NCBI RefSeq assembly: GCF_003818135.1
Contig: NZ_RPOH01000042.1
Location: forward strand, 1 to 64,000
Direction of reading: 5' to 3'
From: Buttiauxella warmboldiae
Lineage (GTDB): Bacteria > Pseudomonadota > Gammaproteobacteria > Enterobacterales > Enterobacteriaceae
Length of the DNA stretch: 64,000 nucleotides
Shown piece by piece: positions 1-64,000 of the stretch. The stretch's first letter is position 1, and each line of letters begins with the position of its first letter. The notes under the pieces are model-generated. The model searched no databases. It was given only the letters and a program-made list of their open reading frames with translations, and was not told the DNA's origin. A program made the position numbers and the translations under genes.

Positions 1-70
1 AATTGATTTTCCTTGTTTTTTTATGGTCTATTCTCGATTTATGAAATAAATGAGGTTGGTCATCAGCCTG

Positions 71-93
71 AGCCAGCGATTGCTGGCTTTTTC
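71..93 (+). terminator. Rho-independent terminator-like hairpin
   Basis: AGCCAGC and GCTGGCT form a 7-bp stem around a GATT loop, followed by TTTTTC. It would end transcripts entering from the left edge; the gene it serves lies outside the window. Confidence 0.6.
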
Positions 94-347
94 TATTTCT
101 GGCACAACAGTTGCAATAAATTACCCATCGGAAGCCGCCAAAATGCTCCCTCTGTGGTCTGTCGGCAGCATAAAGCATCGCGCTGCACCAAAGAAAGACA
201 GACCAGGCACCAAAGTAGTGCATGGGCAGCGTTTTGCTGCGTAACGGTGCGGCACGCCTCGCAAAAAACAAACGTCTGGATAGCAAAATCTTTACATTAA
301 GCTAGGTTAAATGTTAACAAACAGGCGATGATTTACCTGATTTAGTT
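94..347. other. Non-coding region upstream of gltI
   Basis: I see no supportable gene here. The open frames have no ribosome binding site and no recognisable protein features. The stretch should hold the gltI promoter, which I could not place with confidence. Confidence 0.5.
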
Positions 348-376
348 ACACACAATAACAATACAACACTCACAAC
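348..376 (+). promoter_or_regulatory. C/A-rich leader element, probable GcvB sRNA target
   Basis: The gltI leader contains an uninterrupted C/A-rich stretch (acacacaataacaataca and following) about 45-70 nt before the gltI start. In Salmonella and E. coli, GcvB represses gltI by pairing its GU-rich R1 region with such an element. The composition and position are seen directly; the pairing is inferred from the known family member. Confidence 0.6.
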
Positions 377-417
377 GGGTATCAGTGCCCTGTGGCACGA
401 AGATAAAGGAGTTGGTT

Positions 418-1329
418 ATGCAATTACGTAAACTAGCCTCAGCTTTGCTGGTGATGGGAATAGGTGCCGGTATCGCGCACGCCGAAGAGGCTAAACCGGC
501 CGCTCAACAAGGGACGCTTGACAAAATCGCCGGGAGCGGCGTGATTGTTGTCGGCCACCGTGAGTCCTCCGTTCCTTTCTCTTACTATGATAACCAGCAG
601 AAAGTCGTCGGCTATTCACAGGACTACTCCAACGCCATCGTCGAAGCGGTGAAGAAAAAGCTTAACAAGCCCGACCTGCACGTTAAGCTGATTCCAATTA
701 CCTCCCAGAACCGTATTCCGCTGCTGCAAAACGGCACCTTCGATTTTGAGTGCGGCTCCACCACCAACAACCTCGAACGCCAGAAGCAGGCCTCATTCTC
801 TGACACCATTTTCGTGGTGGGCACCCGTTTGCTGGTTAAGAAAGGCGGGCCGATTAAAGACTTCCCTGACCTGAAAGGCAAAGCGGTAGTCGTCACCTCC
901 GGCACCACTTCTGAAGTTTTGCTCAACAAGCTCAACGAAGAGAAGAAAATGGAGATGCGTATTATCAGCGCCAAAGACCACGGTGACTCGTTCCGCACCC
1001 TGGAAAGCGGGCGCGCCGTTGCCTTTATGATGGATGACGCCCTGCTGGCCGGTGAACGCGCGAAAGCGAAGAAACAGGATAACTGGGAAATCGTTGGCAC
1101 CCCGCAATCTCATGAAGCTTACGGCTGTATGCTGCGCAAAGACGATCCGCAGTTTAAGAAGCTGATGGATGAGACCATTGCTCAGGTGCAAACCTCCGGC
1201 GAGGCCGCTAAGTGGTTTGAAAAATGGTTTAAAAACCCCATCCCACCGAAAAATATCAATATGAACTTCGAGCTTTCTGAAGATATGAAGGCCTTGTTCA
1301 AAGCACCAAACGATAAAGCACTTAACTAA
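418..1329 (+). CDS. gltI: Glutamate/aspartate ABC transporter periplasmic binding protein
   Basis: Periplasmic receptor that delivers L-glutamate and L-aspartate to the GltJK permease and GltL ATPase. The protein is 303 aa, matching the usual GltI length. Residues 1-22 are a Sec signal peptide (MQLRKLASALL core, cleavage after AHA). The rest is a type 3 solute-binding fold with the GHRESSVPFSY opening strand. An upstream in-frame ATG at 385 would spoil the signal peptide, whereas AAAGGAG sits 7 nt before the ATG at 418. It is the first gene of gltIJKL. The 200-nt gap to gltJ carries the SroC RNA, and the leader carries a GcvB target. Confidence 0.97.
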   Translation: MQLRKLASALLVMGIGAGIAHAEEAKPAAQQGTLDKIAGSGVIVVGHRESSVPFSYYDNQQKVVGYSQDYSNAIVEAVKKKLNKPDLHVKLIPITSQNRIPLLQNGTFDFECGSTTNNLERQKQASFSDTIFVVGTRLLVKKGGPIKDFPDLKGKAVVVTSGTTSEVLLNKLNEEKKMEMRIISAKDHGDSFRTLESGRAVAFMMDDALLAGERAKAKKQDNWEIVGTPQSHEAYGCMLRKDDPQFKKLMDETIAQVQTSGEAAKWFEKWFKNPIPPKNINMNFELSEDMKALFKAPNDKALN

Positions 1330-1354
1330 CCAGAACCAGGGGCCGGGATGACCC

Positions 1355-1517
1355 AGCCCTGCTGATTGACGAGCCTAAGCCCGGACAGACTAAGCGTTGG
1401 ATGGTCGTTCCCCATCCGGCGTGAAAGTACCCAAAATCTCAGGCAAAGATCTGAAATACGGGTACCAGCTTCTCATCAATCTTCGAGGGTAGCGCGGCTG
1501 CTACCCTCAATTTTTTC
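1355..1517 (+). ncRNA. sroC: SroC sponge RNA from the gltI-gltJ intergenic region
   Basis: In E. coli and Salmonella SroC is cut from the gltIJKL mRNA between gltI and gltJ, and it traps the sRNA GcvB. The same intergenic gap is kept here and ends in a strong intrinsic terminator: GAGGGTAGC (1485-1493), loop GCGGCT, GCTACCCTC (1500-1508), then AATTTTTTC. The 3' end is well supported. The 5' end, set by RNase E cleavage in the known case, is an estimate from the usual length of 150-163 nt. The terminator would also lower gltJKL expression relative to gltI. Confidence 0.75.
1485..1517 (+). terminator. Intrinsic terminator of SroC, internal to gltIJKL
   Basis: A perfect 9-bp stem with a 6-nt loop, followed by a run of six T. 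It lies just before the gltJ ribosome binding site (GGAG, 1520-1523). Confidence 0.88.
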
Positions 1518-1529
1518 TCGGAGTACGTT

Positions 1530-2270
1530 ATGTCTATAGACTGGAACTGGGGAATATTTCTACAGCCCGCCCCGTTCGGCAACACCACCTATCTGGGCTG
1601 GATTTGGAATGGCTTCCAGGTCACCGTCGCCCTGTCCATCTGCGCATGGATCATCGCCTTCCTCGTCGGCTCGCTGTTCGGCATTTTGCGTACCGTTCCT
1701 AATAAATGGCTGTCGGGCATTGGCACGCTGTATGTGGAATTGTTCCGTAACGTGCCGCTTATCGTGCAGTTCTTTACCTGGTATTTAGTGGTGCCGGAAT
1801 TGCTGCCCGAAAATCTCGGCATGTGGTTTAAATCTGAGCTTGACCCGAATGTACAATTCTTCGTGTCGTCAATGGTTTGCCTGGGCCTGTTTACCGCAGC
1901 TCGCGTCTGTGAGCAGGTGCGCGCGGCGATTCAATCGCTGCCACGCGGCCAGAAAAATGCCGCGCTCGCGATGGGTCTGACGCTGCCGCAGGCGTATCGC
2001 TATGTTCTGCTGCCCAACGCCTACCGCGTCATCGTGCCACCCATGACTTCCGAAATGATGAACCTGGTGAAAAACTCGGCCATCGCCTCCACCATTGGCC
2101 TGGTGGATATGGCCGCGCAGGCCGGTAAATTACTGGATTATTCCGCACACGCCTATGAGTCCTTTACCGCCATCACCCTGGCCTATGTGCTGATTAACGC
2201 GGTGATTATGCTGGTGATGTATCTGGTTGAACGCAAAGTTCGCCTGCCTGGCAATATGGGAAGCAAATAA
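1530..2270 (+). CDS. gltJ: Glutamate/aspartate ABC transporter permease
   Basis: Inner-membrane permease of the amino-acid (His/Glu/Gln/Opine) family, 246 aa, pairing with GltK. Several hydrophobic membrane spans are visible (for example around residues 24-50, 85-105 and 195-235). The EAA-type cytoplasmic loop that docks to the ATPase lies around residues 145-165 ([21 protein letters not shown]). The start is preceded by CTCGGAG. The stop codon TAA overlaps the gltK ATG (TAATG), so the two are translationally coupled. Confidence 0.96.
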
Positions 2271-2944
2271 TGTACGAGTTTGACTGGAGTTCGATTCTTC
2301 CGGCGATGCCTTACCTGATGCAGGGGCTGGTTATCACCCTGAAAATCACCGTAACGGCGGTGATTTTCGGTATCGTATGGGGCACCCTGCTCGCCGTCAT
2401 GCGCCTGTCGCCCATTAAGCCGATCGCCTGGTTTGCCAGCGCCTACGTTAACGTTTTCCGTTCCATTCCCTTAGTCATGGTGCTGCTGTGGTTTTATCTG
2501 GTGGTGCCGGGTATTTTGCAAAAGGTCCTCGGGATCTCGCCGCAAACGGATATTCGCCTGATCTCCGCGATGGTGGCATTTTCAATGTTTGAAGCGGCCT
2601 ACTATTCAGAAATTATCCGTGCCGGCATCCAGAGCGTTTCACGCGGGCAGTCTCACGCGGCGCTGGCGCTGGGGATGACGCACTGGCAATCAATGAAGCT
2701 GATCATTTTGCCACAGGCCTTCCGCGCCATGGTGCCGTTACTGTTAACGCAGGGCATCGTGCTGTTCCAGGATACCTCGCTGGTGTATGTCCTGAGCCTG
2801 GCAGACTTTTTCCGTACCGCTTCCACCATTGGCGAACGCGATGGAACCCAGGTGGAGATGATCCTGTTTGCCGGTGCCGTGTATTTCGCAATCAGTTTAA
2901 GCGCTTCGCTGTTGGTCAGCTACTTGAAGAAAAGGACAGTGTAA
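2270..2944 (+). CDS. gltK: Glutamate/aspartate ABC transporter permease
   Basis: Second permease subunit, 224 aa, the usual length for GltK. The EAA-type loop reads [21 protein letters not shown] around residues 130-150. Hydrophobic spans flank it, including an N-terminal one (residues 20-45) and a C-terminal one (195-215). It overlaps gltJ by one base upstream and gltL by one base downstream (TAATG at both junctions), which fixes both starts. Confidence 0.96.
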
Positions 2945-3669
2945 TGATTTCCCTGAAAAATGTTTCTAAATGGTATGGTCACTTTCAGGTGCTAACCGAC
3001 TGCTCAACGGCAGTGAAAAAAGGCGAAGTGGTGGTGGTTTGCGGGCCGTCTGGCTCGGGTAAATCGACGCTGATTAAAACCGTCAACGGGCTGGAGCCCG
3101 TACAGCAAGGCGAGATTGTGGTTAACGGCACCCAGGTGAACAACAAGAAAACCAATCTGGCCGAGCTGCGCTCTCACGTCGGCATGGTGTTCCAGCACTT
3201 TGAGCTGTTCCCCCATCTGTCGATTATTGAAAACCTGACGCTTGCTCAGGTAAAAGTGCTAAAGCGCAACAAAGAAGAGGCGCGTAAGAAAGGCCTTAAG
3301 CTGCTTGAACGCGTAGGGCTGACGGCTCATGCCAATAAATTCCCGGCGCAGCTTTCCGGAGGCCAGCAGCAGCGGGTAGCGATTGCCCGCGCCTTGTGTA
3401 TGGACCCGGTGGCGATGCTGTTCGACGAGCCGACATCGGCGCTGGATCCTGAAATGATCAACGAAGTGCTGGACGTGATGGTGGAACTGGCTAATGAAGG
3501 CATGACGATGATGGTGGTGACCCACGAAATGGGCTTTGCCCGCAAAGTGGCCAACCGCGTAATCTTTATGGATGAAGGGAAGATTGTCGAAGATTCGAAT
3601 AAAGAGGATTTCTTCAATCATCCCCAGTCCGAACGTGCCAAAGATTTCCTGGCGAAAATCCTGCACTAA
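2944..3669 (+). CDS. gltL: Glutamate/aspartate ABC transporter ATP-binding protein
   Basis: Cytoplasmic ATPase of the importer, 241 aa. Walker A is GPSGSGKST (about residues 35-43), the Q-loop lies in [11 protein letters not shown], the ABC signature is LSGGQQQR (about 136-143), Walker B is [11 protein letters not shown], and the switch histidine is in [11 protein letters not shown]. This matches the polar amino-acid subclass of ABC ATPases. It is the last gene of the operon and is followed by a terminator at 3681-3710. Confidence 0.96.
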
Positions 3670-3680
3670 CAACCCCAAAA

Positions 3681-3710
3681 AAAGGTGGATGCCGCTCGCG
3701 TCCACCTTTT
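3681..3710 (+). terminator. Terminator of gltIJKL
   Basis: AAGGTGGA and TCCACCTT form the stem around an 11-nt loop, followed by TT on the plus strand and preceded by a run of A. It can therefore serve both gltL and the convergent iolB transcript. Confidence 0.8.
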
Positions 3711-3728
3711 CCACGTTCTCTTTTTCAC

Positions 3729-4544
3729 TTAGCCCTGATACGCCTCACTATTTATCCAGGCGTGATCCTGCTCCCAGGTAAACATCCATTTACGTACCGG
3801 TCCGGCCATCACGTTTAAATAATAGCTGTCATAACCCGCCATCGTCGCCACCGGATGATAGCCCTTTGGCACCATCACAACCTGCTGGTCATACACCGCC
3901 ATGCACTCGTCAAGTGCGCGGTCATCGGTATAAACACGCTGCATACAGAAGCCCTGCGCGGGATTGAGGCGATGGTAATACGTCTCTTCAAGGTAGGTTT
4001 CGCTGGGCGGATTATCCGTATCGTGCTTATGGCTGGGATAAGAGCTGGTGCAGCCTTCACTGGTATACACCTCGACCACCAGCAGGCTATCGGCAGCTTT
4101 GTCTTCCGGCAGGATATTGTGCACATAACGCTGGTTATGACCTTTTCCTCGCGCTTCGGCAGCAATATCTTGCGGGGTGATAAGCCGGGTAGCATAGGTA
4201 CCTTTACCCGGTGCCGAGCACACTGCCAGTTCAAACGGAGTCAGCGCTTCCACCTCCACCGCTTCCCCCGCAGTGACATACACAGCCCAGGGTTTACGAC
4301 GCTCGAAGGGGCTCATACGGTCGCCAATTTCCGGGAAGCAGGCGCGGGGCGTATTAACGGTGGCGCGCCCCGCCACTAACACCAGGCAGCGCTCATCGCT
4401 GGATTCAGGCAAAGCTAAGCGCTGCCCGGCGCGCAGTTGATAAACATCAAAACCGACGTATTTCCAGCCCGCGCTTTGCGGCGTGATGTGCTGCGTGCGC
4501 CCCTGTTCGTCCGGCTGCTGGCGGTGCGAAAGTAATCTGGACAT
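3729..4544 (-). CDS. iolB: 5-deoxy-glucuronate isomerase
   Basis: Converts 5-deoxy-D-glucuronate to 2-deoxy-5-keto-D-gluconate in myo-inositol catabolism. The 271-aa length is normal for IolB, a cupin-type isomerase. The stretch SYPSHKHDTDNPPSETYLEE (around residues 168-187) carries the metal-binding His/Glu residues, and YHPVATMAGYDSYYLNVMAG near the C terminus is typical of the family. It is the last gene of the minus-strand iol operon, 9 bp after iolE. Confidence 0.95.
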   Translation of the reverse strand: MSRLLSHRQQPDEQGRTQHITPQSAGWKYVGFDVYQLRAGQRLALPESSDERCLVLVAGRATVNTPRACFPEIGDRMSPFERRKPWAVYVTAGEAVEVEALTPFELAVCSAPGKGTYATRLITPQDIAAEARGKGHNQRYVHNILPEDKAADSLLVVEVYTSEGCTSSYPSHKHDTDNPPSETYLEETYYHRLNPAQGFCMQRVYTDDRALDECMAVYDQQVVMVPKGYHPVATMAGYDSYYLNVMAGPVRKWMFTWEQDHAWINSEAYQG

Positions 4545-4553
4545 CCCCCCTCC

Positions 4554-5444
4554 TTAAATCAACCCGGCATCGTGCGCAAGCTTGCTGAGATTGCTATAGC
4601 CCAGGCGCGCATAGGTCAGCGGATGCGCAACGGCCGGGTCCTGCTCGGCCTCCACCACCAGCCAGCCGCTGTAACCCTGTTTTTTCAGCAACGCCATGAT
4701 TGGCGGGTAATCCACGCAGCCGTCGCCCGGCACCGTGAACACCCCGCTCAGCACGGCATCAAGAAAACTGCTTTTGCGATTTTTCACATCGGCCAGCACA
4801 TCAGCACGCACGTCTTTGCAGTGAACATGGTTAATACGCTCAATCCAGCGTTCGGCGATGCTTAACGGCGAGGCGCCTGCATAAGTCAGGTGTCCGGTAT
4901 CCAGCAGTAAACCAACTTCCGGGCCGGTGTGCGTCATCAGGTTATCCACATCCTCAGCGCTCTCGATAACCGTTCCCATATGGTGGTGGTAGGCAATTTG
5001 CACCCCCTGCTGTTGGGTGTAACGCGCAAACGCCGTCAGCTTTTCACCATACTCTTTCCAGCGTCCGACGGGAAAACGCGGGCGCAGGTGAACCGGCGTG
5101 CGCTGTTCACCATGAATGCAGCCTGAAACCTCCGCGAAAACCATCACCTGCGCGCCCAATTCACGCAGCAGCGCCAAATGTGGCTGCACGGCCTCAATTT
5201 CCTCTTCCACAGAGCGTTCCAGCAGGCGACCCGAGTACCAGCCTGAGACCAGCTTCAGCTGATGCTTTTCAAGGATTGGCCCGAGTACGCGAGCCTCACG
5301 CGGAAACTTGTTTCCCAGTTCAAAACCTTCGAAGCCCGCTTCTTTCCCTTCGCTCAGGCAGGTTTCCAGTGGCGTATCAGCCCCCAGAGAGGGTAAATCG
5401 TCATTGGTCCAGGTTAGCGGGTTAATGCCTAAATGTACGGTCAT
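4554..5444 (-). CDS. iolE: Myo-inosose-2 dehydratase
   Basis: Dehydrates 2-keto-myo-inositol to 3D-(3,5/4)-trihydroxycyclohexane-1,2-dione. It is a 296-aa xylose-isomerase-like TIM barrel. Metal-ligand candidates are seen in LLLDTGHLTYAG, HVHCKDVR and WLVVEAEQDPA. I chose the ATG at 5444 (protein MTVHLGINPLTW) because it sits behind AAGGAGAAC. The longer frame from 5492 runs into the end of iolC and adds a tail that does not belong to the family. Confidence 0.95.
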   Translation of the reverse strand: MTVHLGINPLTWTNDDLPSLGADTPLETCLSEGKEAGFEGFELGNKFPREARVLGPILEKHQLKLVSGWYSGRLLERSVEEEIEAVQPHLALLRELGAQVMVFAEVSGCIHGEQRTPVHLRPRFPVGRWKEYGEKLTAFARYTQQQGVQIAYHHHMGTVIESAEDVDNLMTHTGPEVGLLLDTGHLTYAGASPLSIAERWIERINHVHCKDVRADVLADVKNRKSSFLDAVLSGVFTVPGDGCVDYPPIMALLKKQGYSGWLVVEAEQDPAVAHPLTYARLGYSNLSKLAHDAGLI

Positions 5445-5454
5445 GCTGTTCTCC

Positions 5455-7368
5455 TTAAATTTGTGCCTGCCCGCGCTCACGCCATAAAGCAATCAGCCGC
5501 AGATAGTTATCACGGATACGGGCAATCAATTGTGCATCGTCAATCTCGTGTTTTAACCAGGCCTGAGCGGCTTCGCCAAACAGGGTGCGCCCGACGGCAA
5601 AACCCTTCACGATCGGGTAATTGGCCGCGGCGTTGAAGCCAGCCTGCAGCACTTCCACCGGGGCATCCAGCCCAAGGATGACGACGCCACGGCAATGGGG
5701 ATCGCGTTTTTCCACCAGCTCGCTCAGCGCCGCCCATCCCTCGCGGCTGAGCGGCGGTAGTTTCCACCAGTCCGGGTAAATACCGAGGTTGTAGAAGCGC
5801 GCGATGGCTCGCAGGTAGAGGTCGTCGCTGCGCGGCATGCCCGCAGGTAAAATGACCTCCAGCAGCAGTTCGTGGCCGGACTGGCAGCAGGCGCGATAAA
5901 CCTCATTCACCTTCCGCTCTTGCTCAAGGCGCAAGGCGTGGGCGTCTTCCGGGTGGAAGAACACCAGGCATTTCACCACGTGCTCCTGGGGCCAGCTAAT
6001 CAGCTGCGAGCCAATATTGCCGTGCTCCAGCTCCAGCGGACGTGAACCCGGCAGCTCGATGGGCCGGCCAATCCACCAGCCTTCACCCGTAATGGCGTTA
6101 AGCGCATGCTGGCCGAAAGTGCCGTCACACAGCAGCCCGGCTTTCCCCTCCAGCTCAGCTTGCTTTGCCGTCTCACGGCTGGCCTGCAAAATCAGCTGTT
6201 TCAGCGCCGGAACGCGCTGTAAATCGGCGCCGCAGTTCAGCACCATCTCTTCAAACTGGCTGCGGTGGTCAAAAGCCATCACGCACAGTTCCGGCCACTG
6301 CCGACGGCGCGTCGTCACGCGATGCAGGTGATTCAGGCGCGCGTCGAGATCCGGGCGCGGCAGCTGCTGTTCGCGAGCTAAGTAATCATCGAGTTCAACT
6401 TTAGTCGGCATGGCTGGCGCACAGCCGTGGCGTGAAACCACCAGCGCACCGCAGGCGTTCGCATAACGACACGCTTGCTCCCAGCCCTCATCATTGAGGT
6501 AGCCGCGCATCAGGCCGGACATAAACGCATCGCCCGCCCCCAGCACATTCAGCACTTCGACGCGTACCCCCATGACATTCATGCCGCCGTCCAGCGTATC
6601 TGGAATCGCCCCGGTAAATACCGAACAACCCTGCGCGCCACGCTTACACACCAGCGTCGCGCCGCTGACCTCACGCACCTGCTTCAGAGCGGCGAGCGTG
6701 TCGGTCGAGCCCCCCGCAATGTGGAACTCCTCCTCCGTCCCGACAATCACATCAAACAGATGCAGCACCGATTGCAGCTGCTGCGTCACCTGGCCTGCGG
6801 CAACAAAACGCGTTTCCCCATCGCCCAGCGCCGTCAGGCCCCAAAGCACTGGCCGATAGTCAATATCCAGTACGGTGCGTACCTTATTGCGCCGCGCATA
6901 GCCCAGCGCAGTAAGCACCGCCTCGCGGGTTGCGGGATGCGAAAGGTGCGTTCCGGTGATAGCGAGACAGCGTGCGGAAGCGATGTACTCTTCGCTAAAG
7001 TCACCGTCGGTAATCGCCATATCCGCGCAGTTATCGCGGTAAAAAATCAACGGAAAGGTGTCGCGATCTTTAATGCCGAGCAGTACCAGCGCGGTCAGCC
7101 GTTGGGTATCGGTGATCAGATGGCTGGTATCACAGCCGACCCGCGTCAGCTCCTCGCGCAGAAAACGCCCCATATGCTCGTCGCCCACGCGTGCCAGCAT
7201 CGACGATTTGAGTCCCTGCCGTGCCGTTCCGTACGCAACGTTTCCCGATGAGCCACCCAGATAGCGGGCGAAACTGGTGGCATCTTCCAGGCGTGCGCCA
7301 ATCTGCTGGCTGTAGAGATCGACTGCGACTCGCCCCATGCAAATCAGATCTAAATGCTTTTGTTTCAT
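5455..7368 (-). CDS. iolC: 5-dehydro-2-deoxygluconokinase fused to a DUF2090 aldolase-like domain
   Basis: A 637-aa two-domain protein. Residues 1 to about 330 form a PfkB/ribokinase-type sugar kinase that phosphorylates 2-deoxy-5-keto-gluconate. The N-terminal GRVAVDLYSQ and YLGGSSGNVAYG motifs and the anion-hole motif NVLGAGDAFMSG (catalytic Asp) are all present. Residues from about 340 to the end form the DUF2090 domain (WPELCVMAFDHRSQFEEM), related to IolJ/LacD-type aldolases. The fused domain probably supplies the DKGP aldolase step, since the window has no separate iolJ. The role of the fused half is inferred from family knowledge. It lies 10 bp from both neighbours in the operon. Confidence 0.94.
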   Translation of the reverse strand: MKQKHLDLICMGRVAVDLYSQQIGARLEDATSFARYLGGSSGNVAYGTARQGLKSSMLARVGDEHMGRFLREELTRVGCDTSHLITDTQRLTALVLLGIKDRDTFPLIFYRDNCADMAITDGDFSEEYIASARCLAITGTHLSHPATREAVLTALGYARRNKVRTVLDIDYRPVLWGLTALGDGETRFVAAGQVTQQLQSVLHLFDVIVGTEEEFHIAGGSTDTLAALKQVREVSGATLVCKRGAQGCSVFTGAIPDTLDGGMNVMGVRVEVLNVLGAGDAFMSGLMRGYLNDEGWEQACRYANACGALVVSRHGCAPAMPTKVELDDYLAREQQLPRPDLDARLNHLHRVTTRRRQWPELCVMAFDHRSQFEEMVLNCGADLQRVPALKQLILQASRETAKQAELEGKAGLLCDGTFGQHALNAITGEGWWIGRPIELPGSRPLELEHGNIGSQLISWPQEHVVKCLVFFHPEDAHALRLEQERKVNEVYRACCQSGHELLLEVILPAGMPRSDDLYLRAIARFYNLGIYPDWWKLPPLSREGWAALSELVEKRDPHCRGVVILGLDAPVEVLQAGFNAAANYPIVKGFAVGRTLFGEAAQAWLKHEIDDAQLIARIRDNYLRLIALWRERGQAQI

Positions 7369-7377
7369 GCTCCATCC

Positions 7378-8511
7378 TCAGACAATGTCAGATACGTTGA
7401 CCCAGCGGCCACGCTGGTGAGACAAAGCGATGGCATCAAGGACGCGCGACACTTTCCAACCCTCTTCAAAATCAGGCCACATTGGCGCATCGGCAGCGAT
7501 ACCGTCGATCAAATCACGCACCTCAACGGTTTTTTGATCGTTAAATCCAATACCGTGGCCCGCCCCCATGCAGAATGCGCCGTAGTCCGGATGAGCAGGG
7601 CCAACCAGTAGCGTGCGAAACCCCTGACGGCCTTCAGGATCGCTTTGCAGATACAGCTTCAGCTCCGCCATGCGCTCCTGGGTAAAAGCAATCGCTCCTT
7701 TGGTGCCTGTTACCGTCCAGGTTAGCCCCATTTTGCGGCCGCTGGCTACGCGTGAGGTTTCGATAATCCCCTGTGCGCCGCTTGCAAAGCGCACCATGGC
7801 ATGAGCCTGATCTTCATTTTCGACGCGCACCATTTCGCGGCTTCCCGCCGCTTCCGGGCGCTGCGGCACCACAATTTTCAGATCGCCGCAAACCTGCTGG
7901 ATCTCCCCAACCAGATACTGCGCCATATTGACGATATGCGCGGCCAGGTCGCCCAGCGCCCCAAGGCCTGCGGTTTCTTTGAAGCAGTGCCAGTGAATCG
8001 GCGTGAGCGGATCGGCCATATAATCTTCGTTATGGGTGCCGTAAAAGTGGATAACCTCACCGATCTCCCCGCGCTCGACGATCTGCTTTGCCAGCTGTGC
8101 CGTCGGGTTTTTCATGTAGTTGAAGCCGACCAGGGTTTTCACTCCGGCACGCTGTGCCGCATCAACCATCAGTCGTGCATCACGGGCGTTCAGCGCCAGC
8201 GGCTTTTCCGAGTAGACATGCTTGCCGTGGCGAATCGCTTCCAGCGCCATCTCTTTATGCAGATGGTTTGGGGAGCAAATATCCACGACGTCAATATTCG
8301 GGTCAGCCACCAGCTCGCGCCAGTTGCCCGTTGAGCGCTTAAAGCCAAAAGCAGCGGCGCGTTTAGCCGCCAGTTCAGACGTGACTTCTGCCACCATTTC
8401 GCGCACCAGCTCGCCGCGTAAATCAAATACCGTAGGGGCTTGCGCATAGGCAATGGCATGAGCTTTGCCGATATAACCGCTGCCGATTAAACCAATTCTG
8501 ACCTGTTTCAT
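7378..8511 (-). CDS. Gfo/Idh/MocA-family dehydrogenase, second inositol dehydrogenase candidate
   Basis: A 377-aa NAD(P)-dependent oxidoreductase. The Rossmann motif is GLIGSGYIGKAHA (residues 7-19), and the active-site lysine lies in YSEKPLAL. The C-terminal domain carries the usual D-x3-H arrangement (GALGDLAAHIVNM). It differs clearly from IolG at 12118-13104, so it is not a recent duplicate. In the iol operon it could oxidise another isomer such as scyllo- or D-chiro-inositol, as IolG2/IolX/IolW-type enzymes do. That substrate assignment is inference. Confidence 0.85.
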   Translation of the reverse strand: MKQVRIGLIGSGYIGKAHAIAYAQAPTVFDLRGELVREMVAEVTSELAAKRAAAFGFKRSTGNWRELVADPNIDVVDICSPNHLHKEMALEAIRHGKHVYSEKPLALNARDARLMVDAAQRAGVKTLVGFNYMKNPTAQLAKQIVERGEIGEVIHFYGTHNEDYMADPLTPIHWHCFKETAGLGALGDLAAHIVNMAQYLVGEIQQVCGDLKIVVPQRPEAAGSREMVRVENEDQAHAMVRFASGAQGIIETSRVASGRKMGLTWTVTGTKGAIAFTQERMAELKLYLQSDPEGRQGFRTLLVGPAHPDYGAFCMGAGHGIGFNDQKTVEVRDLIDGIAADAPMWPDFEEGWKVSRVLDAIALSHQRGRWVNVSDIV

Positions 8512-8525
8512 AGTGTGTTCCTGGA

Positions 8526-9554
8526 TTAGATCGCGCCGCGACGGCTTTTGGCGTAAGTATCAAACGCCACCGCCAGCACGATGATCAGACCCGTGATAAT
8601 CTGCTGGTAGTAAGCTGAAACGTTCATCAGCACCAGTCCATTAATCAGGATCCCCATGATAATGGCGCCGATAATCGTGCCGCTGATACGCCCATAGCCG
8701 CCCATTAATGAGGTACCACCAATCACCACCGAGGCAATCACGCGCAGCTCAAAGGTGATACCCGCCACCGCTTCAGCGCTGCCGAGGCGCGCGCTGAGGA
8801 CAAATCCTGCAAGCCCTGCCAGACAGCCAATCGCCACATACACGCTGACCAGCACCCGCTTAACGTTCACCCCAGCCAGACGCGCCGCCTCCGGGTTGCC
8901 GCCGATGGCATACACAAAGCGCCCCCAGCGGGTTTTATGCAGCGCCAGGTAACCCACAATCGACACAATGGCGAAAATCCATATCGGGATAGAGATGCCG
9001 AGGATATCCCCGCGTCCCCACCAGCGATAACCCGGATCAAACCCGGCAATGGGCGCGCCATCGTTGATCACCAGCGTCAGGCCGCGCCAAATGGTCATGC
9101 CGCCGAGCGTGACAATAAACGGCGGTAGGCGCAGGCGCGTCACGCCAAGGCCATGCAAGAAACCGATAAGCGTACCCAGCGCCAGGCAAATCCCCAGCCC
9201 CAGCAGCCAGCTAAATCCCCCCCATGCATCGGGATCGACGGTGGTGAAGTTATCCCCTTTGATGACCCAGGCGGCGGTCATGGCACATACCGCCAGTATT
9301 GACCCGACCGAGAGATCGATACCCGCCGTGAGGATCACAAAAGTCATGCCGACCGCCATAATTCCGTAGATAGACACTTCGGTCAGGATATTGAAAATAT
9401 TACGTTCGCTCAGAAAGTTACCGTTCTGCGACTGGAAGAAAATCAGCAGCAGGATCATAAAGATCAGTACGCCGAAGCGCTCAAAGAAGGCAATCGGATC
9501 AAAGCGCGATGCGCCCTTTGCCGGAGCCTGATTTTTGGAAATCATCTGCGCCAT
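8526..9554 (-). CDS. Sugar ABC transporter permease (inositol importer)
   Basis: A 342-aa RbsC/XylH-type permease of the carbohydrate uptake-2 family. About ten hydrophobic segments are visible. The family signature around GIDLSVGSILAVCAMTAA and the GGNPEAARLAGVNV cytoplasmic loop, which contacts the ATPase, are present. It sits between the ATPase and the Gfo/Idh gene with short gaps. Myo-inositol is the likely substrate because every neighbour belongs to inositol degradation. Ribose or xylose can be excluded only by context, not by sequence. Confidence 0.9.
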   Translation of the reverse strand: MAQMISKNQAPAKGASRFDPIAFFERFGVLIFMILLLIFFQSQNGNFLSERNIFNILTEVSIYGIMAVGMTFVILTAGIDLSVGSILAVCAMTAAWVIKGDNFTTVDPDAWGGFSWLLGLGICLALGTLIGFLHGLGVTRLRLPPFIVTLGGMTIWRGLTLVINDGAPIAGFDPGYRWWGRGDILGISIPIWIFAIVSIVGYLALHKTRWGRFVYAIGGNPEAARLAGVNVKRVLVSVYVAIGCLAGLAGFVLSARLGSAEAVAGITFELRVIASVVIGGTSLMGGYGRISGTIIGAIIMGILINGLVLMNVSAYYQQIITGLIIVLAVAFDTYAKSRRGAI

Positions 9555-9565
9555 GGGCTCCCCCG

Positions 9566-11113
9566 TTATGCGGCATTTAAAGCGTGGTGGTTGATAGCCA
9601 TCAGGGTCATCAGCCGTTCTTCACTGGCGTCATCACCGTGCAATTCACCGGTGATTCGCCCCTCGCGCAGGGTGATTATCCGGTCAGAAATCGCGAGGAT
9701 TTCTGGTAAATCCGAGGAGATGACAATCACCGCAACGCCTTGCCTTGCCATATCAAACAGCACCTGATGGACTTCAGATTTGGTGCCGACATCAATACCG
9801 CGTGTGGGCTCATCGACAATCAACACCCTGGGGTTAAGCGCCATACAGCGCGCCAGCACCACTTTTTGCTGATTGCCCCCGGAGAGCTTGCGTACCTCCT
9901 GTTCGGCATTGACCATCTTGATCTGCAGCGCCTGACGATAGGATTCAATCAGCACCTCTTCTTTGCGCGGGCTGACGAAATAGCGCCAGAACAGCAATGA
10001 CGACAGGCTTGAAAGCGTGAGGTTTTCGCGAATCGACAACCCCAGCACCATTCCCTCTTTTTTACGGTCCTCCGGGACCAGCGCTATCCCCCTTTCCAGC
10101 GCGTACATTGGGTTTTGCGGCACATAAGGCTCGCCGTCTAACTCAAAACTTCCCTGGGTGAATTTCTCGGCGCCAAACAGGCAGCGGGCGACCTCGGTAC
10201 GGCCTGCGCCCACCAATCCGGCAATGCCCAACACTTCGCCGCTGTGAACGTGAAAACCGATCTCTTTGAGCGCAATGCCGTGCGGGTCGAGCGGCGGCTT
10301 TTCGCGGCTTAATCCCTTCACGGACAGGCGAATGGGCTTGTCTTCATGATGGGTAAGGCTTGCGTCACGACGGGCAAACACCACATCGCGCCCGACCATC
10401 AGACGAATGATCTGCTCAACGCTGGTGCCCGCGACGTCGCCGGAGCCGGTGTAACGCCCGTCCTGAAAAACGGTGAAGCGGTCGCACAGCTGGAAGACCT
10501 CATGCAGACGATGGGTGACGTAAATAGTGCTCACGCCGCGGCCTTTAAGCTCGCGCACCACGCGGTGCAGGCTTTCAACTTCGCTGTCGCTCAGCGCCGC
10601 CGAGGGTTCATCCATCACGATCAGTTTGGCGTTGAGCGTTAACGCGCGGGCAATTTCCACCATCTGTTGCTGCGCAACGCTCAGGCGAGCGACGGGCGTA
10701 GTCGGGGCAATACTGAGCTGCAGATAATCGAGGACCACCTGCGCTTCCTGATTCACCGCTTTAGCATCAACAAACAAATTACGCTGGCGCGGCTCGCGAC
10801 CGAGGAACATATTTTCTGCCACCGTCATATTCGGAAGCAGGTTAAACTCTTGATAAATAGTGATAATACCTTTCTGCTGACGCACTACCGGTGACTCGTC
10901 CACCGCCAGCGTTTCACCGTTAAACCAGATTTCTCCGCTGGTTTGCGGCTGCGCTCCGGACAGCGCCTTTAGCAGCGTGGATTTACCCGCGCCATTTTCG
11001 CCGAGCAGCGCGTGGATCTCCCCGTACCCGACGGTGAGCTGTACTTTGCTCAACGCCCAAACGCCGGAAAAACTTTTTGCCAGTTCGCTGACTTTCAATA
11101 AGGGTTGCGACAT
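9566..11113 (-). CDS. Sugar ABC transporter ATP-binding protein (inositol importer)
   Basis: A 515-aa RbsA-like protein with two ATPase halves. The first half has Walker A GENGAGKSTL (about residues 38-47), signature LSVAQQQM and Walker B LIVMDEPSAAL. The second half has a degenerate Walker A, GLVGAGRTE, but an intact LSGGNQQKV signature and LIVDEPTRGID. This asymmetric pattern is normal for carbohydrate uptake-2 ATPases. The gene lies 11 bp upstream of the permease in the same operon. Confidence 0.92.
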   Translation of the reverse strand: MSQPLLKVSELAKSFSGVWALSKVQLTVGYGEIHALLGENGAGKSTLLKALSGAQPQTSGEIWFNGETLAVDESPVVRQQKGIITIYQEFNLLPNMTVAENMFLGREPRQRNLFVDAKAVNQEAQVVLDYLQLSIAPTTPVARLSVAQQQMVEIARALTLNAKLIVMDEPSAALSDSEVESLHRVVRELKGRGVSTIYVTHRLHEVFQLCDRFTVFQDGRYTGSGDVAGTSVEQIIRLMVGRDVVFARRDASLTHHEDKPIRLSVKGLSREKPPLDPHGIALKEIGFHVHSGEVLGIAGLVGAGRTEVARCLFGAEKFTQGSFELDGEPYVPQNPMYALERGIALVPEDRKKEGMVLGLSIRENLTLSSLSSLLFWRYFVSPRKEEVLIESYRQALQIKMVNAEQEVRKLSGGNQQKVVLARCMALNPRVLIVDEPTRGIDVGTKSEVHQVLFDMARQGVAVIVISSDLPEILAISDRIITLREGRITGELHGDDASEERLMTLMAINHHALNAA

Positions 11114-11156
11114 CAGACTGCTCCTCTGTTGCGCCCGCAGGCGGGCGCATTCAGGC

Positions 11157-12086
11157 TTATTGGCCGGCTTCGCCGATACGCTCGGCTTGATCCAGGTTTT
11201 CCAGGGTAATCACGATCGGAGGGTAATCGGCGCCGGTGATTGCTTTCTTCTCGCGAATGTTTGCCACCAGCTGGCTCATCGCAGTCACCACCGCATAGCC
11301 AGGACGCTGATCGGCGGTGACCTGCAGCCACCCCTCACGTACGCGCGCCAGCGCTTCTGGCACCGCATCAAAACCGGTTACCATAATTTCGCCCGGTTTC
11401 AGCCCTTGTTCCTGCAGCGCTTCGATAGCCCCCAGCGCCATATCATCGTTGGCGGAAAGGATCACCTGAGGTTTTTTCGGCAGCGACGGCAGCACGCTTT
11501 CGATGATGCGCATCCCTTCGGAACGCATCCAGTTACCGGTCTGATCGGCAACAATTTTGTATTTAGCACCGCCCGCTTTCAGGCTGTCACGGATCCCTTT
11601 GGTGCGCTCAATATTGGAAGAAGAGCCGGGCTGGCCGGTGAGCAGGATAATCTCCGCCCCATGGGGAAATTTCGACTTCACGTAGTCAGCCACCGCCTGG
11701 CCGCCTTTATAGTTATTGGCACCAAAGTGCGGCACCTTTTTCTCGGTTATTACCGTGCGATCGAGGGTGACAACGGGCAGCTTCGCATGCTGAATTTCAC
11801 TCACGGCGCTTGAAACGGCGTTAACGTCATTGGGCGAAACAATAAAACCCTGAGCGCCGCGAGTCATTGCGTTTTCAAGATCGGCGGCCTGTTTAGGCGA
11901 GCTGCCCTGGCTGTCGAGCACCTGCAACTGCACCTCCATTTCTTTGGCGGCTTTCACGGCGGTGCGCTGCATATGTACTTCAAACGGCATCGCAAGGTTG
12001 GGCGTGCTAAATACAATTTGCTCGTTTTTGGCCAGCGCCGGAACGGCAGCAAGCGCGATAAGGGCGGTAAGAATTAGCTTTTTCAT
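11157..12086 (-). CDS. Sugar ABC transporter periplasmic binding protein (inositol)
   Basis: A 309-aa RbsB-type receptor. Residues 1-19 are a signal peptide (MKKLILTALIALAAVPALA). The mature chain has the periplasmic-binding-protein-I layout, including DSQGSSPKQAADLENAM, GFIVSPNDVNAV, ILLTGQPGSSSN and ILSANDDMALGAIEAL, which line the sugar pocket in this family. It is the likely myo-inositol receptor of the ABC importer encoded next to it. It is followed by iolG upstream in the transcript with a 31-bp gap. Confidence 0.92.
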   Translation of the reverse strand: MKKLILTALIALAAVPALAKNEQIVFSTPNLAMPFEVHMQRTAVKAAKEMEVQLQVLDSQGSSPKQAADLENAMTRGAQGFIVSPNDVNAVSSAVSEIQHAKLPVVTLDRTVITEKKVPHFGANNYKGGQAVADYVKSKFPHGAEIILLTGQPGSSSNIERTKGIRDSLKAGGAKYKIVADQTGNWMRSEGMRIIESVLPSLPKKPQVILSANDDMALGAIEALQEQGLKPGEIMVTGFDAVPEALARVREGWLQVTADQRPGYAVVTAMSQLVANIREKKAITGADYPPIVITLENLDQAERIGEAGQ

Positions 12087-12117
12087 TGTTATCTCTCTTC
12101 GGTGTCGGGTTCAGGAG

Positions 12118-13104
12118 TTACAACGCAATTTCGCGCTGGCTGCGCAAAGACTCGAGAGCCTTGTCGGCCAGATACAACGCGCGTTCACCATCCTCACCGC
12201 TGCACTCTGGCTGCGCTTCGCCACGTAAAATAGCGACGAAATGCAGCCACTCGGCGGCATAAGCCTCTTGGTAACGCTGCAGGAAGAAGTGCTGCGGAAG
12301 CGCGCTATTACAGCCCTCCGCGCTGAAATGCTGCACCTGGTTTTCCAGCATGTTGCCCGCGCAGAGCAGGCCGCTGGAGCCGTGTAATTCCAGACGCTGG
12401 TCGTAGCCATAGGCCGAGCGGCGGCTGTTAACGATGGTGGCCAGCGCGCCGGAGGCATACTTCAGTACGATAAATGCGGTGTCGATATCGCCCGCATCGC
12501 CAATTGCCGGATCAACCAGGTTGCTGCCCTGGGCATAAATCGCTACCGGCTCTTCCCCCATAATGAAACGTGCCATATCAAAATCGTGAATCGTCATATC
12601 GCGGAACATGCCGCCGGAAACACGGACATACTCCGCAGGCGGTGGCGACGGATCGCGAGAAATAATCAGCAGGGATTCAGGTTTACCAATGCGCCCCTGC
12701 TGCGCTTCGGTTTGCACGCGGCGAAACTGCGGGTCAAAGCGGCGGTTAAAACCAATGAATAGCGGCACCCTGCGCGCTTTCACCACTTTCAGGCAGTCAC
12801 GCACCCGCGCCAGATCAAGATGGACAGGTTTTTCACAGAAGATGGCTTTGCCGTGGGAGGCGGCAAGCTCAATTAAATCAGCGTGTGTGTCGGTGGCGGA
12901 GGCAATCAGCACCGCATGGACATCAGGATCGGCCATCGCTTCATTCGCGCTTTGCTGGCGCGCCTGATATTGCGTGGCAACGCGCCTGGCGTTTTCCTGG
13001 TTTGGATCAACAACGGACCACAGTGTGGTCTGCTGGTGGGCGGCAATATTGGCGGCGTGGATCTGGCCGATGCGGCCTGCGCCCAGTAAGGCAATGTTAA
13101 ACAT
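12118..13104 (-). CDS. iolG: Inositol 2-dehydrogenase
   Basis: Oxidises myo-inositol to 2-keto-myo-inositol with NAD+, the first step of the pathway. The protein is 328 aa. The Rossmann motif LLGAGRIGQIHA is at residues 6-17, the active-site Lys92 is in CEKPVHLD, and Asp169 and His173 in DMTIHDFDMARF complete the triad described for Bacillus IolG. The longer frame from 13167 adds an unrelated N-terminal tail, so I use the ATG at 13104. The gene begins the second part of the operon, behind an intergenic region with an IolR-like operator. Confidence 0.94.
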   Translation of the reverse strand: MFNIALLGAGRIGQIHAANIAAHQQTTLWSVVDPNQENARRVATQYQARQQSANEAMADPDVHAVLIASATDTHADLIELAASHGKAIFCEKPVHLDLARVRDCLKVVKARRVPLFIGFNRRFDPQFRRVQTEAQQGRIGKPESLLIISRDPSPPPAEYVRVSGGMFRDMTIHDFDMARFIMGEEPVAIYAQGSNLVDPAIGDAGDIDTAFIVLKYASGALATIVNSRRSAYGYDQRLELHGSSGLLCAGNMLENQVQHFSAEGCNSALPQHFFLQRYQEAYAAEWLHFVAILRGEAQPECSGEDGERALYLADKALESLRSQREIAL

Positions 13105-13187
13105 AGCGGCTCCCGATATTGGCAATTTTTGCGTCAGGCACCGGGATGTCCCCGGCGGTACGCGCACTGGATTAACGACAGCTCAAA

Positions 13188-13203
13188 TAAAACATTTATT
13201 TCA
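13188..13203 (-). promoter_or_regulatory. Putative IolR operator upstream of iolG
   Basis: On the minus strand the site reads TGAAATAAATGTTTTA. It matches 14 of 16 positions of the TGAAATAAACGTTTCA motif upstream of iolA. The recurrence ahead of two iol genes supports it as the binding site of the divergently encoded RpiR-type regulator. Confidence 0.6.
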
Positions 13204-13379
13204 TTTTAATAAATATTGGAATTATATTTTTGAGCGCAGGTTAACATTTTGTCTATTGCATGAGTTGATTTTGTTATCAAAGTCACAGCATTGAACAATA
13301 TTCAATCAATAAGAATAAATGTCAGATTGATTCTGGTGACAAAGCAAAAAAACGGTCGGGAAAGGCACAGGCAATGAAA

Positions 13380-13414
13380 TGAACATTCCGCGACTGGTAT
13401 CAGCGGAATGTTCA
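13380..13414 (-). terminator. Inverted repeat after iolD, possible terminator or attenuator
   Basis: TGAACATTCCG (13380-13390) pairs exactly with CGGAATGTTCA (13404-13414) across a 13-nt loop. On the minus strand the stem is followed by TTTCATT, a poor U-tract, so it may be a leaky terminator or an mRNA-stabilising hairpin. Confidence 0.5.
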
Positions 13415-13442
13415 GCAGAGAAGATGGAGGTAATAATGGAGG

Positions 13443-15374
13443 TTAGTACTGACGGGCACGTTTAAGCATCGCGAGCGTTTTGGCAGCCGCCTCTTTTACC
13501 GCATCAGAACCCGCAAACTGCGCATCACCGGTGCGCCACCAGACGTCGTAGTCGTGGGTCATGGTTTTTGGCAGCACTTTGATGTCCAGCAGCGTCGGGC
13601 CGGGGTGCTGGGCAGAAGCCTCAAGCGCAGCGAGCAGACTTTGTTCATCGTTGACGCGCCAGGCCCGGCAACCATAGCTTTCAGCATTCAGCGCAAAATC
13701 GACTTTAACCAGCGCCCCATCAAGCAGCCCGGTTTCCGGGTTACGCTTGCGGTTCTCGGTGCCGAAGCTCCCCATTCCGTGGCCCATTTGCAGGTTATTG
13801 ATACAGCCAAAACCTGCGTTATCAAACAGCAGGATAGTGACTTTAATCCCCTCCTGAACCGCCGTTTGCAGCTCTGAGTGCAGCATCAGATACGCGCCGT
13901 CCCCAACCATGGCGTACACCGGTTGCTGCGGCTTCGCAAGCTTCGCCCCGATGGCCGCTGCAATCTCGTACCCCATGCAGGAGTAGCCATATTCCAGATG
14001 GTAGCTATCCGCTGTTTTCACCTGCCAGATACGCTGTAAATCCCCGGGAAGCGATCCGGAGGCCCCTACCACGATAGCGTTTTCTTCAATATGCTGATTA
14101 ATCAGCCCCAGCACGCGCGTTTGCGTCAGGCTCGTACCGAGCGTCTTGCTGTATTCAGCCAGCACCGCATCCAGATGCCCGGCAATTTCAGGGGCCTCAT
14201 CGGGCTGCCAGCGCCTTGCCCAAAGCCGCTGACACTCCTGATGCCAGCTGGCTTTTACACTGGCCGGTTCATCACTCCATCTGGCGCGATATCCCAGGGC
14301 GCGCAGCCCTGTCGTTAAGCTTTCAAGGCCAACCTGCGCATCCGCCAGCAGCGGCGTGGCATCAAGTTTCAGGGCATCAAACTCGGCAACATTGAGCAGT
14401 AAAAACTCCACTTCAGGATGGCTAAACAGCGATTTTGAGCCGGTAGTGAAATCGGTAAGACGCGTGCCGACGCCAATCACTAAATCCGCCTGCGCCGCCA
14501 GCTGGTTAGCCGCAAGGCCTCCGGTTACCCCCACGCCGCCGAGGTTAAGAGGATGGTCGCTGACGATGGCCCCTTTACCCGCCTGGGTTTCCACAAACGG
14601 GAGATTAAAACCGTCAACAAACTGACGGAATGCCGCATGGGCTGCTGAATAACGCACCCCGCCACCGCAGATAACCAGCGGGCGACCTTTGCGTGCAATA
14701 AGATCAAGCGCCGCCTGCAGCCGTGTTTCATCCGGCGGGCGTCGTTCAATCAGGTGCACCCGTCGGGCGAAGAAGCTTTCCGGATAGTCCCACACTTCGC
14801 CCTGCACATCTTGCGGCAAGCAGATAGTGACCGCACCGGTTTGCGCCGGGTCGGTGAGCACTCGCATGGCGCTCAACATCGCGCTCATTAGCTGCTCCGG
14901 GCGATTGATGCGATCCCAGTAACGGGAAACCGGACGGAAGCTGTCATTGGTGCTCAGGCTCAGATCGTGAAATTGCTCAATCTGCTGTAACACCGGATCA
15001 GGCTGGCGGCTGGCGTAAATATCGCCGGGCAGCAACAGCAATGGAATACGGTTAGCGGTAGCGGTCCCCGCCGCGGTTACCATATTCGCAGCCCCGGGGC
15101 CGACTGAGGAGGTCACCGCATAAATCCGCCGACGGCCATGCTGTTTCGCAAAACCGGTCGCCATATGCGCCATGCCCTGCTCGTTACAGCCCTGGTGGAC
15201 CTTAAGATGACCGGGGTCCTCTTCCAGCGCCTGGCCAATCCCCAGCACGTTACCGTGACCAAAGATGGTCATCACCCCCTCAACAAACGGCGTTTCTTCA
15301 CCATCAATCTTGACGTATTGCTGATTCAAAAACCTGACCAGAGCCTGGGCCATGGTCATACGTTGTGTTGTCAT
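13443..15374 (-). CDS. iolD: 3D-(3,5/4)-trihydroxycyclohexane-1,2-dione hydrolase
   Basis: A thiamine-diphosphate enzyme that opens the inositol-derived ring to 5-deoxy-glucuronate. It is 643 aa, the usual IolD length. An N-terminal pyrimidine-binding domain carries the activating Glu region ([13 protein letters not shown]). The central domain is a Rossmann-like TPP domain. The C-terminal PP-binding domain has the [13 protein letters not shown] and [10 protein letters not shown] elements that bind the diphosphate and Mg2+. It lies 12 bp after iolA, so the two are cotranscribed from the iolA promoter. Confidence 0.96.
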
Positions 15375-15386
15375 ACTTCCCCCCTT

Positions 15387-16892
15387 TTAGCTCAGCGTTG
15401 GCATGGAAAACGCCGCGCTTTGCTGCTGGCTGCTTTCTGGCCAGCGGGCAGTAATGGTTTTCATGCGCGTATAAAAACGGACACCGTCGCTGCCGTGCAC
15501 ATTGAGCGGCCCAAAAATCGAGCGCTTCCAGCCGCCAAAGCTATGGAACGCCATCGGTACCGGGATCGGGACGTTCACCCCGACCATGCCCGCCTGCACA
15601 TCCTCACCAAAGCGGCGCGCCGTGCCGCCGTCGCGCGTGAAAATCGCGCTGCCATTGCCATACTCATGTTGATTAATCAACTCGATTGCGCTGCGGTAAT
15701 CCGCGACTCGCACCACGCACAGCACCGGGCCGAAGATTTCTTCTTTATAGATAGTCATCTCCGGGGTGACGTTGTCGAACAGCGTCGGCCCAACAAAATA
15801 TCCGTCTTCGTAACCGGCAAGCTTCAGGCCGCGCCCATCCACACGCAGCTTCGCCCCCTGTGACTCACCACTATCAATATAGCCGAGCACTTTGGCGCGG
15901 TGTGCCGCAGAAATCAGCGGCCCCATCTCATTTTCTGGCCCTGAGGTCAGGCCAGGCCCCACCCGCAGCTTAGCGATTTGCTGCTCGAGCCTGGCGCAGA
16001 GCTCGTCTGCGGTGTTATCGCCAACCGCCACCACCACCGAAAGCGCCATACAACGCTCGCCCGCCGCCCCGTAAGCCGCACCCATAATCGCGTTAGCCGC
16101 CATTTCCATGTCGGCGTCAGGCATCAGGATGCAGTGATTTTTCGCCCCGCCCAATGCCTGGCAACGTTTGCCGTGCGCGCAAGCCGTCTGGTAGATATAT
16201 TCGGCAATGGGCGTCGAGCCAACAAAACTCACCGCTTGCACCCGCGGGTCGGTTAGCAGCACGTCTACGGCCTCTTTATCGCCCTGCACAACGTTGAACA
16301 CCCCGTCAGGTAACCCCGCCTCTTTCAGTAATTGCGCAAGACGCAGCGCTAATGACGGATCTTTTTCTGAGGGTTTGAGCACAAAAGTGTTGCCGGTGGC
16401 TAATGCGACAGGGAACATCCACATCGGCACCATCGCCGGGAAATTAAACGGCGTAATGCCCGCGCACACCCCGAGCGGCTGCATCAGAGAGTAACTATCA
16501 ACGCCGGTACCAACGTTTGCCGAGTGCTCGCCTTTTTGTAAATGCGCAATGCCACAGGCGAACTCCACCACCTCAAGGCCGCGGGTCAGCTCACCTACGG
16601 CATCGGAATACACTTTGCCATGCTCTTCGCTAATCAGCTTCGCCAGGCTATCCATATGCTCCTCAAGCAGGCTCTTAAAACGGAACATCACGCGAGCGCG
16701 TTTAAGCGGCGTCTGCCGGGCCCAGGCGGAAAATGCCTGCTGGGCGGCAGCGATTGCTTGTTCGGTCTGCTGCGCGCTGCTCATAGCCACCTGGCGGATT
16801 TGCATTCCCGTGGCCGGGTTGAAGATCGCCTGAACGCGCGAGCTATTGCCCGTGACGCATGCGCCGTGAATGAAATTCGCTACCGTCTCCAT
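15387..16892 (-). CDS. iolA: CoA-acylating methylmalonate-semialdehyde / malonate-semialdehyde dehydrogenase
   Basis: Last step of inositol catabolism: malonic semialdehyde plus CoA and NAD+ to acetyl-CoA and CO2. The 501-aa aldehyde dehydrogenase has the nucleotide-binding stretch around FVLKPSEKDPSLALRLAQLL. The catalytic cysteine is in GAAGERCMALS, and EEIFGPVLCVVRV is also present. I use the ATG at 16892 (METVANFIHG); the frame from 16952 adds an unsupported 20-residue tail. It is the first gene of the minus-strand iol transcript, facing the regulator. Confidence 0.94.
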   Translation of the reverse strand: METVANFIHGACVTGNSSRVQAIFNPATGMQIRQVAMSSAQQTEQAIAAAQQAFSAWARQTPLKRARVMFRFKSLLEEHMDSLAKLISEEHGKVYSDAVGELTRGLEVVEFACGIAHLQKGEHSANVGTGVDSYSLMQPLGVCAGITPFNFPAMVPMWMFPVALATGNTFVLKPSEKDPSLALRLAQLLKEAGLPDGVFNVVQGDKEAVDVLLTDPRVQAVSFVGSTPIAEYIYQTACAHGKRCQALGGAKNHCILMPDADMEMAANAIMGAAYGAAGERCMALSVVVAVGDNTADELCARLEQQIAKLRVGPGLTSGPENEMGPLISAAHRAKVLGYIDSGESQGAKLRVDGRGLKLAGYEDGYFVGPTLFDNVTPEMTIYKEEIFGPVLCVVRVADYRSAIELINQHEYGNGSAIFTRDGGTARRFGEDVQAGMVGVNVPIPVPMAFHSFGGWKRSIFGPLNVHGSDGVRFYTRMKTITARWPESSQQQSAAFSMPTLS

Positions 16893-16935
16893 CTGTCCCC
16901 TCTCAGCTGTATGATTGATTGCCAAACACTGTAAA

Positions 16936-16951
16936 TGAAATAAACGTTTCA
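16936..16951. promoter_or_regulatory. Putative IolR operator upstream of iolA
   Basis: TGAAATAAACGTTTCA has TGAAA and TTTCA arms and lies 44 bp before the iolA start in the iolA-iolR divergent region. It closely resembles the site ahead of iolG at 13188-13203. Confidence 0.6.
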
Positions 16952-17139
16952 CTTAATGATTTAACAAAACAAAATTTCATTATTGTGATCGGAAATTCGT
17001 TTTTGAGCTATCTCTCTGCGGCTAATGGGGTAGCAATCGGCCGGGTTTCGCCGCAGATTTGTTTTGGTCTATTTGTTTCATTTTCATGATGGCTGCGGTT
17101 AAATACGTTTCAGCACCCATTTCTTTGAGGAAAGCCAGA

Positions 17140-17991
17140 TTGACTACCGCAACCAACCTGAGCGAGTTGCAGCAGCAGATTCGTGACCGCTACGACAGCC
17201 TGAGTAAACGCCTACAGCAGGTTTCCCAGTATGTGCTGGATAACACCAACAGCGTGGCTTTCGATACGGTGGCCGCAATAGCCGAACGCGCAGCAGTGCC
17301 GCCATCTACGCTTATCCGTTTTGCCAATGCTTTCGACTTCAGCGGCTTCAATGAAATGAAACAGTTATTTCGTATGAATCTGGTGGAGGAGACAGCCAGC
17401 TATATCGATCGGGCGCGGTTGTTCCGCGAGCTGGAAAGCGAGGCGGTGCCAGAAACCCCGCTTGAGATACTACAAGAGTTTGCCCGCTCCAACGCGCAGG
17501 CATTGCAGCAGCTGGCCGCACGCACGCAGCCGGAAATGTTGCAGCGGGCGGTTGCCCTGCTGGCCGAAGCGGAAACGATCTATATCGTGGGTTTGCGGCG
17601 CTCATTCAGCGTTGCTACCTACCTGAGCTATGCCCTAAGCCATCTGGAATGCCGCCCGGTTTTGCTTGATGGGCTTGGCGGCATGCTGCGCGAACAGGTG
17701 AGTCGCATCAAAGCACAGGATATCGTGGTGCTGATTAGCTTCTCGCCGTATGCCCAGGAAACGGTGATGGTCAGCGAAAAAGCGGCAAGCGCCGGTGCGC
17801 GACAGATAGTGATCACCGATAGCCAGATTAGCCCGCTGGCGACATTTAGCGATCTCTGTTTTGTGGTCAAAGAAGCGCAGGTCGATGCGTTCCGCTCCCA
17901 GTCGGCAACGCTGTGCCTGGTGCAATCGCTGATGGTGGCGCTAGCCTATTATCAGGGAACGCCGCGCCCCGGTTTGTCGCCAGAAGCTTAG
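17140..17991 (+). CDS. iolR: MurR/RpiR-family transcriptional regulator of the iol genes
   Basis: A 283-aa regulator with an N-terminal RpiR helix-turn-helix (AAIAERAAVPPSTLIRFANA). A C-terminal SIS domain (about residues 120-260; ETIYIVGLRRSFSVATYLSYAL, SFSPYAQETVMV) probably binds an inositol-pathway intermediate. I choose the TTG at 17140 because GAGGAAAG lies 7 nt upstream. The in-frame ATGs at 17059, 17086 and 17089 lack a comparable site and would add a hydrophobic tail foreign to the family. It is divergent from iolA, as expected for a repressor that acts on the shared upstream region. The start remains the least certain part. Confidence 0.85.
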   Translation: MTTATNLSELQQQIRDRYDSLSKRLQQVSQYVLDNTNSVAFDTVAAIAERAAVPPSTLIRFANAFDFSGFNEMKQLFRMNLVEETASYIDRARLFRELESEAVPETPLEILQEFARSNAQALQQLAARTQPEMLQRAVALLAEAETIYIVGLRRSFSVATYLSYALSHLECRPVLLDGLGGMLREQVSRIKAQDIVVLISFSPYAQETVMVSEKAASAGARQIVITDSQISPLATFSDLCFVVKEAQVDAFRSQSATLCLVQSLMVALAYYQGTPRPGLSPEA

Positions 17992-18028
17992 CCCCATCAC
18001 ATCATGGGGCTCATGAAAAGTGCAGCCT

Positions 18029-18511
18029 CTAAGGTTCAAACGGCCGACGGCTAAACTGGTTATGCCCGCACTTCGGGCAAACAGGCAACACATCCGGGGT
18101 ATAGATGGCGAGGTGGAAATGGCAGTTTTCACACACCAGATTGCCAAGCCCCACCACTTCGCCGCTGTGATAGACACCGTGGTGGTTGAGATCCTGAAAA
18201 ACTTCACGCCACTCAAGCTGCGTTTTGTCGGTGATATCCGCCAGCTCCTGCCACAGGCTCTCTTTAATCACCCGCATAAAGACGCTATCGGTAAATTCGT
18301 TCTGGCTTTCGCTATAGCTTCGGGCAAACTCCTCCAGATCGCGCCGTACTGCGCGCGTGACTTCATCAACTTCGGTCCTCGTCAGCTCTCCGGTTTGGTT
18401 CATGCGTTTGCGCGCGCTGGCGACCAGTTCGTCAATATCGCGCTCGCCGTTGCGTAACCGTTCGGTGAGCGAGGCCACCAGTTCGCGGTAAAATTGCGCA
18501 ACCTTGTTCAT
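18029..18511 (-). CDS. ybeL: Zinc-ribbon-containing protein YbeL (DUF1451)
   Basis: A 160-aa conserved enterobacterial protein of unknown function. The N-terminal two thirds are charged and helical (FYRELVASLTERLRNGERD). The C-terminal zinc ribbon carries two Cys pairs, LVCENCHFH and PVCPKCGHN. The start at 18511 follows a GGAGGCAGGC-like site and gives the length usual for YbeL. It is convergent with iolR, with a 22-bp hairpin (17990-18011) between them, and lies 250 bp from the divergent leuS. Confidence 0.92.
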   Translation of the reverse strand: MNKVAQFYRELVASLTERLRNGERDIDELVASARKRMNQTGELTRTEVDEVTRAVRRDLEEFARSYSESQNEFTDSVFMRVIKESLWQELADITDKTQLEWREVFQDLNHHGVYHSGEVVGLGNLVCENCHFHLAIYTPDVLPVCPKCGHNQFSRRPFEP

Positions 18512-18761
18512 CGTCTGCCTGCCTCCTTGAAGAGATTCCTGCATTCAGTGCCATGTAACCTACTCTAATAGTAGACCTTAATTGGCTATCGCTTTGTTAG
18601 TTTGTCCGCAGAGGAGGTAAATAACGGCAAACGAGAAATGACCGCGCGCGCTTTCGAAAGGCTGTTTTGCCGCTGTCTTATCGGCTATGCTATGCCGATC
18701 TGAACTTAATAGTTAAAGCTACAACCTGTAGCTGTCTTTCATCACAGGACCACTGGCTGCC

Positions 18762-21344
18762 ATGCAAGAGCAATATCGCCCGGAAGAGATAGAATCCAAC
18801 GTACAGCTTCACTGGCAAGAGAAGCGTACTTTTGAAGTTACCGAAGACGAAGGCAAAGAGAAGTATTACTGCCTCTCGATGCTCCCCTATCCTTCTGGCC
18901 GACTACACATGGGCCACGTTCGTAACTACACCATCGGTGACGTTATTGCGCGTTACCAGCGCATGCTCGGCAAAAACGTGCTGCAGCCTATCGGCTGGGA
19001 TGCGTTCGGTCTGCCTGCTGAAGGGGCCGCGGTAAAAAACAACACCGCCCCTGCGCCGTGGACTTACGACAATATCAATTACATGAAGAACCAGCTTAAA
19101 ACGCTGGGCTTTGGCTATGACTGGAGCCGCGAACTGGCAACCTGCACCCCGGAATACTACCGTTGGGAACAGCAGTTCTTTACCCAGCTGTACAACAAAG
19201 GGCTGGTGTACAAAAAGACCTCCGCAGTTAACTGGTGCCCGAATGACCAGACCGTTCTGGCAAACGAACAGGTTATCGACGGCTGCTGCTGGCGCTGCGA
19301 CTCAAAAGTTGAGCGCAAAGAGATCCCACAGTGGTTTATCAAAATCACCGCTTACGCGGACGAACTGTTAAACGATCTGGACACGCTGGAGCACTGGCCC
19401 GATCAGGTCAAAACCATGCAGCGCAACTGGATTGGCCGTTCTGAAGGCGTTGAAATTACTTTCGACGTTGAAAACAGCGCTGAAAAACTGACCGTTTACA
19501 CCACGCGCCCGGACACCTTCATGGGTGTGACTTACCTGGCGGTTGCGGCAGGTCACCCAATCGCCCAACAGGCGGCACTGAACAATCCTGAATTGGCTGA
19601 GTTCGTTGACGAATGCCGTAATACCAAAGTTGCCGAAGCTGAAATGGCAACCATGGAGAAGAAAGGCGTGGCGACCGGCGTTAACGCCATTCACCCACTG
19701 ACTGGCGAAGCTGTTCCAGTTTGGGTCGCTAACTTCGTCTTGATGGAATACGGCACCGGCGCGGTAATGGCGGTTCCAGGCCACGACCAGCGCGACTGGG
19801 AATTTGCCACCAAATACGGCCTGCAAATCAAACCGGTTATTCTGAACGCTGACGGGAGCGAGCCTGATTTATCTGCGGCAGCAATGACCGAAAAAGGCGC
19901 GCTGTTTAACTCAGGCGAGTTCGACGGTCTGGACTTCCAGAACGCGTTCAACGCTATCGCTGATAAACTGGCCGCTATTGGCGTAGGCGAGCGTAAAGTT
20001 AACTACCGTCTGCGCGACTGGGGGGTTTCCCGCCAGCGTTACTGGGGCGCGCCAATTCCAATGGTCACCCTGGAAGACGGCACTGTCATGCCAACGCCTG
20101 CCGATCAACTGCCGGTTATCCTGCCTGAAGATGTGGTGATGGATGGTATCACCAGCCCAATTAAAGCCGATCCTGAGTGGGCGAAAACCACTATTGATGG
20201 CAAACCTGCGCTGCGTGAAACCGATACCTTCGATACCTTCATGGAATCCTCCTGGTACTACGCGCGTTACACTTGCCCGCAGTACGACAAAGGTATGCTG
20301 GACTCCAAAGCGGCTAACTACTGGCTGCCGGTTGATATTTATATTGGCGGCATCGAACACGCCATCATGCACCTGCTCTACTTCCGTTTCTTCCACAAAC
20401 TGATGCGCGATGCGGGTATGGTGACTTCTAATGAGCCTGCCAAACAGCTGCTGTGTCAGGGTATGGTTCTGGCAGATGCCTTCTATTACACCGGCGTTAA
20501 CGGTGAGCGTAACTGGGTTTCCCCGGTAGATGCGATTGTCGAACGCGATGAGAAAGGGCGTATTATCAAAGCCTCTGACGCAGAAGGCCACGAACTGGTC
20601 TATGCTGGCATGAGCAAAATGTCGAAGTCGAAAAACAACGGCATCGACCCGCAGGTGATGGTGGAACGCTATGGCGCAGACACCGTTCGCCTGTTTATGA
20701 TGTTTGCCTCCCCTGCGGATATGACGCTGGAATGGCAGGAGTCCGGCGTTGAGGGGGCTAACCGCTTCCTGAAACGCGTCTGGCGACTGGCTTACGAGCA
20801 TACCAGCCGTGGCGCTGCGCCTGCGCTGGATGTTGCAGCGCTGAGCGAAGATCAAAAAGCTTTACGCCGTGACGTTCACAAAACTATCGCGAAAGTAACC
20901 GATGATATTGGTCGCCGTCAGACCTTTAACACCGCCATCGCGGCTATCATGGAGTTGATGAACAAGCTGGCGAAGGCACCGCAGGAGAGCGCCCAGGACC
21001 GCGCTTTGCTCAATGAAGCCCTGATGGCCGTTGTGCGTATGCTCTATCCGTTTACCCCGCATGCCTGCTTTAACATGTGGCAGTCGCTGGGCGGTGAAGG
21101 CGATATCGACAACGCGCCATGGCCGCAGGCTGATGAAAGCGCGATGGTTGAAGACTCGCTGCTGGTAGTGGTGCAGGTGAACGGTAAAGTTCGCGGTAAG
21201 ATCACCGTTCCTGCCGATGCCACGCAAGAACAAGTACAGGAACGCGCAGGCCAGGAACATCTGGTTGCGAAATATCTTGAGGGTGTGACCGTGCGTAAAG
21301 TGATTTACGTACCGGGCAAACTGCTCAACTTGGTTGTGGGCTAA
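18762..21344 (+). CDS. leuS: Leucyl-tRNA synthetase
   Basis: Class I aminoacyl-tRNA synthetase charging tRNA-Leu, 860 aa, the standard bacterial length. The HIGH-type motif is [15 protein letters not shown] (about residues 41-55). The editing domain CP1 has the T-rich [20 protein letters not shown] stretch and the conserved Asp region [18 protein letters not shown]. The KMSKS loop is [11 protein letters not shown] (about 616-626). The C-terminal domain ends in [14 protein letters not shown]. It heads the leuS-lptE-holA-nadD run, with lptE 14 bp downstream. Confidence 0.98.
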
Positions 21345-21358
21345 GCGCAGGAGGAACC

Positions 21359-21967
21359 GTGCGACATCCCTTTATCAGCTTGTTAGTGGCTTTGGCGGTG
21401 CTCCTTACCGCCGGGTGTGGTTTTCACCTGCGTGGCAGCACGCAGGTTCCGAGCCAAATGAAGACGTTGATTCTGAACTCAGGCGATCCCAACGGCCCAT
21501 TAGCGCGTGAAGTTCGCTCGCAGTTGCGCCTGAACGGCGTCACCATTGTGGACGATACCGGTACGGGTGTTCGCAAGGATATTCCATCGCTTCGCTTGCT
21601 GGGCAGTGGGATGGGCCAGGATACCGCATCTATCTTCCAGGACGGACGGACCGCCGAGTATCAGATGGTAATGACGGTTTCAGCACAAGTGCTGATTCCA
21701 GGTCACGATATCTACCCGGTTAGTGCCAGAGTGTATAAATCGTTCTTTGATAACCCGCTGACGGCGCTGGCAAAAGATGCCGAGCAAGACTTGCTTATCA
21801 AAGAGATGTATACCGCTGCGGCGCAACAGCTGATCCGCAAGGTGATGAGCGTGCAGATCCCAGAAACTGAGGATGCCGCAAATCCACAGCAGGACACAGC
21901 TGTGCCTGCTGCGGTATCAACAGACCGGACATCGACCACGCTTGCGGTCACACCCGGTAGCCAATGA
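21359..21967 (+). CDS. lptE: LPS-assembly lipoprotein LptE
   Basis: Outer-membrane lipoprotein that plugs the LptD barrel in lipopolysaccharide export. The protein is 202 aa and starts with GTG behind GGAGGAA. The N-terminal signal ends in the lipobox LLTAGC (Cys about residue 20), followed by [11 protein letters not shown], typical of LptE. The C terminus is a low-complexity Thr/Ala/Gln-rich tail. The stop TGA overlaps the holA ATG (ATGA), so the two are coupled. Confidence 0.96.
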
Positions 21968-22995
21968 TCCGGTTGTACCCTGAACAACTCCGTGCGCAGC
22001 TCAATGAAGGGCTGCGCGCGGCGTATCTGCTGCTCGGTAACGACCCGCTACTCCTTCAGGAAAGCCAGGATGCCATTCGCCAGACGGCGAGCGCTCAGGG
22101 CTTTGCCGAACATCATACGGTGCAGATTGATGCCGCGACCGACTGGCAGGATCTGTTCTCTATTTGCCAGGCGTTAAGCCTGTTTGCCAGCCGCCAGACG
22201 CTGCTGTTACTGCTGCCGGAAAATGGCCCTAACGCCGCGATCAACACGCAGCTTGAGAGGCTGGTTTCCCTGCTGCACGACGATATTGCGCTGCTGGTAC
22301 GGGGTAATAAATTCACCAAAGCACAGGAAAATGCGGCATGGCTTGGGAAACTGGCCGACCGTAGCGTGATGGTGACCTGCCAGACGCCCGAACAGGCACA
22401 GCTGCCGCGCTGGGTTGCCCAACGCGCGAAGCAGATGAATCTCACGCTCGACGACGCGGCCAATCAGCTGCTGTGTTACTGCTACGAAGGTAACCTGCTG
22501 GCGCTGTCACAGGCCCTGGAGCGCCTGTCGCTAATCTGGCCGGATGGTAAGCTGACCCTGCCGCGGATTGAGCAAGCGGTCAATGACGCTGCCCACTTCA
22601 CCCCTTTCCACTGGGTAGATGCGATTCTGGCCGGAAAAAGCAAGCGCGCATTGCATATCCTGCAACAGCTACGGCTGGAAGCGAGCGAGCCGGTGATCCT
22701 GCTGCGAACCATTCAGCGCGAATTACTGCTGCTGGTTAACCTCAAGCGCCAGTCCGCCAGCACCCCGCTGCGAACCTTATTCGATCAGCAGCGCGTCTGG
22801 CAAAACCGGCGCGCGCTGGTGACGGAAGCACTCAACCGCTTATCTGCCGGGCAGCTTTATCAGGCGGTGCGTCTACTTAGACAAATCGAAATCACGCTGA
22901 AAAAAGATTACGGGCAGTCCGTCTGGGCCGAGCTTGAAGGGCTCTCGCTGTTGCTGTGCCATAAAGCCCTGGCGGAAATTTTCATTGATGGGTAA
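21964..22995 (+). CDS. holA: DNA polymerase III delta subunit
   Basis: Clamp-loader subunit that opens the beta clamp, 343 aa, the usual HolA length. The N-terminal domain starts [20 protein letters not shown] and includes the beta-binding helix region. The middle is an AAA+-like fold without a Walker A motif, and the C-terminal collar domain follows ([20 protein letters not shown]). It overlaps lptE by 4 bp upstream and nadD by 8 bp downstream. Confidence 0.97.
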
Positions 22996-23641
22996 CAGCA
23001 CATCGCCTTTAATTGCGCTGTATGGCGGGACATTCGACCCCATCCATTACGGGCATTTAAAACCGGTTGAAGCGCTGGCAAAACAGGTGGCGCTGCATCG
23101 GGTCACTATCATGCCGAATAATGTGCCGCCCCATCGTCCGCAGCCGCGGGCGAACGGCCAGCAGCGCAAATCGATGATCGAACTGGCCATTGCCGGGAAT
23201 CCGCTGTTTAGCCTTGACGATCGCGAACTGCAGCGCGCAACCCCCTCTTATACCGTGGAAACGCTGGAACAGCTGCGCGCGGAAACCGGCGCTGAGCAGC
23301 CGCTGGCCTTTATTGTCGGCCAGGATTCGCTGCTCAACCTGCAACGCTGGCACCGCTGGGAAACGCTGCTGACACTCTGCCACCTGCTGGTTTGTCAACG
23401 TCCGGGCTATTCCCTGACGATGAAAACTTCCGCAGAACAACGGTGGCTTGATAAACACCGAAGCACCTCGGTTGAACAGCTGCACTCCATGCCCGCCGGT
23501 AAAATTTACCTCGCACCAACGCCGATGGTCGACATTTCTGCCACCGTTATCCGCCAGCGTTTAGCGCACCATTTACCCTGCGACGATCTGCTCCCTGCGG
23601 CGGTCGCCGGGTTTATTCGTCAGCACCATCTGTATACTTAA
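22988..23641 (+). CDS. nadD: Nicotinate-mononucleotide adenylyltransferase
   Basis: Transfers AMP from ATP to nicotinate mononucleotide in NAD synthesis. The 217-aa protein has the nucleotidyltransferase motif [12 protein letters not shown] (residues 12-23, HxGH type) and the C-terminal [10 protein letters not shown] motif (ISSTxIR type). The ATG at 22988 lies inside the end of holA. The frame from 22934 adds a tail that is only the shadow of holA. It is convergent with cobD, and their 3' ends overlap by 29 bp. Confidence 0.97.
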
Positions 23642-24707
23642 GCACTCGCCGCAGCGCATCCAATAGCCTGTCGTTATCTGCCGGGCTTTTTATCGCTACG
23701 CGATAATAGCGCGCATCGAGACCCGGATAATTTGCACAATGGCGAATGAGAATGTTCTCTTCCAGTAACGCCCGTTGCAGCTCTAACCCATTGACGTCAC
23801 AGCGCAGAAAAATATAGTTCGCCCGGGGCGGCCACGCTTTGATTCCAGCTAATTCGTTCAGGCCATTAAACAGGCGGGGCTGCTCGGCGCTCAGCCAGCG
23901 ATAGCTGGCGGCAATATAAGCCTGATCGTTCAGGATCACCTCCCCGGCAAGGGCTGCAAATGCATTAATCGTCCACGGCTCGCGCTGCTCCCGAATACGT
24001 CCAACCGTTGCGGTATCCGCACTGACCAGATAACCCAGCCGCAGCCCGGCTATAGCAAAAAATTTAGTCAGCGAGCGTAAAACATAAAGCTGCGGAAACC
24101 TCGCCAGGTGAGGAATTAAGCCGGGTTCCTGCGGTAAAAAATCAAGAAAGGCTTCATCCATAATCAGCGCAATATGATTTTCACGGCAGCGTTGCGCAAT
24201 AGCCAGCAGCAGAGCGCTATCGGGCATCAGCCCGGTGGGGTTATTTGGCGTGCATAAAAACAGGCAATCAAGCTCGGGCGTTAATACCGTAAGCAGCGAC
24301 TCATCCGGCTGCCAGCCTTGTGCTTCAGAAAGGTGAAAATCCACGATCTCGCAGCCAATGCGGGTTAATGCGCGGCGATATTCAGCAAAGCCCGGGGTCA
24401 GCAGCAGCGCTTTACGCGGTGAGAGTTGCTGTACCAGATTAAATATCAGCTCCGTTTCGCCATTTCCCGCCAGCACCCACTGCGCGGGAACCTGGTGATA
24501 AGCCGCTAAGGCCTGGTGCAGGGCGCGATATTCCACATCCGGGTAACGCTCAGCCAGCGCCAGATTATCGGTAATGGCGCGTTTTAACGAGTCCGGCATC
24601 CCTAACGGATTAATGTTGGCGCTAAAATCGATCAGTGAATCCGCCTCCACGCCCATCGCTGCTGCCGCTTCAATAATATTGCCGCCGTGCTGACTGCTGA
24701 ACGCCAT
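23613..24707 (-). CDS. cobD: L-threonine-O-3-phosphate decarboxylase
   Basis: PLP enzyme that makes (R)-1-amino-2-propanol phosphate, the linker of the cobalamin nucleotide loop. It is 364 aa, the same length as Salmonella CobD. The substrate entry motif [13 protein letters not shown] is at residues 7-19, [12 protein letters not shown] follows, and the PLP lysine lies in [18 protein letters not shown]. The ATG at 24707 gives the family N terminus; the frame from 24983 overlaps the divergent cobC and is not credible. The cobC/cobD divergent arrangement matches Salmonella. It suggests a cobalamin synthesis or salvage pathway elsewhere in the genome. Confidence 0.93.
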
Positions 24708-24798
24708 ACTTCCCCCGATAAAACGGACTTCGTTACTAAAGGCACAATGATACACTGATGCCAGGGCCTGCCACAGCCAACGTTGATGTGAGGATGAG

Positions 24799-25410
24799 AT
24801 GAAATTATGGTTAGTACGCCATGGGCAAACCCAGGCAAATGTCGATGGCTTGTATAGCGGGTTTTGCGAAACGCCGCTGACCGAACTGGGTATCAGCCAG
24901 GCCGAAGCGGTAGCCGATATGTTAAGCCAGGTGGCGTTTTCCCGCGTGCTTTGCAGCGAACGGATACGTGCGCAACACACCATGCAGATGATCCTCCGGC
25001 AACGCGAAATCCCCGTGGTTACTGACCCGCGCCTGAATGAGATGAATTTTGGCGACTGGGAAATGCGCCACCATCGCGATTTACAACGTCTGGATGCGGA
25101 AAACTATGCTGCATGGTGCAGTGACTGGCAGCATGTGATCCCAAAGAATGGCGAAGGTTTCCAGCTTTTCTCCCGGCGCGTCAGCGAGTTTTGCGCCTCG
25201 CTTTCCACCTTCCCCGAAGAGGAGAAGATGCTGATTGTCAGCCATCAGGGAGTGCTGAGCTTGCTGATCGCGACGCTGCTCAAGATGCCACCCGCGTCGC
25301 TGTGGCATTTTGTCATTGAGCAAGGGGCGTGGAGCTGTATTGAGATTCGGGATGGTTTTACTACGCTTATCACCCTCAATAACCGCGCGATTGACCTTCC
25401 GGCCCGGTGA
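24799..25410 (+). CDS. cobC: Adenosylcobalamin/alpha-ribazole phosphatase
   Basis: Histidine-phosphatase-superfamily enzyme that removes the 5'-phosphate in cobalamin assembly, 203 aa. The catalytic [10 protein letters not shown] motif is at residues 4-13. A second arginine lies in [11 protein letters not shown], the acid residue region is [10 protein letters not shown], and the second histidine is in [12 protein letters not shown]. It is divergent from cobD by 91 bp and lies upstream of rsfS. E. coli keeps cobC (phpB) here but lacks cobD at this position. Confidence 0.93.
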
Positions 25411-25660
25411 GTGACAAGCATTGCAAGCGCGCCAACCATTGACACTACACCTCAGACTGTTATGCTCCGCTGCCATAATTTCCTGCCCGCAAGCATGACT
25501 TTCCGGAATAGTTTTACAAAAATGGCGATGCAAACCGGCTCACTCGGTGGGATGATACCCCGCCTTGAGCGCCGCATTGCCGACGGGTCAGTAAAGCTGC
25601 CCGATTATGGGTATCATGCGGGCTAAATCGAACACACTCTACTTTTCCCAGGGGGAACAC

Positions 25661-25978
25661 TTGCAGGGTAAAGAATTTCAGGATTTCATCGTCGATAAAA
25701 TCGACGACCTCAAAGGCCAGGACATCGTTGCTCTGGATGTTCAGGGTAAATCAAGCATCACTGATTGCATGATTATCTGTACCGGTACTTCTAATCGCCA
25801 CGTTATGTCTATCGCAGAACACGTCGTAGAATCATCCCGCAAAGCAGGTTTTGATGCGCTGGGTGTGAAAGGCATTAACGCGACTGACTGGGTAGTTGTT
25901 GATCTTGGCGAAGTTATCGTTCATGTGATGCAAGAAGAAAGCCGTCAACTGTACGAGCTGGAAAAACTCTGGGGTTAA
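25661..25978 (+). CDS. rsfS: Ribosomal silencing factor RsfS
   Basis: Binds ribosomal protein uL14 and blocks subunit joining when nutrients run low. I choose the TTG at 25661, preceded by GGGGGAACA, which gives the 105-aa protein [21 protein letters not shown]. coli RsfS is also 105 aa with a TTG start. The frame open from 25607 would add 18 residues that do not belong to the family. The core [20 protein letters not shown] is highly conserved. rlmH follows after 3 bp. Confidence 0.95.
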
Positions 25979-25981
25979 TGC

Positions 25982-26452
25982 GTGAAGCTGCAACTAGTCG
26001 CAGTCGGCACGAAAATGCCTGACTGGGTACAAACCGGCTTTACCGAGTACCTGCGTCGTTTCCCTAAGGATATGCCATTTGAACTGGTAGAAATTCCTGC
26101 GGGGAAACGCAGCAAAAATGCCGATATCAAACGCATTCTCGAAAAAGAGGGTGAAATGATGTTGGCGGCGGCCGGCAAGGGCAACCGAATTGTCACGCTC
26201 GATATCCCAGGCCAACCTTGGGATACGCCGCAGCTTGCCGTACAGCTTGAACGCTGGAAGCAGGATGGTCGGGACGTTAGCTTGCTGATTGGTGGCCCGG
26301 AAGGGCTTGCACCGGCGTGCAAGGCTGCCGCTGAGCAAAGCTGGTCGCTTTCCAGTCTGACTATGCCGCATCCGCTGGTGCGGGTGCTGGTGGCGGAAAG
26401 CCTGTACCGCGCATGGAGTATTACTACCAATCATCCTTATCACCGTGAGTAA
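25982..26452 (+). CDS. rlmH: 23S rRNA (pseudouridine-1915-N3) methyltransferase
   Basis: SPOUT-class methyltransferase acting on 70S ribosomes. It is 156 aa with a GTG start, one residue longer than E. coli RlmH because of an extra Gly in [10 protein letters not shown]. The SAM-binding knot is visible in [12 protein letters not shown] and in the C-terminal [16 protein letters not shown] and HPYHRE. It sits in the rsfS-rlmH-mrdA-mrdB-rlpA run. Confidence 0.96.
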
Positions 26453-26479
26453 ATATCGTCAGGTAGAACAAAGCTGCGG

Positions 26480-28381
26480 ATGAAATTACAGAATTCTTTT
26501 CGTGACTATACCGCTGAGTCTGCGCTCTTTGTGCGCCGGGCGCTGGTCGCGTTTCTCGGTATTTTGGCGTTGACCGGCGTGCTTATCGCCAACCTTTATA
26601 ATTTGCAAATCGTCCGTTTCACCGACTACCAGACCCGCTCGAATGAAAACCGCATAAAGCTGGTGCCCATCCCGCCTAGCCGCGGCATTATCTACGATCG
26701 CAACGGCAAGCCGCTGGCGCTTAACCGCACCATTTACCAGGTGGAAATGATGCCGGAAAAAGTGGATGACGTGCAGGCGACGCTGGAAGCGCTGCGCTCA
26801 GTGGTGAATTTAACCGACGAGGATATTGCCAACTTTAAGAAAGAGCGCGCCCGCTCCCATCGCTTCACCTCTATTCCGGTCAAAATCAACCTCACTGAAG
26901 AGCAGGTTGCCCGTTTTGCCGTGAATCAGTACCGCTTCCCGGGCGTTGAAGTTAAAGGCTATAAACGCCGCTTCTACCCGTATGGCTCAGCGCTGACCCA
27001 CGTGATTGGCTATGTCTCTAAAATTAACGACAAAGACGTTGAACGCCTCAATAAAGACGGCAAGCTGGCTAACTATGCCGCAACCCATGATATCGGCAAG
27101 CTCGGCATTGAACGTTATTACGAAGACGTGTTACATGGCCAGACCGGCTATGAAGAAGTGGAAGTCAACAACCGTGGTCGCGTTATTCGCCAGCTTAAAG
27201 AGGTGCCGCCGCAGGCCGGGCACGATATTTATCTGACTATCGACCTTGAGCTGCAGAATTATATCGAAACCTTACTGGCCGGCAGCCGCGCCGCGGTGGT
27301 GGTCACAGACCCGCGCACCGGCGGCATTCTGGCGCTGGTTTCCATGCCAAGCTACAACCCGAACCTGTTCGTTGATGGTATTTCGAGCAAAGACTATTCC
27401 GGCCTGCTTAACGATCCCAATACGCCGCTGATCAACCGCGCGACCCAGGGGGTTTATCCTCCGGCATCTACGGTGAAACCGTATATGGCCGTTTCGGCAT
27501 TGAGCCTAGGGGTTATCACCAAGAATACCTCGCTGTTCGACCCCGGCTGGTGGCAGCTACCGGGCTCTGAAAAGCGCTACCGCGACTGGAAAAAATGGGG
27601 CCACGGCCGCCTGAATGTCACCAAAGCGCTGGAAGAGTCGGCGGATACCTACTTCTATCAGGTTGCCTATGACATGGGAATCGACCGCATGGGCGAGTGG
27701 ATGCGCAAGTTTGGCTATGGCGACTATACGGGTATCGATCTTGCCGAAGAGAGAGCCGGCAACATGCCAACGCGTGAATGGAAACTGAAACGCTTTAAAA
27801 AGCCGTGGTATCAGGGTGACACCATTCCTGTCGGTATCGGCCAGGGTTACTGGACGGCGACGCCGATTCAAATGAGCAAGTCGATGATGATCCTGATTAA
27901 CGACGGTATCGTGCGCGTGCCTCATTTCCTGATGAGCACCGTTGAAAACGGCAAACAGGTGCCGTGGCAGCAACCGGTTCAGCCGCCGGTGGGTGATATC
28001 CATTCAGGTTACTGGGAAATTGCCAAAGACGGCATGTATGGCGTAGCCAACCGTCCTAACGGTACTGCCCATAAGTATTTTGCCAATGCGCCTTATAAGA
28101 TTGCGGCAAAATCAGGGACCGCGCAGGTCTTTGGCCTGAAAGCCAATGAAACCTATAACGCCCACAAAATTGCTGAACGTTTACGCGACCATAAATTAAT
28201 GATCGCCTTCGCCCCTTATAACAATCCACAGGTTTCTGTCACCATGATTCTGGAAAACGGTGGTGCAGGCCCCGCGGTAGGTACCGTCATGCGCCAGATC
28301 CTCGACCATATTATGCTCGGGGATAACAACACGGTACTGTCGGCAGAAGTCCCCGCATCGCCGGGGGCTGAGGACCAATAA
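26480..28381 (+). CDS. mrdA: Penicillin-binding protein 2
   Basis: Elongasome transpeptidase needed for rod shape, 633 aa. There is a short cytoplasmic tail and one membrane anchor (about residues 21-42, [20 protein letters not shown]). A pedestal domain follows, and the transpeptidase domain has the active-site [11 protein letters not shown] (SxxK), the SAD motif in [10 protein letters not shown], and KSGTAQ (KTG type). It is coupled to mrdB, with 2 bp between them. Confidence 0.97.
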
Positions 28382-28383
28382 CC

Positions 28384-29496
28384 ATGACTGATAATCCAAA
28401 TAAAAAATCGTTCTGGGATAAAATCCATCTCGACCCGCTGTTCCTGATGACCATTCTGGCGCTGCTTATTTTTAGCGCACTGGTTATCTGGAGCGCCAGT
28501 GGCCAGGACATGGGGATGATGGAGCGCAAGAGCGGCCAGATCCTGATTGGGCTGATCGTGATGATCGTGATGGCGCAAATCCCGCCCCGCGTTTATGAAG
28601 GCTGGGCGCCCTATCTGTATATCGTCTGTATCATCTTACTGGTGGCGGTGGATGCCTTCGGTGCGATATCCAAAGGCGCACAGCGCTGGCTTGACCTCGG
28701 TATCGTACGTTTCCAGCCGTCCGAGATCGCCAAGATTGCCGTGCCGCTGATGGTGGCGCGCTTTATTAACCGCGACGTCTGCCCGCCGACGCTGAAAAAT
28801 ACCGGCATCGCGCTGGTGCTGATTTTCATGCCGACGCTGCTGGTTGCCGCACAGCCCGATCTGGGCACCTCAATTCTTATCGCTGCATCTGGCCTTTTTG
28901 TCCTGTTCTTATCGGGGATGAGCTGGAAACTTATCGGCGTTGCCGTACTACTGCTCGCCGCGTTCATTCCTATCCTGTGGTTCTTCCTGATGCACGATTA
29001 CCAACGTGCGCGCGTAATGATGCTGCTCGACCCCGAAAGCGATCCCCTTGGCGCCGGCTACCATATTATTCAGTCTAAAATTGCTATTGGCTCCGGCGGG
29101 CTGCGTGGCAAGGGATGGCTGCACGGCACCCAGTCGCAGCTTGAGTTTTTACCTGAACGCCATACCGACTTTATCTTTGCGGTACTTGCCGAGGAGCTTG
29201 GTCTGGTTGGGGTGCTGGTGTTACTGGCCCTCTATCTGTTGCTTATTATGCGCGGTCTGATTATTGCCGCTCGCGCCCAGACCACATTTGGCCGGGTGAT
29301 GGCTGGTGGGTTAATGTTAATTTTATTCGTATACGTGTTTGTTAACATTGGCATGGTTAGTGGTATCTTACCGGTGGTCGGCGTACCTTTGCCGCTGGTG
29401 AGCTACGGGGGCTCGGCCCTGATCGTTCTGATGGCCGGGTTTGGTATCGTGATGTCGATACATACCCACAGAAAAATGTTATCAAAAAGCGTGTAA
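28384..29496 (+). CDS. mrdB: Peptidoglycan glycosyltransferase RodA
   Basis: SEDS-family polymerase working with PBP2 in cell elongation. The 370-aa protein has about ten membrane spans. SEDS signatures include [17 protein letters not shown] (about residues 98-114), QPDLGTSI and the C-terminal [17 protein letters not shown]. It is followed 16 bp later by rlpA. Confidence 0.97.
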
Positions 29497-29512
29497 GTGG
29501 ATGAGGTGCGTA

Positions 29513-30631
29513 ATGGTTAAGCGTTGGCTTGGGATCTGTGTCGTTGCTGCAATACTGGCTGGCTGCTCGTCTGATGACGGCAACCAACAGCAGGTAAACC
29601 AGCCGCCGCAGCCGGCGGTGTGTAATGGCCCAACGGTTGAAATCAGCGGCGCCGATCCGCGTTTCGAACCGTTAAATCCTTCGGTTAATCAGGATTACGA
29701 AAATAACGGCAGGCGCTATAAGATCGTGCAAAACCCGGCAAACTTCAGCCAGGCGGGTTTTGCCGCCATTTATGATGCCGAACCGGGTAGCAACCTGACC
29801 TCATCAGGCGAACCTTTCGATCCCTCAGCATTGACGGCCGCTCACCCAACGCTCCCGATTCCGAGCTATGCGCGGATCACCAATCTGGCGAATGGCCGCA
29901 TGATTATCGTGCGCATCAATGACCGTGGCCCGTATGGCAATGACCGCGTGATCTCCTTGTCGCGCGCCGCAGCCGACCGCCTGAATAACTCAAACAATAC
30001 CAAAGTGCGTATCGACCCGATTGTTGTGGCGCAAGACGGCACGATGTCCGGCCCGGGTACTGCATGTACCACTATCGCGAAGCAAACTTACGCCCTGCCC
30101 GCGCGCCCGGATTTAAACAGCGGAATGGGCAGTGCGACTTCTGCTGCTGTTGACGCCCCTCAGGGTGACGTTCTGGCAATCAGTAATTCAACGCTGCAAA
30201 GTGAAGATACGACTGGCGCGCCCGTTCGCAGCAGTGGTTTCTTAGGTGCCGCTACCCCTCTGGCTCCTGGCGTGATTGAAAGTGAACAGCCCGAAGCGAC
30301 GGCCACCGCGGCGGCTGCAACACCCGTGCAACAAAATGCGCCGATCGTCGCGCCAGGCTCCGCTCAGGGTAGCATACCAACTGCCGCACCAGCTGCAGCC
30401 GGGCACTATGTGGTGCAGGTTGGCGCAGTCAGCGATCGGGCTCGCGCCGTACAGTGGCAGCAGAAACTGAGCCAGCAATTTGGCGTGCCCGGGCAGGTTT
30501 CCAGTAATGGCACCATGTATCGGGTGCAGCTCGGGCCATTTGCCAGTAAAAGTGAAGCGAGCGTCCTGCAGCAACGCCTGATGAGCGAAACCCAGCAGCA
30601 ATCCTTCATCACTAACGCACCCGCTATGTAA
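29513..30631 (+). CDS. rlpA: Septal-ring lytic transglycosylase RlpA
   Basis: Outer-membrane lipoprotein, 372 aa. The lipobox is ILAGC with Cys about residue 17. The double-psi beta-barrel domain (about residues 75-170) contains ASYYDAEP-type sequence ([19 protein letters not shown]) and the conserved [17 protein letters not shown]. An Ala/Pro/Thr-rich linker leads to a C-terminal SPOR domain ([20 protein letters not shown]), which targets denuded septal glycan. The ATG at 29513 has GAGG 5 nt upstream; the ATG at 29501 overlaps that site and is less likely. Confidence 0.94.
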
Positions 30632-30773
30632 GCGGTTATGTCTGGCATCCGTCCGGCGTCAGTTAATGTCAATTTCATTAACAAATGATACGCAAAGACG
30701 GATGTCAGCAAAAATCGCTTTTGCTATAGTAAGGCACTTTTTTTATTCCATCACGGATGTCGTTGTTCTAATC

Positions 30774-31985
30774 ATGAATACAGCCCCTTCTTTTCGTTTT
30801 GTTAAACGCCTGGCGCTCACTGCGGCCCTCACCCTTTCGGGAATGGCTGCCGCACACGCTGACGACCTGAACATTAAAACCATGATCCCGGGCGTGCCGC
30901 AAATTGATGCGGAAGCGTACATCCTGATCGATTACAACTCGGGCAAAGTGCTGGCTGAATCCAATGCCGACACGCGCCGCGATCCTGCCAGCCTGACCAA
31001 GATGATGACCAGTTACGTCATCGGCCAGGCAATGAAAGCGGGCAAATTTAACGAAAGCTCGATTGTCACCGTTGGCCAGGACGCATGGGCCACGGGCAAC
31101 CCGGTATTTAAAGGTTCATCGTTGATGTTCCTCAAGCCCGGGATGCAGGTGCCGGTATCACAGCTGATCCGCGGCATTAACCTGCAATCAGGTAACGATG
31201 CCTGTGTGGCGATGGCCGATTTCGTGGCGGGTAGCCAGGATGCATTTGTTGGCCTGATGAACAGCTACGTTTCCGCGCTGGGTCTGAAAAACACCCGCTT
31301 CCAGACCGTTCACGGCCTGGACGCAGAAGGTCAATACAGCTCAGCGCGCGATATGGCGCTGATTGGCCAGGCGTTAATTCGTGATGTGCCAAACGAATAC
31401 GCTATCTATAAAGAAAAAGAGTTCACCTTCAACAATATCCGCCAGACAAACCGTAACGGTTTGCTGTGGGATACCAGCCTGCAGGTTGACGGCATCAAAA
31501 CCGGCCATACCAACGCGGCGGGTTACAACCTGGTCGCCTCGGCCACCGAAGGCCAGATGCGCCTGATTTCGGCCGTGCTGGGCGGACGCACTTACAAAGG
31601 CCGTGAAACCGAAAGCAAAAAGCTGCTGACCTGGGGCTTCCGCTTCTTCGAAACGGTTTCTCCGCTGAAAGCCGGTAAAGAATTTGCCTCAGAGCCAGCC
31701 TGGTTTGGTGATAATGACCGCGCATCACTCGGCGTTGATAAAGACGTCTACCTGACAATCCCCCGTGGCCGCATGAAAGATCTGAAAGCCAGCTATGTGC
31801 TTAACAGCGCCGAACTGCACGCGCCACTGCAGAAAAACCAGGTGGTGGGCACCATCAACTTCCAGCTCGACGGCAAAACTATCGAACAACGTCCGCTGGT
31901 GGTGCTGCAGGAGATGCCTGAGGGGAATTTCTTCAGCCGTATCATTGACTACATCAAACTGACATTCCACCACTGGTTTGGTTAA
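30774..31985 (+). CDS. dacA: D-alanyl-D-alanine carboxypeptidase, PBP5
   Basis: Trims pentapeptide side chains in the periplasm. It is 403 aa, identical in length to E. coli DacA. Residues 1-29 are the signal peptide (ending AAAHA). The active-site serine is in [12 protein letters not shown] (SxxK), SGN is in [12 protein letters not shown], and KTG is in [13 protein letters not shown]. The C-terminal amphipathic anchor ends [18 protein letters not shown]. The ATG at 30774 fits the signal peptide; the frame from 30666 does not. Confidence 0.97.
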
Positions 31986-32038
31986 TAATCGAACACTTGA
32001 AAGAGTGAAAGTCGTCCCCATATACTATGCATCAAAGC

Positions 32039-32073
32039 AACTCCCGCAGGCTTGCGGGAGTTATTATTTTTAA
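32039..32073 (+). terminator. Terminator downstream of dacA
   Basis: AACTCCCGCA and TGCGGGAGTT form a 10-bp stem around GGCT, followed by ATTATTTTT. It lies between dacA and ybeD. Confidence 0.85.
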
Positions 32074-32094
32074 TGCCGCCACGCTGGAGCTACC

Positions 32095-32358
32095 ATGAAA
32101 ACCAATCTGAAAGAACTGCTCGAATTCCCGACTTCCTTTACTTATAAGGTGATGGGTCTGGCGAAACCTGAGCTGGTCGATTTGGTCGTTGAGGTGGTGC
32201 AGCGCCACGCGCCAGGTGACTACACGCCGCAGGTTAAACCGAGCAGCAAAGGGAACTACCACTCGGTCTCGATTACCATTAATGCGACCCATATTGAACA
32301 AGTTGAAACCCTGTATAAAGAGTTAGGGAATATCGAAATCGTACGTATGGTGCTGTAA
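32095..32358 (+). CDS. ybeD: YbeD, DUF493 family protein
   Basis: An 87-aa conserved protein with an ACT-like alpha/beta fold and no assigned biochemical function. [20 protein letters not shown] and the C-terminal [20 protein letters not shown] are typical. It is preceded by GGAGC and is conserved next to lipB across enterobacteria. A GC-rich 9-bp hairpin (32368-32389) separates it from lipB. Confidence 0.95.
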
Positions 32359-32367
32359 TTCGTACCC

Positions 32368-32389
32368 TGCCCGGCCTTCTGGCCGGGCA
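32368..32389 (+). terminator. GC-rich hairpin between ybeD and lipB
   Basis: TGCCCGGCC and GGCCGGGCA pair exactly around TTCT. There is no T-run directly after the stem, so this may be an mRNA-stabilising hairpin or a weak terminator. Confidence 0.45.
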
Positions 32390-32433
32390 TGTGATATATT
32401 CCCTTCACTTTTTAACCTGCCGGAGACGATGTT

Positions 32434-33074
32434 TTGTCTCAAGATACCATTCAAATCCGCCAGCTTGGCCTGCAGCCCTACGAACCTGTTTCGCAGGCGA
32501 TGCACGATTTTACCGATACCCGAGATGAAAACACCGCCGATGAAATCTGGTTAGTGGAGCATCAACGGGTATTTACCCAGGGCCAGGCAGGGAAAGCGGA
32601 ACATCTGCTGCTGCCGGGCGATATTCCGGTGATTCAAAGCGACCGGGGCGGGCAGGTCACTTATCATGGGCCGGGCCAGCAGGTGATGTACGTGTTGCTC
32701 AACCTGAAGCGCCGCAAACTTGGCGTTCGGGAGCTGGTGACCATCCTTGAGCAAACCGTCGTCAAAACCCTTGCCCAATTGCAGATAGAGGCTTATCCGC
32801 GCGCGACGCGCCGGGTGTCTATGTGAATAGCCGTAAAATTTGTTCGCTGGGGCTGCGCATCCGTAAAGGCTGTTCATTTCACGGGCTGGCGTTGAATGTC
32901 GATATGGATCTCAGCCCTTTTTTACGCATTAATCCTTGCGGCTATGCGGGTCTTGAAATGACACAGGTCAGTTCGCTACGACCGGGCATTTCCCTCGAAG
33001 AGATACAGCCGCTGCTGATCAATAACTTCATAGCATTATTGAATAACCCGCCCGTTAACTACGTGGCGGCTTAA
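32434..33074 (+). pseudogene. lipB: Octanoyltransferase LipB, interrupted by a frameshift
   Basis: LipB moves octanoyl groups from acyl carrier protein to lipoyl domains. The first 123 codons from the TTG at 32434 are normal ([30 protein letters not shown]). Then one base is missing between 32804 and 32805: the expected ADAPGVYV becomes ATRRVSM and stops at 32826. The remaining sequence ([32 protein letters not shown]) continues in another frame to 33074. This second part holds the catalytic Lys (KICS) and Cys (NPCGYAG), so neither fragment can work alone. The site lies in a CGCGCG repeat, so a sequencing error is possible. The rest of the gene is well preserved, which points to a recent lesion or an artefact. 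Confidence 0.88.
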
Positions 33075-33408
33075 AATCTATTTTTATAGCTGCACTTATT
33101 GAGGTGCAGTTTGAAATAACGCTTTATCAACATACCGTTATGGCAAACTTGCACACTTTCGACTGAATAAATGCCCTTTCCAACGCTGGAAATTTTTACC
33201 CTGTGGTACGAGGGCCAGCGGAATAATCGTTAACACTGCAAAGCCCATGAACCAACAAACCATTTACAATTCTTTCCCCATTTACTGCTTTGTCAGGCTG
33301 ATTTATCCCCCGCACTGGTGGTATACTGCCCGCGCTATTAAAAAATAGTTGATAAATAAAACATTCGATTAGCCTGACTTCGTTATCAGCAACTGGAACA
33401 CGTACGAT
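33075..33408 (+). other. lipB-lipA intergenic region, ybeF absent
   Basis: A 334-bp gap with no gene. In E. coli this interval holds the LysR-type gene ybeF; no remnant is visible here. It contains a weak hairpin after lipB (33090-33109) and a TATACT -10 candidate at 33320-33325 that could drive lipA. Confidence 0.55.
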
Positions 33409-34374
33409 ATGAGTAAACCTATTGTCATGGAACGCGGCGTCAAATATCGCGACGCCGATAAAATGGCTCTGATCCCGGTTAAAAACGTGGTGACCGAGCG
33501 CCAGGAACTGTTAAGAAAACCAGAGTGGATGAAGATCAAGCTTCCCTCTGATTCAACCCGAATTCAGGGTATTAAAGCGGCGATGCGTAAAAATGGCCTG
33601 CACTCGGTCTGTGAAGAGGCCTCCTGCCCTAACCTGGCAGAGTGCTTCAACCACGGCACCGCAACCTTTATGATCCTGGGGGCTATCTGCACCCGTCGCT
33701 GCCCGTTCTGCGATGTGGCGCATGGTCGCCCTGTGGCGCCTGATGCCAATGAGCCTGCAAAACTGGGGCAAACTATTGCTGATATGGCGCTGCGCTATGT
33801 GGTCATCACTTCGGTTGACCGTGACGACCTGCGCGATGGCGGGGCCCAGCATTTTGCCGACTGCATCAGCGCCATTCGCGAAAAAAATCCGGCGATCAAA
33901 ATTGAAACCCTGGTGCCCGATTTCCGTGGCCGCATGGACAAAGCGTTAGAGATTCTCACCGCAACCCCCCCAGACGTGTTCAACCACAACCTGGAAAACG
34001 TGCCGCGTATTTATCGCAAAGTGCGTCCCGGGGCTGACTACAACTGGTCGTTAAAGCTGCTGGAGCGTTTTAAACAAGCGCACCCTGATATCCCGACTAA
34101 ATCAGGATTGATGGTCGGTTTAGGGGAAACCAACGCTGAGATTGTGGAAGTGATGCGCGATCTGCGCCGCCACGGCGTCACCATGTTAACCCTGGGCCAA
34201 TATTTACAGCCAAGCCGTCACCACTTACCGGTTCAGCGTTATGTCAGCCCTGACGAGTTTGAAGAGATGAAAGCTGAAGCGCTGGCGATGGGCTTTACCC
34301 ACGCCGCCTGCGGCCCGTTTGTTCGCTCTTCTTACCATGCGGATCTGCAAGCCAAAGGGATGGAAGTAAAATAA
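33409..34374 (+). CDS. lipA: Lipoyl synthase
   Basis: Radical-SAM enzyme inserting two sulfurs into protein-bound octanoyl chains, 321 aa. The auxiliary [4Fe-4S] cluster cysteines lie in [13 protein letters not shown] (CxxxxCxxxxxC). The radical-SAM cluster is in CTRRCPFC (CxxxCxxC), and the C-terminal ligand serine is in VRSSYHAD. The gene is intact although its partner lipB is broken. Confidence 0.97.
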
Positions 34375-34414
34375 CGATGTAACAAATCGTTACTTTTAAT
34401 TTGCAGCTCGCATA

Positions 34415-34444
34415 AAAAACGGCATTTGCGATGCCGGTTTTTTT
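34415..34444. terminator. Bidirectional terminator between lipA and tatE
   Basis: CGGCAT and ATGCCG pair around TTGCG. An A-run precedes the stem and eight T follow it, so it can serve both convergent genes. Confidence 0.85.
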
Positions 34445-34470
34445 ATATCTGTTCGAAAGCTGTGTTTTGA

Positions 34471-34674
34471 TCAGTCTTTATGCGTAATACGATCGGAGAC
34501 TGCATCAGTAGTGGTGGCAGACTTAGCACCGATCTCGTCTTCATTCATCGCTTTCTTAAAGCCCTTGATTGCCGCGCCAAGATCGCTCCCCAGGGTGCGT
34601 AACTTTTTGGTGCCAAATAACAAAACGATCAACGCGCCGACCACCAATAACTTTGTAATACTAATCTCACCCAT
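34471..34674 (-). CDS. tatE: Sec-independent (Tat) translocase component TatE
   Basis: A 67-aa TatA paralogue of the twin-arginine export system. There is an N-terminal membrane helix ([18 protein letters not shown]), the hinge GTKKLRTLG, an amphipathic helix ([14 protein letters not shown]) and a short charged tail. The ATG at 34674 gives the family N terminus MGEISI. It is convergent with lipA, as in E. coli. Confidence 0.95.
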
Positions 34675-34802
34675 AACAACCTTCTTTAAACATGCGTGCC
34701 GCGGATACGGCGAATAATACACGGAGACAATTAACGGTCATTTTCTTGCGCCATACAATAGCAACCTGTAACAAGTTGAATCAAGAGTGGGTCAAAAAAA
34801 CG

Positions 34803-35591
34803 TCATCGCAGCTGGGGTAAAGCAAAACGCCGATTCTTCAGCACCGGTAACATCTCTCTGACTTCCGCGAGATAGCGCTGTTCCAGCTCGGCATAAATCA
34901 AGGCGGGGCGTTGGTTTGCCGCTGCCATCACCACACCTAGCGGATCGACTATCTGGCTATGACCGATATTTTTATTGCCACATTCGCCAGACGCCATCAC
35001 ATAGCAGGTTGTATCAAGCGCGCGAGCCGCCAGCAGCGTTGACCAGTGCATCTCTTTATTCGGGCCGCGTAGCCACGCGGCGGGTAAGACTAAAACCTCG
35101 GCCCCCATCAGCGCCAGGCTCAACGCCATCTCGGGAAAACGCAGGTCGTAACAGGTCATGAGCCCTACCTTAAAACCGGCGACCTCAATCAATGGCGGCA
35201 GGCGGTCGCCCGCATCCACCAGCCGCGATTCCTGTACGTTAAACGCATCATAGAGGTGAAGTTTTTGATAACGGGCAATCACCTCCCCACCGCGAACGGC
35301 CAGCAACGTATTGGCTGCGCGCCCTGCTGTCGTTTTGACAGGCAGCGTCAGGATGGTGGTCAGCCGATCTTTGCGGCTTTGATCGCAAAGCTGTTCGATA
35401 AACTCTTCTTTCATCGCCTGCGCAGAAGACACCGACCAGTCAGGATCGTTATCGTCACGCGCCAGCACCGCCTCGGGCAGCACTAGCAATTGCGCTCCTG
35501 CGGCAACTGCCTGCGACATTAGCCCCAGACAGGTATTTGCATTTTCCTGCCATATCCTGCCGACCGCAAACTGCCCAACTGCAACTTTCAT
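34803..35591 (-). CDS. ybeM: Deaminated glutathione amidase, carbon-nitrogen hydrolase family
   Basis: A 262-aa Nit1/NitA-type repair amidase that removes the amide from deaminated glutathione formed by transaminases. The Glu-Lys-Cys triad is visible: Glu in LLVLPEAVL, Lys in YQKLHLYD, Cys in [11 protein letters not shown]. The gene is full-length here, whereas E. coli K-12 ybeM is disrupted. It lies between tatE and the divergent crcB. Confidence 0.92.
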
Positions 35592-35698
35592 TATTATCCC
35601 TCAGCAGGCCGCGAATAATTTCAGTATATCGGGTGTGAAACTTCTCGTGCTGACGTTACACTCAAACACTTTAAAATAAGCAACAACAGGAAATTATT

Positions 35699-36082
35699 GT
35701 GTTCCAGATATTGTTAGCCGTGTTTATTGGTGGCGGAACGGGAAGCGTGGTGCGCTGGCTATTGAGTATGAAACTAAACCCGGTGCATGCCGCGATTCCG
35801 ATTGGCACGCTAACCGCAAACCTGGCTGGCGCATTTATCATCGGGCTGGGGCTGGCTCTGTTTACCCGCGTCACGCATCTCGATCCGGTCTGGAAGCTGC
35901 TAATCACCACGGGTTTTTGCGGCGGCCTGACCACCTTTTCAACTTTCTCAGCGGAAGTGGTGTTCCTGCTTCAGGATGGACGCCTGGCCTGGGCCGGATT
36001 GAATATGCTGCTCAATCTCGCCGGATCGCTGACTATGACCGCCGTCGCATTTTGGCTAGTTTCTGTTGCCTGGGGCCAGTGA
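35699..36082 (+). CDS. crcB: Fluoride efflux channel CrcB/Fluc
   Basis: A 127-aa dual-topology fluoride channel with four membrane spans. Family motifs include [12 protein letters not shown] (residues 8-19), [14 protein letters not shown] and the [15 protein letters not shown] signature that forms the ion path. The start is GTG (MFQILLAVF). I see no fluoride riboswitch in the 107-bp gap to ybeM. Confidence 0.95.
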
Positions 36083-36152
36083 TTAGCCGCGGGTTAAGGT
36101 TAGCTTAATTTTTGTCTGCCACGCTGATGAAAAATTAGCGTGGAGCAAAATA

Positions 36153-36239
36153 ATGAAAGAACGTGTTGCTGGCTGGGCGGCAGTGCTGATGAGCACGCTC
36201 ATTGTGATGGGCTTTGTGAAAATGTATCTGTTTCCCTGA
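36153..36239 (+). CDS. Small hydrophobic protein, 28 aa
   Basis: A short ORF starting MKERVAGWAAVLMSTLIVMG, with charged N-terminal residues and a single predicted membrane helix (residues 7-26) ending in YLFP. A TGGAG site lies 8 nt before the ATG, and a terminator follows 13 bp after the stop. I do not recognise the family. The ribosome site, helix and terminator make translation plausible, but no homologue is known to me. Confidence 0.55.
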   Translation: MKERVAGWAAVLMSTLIVMGFVKMYLFP

Positions 36240-36252
36240 GTTCAGGGCAAAA

Positions 36253-36277
36253 AAAACCCGCCTTAGCGGGTTTTATA
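36253..36277. terminator. Terminator between the small ORF and cspE
   Basis: AAAACCCGC and GCGGGTTTT pair around CTTA. A and T runs on the two sides make it usable in both directions. Confidence 0.85.
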
Positions 36278-36293
36278 TTCTGCTGGTAAAGCC

Positions 36294-36503
36294 TTAGATA
36301 GGCATTACGTTTGCAGCAGATGGGCCTTTGGCACCGTTAGTGATTTCAAACTCAACGCGCTGACCTTCTGCCAGGGTTTTGAAACCATTGCTCTGGATTG
36401 CAGAGAAGTGTACGAACACGTCTTTGCTACCATCTTCCGGAGTAATGAAGCCAAAGCCTTTTGACTCGTTAAACCACTTAACGTTACCTTTAATCTTAGA
36501 CAT
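36294..36503 (-). CDS. cspE: Cold-shock-like protein CspE
   Basis: A 69-aa single-stranded nucleic-acid-binding protein that acts as RNA chaperone and transcription antiterminator. RNP1 is KGFGFITP and RNP2 is VFVHFSA, in a five-stranded OB fold. The N terminus [16 protein letters not shown] distinguishes it as CspE. Only the last residues (NVMPI) depart from the E. coli form. In E. coli pagP lies on the 5' side of cspE in the same orientation; here only the pagP tail remains there. Confidence 0.97.
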
Positions 36504-36703
36504 CTAAATTACCTTTACATGAAAAACGACACAAATGCTGTGTCGGGCATCAGTACACCAATTGTGATGGATTTTGTCCAGCCCAGAATTGCTAAAAAGT
36601 GATAAAAATTGCTACCTGTTTTAAAAACTGTGCAGCAACCCGTATTTTTGAATAAACGATAAAAATAATAGCCGCGGAGAGCGATTCCATGGCGCTGGCG
36701 CGG

Positions 36704-36796
36704 TTAAAACTGGACACGCAGCCAGGCGAAGTAAAGGTTACCGTTGTTCCAGGTGCCGGGTATCCAGGCCATCTGGAAGGTCGCAGGGCCATAGCC
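36704..36796 (-). pseudogene. pagP: 3'-terminal remnant of pagP
   Basis: PagP is the outer-membrane palmitoyltransferase for lipid A. On the minus strand, codons from GGC at 36796 to TAA at 36704 read [20 protein letters not shown] followed by [10 protein letters not shown]. That matches the last 30 residues of E. coli PagP nearly residue for residue, including the terminal Phe needed for barrel assembly. Upstream of GYGP the similarity stops, so about 85% of the gene is gone. The remnant sits next to cspE, exactly where pagP stands in E. coli. No start codon or ribosome site serves it. Confidence 0.85.
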
Positions 36797-36883
36797 CCCG
36801 GCGTGTAGCCATGAACAGGACGAAAATTACCATCTATTCCGACAAATTATCCTAAAGATAAGAATTGCAGCCAGCCAAAATGC

Positions 36884-36915
36884 CCCCTGCCTTTTCCCAT
36901 ACCAAAAGACAGGGG
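36884..36915 (-). terminator. Terminator of the cus operon
   Basis: A 12-bp stem with one G-T pair joins CCCCTGCCTTTT and AAAAGACAGGGG around an 8-nt loop. On the minus strand it is followed by GCATTTT. It lies 11 bp beyond the cusA stop. Confidence 0.65.
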
Positions 36916-36925
36916 TAACATTTTG

Positions 36926-39900
36926 TTATTTATCTCTTTTTAATAAAACATAGATTGCCGGGATGACCAACATGGAAAGCAGCGGTGCGGTAATCATGCC
37001 GCCAATCATCGGCGCCGCGATACGCCGCATCACTTCCGATCCCGTGCCATCGCCCCACATAATCGGCAGCAACCCCGCCATTATCGTGGCAACGGTCATC
37101 ACTTTTGGCCTGACGCGCAGCACCGCACCTTCATGAAGTGCTCGCATCAGCATTGGTTTCCCGCCAAGGGGCTCAAGCGCTCTGTGCCTTGCAATAGCCT
37201 GATTTAAATAAAGCACCATAATCACGCCAAATTCAGCCGCCACGCCAGCCAGGGCAATAAATCCTACCGCGCCGGCAACGGACAAATTATATCCCAGCAG
37301 GTAGAGCAGCCAGACACCGCCAATGAGTGAGAATGGCAACGTCCCCATAATTAATAACGCATCGCTGACACGGGAAAACGTCGCGTAAAGCAGTACGAAA
37401 ATAATCACCAGGGTAAACGGCAAGACAATGCTTAATTTAGCGCTCGCGCGCTCTAAATATTCAAATTGTCCTGACCAGGATAATGAAACGCCCTCTGGTA
37501 ATGTTATCTGTTGTGCAACGGCAAGCTGCATATCCTCCACCGCCGATTTCAAATCCCGCCCGCGCAGGTCAACGTAAACCCAATTCGATAAGCGCGCGTT
37601 TTCACTTTTCAGCATTGGCGGACCATCGGTGATACTGATATCCGCCAGTTCAGAAAGCGCAATCTGGCTGCCGTTAGCCGTAATAACCGGGAGATTTTTC
37701 AGCTTCTGGACGTTATCACGCACTTCACGTGGATAACGAATATTGATCGGATAGCGCTCACGCCCTTGTATAGTTTCCCCAATATTTTGCCCGCCAATGA
37801 CCGTTGCCACTAGCGACTGCAGCTCTTTGACCGATACGCCATAGCGCGCCGCTTTCAGCCTGTCGATATTAATATCCACATAGCGCCCGCCGCCGAGCCG
37901 TTCCGCCAGCGCCGATGTCACCCCCGGCACCTGCTTCACCACGCGTTCAACTTGCTCAGCCACCTGCTCAATAGCGGCAATATTATTGCCGTTCACTTTA
38001 ATCCCCACCGGGCTTTTAATCCCGGTAGCCAGCATGTCCAGGCGGTTGCGAATAGGCGGCACCCAGACGTTGGCAATACCCGGAACTTTCACCACGCTAT
38101 CCAGTTCGCTGACCAGCTTATCCATCGTCATTCCAGGGCGCCACTGATCACGCGGTTTAAAACGAATAGTGGTTTCAATCATCGTCAGGGGGGCCGGATC
38201 GGTTGCGGTATCCGCACGCCCTGCCTTACCAAACACCGTCGCAACTTCGGGCACAGTTTTAATTAAGCGATCGGTTTGTTGCAGTAAACGCCCGGCTTCA
38301 CGTGCAGAAATTCCCGGCAGCGTGGACGGCATGTATAACAAATCCCCTTCATCGAGCGGCGGCATAAACTCGCTACCGAGGCGGCTTAACGGCCACAGGG
38401 TCGCCAGCAATACCAGACCCGCAATCACCAGCGTGGTTTTCGGGCGCGCCAGCACTTTGTCCAGTAGCGGCTCATAGGCGGCAATCAGCCAGCGGTTGAT
38501 GGGGTTGGCCTTTTCGTCAGGAATTTTTCCGCGAATAAAATACCCCATTAATACTGGCACCAGCGTAATACCCAGGCCCGCAGCCACCGCCATGGCGTAG
38601 GTTTTGGTAAATGCCAGCGGCGAGAACATGCGCCCTTCCTGGGCTTCGAGGGAAAAGACCGGAATAAAGGAGAGCGTGATGATCAGCAGGCTACAGAATA
38701 GCGCCGGCCCCACTTCCACCGCCGCCTGCTCTGAGATACGCCAGTAATCGCTGCCGCTGGGCTGTTTATCCGGATTGTCGTGCCGCCACTGCTCCAGCAC
38801 CTTATGCATGTTTTCAATCATCACGATTGCCGCGTCGACCATCGCACCAATCGCAATCGCAATCCCGCCCAACGACATAATATTGGCGTTTACCCCCTGG
38901 TAGTGCATCACGATAAACGCCCCCAGGATCCCCAGCGGCAAGGTTATCATCGCCACCAGCGCCGAGCGGAAGTGGAACAGGAACAGCGCGCAGATAATCG
39001 CCACCACGATGAACTCTTCCAGCAGCTTATGGGAGAGCGTTTCAATCGCGTTTTCAATCAGCTGTGAACGATCGTAAACCGGAACGATCTCCACCCCGGC
39101 AGGCAAACTCTTCTGGAGTTGCTGCAGCTTCGCTTTCACCGCATTAATCGTATCCAGCGCATTTTTGCCGTAGCGCATTACGATAATGCCGCCCGCTACT
39201 TCCCCTTCTCCGTTAAATTCCGCCACGCCACGGCGGATTTCCGGCCCCAGGCGCAAGGTTGCTACATCGCTCAGTAATACCGGCACCCCTTCACGAGTGG
39301 TAATCACCACCTGCTTAAAATCGGTAAGGTTTTTCAGGTAGCCCGCGGTGCGCACCATATATTCGGCCTCACCCATTTCGATAACCGAACCGCCCCCTTC
39401 CTGGTTAGCGCTTTGAACGGCATCAATCACCTGCTGATGAGTAATGTTCAACGCACGCATACGGTGAGGATCGAGCACAATCTGGTATTGCCGCACCATG
39501 CCGCCAACGCTTGCCACTTCCGCCACGTTTGGCACGGTTTTTAGCTCGAATCTGAGCGTCCAGTCCTGAAGCGCGCGCAAATCCGCAAGGCTATGTTTGC
39601 CGGTTCGGTCCACCAGCGCATATTCATAAACCCAGCCAACCCCGGTAGCATCAGGCCCGAGAGAGGCTTTCGCCTCGGCGGGAAGCTGGGACTGCACCTG
39701 GCTTAAATATTCGAGCACCCGCGAGCGCGCCCAGTACGGATCGGTGCCGTCTTCAAACAGGATGTAAACATACGAATCCCCGAACATTGAAAACCCGCGC
39801 ACGGTTTTCGCGCCAGGCACCGAAAGCATGGTGGTAGTGAGTGGATAGGTCACCTGGTCTTCAACCACCTGCGGCGCCTTGCCTGGGTAGTTGATACGGA

Positions 39901-40045
39901 CTATCACCTGCACGTCAGAGAGATCCGGCAGCGCATCCAGCGGTGCTCGTTGCAGGGACCAGGCTCCCCACGCGGCCATAATAATGGCCGCAAGTAAAAC
40001 CAGCAGCCGGTTTTTAAGTGACCAGCGAATAACAGCGGCAATCAT
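36926..40045 (-). CDS. cusA: Cu(I)/Ag(I) efflux RND transporter CusA
   Basis: Inner-membrane proton-driven pump of the heavy-metal efflux RND class, 1039 aa with 12 membrane spans and two large periplasmic loops. The methionines that relay Cu/Ag in E. coli CusA are kept in context: [22 protein letters not shown] and [14 protein letters not shown]4 has the proton-relay stretch [20 protein letters not shown]. It starts within the last codons of cusB (4-bp overlap) and closes the operon. Confidence 0.95.
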
Positions 40046-41499
40046 TTCATTCCCCCCGCCATCGGCATCAGATGGGTGATGACCGCTCCCTGCTCTTCAT
40101 CCATAGTGAAGCTGAACATCACGCTGTCCCCTGGGTTTACACCCTTTGCCTCCGCCGCTGATTTCAGGGTGAAATCCATCGTCATCGCCCCCCATTTCAA
40201 TGCGGGAATAGGCTGATGTGCCAGCGTAATTGCCTCAGCGGTTATCTCTTTCACCACCCCTTGCGCCTGGTATTCCGGGCTTGCAGGCGCGATGGATTTA
40301 TCCTGCGTCAGGGCGCTGCGCAGGCTTGCTTCGGAATCAATCAGGAACTGCCCGGAGGTGACAACGTTATCGCCCTCTTTCAGCCCTTGCTTAATTTCAA
40401 CCCAGCCATTTTGTGCCGTGCCGACCACCACGTTAACCGGATTGAAATGGCCGTCATTCTGAGTCACCAGCACCCGGCTGGTGCTGCCGGTTTCAATCAA
40501 CGCTTCTTCCGGGATCGCCAGCACTGGCGCAAGGTTGCGCTGGTTCGCCAGCTTCACATTGAGGTACATGCCGGGCTTCAGCTTCATCTGCGGATTTTCC
40601 AGCACGATGCGCGCTTTTAAAGTACGCGTGGTAGTTTCCATATTTGGCAGCAGCTCGCTGACGCGTCCGTGGAAAATCTCGCCGGGCCGGCTATCGCCAG
40701 AAGCCAGAATTTCGCTTCCCACCTGCAGCATCCGCGCCTGAGTTTGCGGGTAATCAATCACCAGCCACACCGACTCAAGGCTTGCCACTTCAAACAGCGG
40801 TGCCGTTGCCGTAACCTGCGCACCTTCACGGGTCTCCAGCTTATTGATATATCCGGCCTGCTTTGCACGCACCGTGACGCGCGTTTGCGGTTTGCCGGTT
40901 TTCTCAACCTGGCGAATAATTTCTGCGGGCATAAACTGCAGCTGCAACCGTTCACGGGCCGCCGCGCTTAATGCGCTATCGCCCAGGCGACGCACCGCCA
41001 GGTACTCTTGCTGCGCTGCCGTCCACTCGGGTATCCAGAGTTGCGCCAGCGCTTCACCCGCTTTAACAAATTGCTGGGGCGCGTTGACGAATAATTTCTC
41101 CACCATACCGTTAGCGCTGGCCGGGATAATCTGCACGCTACGCTCGTCTGTTGAAACAGTGGCAAAGGCATCAAACTGATAATCCAGCGATTTCTTCTCA
41201 ACCCGTGCCGTTTTAACCCCCAGGTTTTGCTGTTGGCGAGCGCTTACCGTCACGCCGCCTTCTTCCGTTGCCTCATCGGCATAACGCGGGACTAAATCCA
41301 TATCCATAAAGGGTGATTTGCCCGGTTTATCAAAGCGCTGGCCCGGCGTCATCGGATCGTACCAGTAGAGCACTTTTCGCTCTGGCTGAGCGGCAGGGGG
41401 CGTTGTGCTGTGGCTCTGTTTCCCGAGGTAATATCCAGCGCCCAGAGATACGGCGATAGTGAGCGCTAACAAAGAGAGTCTGGTCATCGTTTTCATCAT
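40042..41499 (-). CDS. cusB: Cu(I)/Ag(I) efflux adaptor CusB with fused C-terminal CusF-like domain
   Basis: Periplasmic membrane-fusion protein, 485 aa. An N-terminal membrane anchor or signal (residues 7-26) is followed by the heavy-metal-binding segment [20 protein letters not shown] with Met and Asp ligands. Hairpin, lipoyl and beta-barrel domains come next ([20 protein letters not shown]). From about residue 410 there is an extra CusF-like OB fold, with [18 protein letters not shown] giving the His-Trp-Met-Met copper site. The fusion would attach the metallochaperone permanently to the pump. Both ends overlap neighbours by 4 bp. Confidence 0.93.
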
Positions 41500-42752
41500 A
41501 AGGTGGTTTCCTGCGGCGTCAGGTAGCGAATGGCGGCCCAGGCTTCAGCCACGGCTTTTTCAGCGCTATGCGCGTTCAGTTCACTATCGAGTAAGGTGCG
41601 GCGAGCATTGAGCAAATCGGCAAGCGTCGAGCGCCCGGAGCGGTACTGCGCTTCAATCAGCGAGAGGCGTTGGCGTTGCAGCGGCAGGATCTCTTCCTGC
41701 TGGCGCTGCCAGAGAACCTGTGCCGCCTGATACTGCGCCACCAGAGTGCGCACTAACGCGACCCTCTCGCGGTTCGCCAGCGCCAGCTAGTCATTGGCTT
41801 CCATCGCGCGGGACATCTCTGCCGCCAGGTCTTTGTCCTGACGCCGGGATTTAAACATCGGCAGATCGACGGTAAACATCACGCCAGCCATATCGTCGTA
41901 ATCATCTGCGCGATGGGCGTAATACACTTCAACGCCAACATTGGGTTGCGCGGCCACCGCAGATTGTGCCGAACGAGCTTTCGCCACGTCCGCCTCACGC
42001 GCCGCTTCAATCACCTCCGGGTGCTGCCCGATATTTTGTTCCAGCACAGCCGGGTCCGCAGGCAAACGCTGATAACGCGGCAACGTGCCGCTAATGTCAT
42101 CAATGTTTTCGCCGGTCAGCTGCAGCAAACGAGTCCGGGCCAGCGTTACATCACGCTGGGCAAGCGTCACTTTATCCCGCATCCCCAGCAGCGCCATGCG
42201 GATCTCCACCACGCTTGAGGCCGGTGAACTGCCGCTGGCAACCGTCGCCTTCTGTACGTCAACCTGACGCTCAGTTTCAGCGACCAGCTTCTGCGCCGTC
42301 CTGAGCACTTTGTGCGATAAAGCCAGATCCAGCCACGCCTGCGCCGCTGCCCTTTGCAGGGTCGCCTTAATTACCCCCGCTTTCGCCGCGCTGCTGGCCG
42401 ACTGCGCGAGAATGGTCGCGGCTTTGCGCTCGCGTTTCTCCTCGCTGACGTACTCCTGCATGATGCCAATGCGCTGCATGGTCATGCCTTCGCGGGTAAA
42501 ACGCTGGCGATTACTGCCCTGCACCGGGACGTTTTCAATACCAAATTTCAATTTAGGATCGGGCAGCTGGCGTGCGGAGTCGGCCATTGAACTCAGCGCA
42601 TCGCTCTGATTCCGGTTGGCGGAAAGCTCCGCAGAATAGTGAACAGCAGCGGCCAGGGTCTGTTGCAGACTGAACTCTGCCGCACCGGCGGCAGAGACAG
42701 ACGTAGCAAACAGCACCCCGCCGAGCCATAAGCTCAGGGAATGTTGTGTCAT
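41496..42752 (-). pseudogene. cusC: Outer-membrane factor CusC interrupted by an in-frame amber codon
   Basis: TolC-family outer-membrane channel for the Cus pump. Residues 1-321 are intact, with a signal peptide (ending SVSAAGA) and a TolC helical repeat (LNITHQ-type heptads; QRIGIMQEYVSEEKRERKA). A TAG codon (plus-strand cta at 41787-41789) then ends translation. Reading through TAG, the same frame continues for 96 codons (LALANRERVALVRTLVAQYQ to [10 protein letters not shown]) as the expected C-terminal helices, and it overlaps cusB by 4 bp. One substitution would restore a normal 418-aa protein. It could be a real recent mutation, a suppressed stop or a sequencing error. Confidence 0.88.
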
Positions 42753-42763
42753 GATGGCCTCAG

Positions 42764-43129
42764 TTACTTAGCTGGGGTAACTGAGTCGAGCCTGTAACCT
42801 TCAGCCTGCTGGCTAAAAGTGAAGTCAACCGTGTCGCCCACGTTAACCACCGGCAACGCTCCCGTTTCCGGTAAACGGAAAGTCATGGTCATTGCCGGCC
42901 AGTTAAGGGCCGCGACAGGTTGATGAGCGATGGAGAGTGAGTCATTGCTGACCTTCTTTATCACGCCGTGGCCGTGATAAATCTCAGCCGCCATCGGCAT
43001 CGACATTTCGTGCGAGGCACCGTGTTTCATCTCATGGGACATAGCATCAGATGCGGCGTGAGCCACGGTAAAAAAAGCCAATACGGACAGCGCGGCGGCT
43101 GAAAGCAAACGTGCAGAAAAAACAGACAT
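42764..43129 (-). CDS. cusF: Periplasmic copper-binding protein CusF
   Basis: A 121-aa metallochaperone for the Cus pump. Residues 1-25 are the signal peptide (ending TVAHA). A Met/His-rich stretch (SHEMKHGASHEMSMPM) follows, and then an OB fold with SIAHQPVAALNWPAMTMTF carrying the His, Trp and two Met that bind Cu(I)/Ag(I). It is first in the F-C-B-A order, unlike cusCFBA of E. coli. The CusB in this operon has a second copy of this domain. Confidence 0.93.
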   Translation of the reverse strand: MSVFSARLLSAAALSVLAFFTVAHAASDAMSHEMKHGASHEMSMPMAAEIYHGHGVIKKVSNDSLSIAHQPVAALNWPAMTMTFRLPETGALPVVNVGDTVDFTFSQQAEGYRLDSVTPAK

Positions 43130-43193
43130 ATAAAAACTCCAGAACTTTAGTCAAAGGATGGCAAAACGCCTGTAAACCAAGACAGTGCTGGAG

Positions 43194-43607
43194 TTATTCT
43201 CTGAAGCGACAAAAACGAATGGTGGCCGGAGGGCCGGTTGCGGGCGGCGCGATTAAGGCACGGGATGTGGCCGTTTCACTGCATTCGGGCACCACTAAAG
43301 CCAGCGTATCCGTGGCCGGCAATACGGCCAGCGAACTATGACCGTTATCTTTTTGCATCACGTCTGGAATGCAGTGCTTATCGCACAGCGTCCCTTTCGC
43401 TTTTACCCCATCCCGATGATTTCCCATCAGCATATGCTCGTTATGCTGCACAGAAAGAGACTGGGCGCTAATGTCTACCGGGCAATCGTGCGCCGCCACC
43501 GCGACCTGGCTGTTGACAAACAGCCAGCCAAACGCCAACAGCAGCATCAAAAGATGCTTTCTGAAAAAGCGAAAACGGCTTGTCGACCAGAAAGTGGATT
43601 GCAGCAT
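43194..43607 (-). CDS. Putative metal-responsive small protein (CopL/DUF2946-like)
   Basis: A 137-aa protein with an N-terminal hydrophobic segment (residues 18-38) that may be a signal or anchor. The periplasmic part is rich in Cys, His and Met (HDCPVDIS, HNEHMLMGNH, CDKHCIPDVM), and the C terminus PPATIRFCRFRE recalls CopL/DUF2946 proteins found beside copper genes. It lies 64 bp upstream of cusF on the same strand, probably as the promoter-proximal gene of the operon. The role in copper handling is inferred from context and residue content. Confidence 0.65.
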   Translation of the reverse strand: MLQSTFWSTSRFRFFRKHLLMLLLAFGWLFVNSQVAVAAHDCPVDISAQSLSVQHNEHMLMGNHRDGVKAKGTLCDKHCIPDVMQKDNGHSSLAVLPATDTLALVVPECSETATSRALIAPPATGPPATIRFCRFRE

Positions 43608-44019
43608 ACGAACCCCGAAATATACGAAGCGGCAGTATAAACAGCAGGCCCTTTTATTTTAAAGATATTTTTAGCTGCTTTACATTCAGAGTATTAATTA
43701 ACAATTACGTCATATAATTTTAATCAATTGTTCCTCAAGTGATGATGAATAGAGCAATAAACGATATAAATATATACCGCTTAGCAATAAGTAAATGTCA
43801 TAATTGCCAGGCTGCCTGCAAATGTGTGAAAGCAGCGTGACGAAGCCAACTAAATTTGATGCTTATCAGAAATCTGCCTGAATGGTTAAGGCAGATTGGC
43901 ACCGTTTTCACTGACGCTGGCAAAGCGTCTAATTTTTATTTATCTGGCATGGCGTTGCGTTCAGGTATGTCTCACCCTTTTACAGGGCAGGCGTGTACCT
44001 AAGGCAACAGGGGACTCTA
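43608..44019 (+). other. cus-dcuC intergenic region with dcuC promoter
   Basis: A 412-bp gap without a gene. It contains an FNR-type site (43856-43869) and, 2 bp further on, a 9-bp inverted repeat (AATCTGCCT 43871-43879 and AGGCAGATT 43889-43897) at the expected core promoter. Confidence 0.6.
43856..43869 (+). promoter_or_regulatory. FNR-binding site of dcuC
   Basis: TTGATGCTTATCAG matches the FNR consensus TTGAT-N4-ATCAA at nine of ten positions. If it is centred at -41.5, transcription would start near 43904. dcuC is known to be FNR-activated in E. coli. Confidence 0.7.
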
Positions 44020-45396
44020 ATGCTAACGACTCTTGAATTACTGATTGGGGTTATAGTTATTGTTGCTGTAGCTCGCTACATCATCAAAGGCTACTCCGCT
44101 ACCGGCGTTTTATTCGTTGGTGGTTTAACCTTACTGATTATTAGCGCCTTAATGGGCCACAAAGTTTTACCCGGCAGCGCGCCGAGCACCGGCTACACCG
44201 CCACTGACATCGTTGAGTATGTCAAAATCCTGCTGATGAGCCGCGGTGGCGATCTCGGTATGATGATCATGATGCTGTGCGGTTTCGCAGCTTATATGAC
44301 GCATATTGGCGCTAACGACATGGTGGTGAAGCTTGCCTCTAAGCCGTTAAAATTAATCAACTCTCCCTACATTCTGATGATTGCCGCCTACTTTGTGGCC
44401 TGTCTGATGTCGCTTGCGGTTTCCTCCGCGACCGGTCTGGGCGTGCTGTTGATGGCAACGCTGTTCCCGGTGATGGTAAACGTCGGCATTAGCCGTGGCG
44501 CTGCGGCGGCAATTTGCGCCTCCCCGGCGGCAATTATCCTGTCTCCCACCTCCGGCGATGTGGTGCTGGCGGCAAAAGCCGCTGAAATGTCGCTGGTTGA
44601 TTTTGCCTTTAAAACCACCGTGCCGATTTCAGTTGCGGCCATTATCGCCATGGCGATTGCCCACTTCTTCTGGCAGCGCTACCTGGATAAGAAAGAAAAC
44701 ATCAGCCATGAAATGCTTGATGTCAGCGAAATCCAGACCACGGCCCCTTCTTTCTATGCCATTCTGCCGTTTACGCCAATTATCGGCGTGCTAATTTTCG
44801 ACGGTAAATGGGGCCCGCAGCTGCATATCATCGCCATTCTGGTGATCTGTGTGCTGATTGCCGCACTGATTGAGTTCTTCCGTAGCTTTAAAGCGCAAAC
44901 TGTCTTTTCCGGCCTGGAAGTGTGCTACCGCGGGATGGCTGACGCCTTCGCAAACGTTGTAATGCTGTTGGTTGCCGCGGGCGTGTTCGCACAAGGTCTG
45001 AGCACTATCGGCTTTATTCAGAGCCTGATTTCCATTGCCACCTCGTTCGGCTCCGCAAGCATCATTCTGATGCTGGTGCTGGTGGTGCTGACCATGCTGG
45101 CGGCAATGACCACCGGCTCAGGTAACGCTCCGTTTTATGCCTTCGTTGAGATGATCCCGAAACTGGCGCACTCCTCCGGCATTAACCCTGCATATCTGGC
45201 GATTCCAATGCTGCAAGCCTCCAACCTGGGCCGTACCATTTCTCCGGTATCCGGTGTGGTTGTCGCCGTTGCCGGTATGGCAAAAATCTCGCCGTTTGAA
45301 GTGGTAAAACGCACTTCTGTGCCGGTCGCCGTCGGGCTGATTGTGGTGATTATCGCCACCGAAATCCTGGTGCCTTCCGCCGCTATCCTGCCTTAA
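44020..45396 (+). CDS. dcuC: Anaerobic C4-dicarboxylate transporter DcuC
   Basis: Inner-membrane carrier active mainly in succinate efflux during fermentation, 458 aa with about 12-14 hydrophobic spans. Conserved segments include KGYSATGVLFVGGLTLL, GMMIMMLCGFAAYMTHIGAN and GRTISPVSGVVVAVAGMAK. I use the ATG at 44020 (MLTTLELL); a GTG nine codons earlier is open but lies before the ribosome site. It has an FNR site upstream and a terminator right after it. Confidence 0.96.
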   Translation: MLTTLELLIGVIVIVAVARYIIKGYSATGVLFVGGLTLLIISALMGHKVLPGSAPSTGYTATDIVEYVKILLMSRGGDLGMMIMMLCGFAAYMTHIGANDMVVKLASKPLKLINSPYILMIAAYFVACLMSLAVSSATGLGVLLMATLFPVMVNVGISRGAAAAICASPAAIILSPTSGDVVLAAKAAEMSLVDFAFKTTVPISVAAIIAMAIAHFFWQRYLDKKENISHEMLDVSEIQTTAPSFYAILPFTPIIGVLIFDGKWGPQLHIIAILVICVLIAALIEFFRSFKAQTVFSGLEVCYRGMADAFANVVMLLVAAGVFAQGLSTIGFIQSLISIATSFGSASIILMLVLVVLTMLAAMTTGSGNAPFYAFVEMIPKLAHSSGINPAYLAIPMLQASNLGRTISPVSGVVVAVAGMAKISPFEVVKRTSVPVAVGLIVVIIATEILVPSAAILP

Positions 45397-45412
45397 CTTT
45401 TAGCTTTGTCAT

Positions 45413-45439
45413 AAGCGCCTCATCGGGGCGCTTTTTTTA
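45413..45439 (+). terminator. Terminator of dcuC
   Basis: AAGCGCC pairs with GGCGCTT around a short loop, followed by seven T. Confidence 0.88.
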
Positions 45440-45482
45440 TGTTTAAATAAAGTCACTTCTGGCAACCCGAGCGGGAAAACGC

Positions 45483-46289
45483 ATGAAACTGACGTGGCAA
45501 AACGCGCTAATTCTGACCTCTTTACTCACCACCAGCCAGCTGCTGCAGGCAGAACCGCTGACCGCAAAGCAATACGGCGATTTTGACCGTTACATACTGG
45601 CGCTTTCCTGGCAAACGGGCTTTTGCCAAAGCCTGTATGAGCGCAATCGCAAGCAGCCTGCTGAATGCAAAACGCAGCAAGAACAGAGTGATAAACGCGC
45701 CTTTTTGACGGTCCACGGCCTGTGGCCTGGCTTACCAAAATCGCTGGCGGCACGAGGCGTGGATGAGAAACGCTGGATGCGCTATGGCTGCGCAACCCGC
45801 CCGGCTCCCAATATGGCGGAGGTGCGCGGCTCACAAAAATGCCAGGCCCCAGCCCCGGCATTATCCGCCGATATCGCCCGCAAGCTGGCGGATGTGATGC
45901 CCGGCGCAGGCGGCCAGTCCTGCCTTGATCGCTACGAGTTTGCTAAACACGGCGCCTGTTTTGCCTTCACCCCTGATGCCTACTTTGGCGCCATGGTGCG
46001 CCTGAACAGCGAATTCAAACAAAGCGCAATCGGCGAGTTCCTGGCGGTGAACTACGGCAAGGTGGTCACACGACAAGCCTTCCATAATGCGCTGGAAAAA
46101 AGTTGGGGTGAGAAGGCGGTAAAGGCGGTAAAACTGACCTGTAATGGCAATCCGGCTTACCTGACGGAGATGCAAATCTCACTGGTTGCGGCAAAAATTA
46201 ATGCTCCGCTAAACGCCAGCTCGTTTGCCGCACAGCACAACTCAGGCAACTGCGCACAGCAGTTTCGTCTGGATGCGGTCGGTTATTAA
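45483..46289 (+). CDS. rna: Ribonuclease I
   Basis: Periplasmic RNase T2-family endoribonuclease, 268 aa. Residues 1-23 are a signal peptide (ending LLQA). The two catalytic histidine motifs are FLTVHGLWPGLPKS (CAS I) and YEFAKHGACF (CAS II; E. coli-type WAKHG variant). Conserved cysteines for disulfides are present (CATRP, CQAPAP, CLDRY, CAQQF). In E. coli the cit genes lie between dcuC and rna; here the two are adjacent. Confidence 0.95.
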   Translation: MKLTWQNALILTSLLTTSQLLQAEPLTAKQYGDFDRYILALSWQTGFCQSLYERNRKQPAECKTQQEQSDKRAFLTVHGLWPGLPKSLAARGVDEKRWMRYGCATRPAPNMAEVRGSQKCQAPAPALSADIARKLADVMPGAGGQSCLDRYEFAKHGACFAFTPDAYFGAMVRLNSEFKQSAIGEFLAVNYGKVVTRQAFHNALEKSWGEKAVKAVKLTCNGNPAYLTEMQISLVAAKINAPLNASSFAAQHNSGNCAQQFRLDAVGY

Positions 46290-46426
46290 GTGTGACAGGG
46301 CGCTGATTCGCGCCTGCTTAGCAGATAGCCCCGCTTCGATTAAATACGGAAGACAAAAAACAATCACTTCACTATTAGTTCCGGTTTTGTCGATCTATGC
46401 TTTGGCTATCCAATGCGGAGGTCATG

Positions 46427-46576
46427 ATGAACACGACAAAACTTTTTTTAATCCAGTTAAAAAGGCAGTTTGAACGCGAAGGCAAGGGGCATAAGCTGTT
46501 GGGTTTTATCTGGCTTTCTCCTCAACAGCGCTATGAAATTTTGCGAGAGATTATGCTGCCGGTTGCGGCAAAATGA
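46427..46576 (+). CDS. Small basic ORF, 49 aa, unknown function
   Basis: It starts MNTTKLFLIQLKRQFEREGK and continues GHKLLGFIWLSPQQRYEILR, mixed basic and amphipathic, with no signal peptide. GGAGG lies 5 nt before the ATG at 46427; an adjacent ATG at 46424 is only 2 nt from it and less likely. The strong ribosome site and well-formed codons support it as a gene. I do not recognise a family. Confidence 0.6.
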   Translation: MNTTKLFLIQLKRQFEREGKGHKLLGFIWLSPQQRYEILREIMLPVAAK

Positions 46577-46618
46577 TGCTTTGAATGACGGGTAATAAGC
46601 GCTTACCCGCCATGATGG

Positions 46619-47449
46619 CTAACTTTGTAAAAAGGCTAATAAATCAGCATTAACCCGATCTTTCTCGGTGGTGCAGATGCCGTGAGATCCGCCGGCATAA
46701 ACCTTAAACGTGGCGTCCGGCAATGTTGCTGCCGTCACTTTGCCACAGGTTTCAAACGGCACAATCTGATCGTCATCGCCGTGGATCACCAGCGTCGGGA
46801 GGGTCATTTTCTTCAGGTCTTCACGTAGATCGGTTTCAGAAAACGCCTTAATACAGTCGTACAGCGCTTTGATCCCTCCTTGCATACCCTGCTCCACAAA
46901 GCTTTCCCGAATGCCCTCCGAGATACTGGCACCCTCACGGTTATAGCCGTAAAACGGCAGCGTTAGCGCCTTGAAGAAGTCTGCACGATTGGCACGCACG
47001 CCCTCGCGGATGCCGTCAAATACCTTAACAGGCACCCCGTTCGGGTTAAAATCAGTCTTCACCATAATGGGCGAAACGGCGCTGATAAGCACCGCTTTTG
47101 CCACTCGGCTGGTACCATGGCGGCCAATATAACGCGCCACTTCCCCGCCGCCGGTTGAATGCCCTACGTGAATCGCATCCCTGAGATTAAGATGCGCGGT
47201 TAACTCCGCAAGATCGTCGGCATACTGATCCATATGATTACCGTCCCATGATTGCGATGAACGGCCATGCCCGCGTCGGTCATGAGCTATCACCCGAAAT
47301 CCCTTCTGCCCAAGGAAAAACATCTGATCTTCAAACGCATCCGCCGTTAATGGCCAGCCGTGGCTGAAAACCACCGCTTGCCCTGCCCCCCAATTCTTAA
47401 AGTAAAGAGAACTGCCGTCCTTTAACGTGAGTTTGTCGTAGTGGCTCAT
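46619..47449 (-). CDS. Alpha/beta hydrolase, cofactor-free haloperoxidase/esterase type
   Basis: A 276-aa serine hydrolase. The nucleophile elbow is [15 protein letters not shown] (Ser about residue 96), the oxyanion region is [15 protein letters not shown], an acid residue lies in [14 protein letters not shown], and the catalytic His is in [13 protein letters not shown]. The HDRRGHGRS element is typical of non-haem chloroperoxidases, which work mainly as aryl esterases or perhydrolases. No signal peptide is present, so it is cytoplasmic. The substrate is unknown. Confidence 0.85.
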
Positions 47450-47590
47450 GATATCTCCGGTTCAGGTAGTGGCCACGCAAGGCGCCGGGTTGCAACGTGC
47501 CTATAAAGAGTAATGCAAAATTTTTGCACGACAGGTTTATTTACGCCCGGCAATCACTCCATAGGCATCAGGCAGGATTTATCTCGATAG

Positions 47591-47606
47591 TTTGACCACG
47601 ATCTCA
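47591..47606 (+). promoter_or_regulatory. CRP-like site upstream of the gluconate permease
   Basis: TTTGA-CCACGA-TCTCA matches TGTGA-N6-TCACA at eight of ten positions. It is centred about 71 bp before the predicted start of transcription near 47670, a normal class I spacing. Confidence 0.5.
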
Positions 47607-47647
47607 AAATGTTAATAAAGATGAGGAGTTCCGTTTCCGATTAGCGA

Positions 47648-47677
47648 ATGTTACCGATATCATGTTACCGGTATCAG
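47648..47677 (+). promoter_or_regulatory. Two adjoining GntR operators overlapping the promoter
   Basis: ATGTTACCGATATCAT (47648-47663) and ATGTTACCGGTATCAG (47662-47677) each match the GntR operator ATGTTACC-type consensus and share two bases. The first overlaps a TATCAT -10 box (47658-47663), which lies 17 bp after a weak TTCCGA -35. Gluconate-inducible repression by GntR is the likely control. Confidence 0.8.
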
Positions 47678-47739
47678 TAATACGGTGGATTACGCTTAAT
47701 GGCCATTCACCGATAAATTCGGCGCAGAGGATAAATGTT

Positions 47740-49116
47740 ATGACCGAAATGACAGCCCATTACGGTGCTGGAACCCTGCTGGGGATCGCAGCCTGTGCAG
47801 TTGTACTGCTGCTTATACTCATCATGCGCTTCAGGGTGCATGCCTTCTTAGCATTAACCCTTGTCAGCGTTGTAGTAGCCCTGGTCACGGGTGTTCCATT
47901 CGACAAAATTGTTCCGACGATTTTGGGTGGTTTTGGCAGCACCCTGGCGGGCGTTGCGCTGCTGGTTGGCCTTGGCGCGATGATCGGTCGTTTACTGGAA
48001 ATTTCTGGCGGCGCCAAAGTACTGGCCGACACGCTGGTCGGTAAATTTGGTTCAAACCGCGCACCGCTGGCGCTCGGCGTGGCTTCTCTACTGTTTGGCT
48101 TTCCGATCTTCTTCGATGCGGGCCTGGTGGTGATGCTGCCAATTATCTTCAGCGTGGCAAAACAGTTTGGCGGTTCAACGCTAAAATATGCGCTGCCTGC
48201 TGCGGGCGCGTTTGCCGTTATGCACGCGCTTCTGCCGCCTCATCCAGGCCCGGTTGCCGCCAGCGAATTGCTGGATGCGAATATCGGCCTGCTGGTGATT
48301 GTTGGTCTGGTCATCGCGATCCCGACCTGGTATCTCGGCGCCTATTTGTTTGGCCTGTACGCCGGTAAAAAATTCGACGTTCCGCTGCCTTCTTCATTCC
48401 TGGGCAATGTCGAAGCGGACCCTAATCACCAGCCGCCTGCATTTGGCACGGTATTGGCGGTGCTGCTGCTGCCACTGGTGCTGATTTTCCTGGATACCGG
48501 CCTGAATACGGCAACCGTGTTGGGCTGGGTAAGTGCTGATAGCACCGTCGTTCAGTTCCTGCGTATGTTGGGTAAAACCCCGATCGCGCTGTTGATTACC
48601 GTGTTCTTCACTCTTGCGGTATTCAGCGGCCGCCATAGCCGCCAGCATCTGGAAAAGGTGTGCGACGGCGCACTTGGCCCAATCTGCGGCATCATCCTGG
48701 TGACCGGTGCCGGCGGCATGTTTGGCGGCGTTCTGCGCGCCAGCGGCATTGGCGATGCGCTGGCAGGCATCCTGTCTGATACTGGTATGCCGGTGATTGT
48801 GGCCGCGTTTGTTATCTCTACCGCACTGCGTGTGGCACAGGGGTCGGCAACCGTGGCGCTGACCACCACCGCGGCACTGATCTCCCCGATGGTGGCAGCA
48901 ACGCCGGGCCTGAGCCAGTTCGACCTGTGCTTTATCGTGGTGGCAATTGCCGGTGGTGCAACCGTGCTGTCTCACGTGAACGACTCAGGCTTCTGGCTGG
49001 TTGGCCGTTTCCTGGAGATGGACGAAAAAACCACGCTCAAAACCTGGACCGTGATGGAAACCCTGATTGGCACCATCGCCTTCCTGTTCGCCCTGGTCGG
49101 CAGCATTATTCTGTAA
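47740..49116 (+). CDS. Gluconate:H+ symporter, GntP family
   Basis: A 458-aa inner-membrane permease with about 12-14 spans. Family motifs include GGFGSTLAGVALLVGLGAMIG, FPIFFDAGLVVMLPI, HALLPPHPGPVAA and the C-terminal SHVNDSGFWLVGRFLEM. I use the ATG at 47740 (MTEMTAHYG). The twin GntR operators upstream point to D-gluconate as substrate and to a GntT/GntU-like role. The sequence alone does not decide which paralogue this is. Confidence 0.88.
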   Translation: MTEMTAHYGAGTLLGIAACAVVLLLILIMRFRVHAFLALTLVSVVVALVTGVPFDKIVPTILGGFGSTLAGVALLVGLGAMIGRLLEISGGAKVLADTLVGKFGSNRAPLALGVASLLFGFPIFFDAGLVVMLPIIFSVAKQFGGSTLKYALPAAGAFAVMHALLPPHPGPVAASELLDANIGLLVIVGLVIAIPTWYLGAYLFGLYAGKKFDVPLPSSFLGNVEADPNHQPPAFGTVLAVLLLPLVLIFLDTGLNTATVLGWVSADSTVVQFLRMLGKTPIALLITVFFTLAVFSGRHSRQHLEKVCDGALGPICGIILVTGAGGMFGGVLRASGIGDALAGILSDTGMPVIVAAFVISTALRVAQGSATVALTTTAALISPMVAATPGLSQFDLCFIVVAIAGGATVLSHVNDSGFWLVGRFLEMDEKTTLKTWTVMETLIGTIAFLFALVGSIIL

Positions 49117-49190
49117 ACCGTGGTGTTACTAAAGTGTGACTGAAGTCGCTTTAAAGTAGGCCCTAAGCTCAGTATCATCACTACAGACTA

Positions 49191-49223
49191 AACCCTCACA
49201 CTTAGCGGTGAGGGTTTTCTTTT
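49191..49223 (+). terminator. Terminator after the gluconate permease
   Basis: AACCCTCAC and GTGAGGGTT pair across an 8-nt loop, followed by TTCTTTT. Confidence 0.85.
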
Positions 49224-49420
49224 GTAAGGTCCCCATCAGGCACAAGCAGGCCTCTGACTGATGACAAACCCCATGTTCTTCACAAAATGAACCCAGACAT
49301 TAATAAAAAACAAGGAAAATCAATTCATTGATTTCGGCTGATAACGACAAAGTAAGGAAAAGCCCCGCTTTTCCCTTTAGTCAGCAATCTCAGTGCCTGT
49401 TTTTTTACACGGAGAGAAAT

Positions 49421-49831
49421 ATGTCCAGACCAGCCATTATCATTAATGAACTCGATGCCGAGCGTATTGACCGTTTGCTTGAGCAGCCACAATTTGCCAA
49501 CCAGCCGGTAGCATTAGCGCTGAACGCAGAACTGGACAGAGCGGAAATGCGTAAGCCTGCCGATATCCCGGCTGACGTGGTAACGATGAACAGCCGGGTG
49601 AAATTCCGCGATCTGACCTCAAAAGAAGAGCGCGTTCGCACGCTGGTTTACCCGGTCAACCTGACGGACAGCGACAATCAACTCTCAGTGATGGCACCGG
49701 TTGGCGCGGCGCTGTTGGGGTTGCAAGTGGGTGCGAAAATTAACTGGACGTTACCGAACGGTAGCCAGACGCATCTGGAAGTGCTGGAGCTGCAATACCA
49801 GCCAGAAGCCGCAGGCGAGTATCAGCGCTAG
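49421..49831 (+). CDS. rnk: Regulator of nucleoside diphosphate kinase Rnk
   Basis: A 136-aa GreA/GreB-fold protein that binds RNA polymerase near the secondary channel. The C-terminal globular domain carries [20 protein letters not shown] and [16 protein letters not shown]. The N-terminal coiled coil is shorter than in GreA, as in known Rnk. The ATG at 49421 follows GAGAG and gives the same length as E. coli Rnk. The longer frame from 49328 is not needed. Confidence 0.95.
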
Positions 49832-49890
49832 CGCAGCTCCTTCACAATGGCTGTCTCTTAGCCATCTCTTTGTGGGCGCAAGGTAGCGAG

Positions 49891-49925
49891 AAAAAAATAG
49901 CCAGTCAGATACATAACTGACTGGC
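49891..49925 (-). terminator. Terminator of ybcJ
   Basis: GCCAGTCAG and CTGACTGGC pair across 8 nt. On the minus strand the stem is followed by TA and seven T. It may also serve rnk from the other side. Confidence 0.82.
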
Positions 49926-49957
49926 ATTATCCGTAACAGGCCGTTATCGGAGTGTGA

Positions 49958-50170
49958 TTACGCCTGAACCGTAATACTTAATGTCTCAAACGTTACCGTC
50001 TGGCCTGCCACAATTTTGCAGCGTTTGCGGGTTTCCACTTCGCCGTCTACCTGCACCAGCCCTTCCGCAATCACCGCTTTCGCCTGTGCGCCGCTTTCAC
50101 ACCAGCCTTCCAGCTTCAGCAGATCGCATAATTCAACGTGTGGGTGCTTACCTAATGAGAAGGTCGCCAT
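49958..50170 (-). CDS. ybcJ: S4-like RNA-binding protein YbcJ
   Basis: A 70-aa protein consisting of one S4-type RNA-binding fold (HVELCDLLKLEGWCESGAQA, AVIAEGLVQVDGEVETRKRC). It is probably involved in RNA or ribosome metabolism. The ATG at 50170 gives the same length as E. coli YbcJ and lies next to the folD stop, so the two are cotranscribed from folD. Confidence 0.95.
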   Translation of the reverse strand: MATFSLGKHPHVELCDLLKLEGWCESGAQAKAVIAEGLVQVDGEVETRKRCKIVAGQTVTFETLSITVQA

Positions 50171-50171
50171 T

Positions 50172-51038
50172 TTACTCTCCATCAGTATCATGATATTCCT
50201 CGCAAGCCTGCAAGGTATTCTGGATAAGAGTGGCGACGGTCATTGGGCCTACGCCACCCGGAACCGGCGTAATATACGAGGCTTTAGCAGCGGCTTCATC
50301 ATAATTTACGTCGCCAACCACTTTTCCGCTCTCCAGACGGTTAATTCCGACGTCCACCACAATCGCCCCTTCTTTAATCCACTCGCCCGGGATAAAGCCC
50401 GGTTTGCCGACCGCAACGATCACCAAATCGGCATTTTCAACGTGATGGCGCAGATTTTTGGTAAAGCGGTGGGTGACGGTGGTGGTGCAGCCTGCAAGTA
50501 GCAGTTCCATACTCATCGGACGGCCAACAATGTTGGATGCGCCAATCACTACGGCGTTCAGCCCATAAGTATCGATACCGTAACGCTCAAGCAGCGTTAC
50601 GATACCGCGCGGCGTACAAGGGCGCAGCCGCGGAGAACGCTGGCACAGACGGCCCACGTTGTAGGGGTGGAAACCATCCACATCTTTATCCGGGTCGATA
50701 CGTTCAAGCACTTTCACGTTATCGATACCCGCAGGCAGCGGCAACTGTACCAGGATACCGTCGATTTCTTTATCCGCATTGAGCGTGTCGATAAGCTCCA
50801 GCAGTTCTGCTTCGGAGGTGGTCTCAGGTAAATCGTAGGAGCGGGAAATAAAGCCGACTTCTTCACAAGCTTTACGTTTACTTCCAACATAAATCTGCGA
50901 GGCAGGATTCTCACCAACCAGTACCACCGCAAGCCCAGGAGCACGAAGTCCAGCGGCAATTCGGGCTTTCACTTTTTCTGCCACTTCAAGCCGTACCTGC
51001 TGCGCAATCGTTTTACCATCAATAATCTTTGCTGCCAT
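50172..51038 (-). CDS. folD: Bifunctional methylenetetrahydrofolate dehydrogenase/cyclohydrolase
   Basis: Cytoplasmic one-carbon enzyme, 288 aa. The catalytic lysine lies in the [13 protein letters not shown] helix. The substrate motif is [11 protein letters not shown], the NADP-binding region is [18 protein letters not shown], and the signature [19 protein letters not shown] is near the C terminus. It is the same folD-ybcJ pair that precedes argU in E. coli. Confidence 0.97.
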
Positions 51039-51164
51039 CAGTCAGATGATTCCGTCTGTAATCGAAAAGGGAGGGGAGTGTTTCTATTTTGTCAGAAGCG
51101 CGGCCTGCTGTCAGGCATTGTTAAGTGTTTATGCTCAATTGTCGCGCAGGCAGTTGAAAAGCCA

Positions 51165-51192
51165 TTGACTAGAAAGGTACTGACCGTATAAT
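51165..51192 (+). promoter_or_regulatory. Promoter of tRNA-Arg
   Basis: TTGACT (51165-51170) and TATAAT (51187-51192) are separated by 16 bp, followed by a GC-rich CCGG discriminator typical of stable-RNA promoters. Confidence 0.85.
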
Positions 51193-51225
51193 CCGGATCC
51201 GCAATACTTCCGCAAGGAATATCAT

Positions 51226-51302
51226 GCGCCCTTAGCTCAGTTGGATAGAGCAACGGCCTTCTAAGCCGTAGGTCACAGGTTCGAGCCCTGTAGGGCGTAC
51301 CA
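51226..51302 (+). tRNA. argU: tRNA-Arg, anticodon TCT
   Basis: A 77-nt tRNA. The acceptor stem GCGCCCT pairs with AGGGCGT, the discriminator base is A and CCA is encoded. The D-loop AGCTCAGTTGGATAGAGC is standard, the anticodon loop CTTCTAA puts TCT at 51260-51262, and the T-loop is GTTCGAG. It decodes rare AGA codons. In E. coli argU is the integration site of prophage DLP12; here a decayed integrase follows it. Confidence 0.97.
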
Positions 51303-52034
51303 TTTTCAAGCCAACACACCTCTACTGAATTCGCTTTTTCTCCTTTATACTCCCTGAAATAACTGGATTTTTTTGTCCCGAGCTCTACTGTGGTCAACTC
51401 AGTGATACCCAAATCAAGTGGTATCTGGGGGCCTTTGAGGGGGCTCATCTCGTTCAATGGAAATTAGAGGCCCCTATGCCACTAAATGCGCGACTGATTG
51501 ATACTACAAAACCCAATGAGAGTACAAACTGACTGATGGCGGTGGTTGGTATTTATTAGTCAAACGCAATGGTGCTAAGTATTGGCGTTTTTAGTACCGT
51601 GTTTTGGGTAAAGAGAAAAACTCTCCATCGGTGTGGTTTTGATTAACAACCATCTAAACTAATTCACATTTGAACTCCCTCTTTTCATTGGGTCATCTGT
51701 TGTCCTGAAGTGAGCGTATCACCTCCGTTAAGATGCTCAAATTCAATGTGCCGCTACAAAAATATCCAGCTTCAGCCATAAGTAAATCTACTTAGCCCAT
51801 CAGCCATTTTACATGGCATTACCACCATGCTCATCATCCGTGATTAAACCTAAAAGCAGCAAAGATACTTGTATCACATTATCAATATTTTATTTAAAAC
51901 AGAACCATAACCCCCTTATTAAAAGATATCCCATTGAATAAACGCATAAAAACAACGATAAGCGCCTAAAAAACCAACTTTAATACTCATTGATTTTATT
52001 GATGTTTTTTCTTTTCGCGACTCTTCAATCCTTA
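51303..52034. other. tRNA-proximal junction of an accessory region
   Basis: No intact gene is present between the tRNA and the MFS gene. The stretch holds G-rich repeats (51427-51455), a broken integrase start (51476-51646) and about 390 bp of AT-rich DNA in which I see nothing recognisable. I found no second copy of the tRNA 3' end inside the window. Confidence 0.6.
51476..51646 (+). pseudogene. Decayed P4-type integrase, N-terminal fragment
   Basis: The ATG at 51476 begins MPLNARLIDTTKPNESTN, the typical opening of P4-family integrases. After a frameshift the next frame gives KLTDGGGWYLLVKRNGAKYW, an in-frame TAG, then YRVLGKEK, and ends at about 51646. The catalytic part is absent. It lies 174 bp from the tRNA-Arg 3' end in the orientation expected for a tRNA-integrated island. 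Confidence 0.8.
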
Positions 52035-52062
52035 TTGACAGTCTCATCAGGATTAATTTACT
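52035..52062 (+). promoter_or_regulatory. Predicted promoter of the arabinoside operon
   Basis: TTGACA (52035-52040) and TTTACT (52057-52062) are 16 bp apart. The palindrome TTTACGTAAA (52075-52084) lies just downstream of the predicted start and shares ACGTAAAAT with the operator of the regulator gene at 57148. Confidence 0.5.
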
Positions 52063-52125
52063 TTTACTTTAGATTTTACGTAAATATTTCATGTTTATCT
52101 AAAACAAAAAAGACAGGAGCACAGA

Positions 52126-53448
52126 ATGGACGTAACTCATAGTGAGGTTTCCCCTCAAAGCTGGGGGGATAAAAAACGATTTACTCGCATAATTCCTATG
52201 CTTGCCGTGATGTATCTACTGGCTCTTATCTGCCGTAATAATATTGGATATGCGTTCCATGGGATGGATCAATCGTTTAATTTATCAGCGACAATTTCCG
52301 GCCTGGTCGGCGGGATCTTCTTCATTGGATATCTATTACTACAAATCCCAGGCGGTCATCTGGCCCAGAAAGTTAGCGCAAAAAAAATAATCACTTTCTG
52401 TATGGTTGCGTGGGGTTTAGTGTGTGTTTCCATGGGTTTTGTCCAAAGTGGTGGGCAGCTTTTGACTATGAGATTCTTGTTGGGATTAAGCCAAAGTATG
52501 CTTTATCCAACAACATTAATTCTGATCGGTAAGTGGTTCCCGCAGCGTGAACGTGCACGAGCAATCGGCTACTGGTCAATTGGGGCAACGGTTTCTAATT
52601 TTATTGTGGGTCCGCTTTCAGGATTCTTAGTCGATACATTTTCCTGGCAGATGCTTTTTGTTTTCCAGGGTATTCCGGTATTGATCGCTGTCATTTTTTG
52701 GATATGGCTGATTGCAGAGACTCCTGCCGAAGCAAAATTCCTCAGCAAAGCAGAGAAAGATTATTTGGCAACTGAATTTGCAAATGATACGGACAATACA
52801 ATTAAAAATACTAATAAGAGCGTCACCAGTCTTGTTCTGAAGAATAAATTTGTTTGGCTGCTGACATGTGTATTTCTCCTTAACAACATGTTTAACTATG
52901 GCTTAAGTATTTGGTGGCCAACAATTGCAAGTTCAGTAACTGGCTCAAGCTATACCCTGGTAGGGATCCTTTCCACAATAGCTCCACTTATTGGACTGGT
53001 CGTTATGTTTTTTGTATCCAGCCACTCTGACCGTACAGGCGAACGTAAATGGCATGCGGTATCCATTCTGCTTATCTGTGGGGTAGCACTTGCAATTTCA
53101 GCCCTAACTGAAGGGGCACCGTTTGTATCTATTATATTTATCCTAATCGCACAAGGTATTTGGGCCGGATTTAGCCCTGTATTCTGGACAATCCCCTCAA
53201 TAATAATTAGTTCTGCGGCAATAGGTGCAGCCACCGGTCTTATTAATGGCGTCGGTAATCTGGGCGGTTTCGTTGGTCCATACCTCTTTGGGTATCTGAT
53301 TGATCTTACGGGCAGCACTCAGATGGGGTTATTCTTTATTGTCGGAGTGCAAATAATGGCTGGGTTATTATTAGCCACATTAAAAAGTCCTAAGTTAGAG
53401 ATCGCAACAAAAAATATTCAATTGAAAAATTCAACCTCTACCAGATAG
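52126..53448 (+). CDS. MFS transporter, anion:cation symporter-like
   Basis: A 440-aa permease with 12 predicted membrane spans and an N-terminal cytosolic tail. The TM1 region (MLAVMYLLALICRNNIGYAF) and the loop-2 element GGHLAQKVSAKKI recall the ACS branch, which carries sugar acids and similar anions. It sits 19 bp upstream of a GH51 arabinofuranosidase, with AGACAGGAGC ahead of its start. It may import an arabinoside or a product of its breakdown, but sequence does not decide the substrate. Codon use is more AT-rich than in the core genes. Confidence 0.85.
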   Translation: MDVTHSEVSPQSWGDKKRFTRIIPMLAVMYLLALICRNNIGYAFHGMDQSFNLSATISGLVGGIFFIGYLLLQIPGGHLAQKVSAKKIITFCMVAWGLVCVSMGFVQSGGQLLTMRFLLGLSQSMLYPTTLILIGKWFPQRERARAIGYWSIGATVSNFIVGPLSGFLVDTFSWQMLFVFQGIPVLIAVIFWIWLIAETPAEAKFLSKAEKDYLATEFANDTDNTIKNTNKSVTSLVLKNKFVWLLTCVFLLNNMFNYGLSIWWPTIASSVTGSSYTLVGILSTIAPLIGLVVMFFVSSHSDRTGERKWHAVSILLICGVALAISALTEGAPFVSIIFILIAQGIWAGFSPVFWTIPSIIISSAAIGAATGLINGVGNLGGFVGPYLFGYLIDLTGSTQMGLFFIVGVQIMAGLLLATLKSPKLEIATKNIQLKNSTSTR

Positions 53449-53467
53449 TTTTAATGGAGTAAATAAT

Positions 53468-54982
53468 ATGTTCAACAAAGCAAGACTTGTTTTCGACAAA
53501 GACTATGTCATTTCAAAAATTGATAATAGAATTTACGGTTCCTTTATAGAAAATCTGGGAAGGTGCGTTTACGGTGGAATTTATGATCCACAGGACCCAA
53601 CAGCGGACAGCGATGGCTTCCGTAAAGATGTTATCGATGCTGTCAAGGAACTCAATGTTCCTATGATTCGTCTACCGGGGGGGAATTTTGTCGCAACCTA
53701 TATATGGGAGGATGGAGTTGGACCAAGAGATCAACGTCCACGGAAACCAGACCTGGCCTGGAAATGTATAGAAACAAATCAGATTGGAACGAATGAATAC
53801 ATGGACTGGCTTAATAAAGTCGGTGCTGAAGCAATGATGACGGTGAATGTTGGAACCAGAGGGATTCTGGACGCACTTAACTTATTAGATTATTGCAACC
53901 GTGAATCAGGAACATACTATAGTGATTTACGTGTTTCTCATGGCTATAAAAAACCACATGCCATCAAAACATGGGCCATAGGCAATGAACTCGATGGTGT
54001 ATGGCAGGTGGGGCAGCAAACACCATTTGAATATGCACGTATTGCAAGAGAAACAGCCAAAGCGATGAAGCGGCAAGATGGAAGCATACAAATAGTGGCT
54101 GCCGGAAGCGCTGGACAGGAATATCCAACATTCGGGGAATGGGAACAAACTTTAATTCAGGAAGCCCATCCTTTTATTGATTATCTATCCCTACATCAAT
54201 ACTATTTAAATGTTGAAAAAGATACGGCAAACTTCCTGGCGAAAACACTGGCTTTCGATGATTATATTAAGTCAATTGGTAGTTTGATTGATTATATGAA
54301 AGTAAAAAATAAATCACACAACAATATTTATATCTCTTTGGATGAATGGAATGTCTGGTATCATACGCGTAAAGATGATATGGCTGCCATTCGTGACCGT
54401 GGCAATGAATGGCCAATTGCTCCGAGCCTATTAGAAGAGCCATATAACTTCGAGGATGCTCTCGTCGCAGGGGCAATGTTAATTGCATTACTTCGTAACA
54501 GTGATCGAGTCAAAATTGCTGCCTATGCCCAACTTGTCAATGTGTTAGCACCTGTTATGACAGATAAAAATGGACAATTGTGGCGTAACACTATTTTCTA
54601 CCCTATTTTTTACACTTCAAAATATGGACGTGGCACTGCAATTCAAGGCGTGATTCAATCACCAAAATACGATAGTAGAGATTTTACTGATGTGCCTGTT
54701 TTAGATGCTGTTGCAGTGTTAAATGAAGATGAAACTGAACTGACATTGTTTGCAATAAATAAATCGCTTAAAGACCAGCTGGTAATTCAATGTGATTTCC
54801 GCTCTTTTGGTCACCTTGAGATGATCCAACATATCGCGCTAGAAAATGATAATGTTTACGCTGTGAATACATTAAAAAACCCCAACCTTGTTTTGCCAAT
54901 CGAGAAAAAAATCGCATCAGAAGCTAATCAGTTATCCCTGGAGCCCTTATCATGGAATATGATACGTTATAAAATAAAATGA
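53468..54982 (+). CDS. Intracellular alpha-L-arabinofuranosidase, GH51
   Basis: A 504-aa glycoside hydrolase with no signal peptide, so it is cytosolic. It has the GH51 layout of a (beta/alpha)8 barrel followed by a C-terminal beta domain. The acid/base Glu is in TWAIGNELDGVWQ (about residue 174), the nucleophile Glu in YISLDEWNVWYH (about residue 293), and MIRLPGGNFVATYIWEDGVG is a classic GH51 element. It should release L-arabinose from imported arabino-oligosaccharides. It is cotranscribed with the MFS gene and followed by a strong terminator. Low GC suggests transfer. Confidence 0.92.
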   Translation: MFNKARLVFDKDYVISKIDNRIYGSFIENLGRCVYGGIYDPQDPTADSDGFRKDVIDAVKELNVPMIRLPGGNFVATYIWEDGVGPRDQRPRKPDLAWKCIETNQIGTNEYMDWLNKVGAEAMMTVNVGTRGILDALNLLDYCNRESGTYYSDLRVSHGYKKPHAIKTWAIGNELDGVWQVGQQTPFEYARIARETAKAMKRQDGSIQIVAAGSAGQEYPTFGEWEQTLIQEAHPFIDYLSLHQYYLNVEKDTANFLAKTLAFDDYIKSIGSLIDYMKVKNKSHNNIYISLDEWNVWYHTRKDDMAAIRDRGNEWPIAPSLLEEPYNFEDALVAGAMLIALLRNSDRVKIAAYAQLVNVLAPVMTDKNGQLWRNTIFYPIFYTSKYGRGTAIQGVIQSPKYDSRDFTDVPVLDAVAVLNEDETELTLFAINKSLKDQLVIQCDFRSFGHLEMIQHIALENDNVYAVNTLKNPNLVLPIEKKIASEANQLSLEPLSWNMIRYKIK

Positions 54983-55007
54983 AACCTATCGCCAGGTTTC
55001 ATTTTTC
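54979..55007 (+). terminator. Terminator after the arabinofuranosidase
   Basis: ATGAAACCT and AGGTTTCAT pair around ATCGCC, followed by TTTTC. It overlaps the stop codon region by a few bases. Confidence 0.85.
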
Positions 55008-55049
55008 AGTAAAAATGAAAATATGATTTTTAAATATGTAATTATTTTT

Positions 55050-55072
55050 CTGGTGTCACAATTTGGCACCAG
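55050..55072. repeat. Inverted repeat between arabinofuranosidase and GPH transporter
   Basis: CTGGTGTCA and TGGCACCAG pair at eight of nine positions across CAATT. There is no T-run, so it is more likely a protein-binding site ahead of the transporter than a terminator. Confidence 0.4.
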
Positions 55073-55220
55073 TGATTACACTTTAAAATATTATTAGCAT
55101 GGTCAGCATATGATAATTCACATCCCGAACTGTTGATATTTTAGCTCTAACGGGAGTATTTATTAAGTTTGCTGCACACGCCACTTTTCAATTATCAACC
55201 TTATTCAAGGTGGTAACTCT

Positions 55221-56582
55221 ATGTACAAACACAAGTTAAGTACTTTTGAAAAAATTGGATTTGGTGCTGGGGATATGGCCATCAATCTGGTTTTTTCTTC
55301 CATGATGCTAATTATAACATTTTTCTATACAGATATTTTTGGCATTCGCTCTGAAGATTTAGTATTACTTTTTATTATCGTCAGGCTGCTTGATGGTATC
55401 ACAGATCCAATTATGGGATTAGTAACAGAAAAAATTGTAACGCGCCATGGCCGTTATAGACCATACCTTTTGTATTTCGCAATACCGTTTGGTATATCTA
55501 TTTTCCTGGCGTTCAGCACTCCTGATGTCGATTATAATGCTAAACTAATTTATGCATATGCATCGTATATATTTGTAACATTAATGTTTACGGTTATAAC
55601 AATCCCCTATATATCATTAATTAGTGTTCTAACTGATGATCCTAAAGAGCGCTTATCAGCAAATGGTTATCGACTTTTTTTTGCTAAAGCTGCGGCATTT
55701 ATGGTTTCAATTGTTGTTCCTCCCCTGGCTTCATATTTAGGCTCGTCAAATATGCAGTCTGGCTACCAGTATGCAATGGGATTGATGGGCCTGATGGGAA
55801 CACTATTTCTACTTTTCTGTTTTTTTTCAACGAAAGAACGTATTCATTACAAGAGTGATAACTTACCATTAAAAGAACAAATGAAAAGCCTTTTAAAAAA
55901 TGATCAATGGATTATTCTTTGCTTATCTTGCATATTTGTGTCCGTTGGTTCAGTTTTGAGAGGTTCGGTTGCTGCATATTATGCTAAATACAACCTTAGT
56001 GGTGATTCAGTTACTATTTCATATTTTTTAACTGTTGGCGTTTCTGCATTTATATGTTCAGTAATTACGTCTACCTGGTTAACAAAAAAATACTGTAAAA
56101 TAAAAGTATTTAAATACAGTCAAATTATAACTTTTATTGTTTCCATAGTGTTTTTTATGACTACGGATAATCAAAGCTTTGTTTTATCATGTTTCTTATT
56201 TTTTGTTCTTTCATTTTTTTCAACATTATATGCCCCCATATTTTGGGCATCTATCCCTGAGACAGTAGATTATGGATTTTATAAAACAGGGAAGCGTGTT
56301 TCCGGCCTGGCATTTGGCGGGATTGCGTTCTGTCAGAAGTTTGGCATGGGCATAGCGGGCGCTCTTGTTGGCTATTTGTTAAGTTATTTTGACTATGTGC
56401 CAAATGCCATGCAGTCTCCTTCTTCCACTCTCGGGATAGCATTGATGCTGACAATAATACCAGGAGCATTCCATCTGATTACAGGAATTATTATGTCTAA
56501 GTATATGATAACGGAAAAATATCATCAGTCGATAAATACCCATAATGTTTTAGCCGATTATAAAAAAGCCCACGAGGTCTAA
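55221..56582 (+). CDS. Glycoside-pentoside-hexuronide (GPH) family symporter
   Basis: A 453-aa cation symporter of the MelB/XynP/YicJ group with about 12 membrane spans. The N-terminal signature KIGFGAGDMAINLVFSSMML is typical. The loop RLLDGITDPIMGLVTEKI carries the Asp residues that coordinate the coupling cation in MelB (DxxxD). It starts behind CAAGGTGG. Next to a cytosolic GH51 enzyme it probably imports arabinofuranosyl oligosaccharides; that substrate is inferred. Confidence 0.9.
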   Translation: MYKHKLSTFEKIGFGAGDMAINLVFSSMMLIITFFYTDIFGIRSEDLVLLFIIVRLLDGITDPIMGLVTEKIVTRHGRYRPYLLYFAIPFGISIFLAFSTPDVDYNAKLIYAYASYIFVTLMFTVITIPYISLISVLTDDPKERLSANGYRLFFAKAAAFMVSIVVPPLASYLGSSNMQSGYQYAMGLMGLMGTLFLLFCFFSTKERIHYKSDNLPLKEQMKSLLKNDQWIILCLSCIFVSVGSVLRGSVAAYYAKYNLSGDSVTISYFLTVGVSAFICSVITSTWLTKKYCKIKVFKYSQIITFIVSIVFFMTTDNQSFVLSCFLFFVLSFFSTLYAPIFWASIPETVDYGFYKTGKRVSGLAFGGIAFCQKFGMGIAGALVGYLLSYFDYVPNAMQSPSSTLGIALMLTIIPGAFHLITGIIMSKYMITEKYHQSINTHNVLADYKKAHEV

Positions 56583-57075
56583 TCAATAATTATCAGCTTT
56601 AAAATTTCAGATAAACATTAGTACAGCTAATGGTAGCTTGATGAAAATGGAGATAATATGCAACATATAGTAATGATAATCATTACTCTGGCCGTTATTG
56701 TTTCTGCTATTTTATTAATTGCAAAATGTAGATAAAAACTCAGTAACCACAGTACAGATCTTTGAATTAAGGAATAATTAAATAACCATACTGAAACCAG
56801 TGGAGATATAAACTATCGAGAGTAAGCCTAACGGTAACGGAAAAATATTATGTTAATATCCTCTATCAGAACCGAGGGCATAAAGTCTAAATAATCTTGC
56901 GTAATAGCTAATCCTTTTCAGGGGCATATCGCGGAGGATCATTGGCAAAACTATCTGCTCACCATGGATGAGAGTCAGCACAGATTGCTAAAATTGCAAG
57001 TGATAAAAGGAGGAGCAACTGCAAGCAATCATTATCAATAGCATGTTGATTTATAATATTTATCACGCGTATAAA
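56583..57075. other. Region between the GPH transporter and the regulator
   Basis: About 490 bp of AT-rich DNA. It holds a possible 25-codon membrane peptide (56658-56735) and an open frame without a start (about 56911-57043, reading ANPFQGHIAEDHW) that may be a gene fragment. I see no complete larger gene. Confidence 0.5.
56658..56735 (+). CDS. Possible 25-aa single-span membrane peptide
   Basis: The ORF reads MQHIVMIIITLAVIVSAILL and ends IAKCR. It is one hydrophobic helix with a basic tail, and GGAG lies 5 nt before the ATG. It sits 75 bp after the GPH transporter. The ribosome site and clean helix make it plausible; the small size and AT-rich context allow chance occurrence. Confidence 0.35.
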   Translation: MQHIVMIIITLAVIVSAILLIAKCR

Positions 57076-57105
57076 AAACCATTTTACATAAACGTAAAAT
57101 GGTTT
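57076..57105. promoter_or_regulatory. Palindromic operator over the regulator promoter
   Basis: AAACCATTTTAC (57076-57087) and GTAAAATGGTTT (57094-57105) are perfect 12-bp arms around ATAAAC. The palindrome covers a TTTACA -35 (57083-57088) and ends at a TATACT -10 (57105-57110), spaced 16 bp. This layout fits autorepression by the ArsR-type protein encoded next. Confidence 0.7.
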
Positions 57106-57147
57106 ATACTTTGACATTGTGATAAATATTTATAGAGGTGTCTTCTG

Positions 57148-58056
57148 GTGTTATATATTAATAAGTTATCTACTGGAACATCTATATTTAAAGCTTTGAG
57201 CTCAGCAGTCCGAATTAGCATTCTTGAGATTCTTAATGAACGTAATGGCATGAATATGAATGCCCTCGCGGAGTATTTAGGTATTAGTAATGGTGCTGTT
57301 ACCATGCATATTAAAAAACTTGAAGATGCTGGACTCATAAAAACAGTATCAAATTATGCAAAAAACGGCATACAAAAAAACTGCTATGTTATTGAAAATA
57401 AAATTCTTATTGAGTTTGGTGATAATAAAGAAAATTATATCTATGAGTCCGATCTAAAAGTTGGACAGTACAGCAATTTTCAAGTAACGCCCACCTGTGG
57501 TATGGCAACAAAAGAGATGATCATCGGAGAGTTTGATAACCCTCAGGTATTTGCTGATCCAAAGCATATTGATGCGGGGATCATTTGGTTTACTACAGGT
57601 TTCTTAGAATATCGCATCCCAAACTACTCAGCTGGACGCACAGTAAGTGAAATTCAAATATCATTCGAAATAGGTTCTGAAGCTCCTTATTATAATGATG
57701 ATTGGCCATCTGATATTCATTTTTCTGTTAATGGAATGGATATAGGATATTGGCAAAGTCCTGGAGATATTGGCGGTATTAAATATAGTGGTAATCCAAT
57801 ATGGTGGCCGCCTCATCTGAATCAATACGGTTTTTTAAAACTATTAAGAATAAATAATAATGGTTCCTTTATTGATGGACGAAAAATATCTGACATTAAC
57901 ATTGCTCAAATCCTGCACAACAGGGAAGAAGAGCCTTTTATTCTTCGCTTCAGTGTTCACCCGGAAAGTGAGAACCCCCGTGGATTAACATTATACGGGC
58001 AGAACTTTGGGCGCTATGAACAGGGTATTCTAGCCAGAATAATCATACAATCATAA
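57148..58056 (+). CDS. ArsR-type transcriptional regulator with large C-terminal sensor-like domain
   Basis: A 302-aa protein. Residues 14 to about 90 form a winged helix (FKALSSAVRISILEILNERN, LAEYLGISNGAVTMHIKKLE). Residues about 105-302 form a beta-rich domain with many aromatic residues (YYNDDWPSDIHFSVNGMDIG, GNPIWWPPHLNQYG), unlike the short metal-sensing ArsR proteins, and no metal-site Cys cluster is seen. The start is GTG behind AGAGGTG. Regulators of this shape occur near glycoside hydrolases in Gram-positive bacteria. Here it probably controls the GH51/GPH genes in response to an arabinoside. The regulon and ligand are inference. Confidence 0.8.
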   Translation: MLYINKLSTGTSIFKALSSAVRISILEILNERNGMNMNALAEYLGISNGAVTMHIKKLEDAGLIKTVSNYAKNGIQKNCYVIENKILIEFGDNKENYIYESDLKVGQYSNFQVTPTCGMATKEMIIGEFDNPQVFADPKHIDAGIIWFTTGFLEYRIPNYSAGRTVSEIQISFEIGSEAPYYNDDWPSDIHFSVNGMDIGYWQSPGDIGGIKYSGNPIWWPPHLNQYGFLKLLRINNNGSFIDGRKISDINIAQILHNREEEPFILRFSVHPESENPRGLTLYGQNFGRYEQGILARIIIQS

Positions 58057-58632
58057 TTTATTTTGTTTAGGCTTGATGAAAAGATAGAGGCTAGTCATAA
58101 CAGATATCGCATGAATCAGGCAGTATTTAATCAAGATGATGTGAATATCACCCTCTATCCAAAAATCGGAGCGGACTGGCAACTTGACTGGATGCAGAAA
58201 TGCAAAGCCAGTCATTATGGCTAACACTCTACATTACAGTGAGTTATGGCGCCAGCCCCCTTCAATGTAGTAGTTGTTGAGAAAGGTCTGCCCGTTTATC
58301 GAAACCATTAATTATTCCCAATAGGTACGTTTAACCTGCAGCGATATCCATGCATTCAACGCGGCTATTTCACTGATAAGCGCCCTGCTCTTCTGCACAC
58401 TCGTCTTATATTCGGATACTCCCGGCTACCAGCAAGTAAGACTCAATCAAAAAGATCACGATGAGGACAGAACCCCGTAATAGGCACGGTAAAATTTTCC
58501 AGCAGCGATCGCTGTATTGTTGGTTGCCGCAGCGTTTAATCGTCGGGAGATATCATCTTATCCGCATCCCGGTTCAGCGGGTAAAGCTCAGGGCTCACTC
58601 ATTCCATACCCAGTGATTCAGACGAGGAACCA
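58057..58632. other. Region of short decayed frames
   Basis: Contains a 37-codon frame on the plus strand (58111-58224, NQAVFNQDDVNITLYPKIGA) and a minus-strand frame (about 58420-58234) that reads ALISEIAALNAWISLQVKRT, a stop, then SINGQTFLNNYYIEGGW. They look like remains of genes, but I cannot assign families. No intact gene is supported. Confidence 0.45.
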
Positions 58633-59478
58633 ATGAAAATAACCCTTTCAGATAACAGGCAAACTGAAATAAACGTTGAAGTATTTGGTGAAGGAGAACC
58701 CGTATTGTTTTTGCACGGTGGGCCGGGCTGTTGCCACGATTCTTATGCCTCCTTTTTTAAACCCCTTAGCGAACATTGCCAGATTATCTATTTTGACCAG
58801 ATAGCATGCGGTTCTTCTGACTGGTCGATAAGCGGCGAATACCATATTGCTCATGAACTTGAAGTTATCGAAGCCATACGTCTGCAGCTCGGCCATAAGC
58901 GCCTGACCGTGGTGGGGGAATCATGGGGAACCATGCTTGGTTTACAATATGCGTCTCACTATCCTGAACAAATCAACCACCTGATATTACTCTCAAGCGT
59001 AGGCTCCGGGCTTGAGCAAATGCGTTTATTTGGTGAACGGCTAAGTGCAAAAATATCCGATAAAGACCGCACGGCTTTACAGGAAATTGAAGCCCGTATT
59101 AACCACGGAGAAATGAAACAGCAGGACGGGATGGCCGCTTGCCAGAATATTTACAACCGCTATTACCTGTTCAATCCTGCAAACCAGGCAAAGATTATTC
59201 AACAGCCGATAAACTTTGAACAGCATCATCGCGTGCTGGAACGCTTTGATACTGAACTGGATTTTCTTACACGCCTTGAGCAATTACGCAAGGTGAAAAT
59301 CCACATGTACCAGGCCACGCATGATTTGATTAACCCTCGGGATATTGACGAAATTCTTGTCAGTAAACTCAATCCAGTCACATTCAAAGCGGTACCAGAA
59401 TGCGGCCACTGGATTTATCTGGAACAAACGGACTATATCAACGATGAAATTTTGCGCATCGTGTTGTCCGGCCATTAA
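58633..59478 (+). CDS. Alpha/beta hydrolase, proline iminopeptidase-like
   Basis: A 281-aa cytosolic serine hydrolase. The HGGPG motif (residues 28-32, LFLHGGPGCC) forms the oxyanion hole typical of proline iminopeptidases. The nucleophile elbow is VGESWGTMLGLQYA, an acidic residue lies in ATHDLINPRDID, and the histidine is in VPECGHWIYLEQ. It lacks a signal peptide. Substrates of this family range from N-terminal proline peptides to small esters, so the function stays open. GACGAGGAACC precedes the start. Confidence 0.82.
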   Translation: MKITLSDNRQTEINVEVFGEGEPVLFLHGGPGCCHDSYASFFKPLSEHCQIIYFDQIACGSSDWSISGEYHIAHELEVIEAIRLQLGHKRLTVVGESWGTMLGLQYASHYPEQINHLILLSSVGSGLEQMRLFGERLSAKISDKDRTALQEIEARINHGEMKQQDGMAACQNIYNRYYLFNPANQAKIIQQPINFEQHHRVLERFDTELDFLTRLEQLRKVKIHMYQATHDLINPRDIDEILVSKLNPVTFKAVPECGHWIYLEQTDYINDEILRIVLSGH

Positions 59479-59489
59479 AAGTCTGTCTG

Positions 59490-59575
59490 AAGAGCGGGCT
59501 TGATGGCAGCATGCTGCAAAATATCGCCCGCGAAAATAACCTTTCAGAAACGGCGTTTGTGGTAAGCAGGCTAAA
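59490..59575 (+). pseudogene. PhzF-family fragment
   Basis: Just after the hydrolase stop, an open frame reads SGLDGSMLQNIARENNLSET followed by AFVV. This is the conserved N-terminal stretch of PhzF-type isomerases (LxxxxMQxIAxENNLSETAFVV). There is no PhzF N terminus before it and no barrel domain after it, so it is a remnant of about 29 codons. Confidence 0.7.
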
Positions 59576-59610
59576 GGTTGCGCTTTATGGGAAAAGCGCC
59601 CTGTCAGCTT

Positions 59611-61221
59611 TTATATGTCGATAAACAGCAAACGCCTGCGGGATACGGTGGATTTTTCAAATACGGCTTTTGCCATTAAAGCGCCTATTTCCGCACATGC
59701 CGTCAGCCCCTGAATAAATGGCCGGTCATGCATCAGCCAGGGTAGCGCACCGAATGCAATACGCCCACGAACCGCTGCGGGTTCTTGCAGCGTGTAGTCG
59801 TCACTGACATCGGGAATATCATCACCGGTCAACTCAAGCTGCCTGCGTAACGTCGGGAATGGAAGATCTTTAGTCTTTAAGGGTTTTTGACCACGGGCAT
59901 CAATAAAAATATCAAACACATGCTCTTGTTGTTGAGTGCAAATCCGCGTCTGGCTCTCTTGTATCTCCATCTCATAATCCTGACCGAGAGTAAGAATAGT
60001 GATAATTCCAGCCTCGCGTAAGGCCAGTAAACGACGAATTGATTGCGAAGGAATTGCCGCATAATTATCGATAAATACTCGAGCAAGCCCTGCGCTGAAT
60101 CTTTTGCGATCCCGCTCGTTAAGGTGGGGTACGATTTCCTGCACGGTTTCATGTAACCGGAGGATCGCATAACGCCATGGCACGGTACGTCGCTCACGCT
60201 TGTTAGCTTCGACTTCATGCAGGTTCAACTCAGCCCAATGAAACGGATCGCTGTTTTTCCGGGTGGCAAACCAGGTATCAGTAAAACTATCGGCATCCAG
60301 TGAACGCAGCCCCACCTGTTCGCTCCATAGCGGATCGGCCTGTTCTATTTCCTTAGCCATCAGGCCAAACACCCGGTCAAGCAAACCGTCTGCACCGGCA
60401 GCAATCTCGTGATTTATTGCCGCTTCAGTCACGATATTTAAGGGTTGATAGGGAATGGGGCAATAAAAATCCGCTTCCGGCAGAAAGCCTGAGCGTGACA
60501 TAAGCACGAGGTTAAGCGCTTCGCTTCCATGATCGAGCTTGAACTGCGTGCGCTCGCCATCGATTTCAACAAACTCACCATGCTGGATCACCACCGCCAT
60601 TGCCGCATCCAGGCCACTTAAAGAGGTTCCCATGATGCCAACCCTGCACGCGGGAATTTTCGCCTCCATCAGCCCAGACCACGGGCTGGGGAAGAAGGTA
60701 CGGGTTGATTCCTCCTCATCAGGCCAGACATGTCCAGTGGCAATCACCGCGAGATCGAACTGCTCTGCCGCTCTTGCCTTTGCCGTCCACAGCTTCACGC
60801 CCCCTTCAGTGGCTTCCAGATCGGTGACTTTACATAACTCATTAACCGTCACCTCAAACCCCTGCGCCCTCGCCTGAGACACCAGTTGCAAAAACTGGTT
60901 GCGGAAATATTCACCCAGCAGAATACGCGGCAGGAACTGGCGAATATGAAGTGAGGCACGCTGCACTCCATAGCGAGCCAGATGGGATTCATTCTGACTC
61001 AGTAGCCAGTCGATGTAGCTCGAAAAAATAGGCGGAATTTCTATACTGGCAATATTTGCCAGCATCATTCGGGAATTATCTTCATCGCTGTAAGGCATGC
61101 CTACTCCAGCCTCGCTGCCTTGCTCATACACCGAAACGGAAAGGGGCTCATTGTTTTTCAGGAGCGAAAAAAAAGTATAAATTCCCGTTGGGCCAGCACC
61201 AATAATCGCCACTTTTTTCAT
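59611..61221 (-). CDS. FAD/NAD(P)-binding protein (PF13454 type)
   Basis: A 536-aa flavoprotein. The N-terminal dinucleotide fold begins KKVAIIGAGPTGIYTFFSLL (GxGxxG). A second nucleotide fold is seen at RVGIMGTSLSGLDAAMAVV, with an ATG-type motif LAVIATGHVWPDEEE. This matches the large FAD-NAD(P)-binding proteins of enterobacteria with no assigned reaction. It may be a monooxygenase or oxidoreductase. The ATG at 61221 places the Rossmann motif at the N terminus; the frame from 61254 adds 11 doubtful residues. Its GC content is closer to the core genome than that of the arabinoside genes. Confidence 0.82.
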   Translation of the reverse strand: MKKVAIIGAGPTGIYTFFSLLKNNEPLSVSVYEQGSEAGVGMPYSDEDNSRMMLANIASIEIPPIFSSYIDWLLSQNESHLARYGVQRASLHIRQFLPRILLGEYFRNQFLQLVSQARAQGFEVTVNELCKVTDLEATEGGVKLWTAKARAAEQFDLAVIATGHVWPDEEESTRTFFPSPWSGLMEAKIPACRVGIMGTSLSGLDAAMAVVIQHGEFVEIDGERTQFKLDHGSEALNLVLMSRSGFLPEADFYCPIPYQPLNIVTEAAINHEIAAGADGLLDRVFGLMAKEIEQADPLWSEQVGLRSLDADSFTDTWFATRKNSDPFHWAELNLHEVEANKRERRTVPWRYAILRLHETVQEIVPHLNERDRKRFSAGLARVFIDNYAAIPSQSIRRLLALREAGIITILTLGQDYEMEIQESQTRICTQQQEHVFDIFIDARGQKPLKTKDLPFPTLRRQLELTGDDIPDVSDDYTLQEPAAVRGRIAFGALPWLMHDRPFIQGLTACAEIGALMAKAVFEKSTVSRRRLLFIDI

Positions 61222-61531
61222 TCTTATTCCTCTGCCGTTATTTATCTCATCCATGCAGATTTAAGATCAGGCTTAGCTAACGACTTCCGGCAACGCCTCT
61301 GCCAGACAATTATCCTGGTCACACATGGTTTTCCTGCGGCACTACGCATCCCTTTCGTATCATGCACCTAATAGCGTAGTTGGTTTCTGCACGGTTAAAA
61401 CCACAGAACAATATTTATCCATAACTATTTATCTATAAAAATGGATAGATCCCGAAGAAAGAAAAGAAATCAATAAATCATCCTGTTGTTATTTATTATT
61501 TTATGGTTAATTTCAGCATATACATCATTTA

Positions 61532-61547
61532 TGCCACACTCATCACA
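61532..61547 (+). promoter_or_regulatory. CRP-like site of the araE remnant
   Basis: TGCCA-CACTCA-TCACA matches TGTGA-N6-TCACA at eight of ten positions. It lies upstream of the AraC-like site, in the arrangement used by E. coli araE. Confidence 0.5.
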
Positions 61548-61560
61548 CAAATGACCACGA

Positions 61561-61577
61561 CAGCATAATAGTCCATA
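61561..61577 (+). promoter_or_regulatory. AraC-type half-site of the araE remnant
   Basis: CAGC-ATAATAG-TCCATA matches the araI1-type pattern TAGC-N7-TCCATA at nine of ten fixed positions. Confidence 0.6.
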
Positions 61578-61680
61578 TCTCTGTCAGCCCGGTGTAAGAC
61601 GGTTATAAGCAAGTTCTTATACAGTTCAACAACGGTTTTCGGAAAGCACAGTGAGCTTCCGCGATTGACGGAGAATAGTT

Positions 61681-61890
61681 ATGTCTAATGAAGTCTTGCC
61701 TGGTCGTCCTGTTCATCTCAACATCAAAGTACGCGATTCGCGCCGAATGACGCTGTTTGTTTCCGTTCCGCAGCGGTGGCGGGGCTGCTGTTTGGGCTGG
61801 ATATCGGCGTGATTTCCGGGGCGTTGCCCTTTATTACTCAGCACTTTACTTTATCCAGCCAGCAACAGGAGTGGGTGGCCAGTAGTTGAT
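61681..61890 (+). pseudogene. araE: araE 5' remnant (arabinose:H+ symporter)
   Basis: The ATG at 61681 follows CGGAGAAT. The frame reads normally to [13 protein letters not shown], then one base is missing (about 61768). The shifted frame continues [20 protein letters not shown] and [18 protein letters not shown], which is the first two membrane spans of AraE, and stops at about 61890. The remaining 85% is absent. The upstream CRP and AraC sites are still recognisable, so the loss looks recent. Both the frameshift and the truncation would abolish function. Confidence 0.85.
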
Positions 61891-61893
61891 GCG

Positions 61894-61931
61894 AAAAACC
61901 AGCCAGGTCTTAAATAACCAGAGCTGGTTTT
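61894..61931 (-). terminator. Terminator of the diguanylate cyclase gene
   Basis: On the minus strand AAAACCAGC and GCTGGTTTTT form the stem and the T-run, separated by about 19 nt that can fold further (CTCTGG/CCTGG). It lies 19 bp past the cyclase stop codon. Confidence 0.65.
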
Positions 61932-61949
61932 GTCATGAGCTACCCCACG

Positions 61950-63353
61950 TTAAAGCGTATGTTCTATACCGAGCGAGTAGCTTTCAATACGGTTGCGCCC
62001 GTTGTTTTTTGCCTGATATAACATTTTATCGGCTTTATTAATAAGCCATTGGTAGTCAGGATGATTATCAAACTCGGCAAGCCCGGCACTGATGGTGATG
62101 TTAAATGAGGTATTTACATCAACTTCAATCACCTGGCTGGCAATATCATTGCGTAACCGCTCCATAAGCGTTTGTGCCTGGGCTAGCGGGGTTTCCACCA
62201 GCAATAGCATAAATTCTTCACCGCCATAGCGGAAAACATAATCACTACTGCGAACATGCTCATGCAACCACACAGCGATGCTTTTTAGCGTGTTATCCCC
62301 TACGCTGTGGCCATAGCTATCATTAATTTGTTTAAAATAATCGATATCCAGCAGGGCAATAGTAAAAGACTTACCGGAACCGATGGATAAAGCAATCTCA
62401 CGTCTCATAATCGTCGGGATAAAACGTCTGGTGAGCAGCCTGGTCAGCGGATCTTTACCATTCTCACTTTTCACAATCTCTTCAAATATTGAGCTAAGAA
62501 TCATATTGACCTGCTCTACATCCTGTCTTAACAGGCGTAGCAGGTGGATTCGACTCAGCATATCAGCAGAGTCGTTAGCAAATTCAGTCGCAATCAACCG
62601 ATCTATTTTTTGGATTAACGAATCAATTTTGTGAATTAAATCTGGCTGTCTGAATATATGCTGGCCTTTATGGGAAAACCATAAACCAAATTCAGAATCA
62701 CTGAGCAGCACTCGTTCCTCAAAAGGTAACTCAGTGGCAACATTATAAATAAATTGATTTTCCCAGTCTTTTAAAGCGCCGAGCTGCCGCTCGCGTTCGA
62801 CGCTCATATCATCGTAAACCGTCAGCAGGCGAAAATGCTCCTGATCGTGCATCATTTTCTGATGTGATGGCGTAAAGGCGACGGTCATCACTTCAATAGC
62901 TGAATCTATTGCCATGCCGCTAAAAAATATCGCCTGGTTAATTTCTGCAGCCGTGAGTTGCGCTTTACTTAATAGCAGCTGAAAAAGCTCATATTTCAGC
63001 TTGCGGGCGCCACGGGCAACCAGCTCGATAGGCAGGCCGATACGGGCGTGCACTTCGCCAACCTTACGTTGATGCGCAATGAGTTCAGAGAGATCCTCAC
63101 GTGAGCTCCCCAAAACTTTACGCAACCAGTTAATCATGCTGGCGCTCAGCCGCTCTTCAACCTGAGAGGTGCTAAGAAATAGCTGTGCCTTCTCATCCTG
63201 CAACATATATTGATAATAAGCATCAACCAGGGAGCCGATCTCCTCATCACTAAGGGCGATGAGTGTCTGATGAGTTGCAGTATTTGTTTTATTAATTAAC
63301 AACTGCCACTCATTTTTAATAACATCATAATTAACAGGCTGGGTGTTTTTCAT
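61950..63353 (-). CDS. dosC: Globin-coupled diguanylate cyclase (DosC-like)
   Basis: A 467-aa haem-based oxygen sensor. Residues 1 to about 170 form a globin-sensor domain. His102 in GEVHARIGLP aligns with the proximal His98 of E. coli DosC, and Tyr47 with its distal Tyr43. A middle domain follows (about 200-290). The C-terminal GGDEF domain has the active motif RYGGEEF, with an I-site RSSD five residues before it, so it should make c-di-GMP and be product-inhibited. In E. coli dosC is followed by the phosphodiesterase dosP; no dosP is present here, and the gene ends at a terminator. Confidence 0.88.
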   Translation of the reverse strand: MKNTQPVNYDVIKNEWQLLINKTNTATHQTLIALSDEEIGSLVDAYYQYMLQDEKAQLFLSTSQVEERLSASMINWLRKVLGSSREDLSELIAHQRKVGEVHARIGLPIELVARGARKLKYELFQLLLSKAQLTAAEINQAIFFSGMAIDSAIEVMTVAFTPSHQKMMHDQEHFRLLTVYDDMSVERERQLGALKDWENQFIYNVATELPFEERVLLSDSEFGLWFSHKGQHIFRQPDLIHKIDSLIQKIDRLIATEFANDSADMLSRIHLLRLLRQDVEQVNMILSSIFEEIVKSENGKDPLTRLLTRRFIPTIMRREIALSIGSGKSFTIALLDIDYFKQINDSYGHSVGDNTLKSIAVWLHEHVRSSDYVFRYGGEEFMLLLVETPLAQAQTLMERLRNDIASQVIEVDVNTSFNITISAGLAEFDNHPDYQWLINKADKMLYQAKNNGRNRIESYSLGIEHTL

Positions 63354-63688
63354 AAGTGTAACATTTATTCTTCGCGAGATATTATTTCTATTAAGAAATG
63401 CTCTTAGTGGCCGGGATAATATATCAGCCAGGATTTTTTGTATAATTTTATAATATTTATAAGGTTGATATTTTTAGCGTATTAATGTCATCAGGCTAAA
63501 AGCCCCTTATCCTTAGCCCCCTCTGTGCAAAAGAGCGCCATCCTCGGGATAAAAGCAATACTAACATCACGATAGCTGCGAATTTTTACCTTTTCTTTCT
63601 TTGAGCATTGGCAAAAATCACGAACCTGAACCATAGTTTAAACGTTAGGAAAACACACTATGTTCCACCATCAAAAATGAGGTTCATC
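63354..63688. other. Divergent region between dosC and the DUF1471 gene
   Basis: 335 bp, AT-rich around 63420-63480. It must carry both promoters, but I could not place convincing boxes. No gene or repeat is seen. Confidence 0.45.
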
Positions 63689-63967
63689 ATGAAGATAGCA
63701 CAAGCCATTTTTGCCACAATTGCTTTAGGTTCCCTCTCATTCGGTGCCATCTCGGCAGAGTTGTTGAGTAAAGAAGATTTTAAACAACATCAAGACCAGT
63801 ATGTGAAAGTGGGAAGTATTACTACCTCTGGTGAAACTTCACCGAGTGACGCTAAAGAAGAACTCTCCAAAAAAGCTGATGCGCTTGGCGGTCAATTTTA
63901 TGTCGTCACCTCTGCAGATACCGACAATAAAATCCACGGTACCGCAGACGTGTACAACAAGAAGTAA
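63689..63967 (+). CDS. DUF1471 (YhcN/BhsA/McbA-type) periplasmic protein
   Basis: A 92-aa small exported protein. Residues 1-22 are a signal peptide (MKIAQAIFATIALGSLSFGA, cleavage after ISA). The mature part has the DUF1471 fold: KVGSITTSGETSPSDAKEEL, then ADALGGQFYVVTSADTD and a C-terminal IHGTADVYNKK. Members of this enterobacterial family respond to acid, peroxide or biofilm conditions. The ATG at 63689 has TGAGG 6 nt upstream; the ATG at 63677 overlaps that site. The gene is complete, ending 33 bp before the window edge. Confidence 0.88.
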   Translation: MKIAQAIFATIALGSLSFGAISAELLSKEDFKQHQDQYVKVGSITTSGETSPSDAKEELSKKADALGGQFYVVTSADTDNKIHGTADVYNKK

Positions 63968-64000
63968 TCTATATCGCAGCTAACCACACAAACTAAGCCA

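Follow-up and report, generated by a model that had tools for sequence, protein, structure and literature searches.

A predicted arabinoside-responsive ArsR-type repressor with a CBM-like domain, and candidate operators matching a motif from relatives in another phylum

The enterobacterial window analysed here (the whole stretch of DNA, 64 kb long) carries a gene for a 302-residue ArsR-type protein that is probably an autorepressing, arabinoside-responsive repressor of an imported operon encoding an MFS transporter, a GH51 alpha-L-arabinofuranosidase and a GPH symporter. Domain anatomy, predicted fold, cross-phylum motif, site positions, gene linkage and rarity among relatives are computed features; binding, repression, dimerisation, ligand and release are inferred. 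A sugar-responsive ArsR repressor, as suggested in a preliminary description of this DNA, is the best-supported reading, given the CBM-like fold, the linkage to GH51, GH43 and ABC genes and the motif at both promoters. New here is a motif learned from relatives only, with its best match at the promoter of the MFS-GH51-GPH operon, which that description had not seen.

The regulator gene (57148..58056, plus strand) opens with a GTG codon, a start supported by the relatives, which begin at the same position. Residues 17-67 form an ArsR-type winged helix (HTH_20, 38.6 bits against a cut-off of 27; HTH_5/arsR, 35.2 bits against 22) within a DNA-binding domain delimited by profile match and alignment to residues 1-90 (57148..57417, plus strand), and both the reading frame and the winged helix of the preliminary description are thereby borne out. 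The same description had pointed to a C-terminal part of about 200 residues bearing Trp and Tyr; indeed, all five Trp of the protein lie there, and Trp and Tyr together account for 17 of the 208 residues from 95 to 302. Residues 93-302 (57424..58053, plus strand) matched no Pfam family at E<=0.1, and among 70 aligned members of the regulator family the only Pfam matches at this threshold were GvpH (one member, 0.051) and FHA (one member, 0.079), CBM families being absent. Because a fold search with the whole regulator model returned mostly winged helices, the C-terminal domain was folded separately, and the closest folds to the resulting predicted structure were CBM6/35/36 modules; the domain is thus a CBM6/35/36-like jelly roll by predicted fold, not by sequence profile. 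In this search, which had been proposed beforehand as a check, sequence identity to the fold matches was 4-17%, Foldseek TM-scores were low and 10 of the 50 rows were Cry insecticidal proteins. The jelly roll is a common arrangement, and likeness of a predicted fold would not by itself show a function. Within residues 202-228 (codons 57751..57831, plus strand), mostly a loop between two strands, W202, S204, P205, G206, D207, G209, P217, W219, W220, N225 and G228 are invariant in all 70 members of alignment A2, and we regard this loop as a candidate effector site.

Upstream of the regulator, on the same strand, stands the MFS-GH51-GPH operon, which comprises the MFS transporter as its first gene (52126..53448; Pfam MFS_1, 203 bits), the GH51 alpha-L-arabinofuranosidase ArfA (53468..54982; NF051901, 672.5 bits against 625) and a glycoside-pentoside-hexuronide:cation (GPH) symporter recognised by profile match (55221..56582); the GH51 enzyme and the symporter had already been named as neighbours of the regulator. 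ArfA gives the only PF06964 match in this genome; of the ara genes only araA was sought, and it lies on another contig. A perfect hairpin with 12-bp arms (54976-55005), terminator-like on the minus strand, overlaps the GH51 stop codon and, lying between GH51 and the symporter, might uncouple symporter expression from GH51.

As for the effector, the fold matches include entries whose titles name CBM35 complexes with glucuronic acid or anhydrogalacturonic acid and CBM36 with xylotriose, proteins to which the domain is only 4-17% identical, and it is conceivable, though less likely, that free L-arabinose, a uronate or a xylo-oligosaccharide is sensed instead of an arabinoside. Against this, the GH51 step precedes free arabinose, the only GH51 match of the genome lies in the module, and araA is encoded elsewhere.

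To learn the operator motif, we took the 320 bp that precede the regulator gene in 20 of the relatives L010-L030 (among the best 80 of at least 590 stretches; one of the 21 was dropped because its upstream region was too short), left the window out and used a second-order background. The search returned TatTTTAtattaataTAAAatA, with about 50 sites in the 20 promoters and the consensus TatTTTA-N8-TAAAatA, which thus derives from promoters of Firmicutes relatives only; on 20 shuffled sets, searched with fewer starts, it reached at most 129, against 222 for the real set. Simple palindromes were absent upstream of most relatives, and those present in some lacked sequence likeness to the repeat in the window; the common motif is seen by the position-weight model only. 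The recognition helix of the regulator, SNGAVTMHIKKLE, is nearly identical to SNGAITMHIKKLE in Paenibacillus relatives, which fits a common site.

Twelve versions of the model were learned and five were scanned over the 64 kb. In four of these five the best match is 52085-52106 (TATTTCATGTTTATCTAAAACA), a candidate operator of the catabolic operon with 19 nt between its end and the start codon of MFS; in the remaining version, an 18-column palindrome, it is second to a match at 45435. The latter match (45432-45456) was judged a decoy, as it precedes a ribonuclease-T2-family gene, though it scores up to 16.3 and is first in one of the five versions. In the 4.3-Mb genome, a degenerate form of the motif has a single exact match, again 52085-52106, and ten more with one mismatch. 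The palindrome at the regulator promoter has the same core and spacing as the motif of the relatives. The preliminary description had taken that palindrome (57076-57105) as the target; it does carry the motif core, but the likely main site, 52085-52106, lies outside the piece that was then described. Upstream of this site is TTGACA (52035..52040, plus strand), a candidate -35 box of the operon promoter that is conserved in L099, the corresponding locus of a second enterobacterium; a consensus promoter scan listed no promoter at this hexamer. Farther upstream of the operon, TGTATCACA is conserved between the window (51870-51878) and L099 (3712-3720), and looks like one half of a CRP site.

Beyond the training clade the specificity of the motif drops. 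In the 59 non-training loci L031-L089, also among the best 80 of at least 590, the promoters that score at least 12 number 24 of 56 for the regulator, 11 of 38 for GH51 and 45 of 432 for other genes; among low-G+C promoters the respective figures are 17 of 30, 8 of 12 and 41 of 147 (GH51 versus other genes, Fisher p 0.009). Ten other genes, hand-picked from 39 with a site of at least 14, encode nine solute-binding proteins and one GH43 enzyme; the other genes are therefore an unclean control, since those hand-picked with sites are plausible members of the regulon. None of the regulator promoters of six plasmid relatives (rhizobia, enterococci, Priestia, Paenibacillus) reaches 12, and the rhizobial and enterococcal branches may thus use another site.

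In 17 of the 21 Paenibacillus-group relatives (L010-L030, among the best 80 of at least 590), two to four operator-like sites precede the regulator, and certain distances between them recur, 83, 95 and 101-105 bp included, which suggests cooperative binding or looping. The helical phasing of these operator sets gave R 0.48 at 10.5 bp over 33 spacings, other periods being slightly better. Such sets, often 83-105 bp apart, would suit looping or activation, and the operon promoter is without a clear -10 box; both points would accord with an activator or a dual regulator that, when ligand-bound, recruits polymerase at the operon and autorepresses through the site at its own promoter. We consider this unlikely, because the site at the regulator promoter covers the -35 box and the operon site lies downstream of TTGACA, 19 nt before the start codon, a position that would be more usual for repressors; in addition, the relevant passages of PMC8579813 use mapped transcription starts to argue that ArbR of C. 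bescii represses.

The promoter of the regulator contains a perfect inverted repeat, AAACCATTTTAC-6-GTAAAATGGTTT, with 12-bp arms and a 6-nt spacer (57076..57105), inside which lies the candidate autoregulatory operator CATTTTACATAAACGTAAAATG (57080..57101; core ATTTTA-N8-TAAAAT). A -35-like TTTACA (57083..57088, plus strand) falls within the repeat, and the first base of a -10-like TATACT (57105..57110, plus strand) is its last base, exactly as had been described. When the intergenic region (565 nt) was dinucleotide-shuffled 5000 times, perfect 12-bp arms with a gap of at most 20 nt arose in 9 of the shuffles; the 64 kb contain three such palindromes. By motif score the palindrome ranks second to sixth in the 64 kb, depending on the model version, and this score, equalled by 151 to 476 of 2000 shuffles of the region according to the model, is not significant alone; its candidacy as an operator rests on L099 and the perfect dyad. 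The dyad, exact in the window, is conserved only in part: the perfection of the outer arms is lost in the nearest relative, L099, where the inner ATTTTA-N8-TAAAAT is kept. An outer inverted repeat, AATATTTATCAC (57055-57066) and GTGATAAATATT (57119-57130), is nested round the palindrome (57055..57130); as a second operator it was set aside as a minor feature of doubtful role, its 8-nt ends being absent from L099.

The comparison with this second enterobacterium (genome G296, of another genus) carries the most weight. It holds all four genes (identities of 91% for MFS, 91% for GH51, 80% for GPH and 87% for the regulator), and the module lies at another tRNA locus there (tRNA-Gly/Cys/Leu). With each of the four model versions scanned, the two best matches to the relatives-only motif within its 12 kb are the regulator and operon promoters: in the 22-column model, CATTTTAAATAAATCTAAAATA at the former scores 19.2, which none of 3000 shuffles reached, and TGTTTTAGATTTACATAAAACA at the latter 18.6, which one of 3000 reached. 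The modest motif score and unconserved outer arms of the 57076-57105 palindrome would agree with its being an RNA hairpin or a chance repeat and no operator; we hold this to be improbable, because 30 of the 34 bases round the site are kept in L099, the rest of the spacer aligning with many gaps, and because the L099 version scores as high as it does.

A genome scan confirmed at least 590 stretches encoding a relative of the regulator. Of the best 80 of these, 55 are flanked by a GH51 match, which in 23 of the 55 exceeds 40% identity; Caldicellulosiruptor was not found among these 80 loci. Relatives in other phyla adjoin GH51, GH43 and sugar ABC genes. In seven loci of the best 80 (L034, L035, L037, L043, L059, L065 and L087), two genes of the regulator family lie near each other and may respond to different ligands. 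In plasmid records, tblastn found the regulator in 259 (in 257 of them the match spans at least 80% of the protein; mostly Rhizobium, 149, and Sinorhizobium, 67) and GH51 in 346 (Rhizobium 150, Sinorhizobium 67 among them); GH51 occurs on plasmids without the regulator as well, in genera such as Klebsiella (20 records), as judged from genus totals that are not paired by record. A GH51 match was present in four of six fetched plasmid loci, and in Sinorhizobium medicae and Rhizobium tumorigenes the regulator stands immediately upstream of an alpha-N-arabinofuranosidase gene and a sugar ABC operon.

Closer to the window, counting its own genome, the regulator was matched in one genome out of 12 in the genus and in two out of 392 in the family; in samples of the order and the class, which overlap, it was matched in one out of 394 and one out of 369. 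In the set of 60 relatives, two further matches covered the winged helix only. Blastn of E. coli genomes with a 1061-nt query, at a sensitivity that would miss distant homologues, found no similar DNA. With so few matches in the genus, family, order and class samples, the module is very rare here. Its G+C content is 0.34-0.41 over 52000-57999, compared with 0.48-0.59 over 40000-50499 and 0.42-0.52 over 58000-63999, after the module, and it adjoins a tRNA-Arg (tct) gene (51226..51302, plus strand). The rarity, the A+T-rich module and the adjoining tRNA gene indicate transfer; the closest named relatives among the matches listed (54-55%) are Firmicutes, which would be the most likely source. The 64-kb window has no second copy, 15 nt or longer, of the tRNA-Arg 3' end that would mark an integration. 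Beside the tRNA gene, 51426-51631 is 68.8% identical to a putative integrase gene, intS_6, of a Klebsiella aerogenes plasmid record, and is perhaps a remnant of the element that carried the module in.

ArsR proteins are routinely regarded as metal sensors, and the metal ligands of ArsR/SmtB proteins lie in a Cys motif in helix alpha-3. That the protein is an ordinary metal- or redox-sensing ArsR, its extra domain structural and its sugar neighbours there by chance, is very improbable and was rejected: the winged helix is of ArsR type, the best NCBIfam match is the metalloregulator model NF033788 (E 5e-12) and C117 is invariant in alignments A1 and A2, but the match (45.4 bits) falls short of the curated cut-off of 55, the third-helix region (residues 34-50) holds no Cys, the only two in the protein being Cys79 and Cys117, and the GH51 linkage recurs in several phyla.

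We propose that the protein is a one-component repressor whose winged helix would bind TTTTA-N8-TAAAA palindromes, presumably as a dimer, and whose cytoplasmic CBM-type jelly roll would bind an arabinofuranose-containing ligand, most likely an arabino-oligosaccharide or arabinoside brought in by the GPH or MFS carrier. Without ligand, repressor on 57080-57101, over its own -35 box, would block transcription of the regulator, and repressor on 52085-52106, downstream of TTGACA and just upstream of MFS, would block MFS-GH51-GPH. Ligand would release the repressor, GH51 would then free arabinose intracellularly, to feed the arabinose pathway that the host itself has, and repression would be restored once the ligand is lost.

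More broadly, we lean slightly towards the view that a CBM fold otherwise found mainly on secreted plant-cell-wall enzymes serves as the intracellular sensor of a large ArsR-type one-component family (at least 590 stretches), which shares a single operator code, from Paenibacillus through to enterobacteria, and passes from phylum to phylum together with its operator and its GH51 operon. This family, whose relatives in Firmicutes and rhizobia number in the hundreds, would appear to sense plant arabinosides through a CBM-like domain, in what may be a case of a regulator crossing phyla together with its DNA sites. With the operator motif, regulons of gut and soil Firmicutes could be predicted, and the enterobacterial module, with its two promoters, is compact enough for direct testing.

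The idea of an ArsR-type sugar regulator is not wholly new. The class had been called little described, and the open-access literature indeed yielded no paper on the sensor fold, the cross-phylum operator or an enterobacterial case, while a 2024 review (PMC10766802), in the portion of its main text available, names neither ArsR nor ArbA; nevertheless, a 2021 paper, the only one found to treat an ArsR-family protein as a sugar regulator (PMC8579813), predicted that abfA in Caldicellulosiruptor is controlled by ArbA (also printed ArbR), a protein of the ArsR family, and in the passage concerned calls it the first such example in carbohydrate utilisation. As described there, ArbA resembles the present protein in adjoining an alpha-L-arabinofuranosidase gene, in predicted sites in the control region common to both genes and in predicted repression, a likeness drawn from the description and not from protein or site sequences; our computations likewise gave linkage to an arabinofuranosidase and predicted sites at the regulator and arabinofuranosidase promoters. 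ArbA is divergent from abfA and has three predicted sites (PMC8579813), whereas the present regulator follows its operon, and each of the two promoters has a single site; the relevant passages of that paper contain no sensor-domain structure. The arabinan cluster of Geobacillus 56T3, as presented in part of PMC4428132, has an ArsR-annotated gene by a solute-binding protein, a GH43 arabinanase and an arabinofuranosidase, a case likened by gene neighbourhood, not sequence, in which 'ArsR family' is an annotation only. With the ArsR/SmtB metalloregulators (SmtB, CzrA, CadC, ArsR) the protein shares the ArsR-type winged helix, but it has about 205 extra residues, lacks the third-helix Cys and scores below the cut-off of the metalloregulator model. 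Finally, compared with CBM6, CBM35 and CBM36, isolated modules of about 120-137 residues, the domain has 210 residues, 4-17% identity and no Pfam CBM match, and it is fused to a winged helix, so that it is presumably cytoplasmic.
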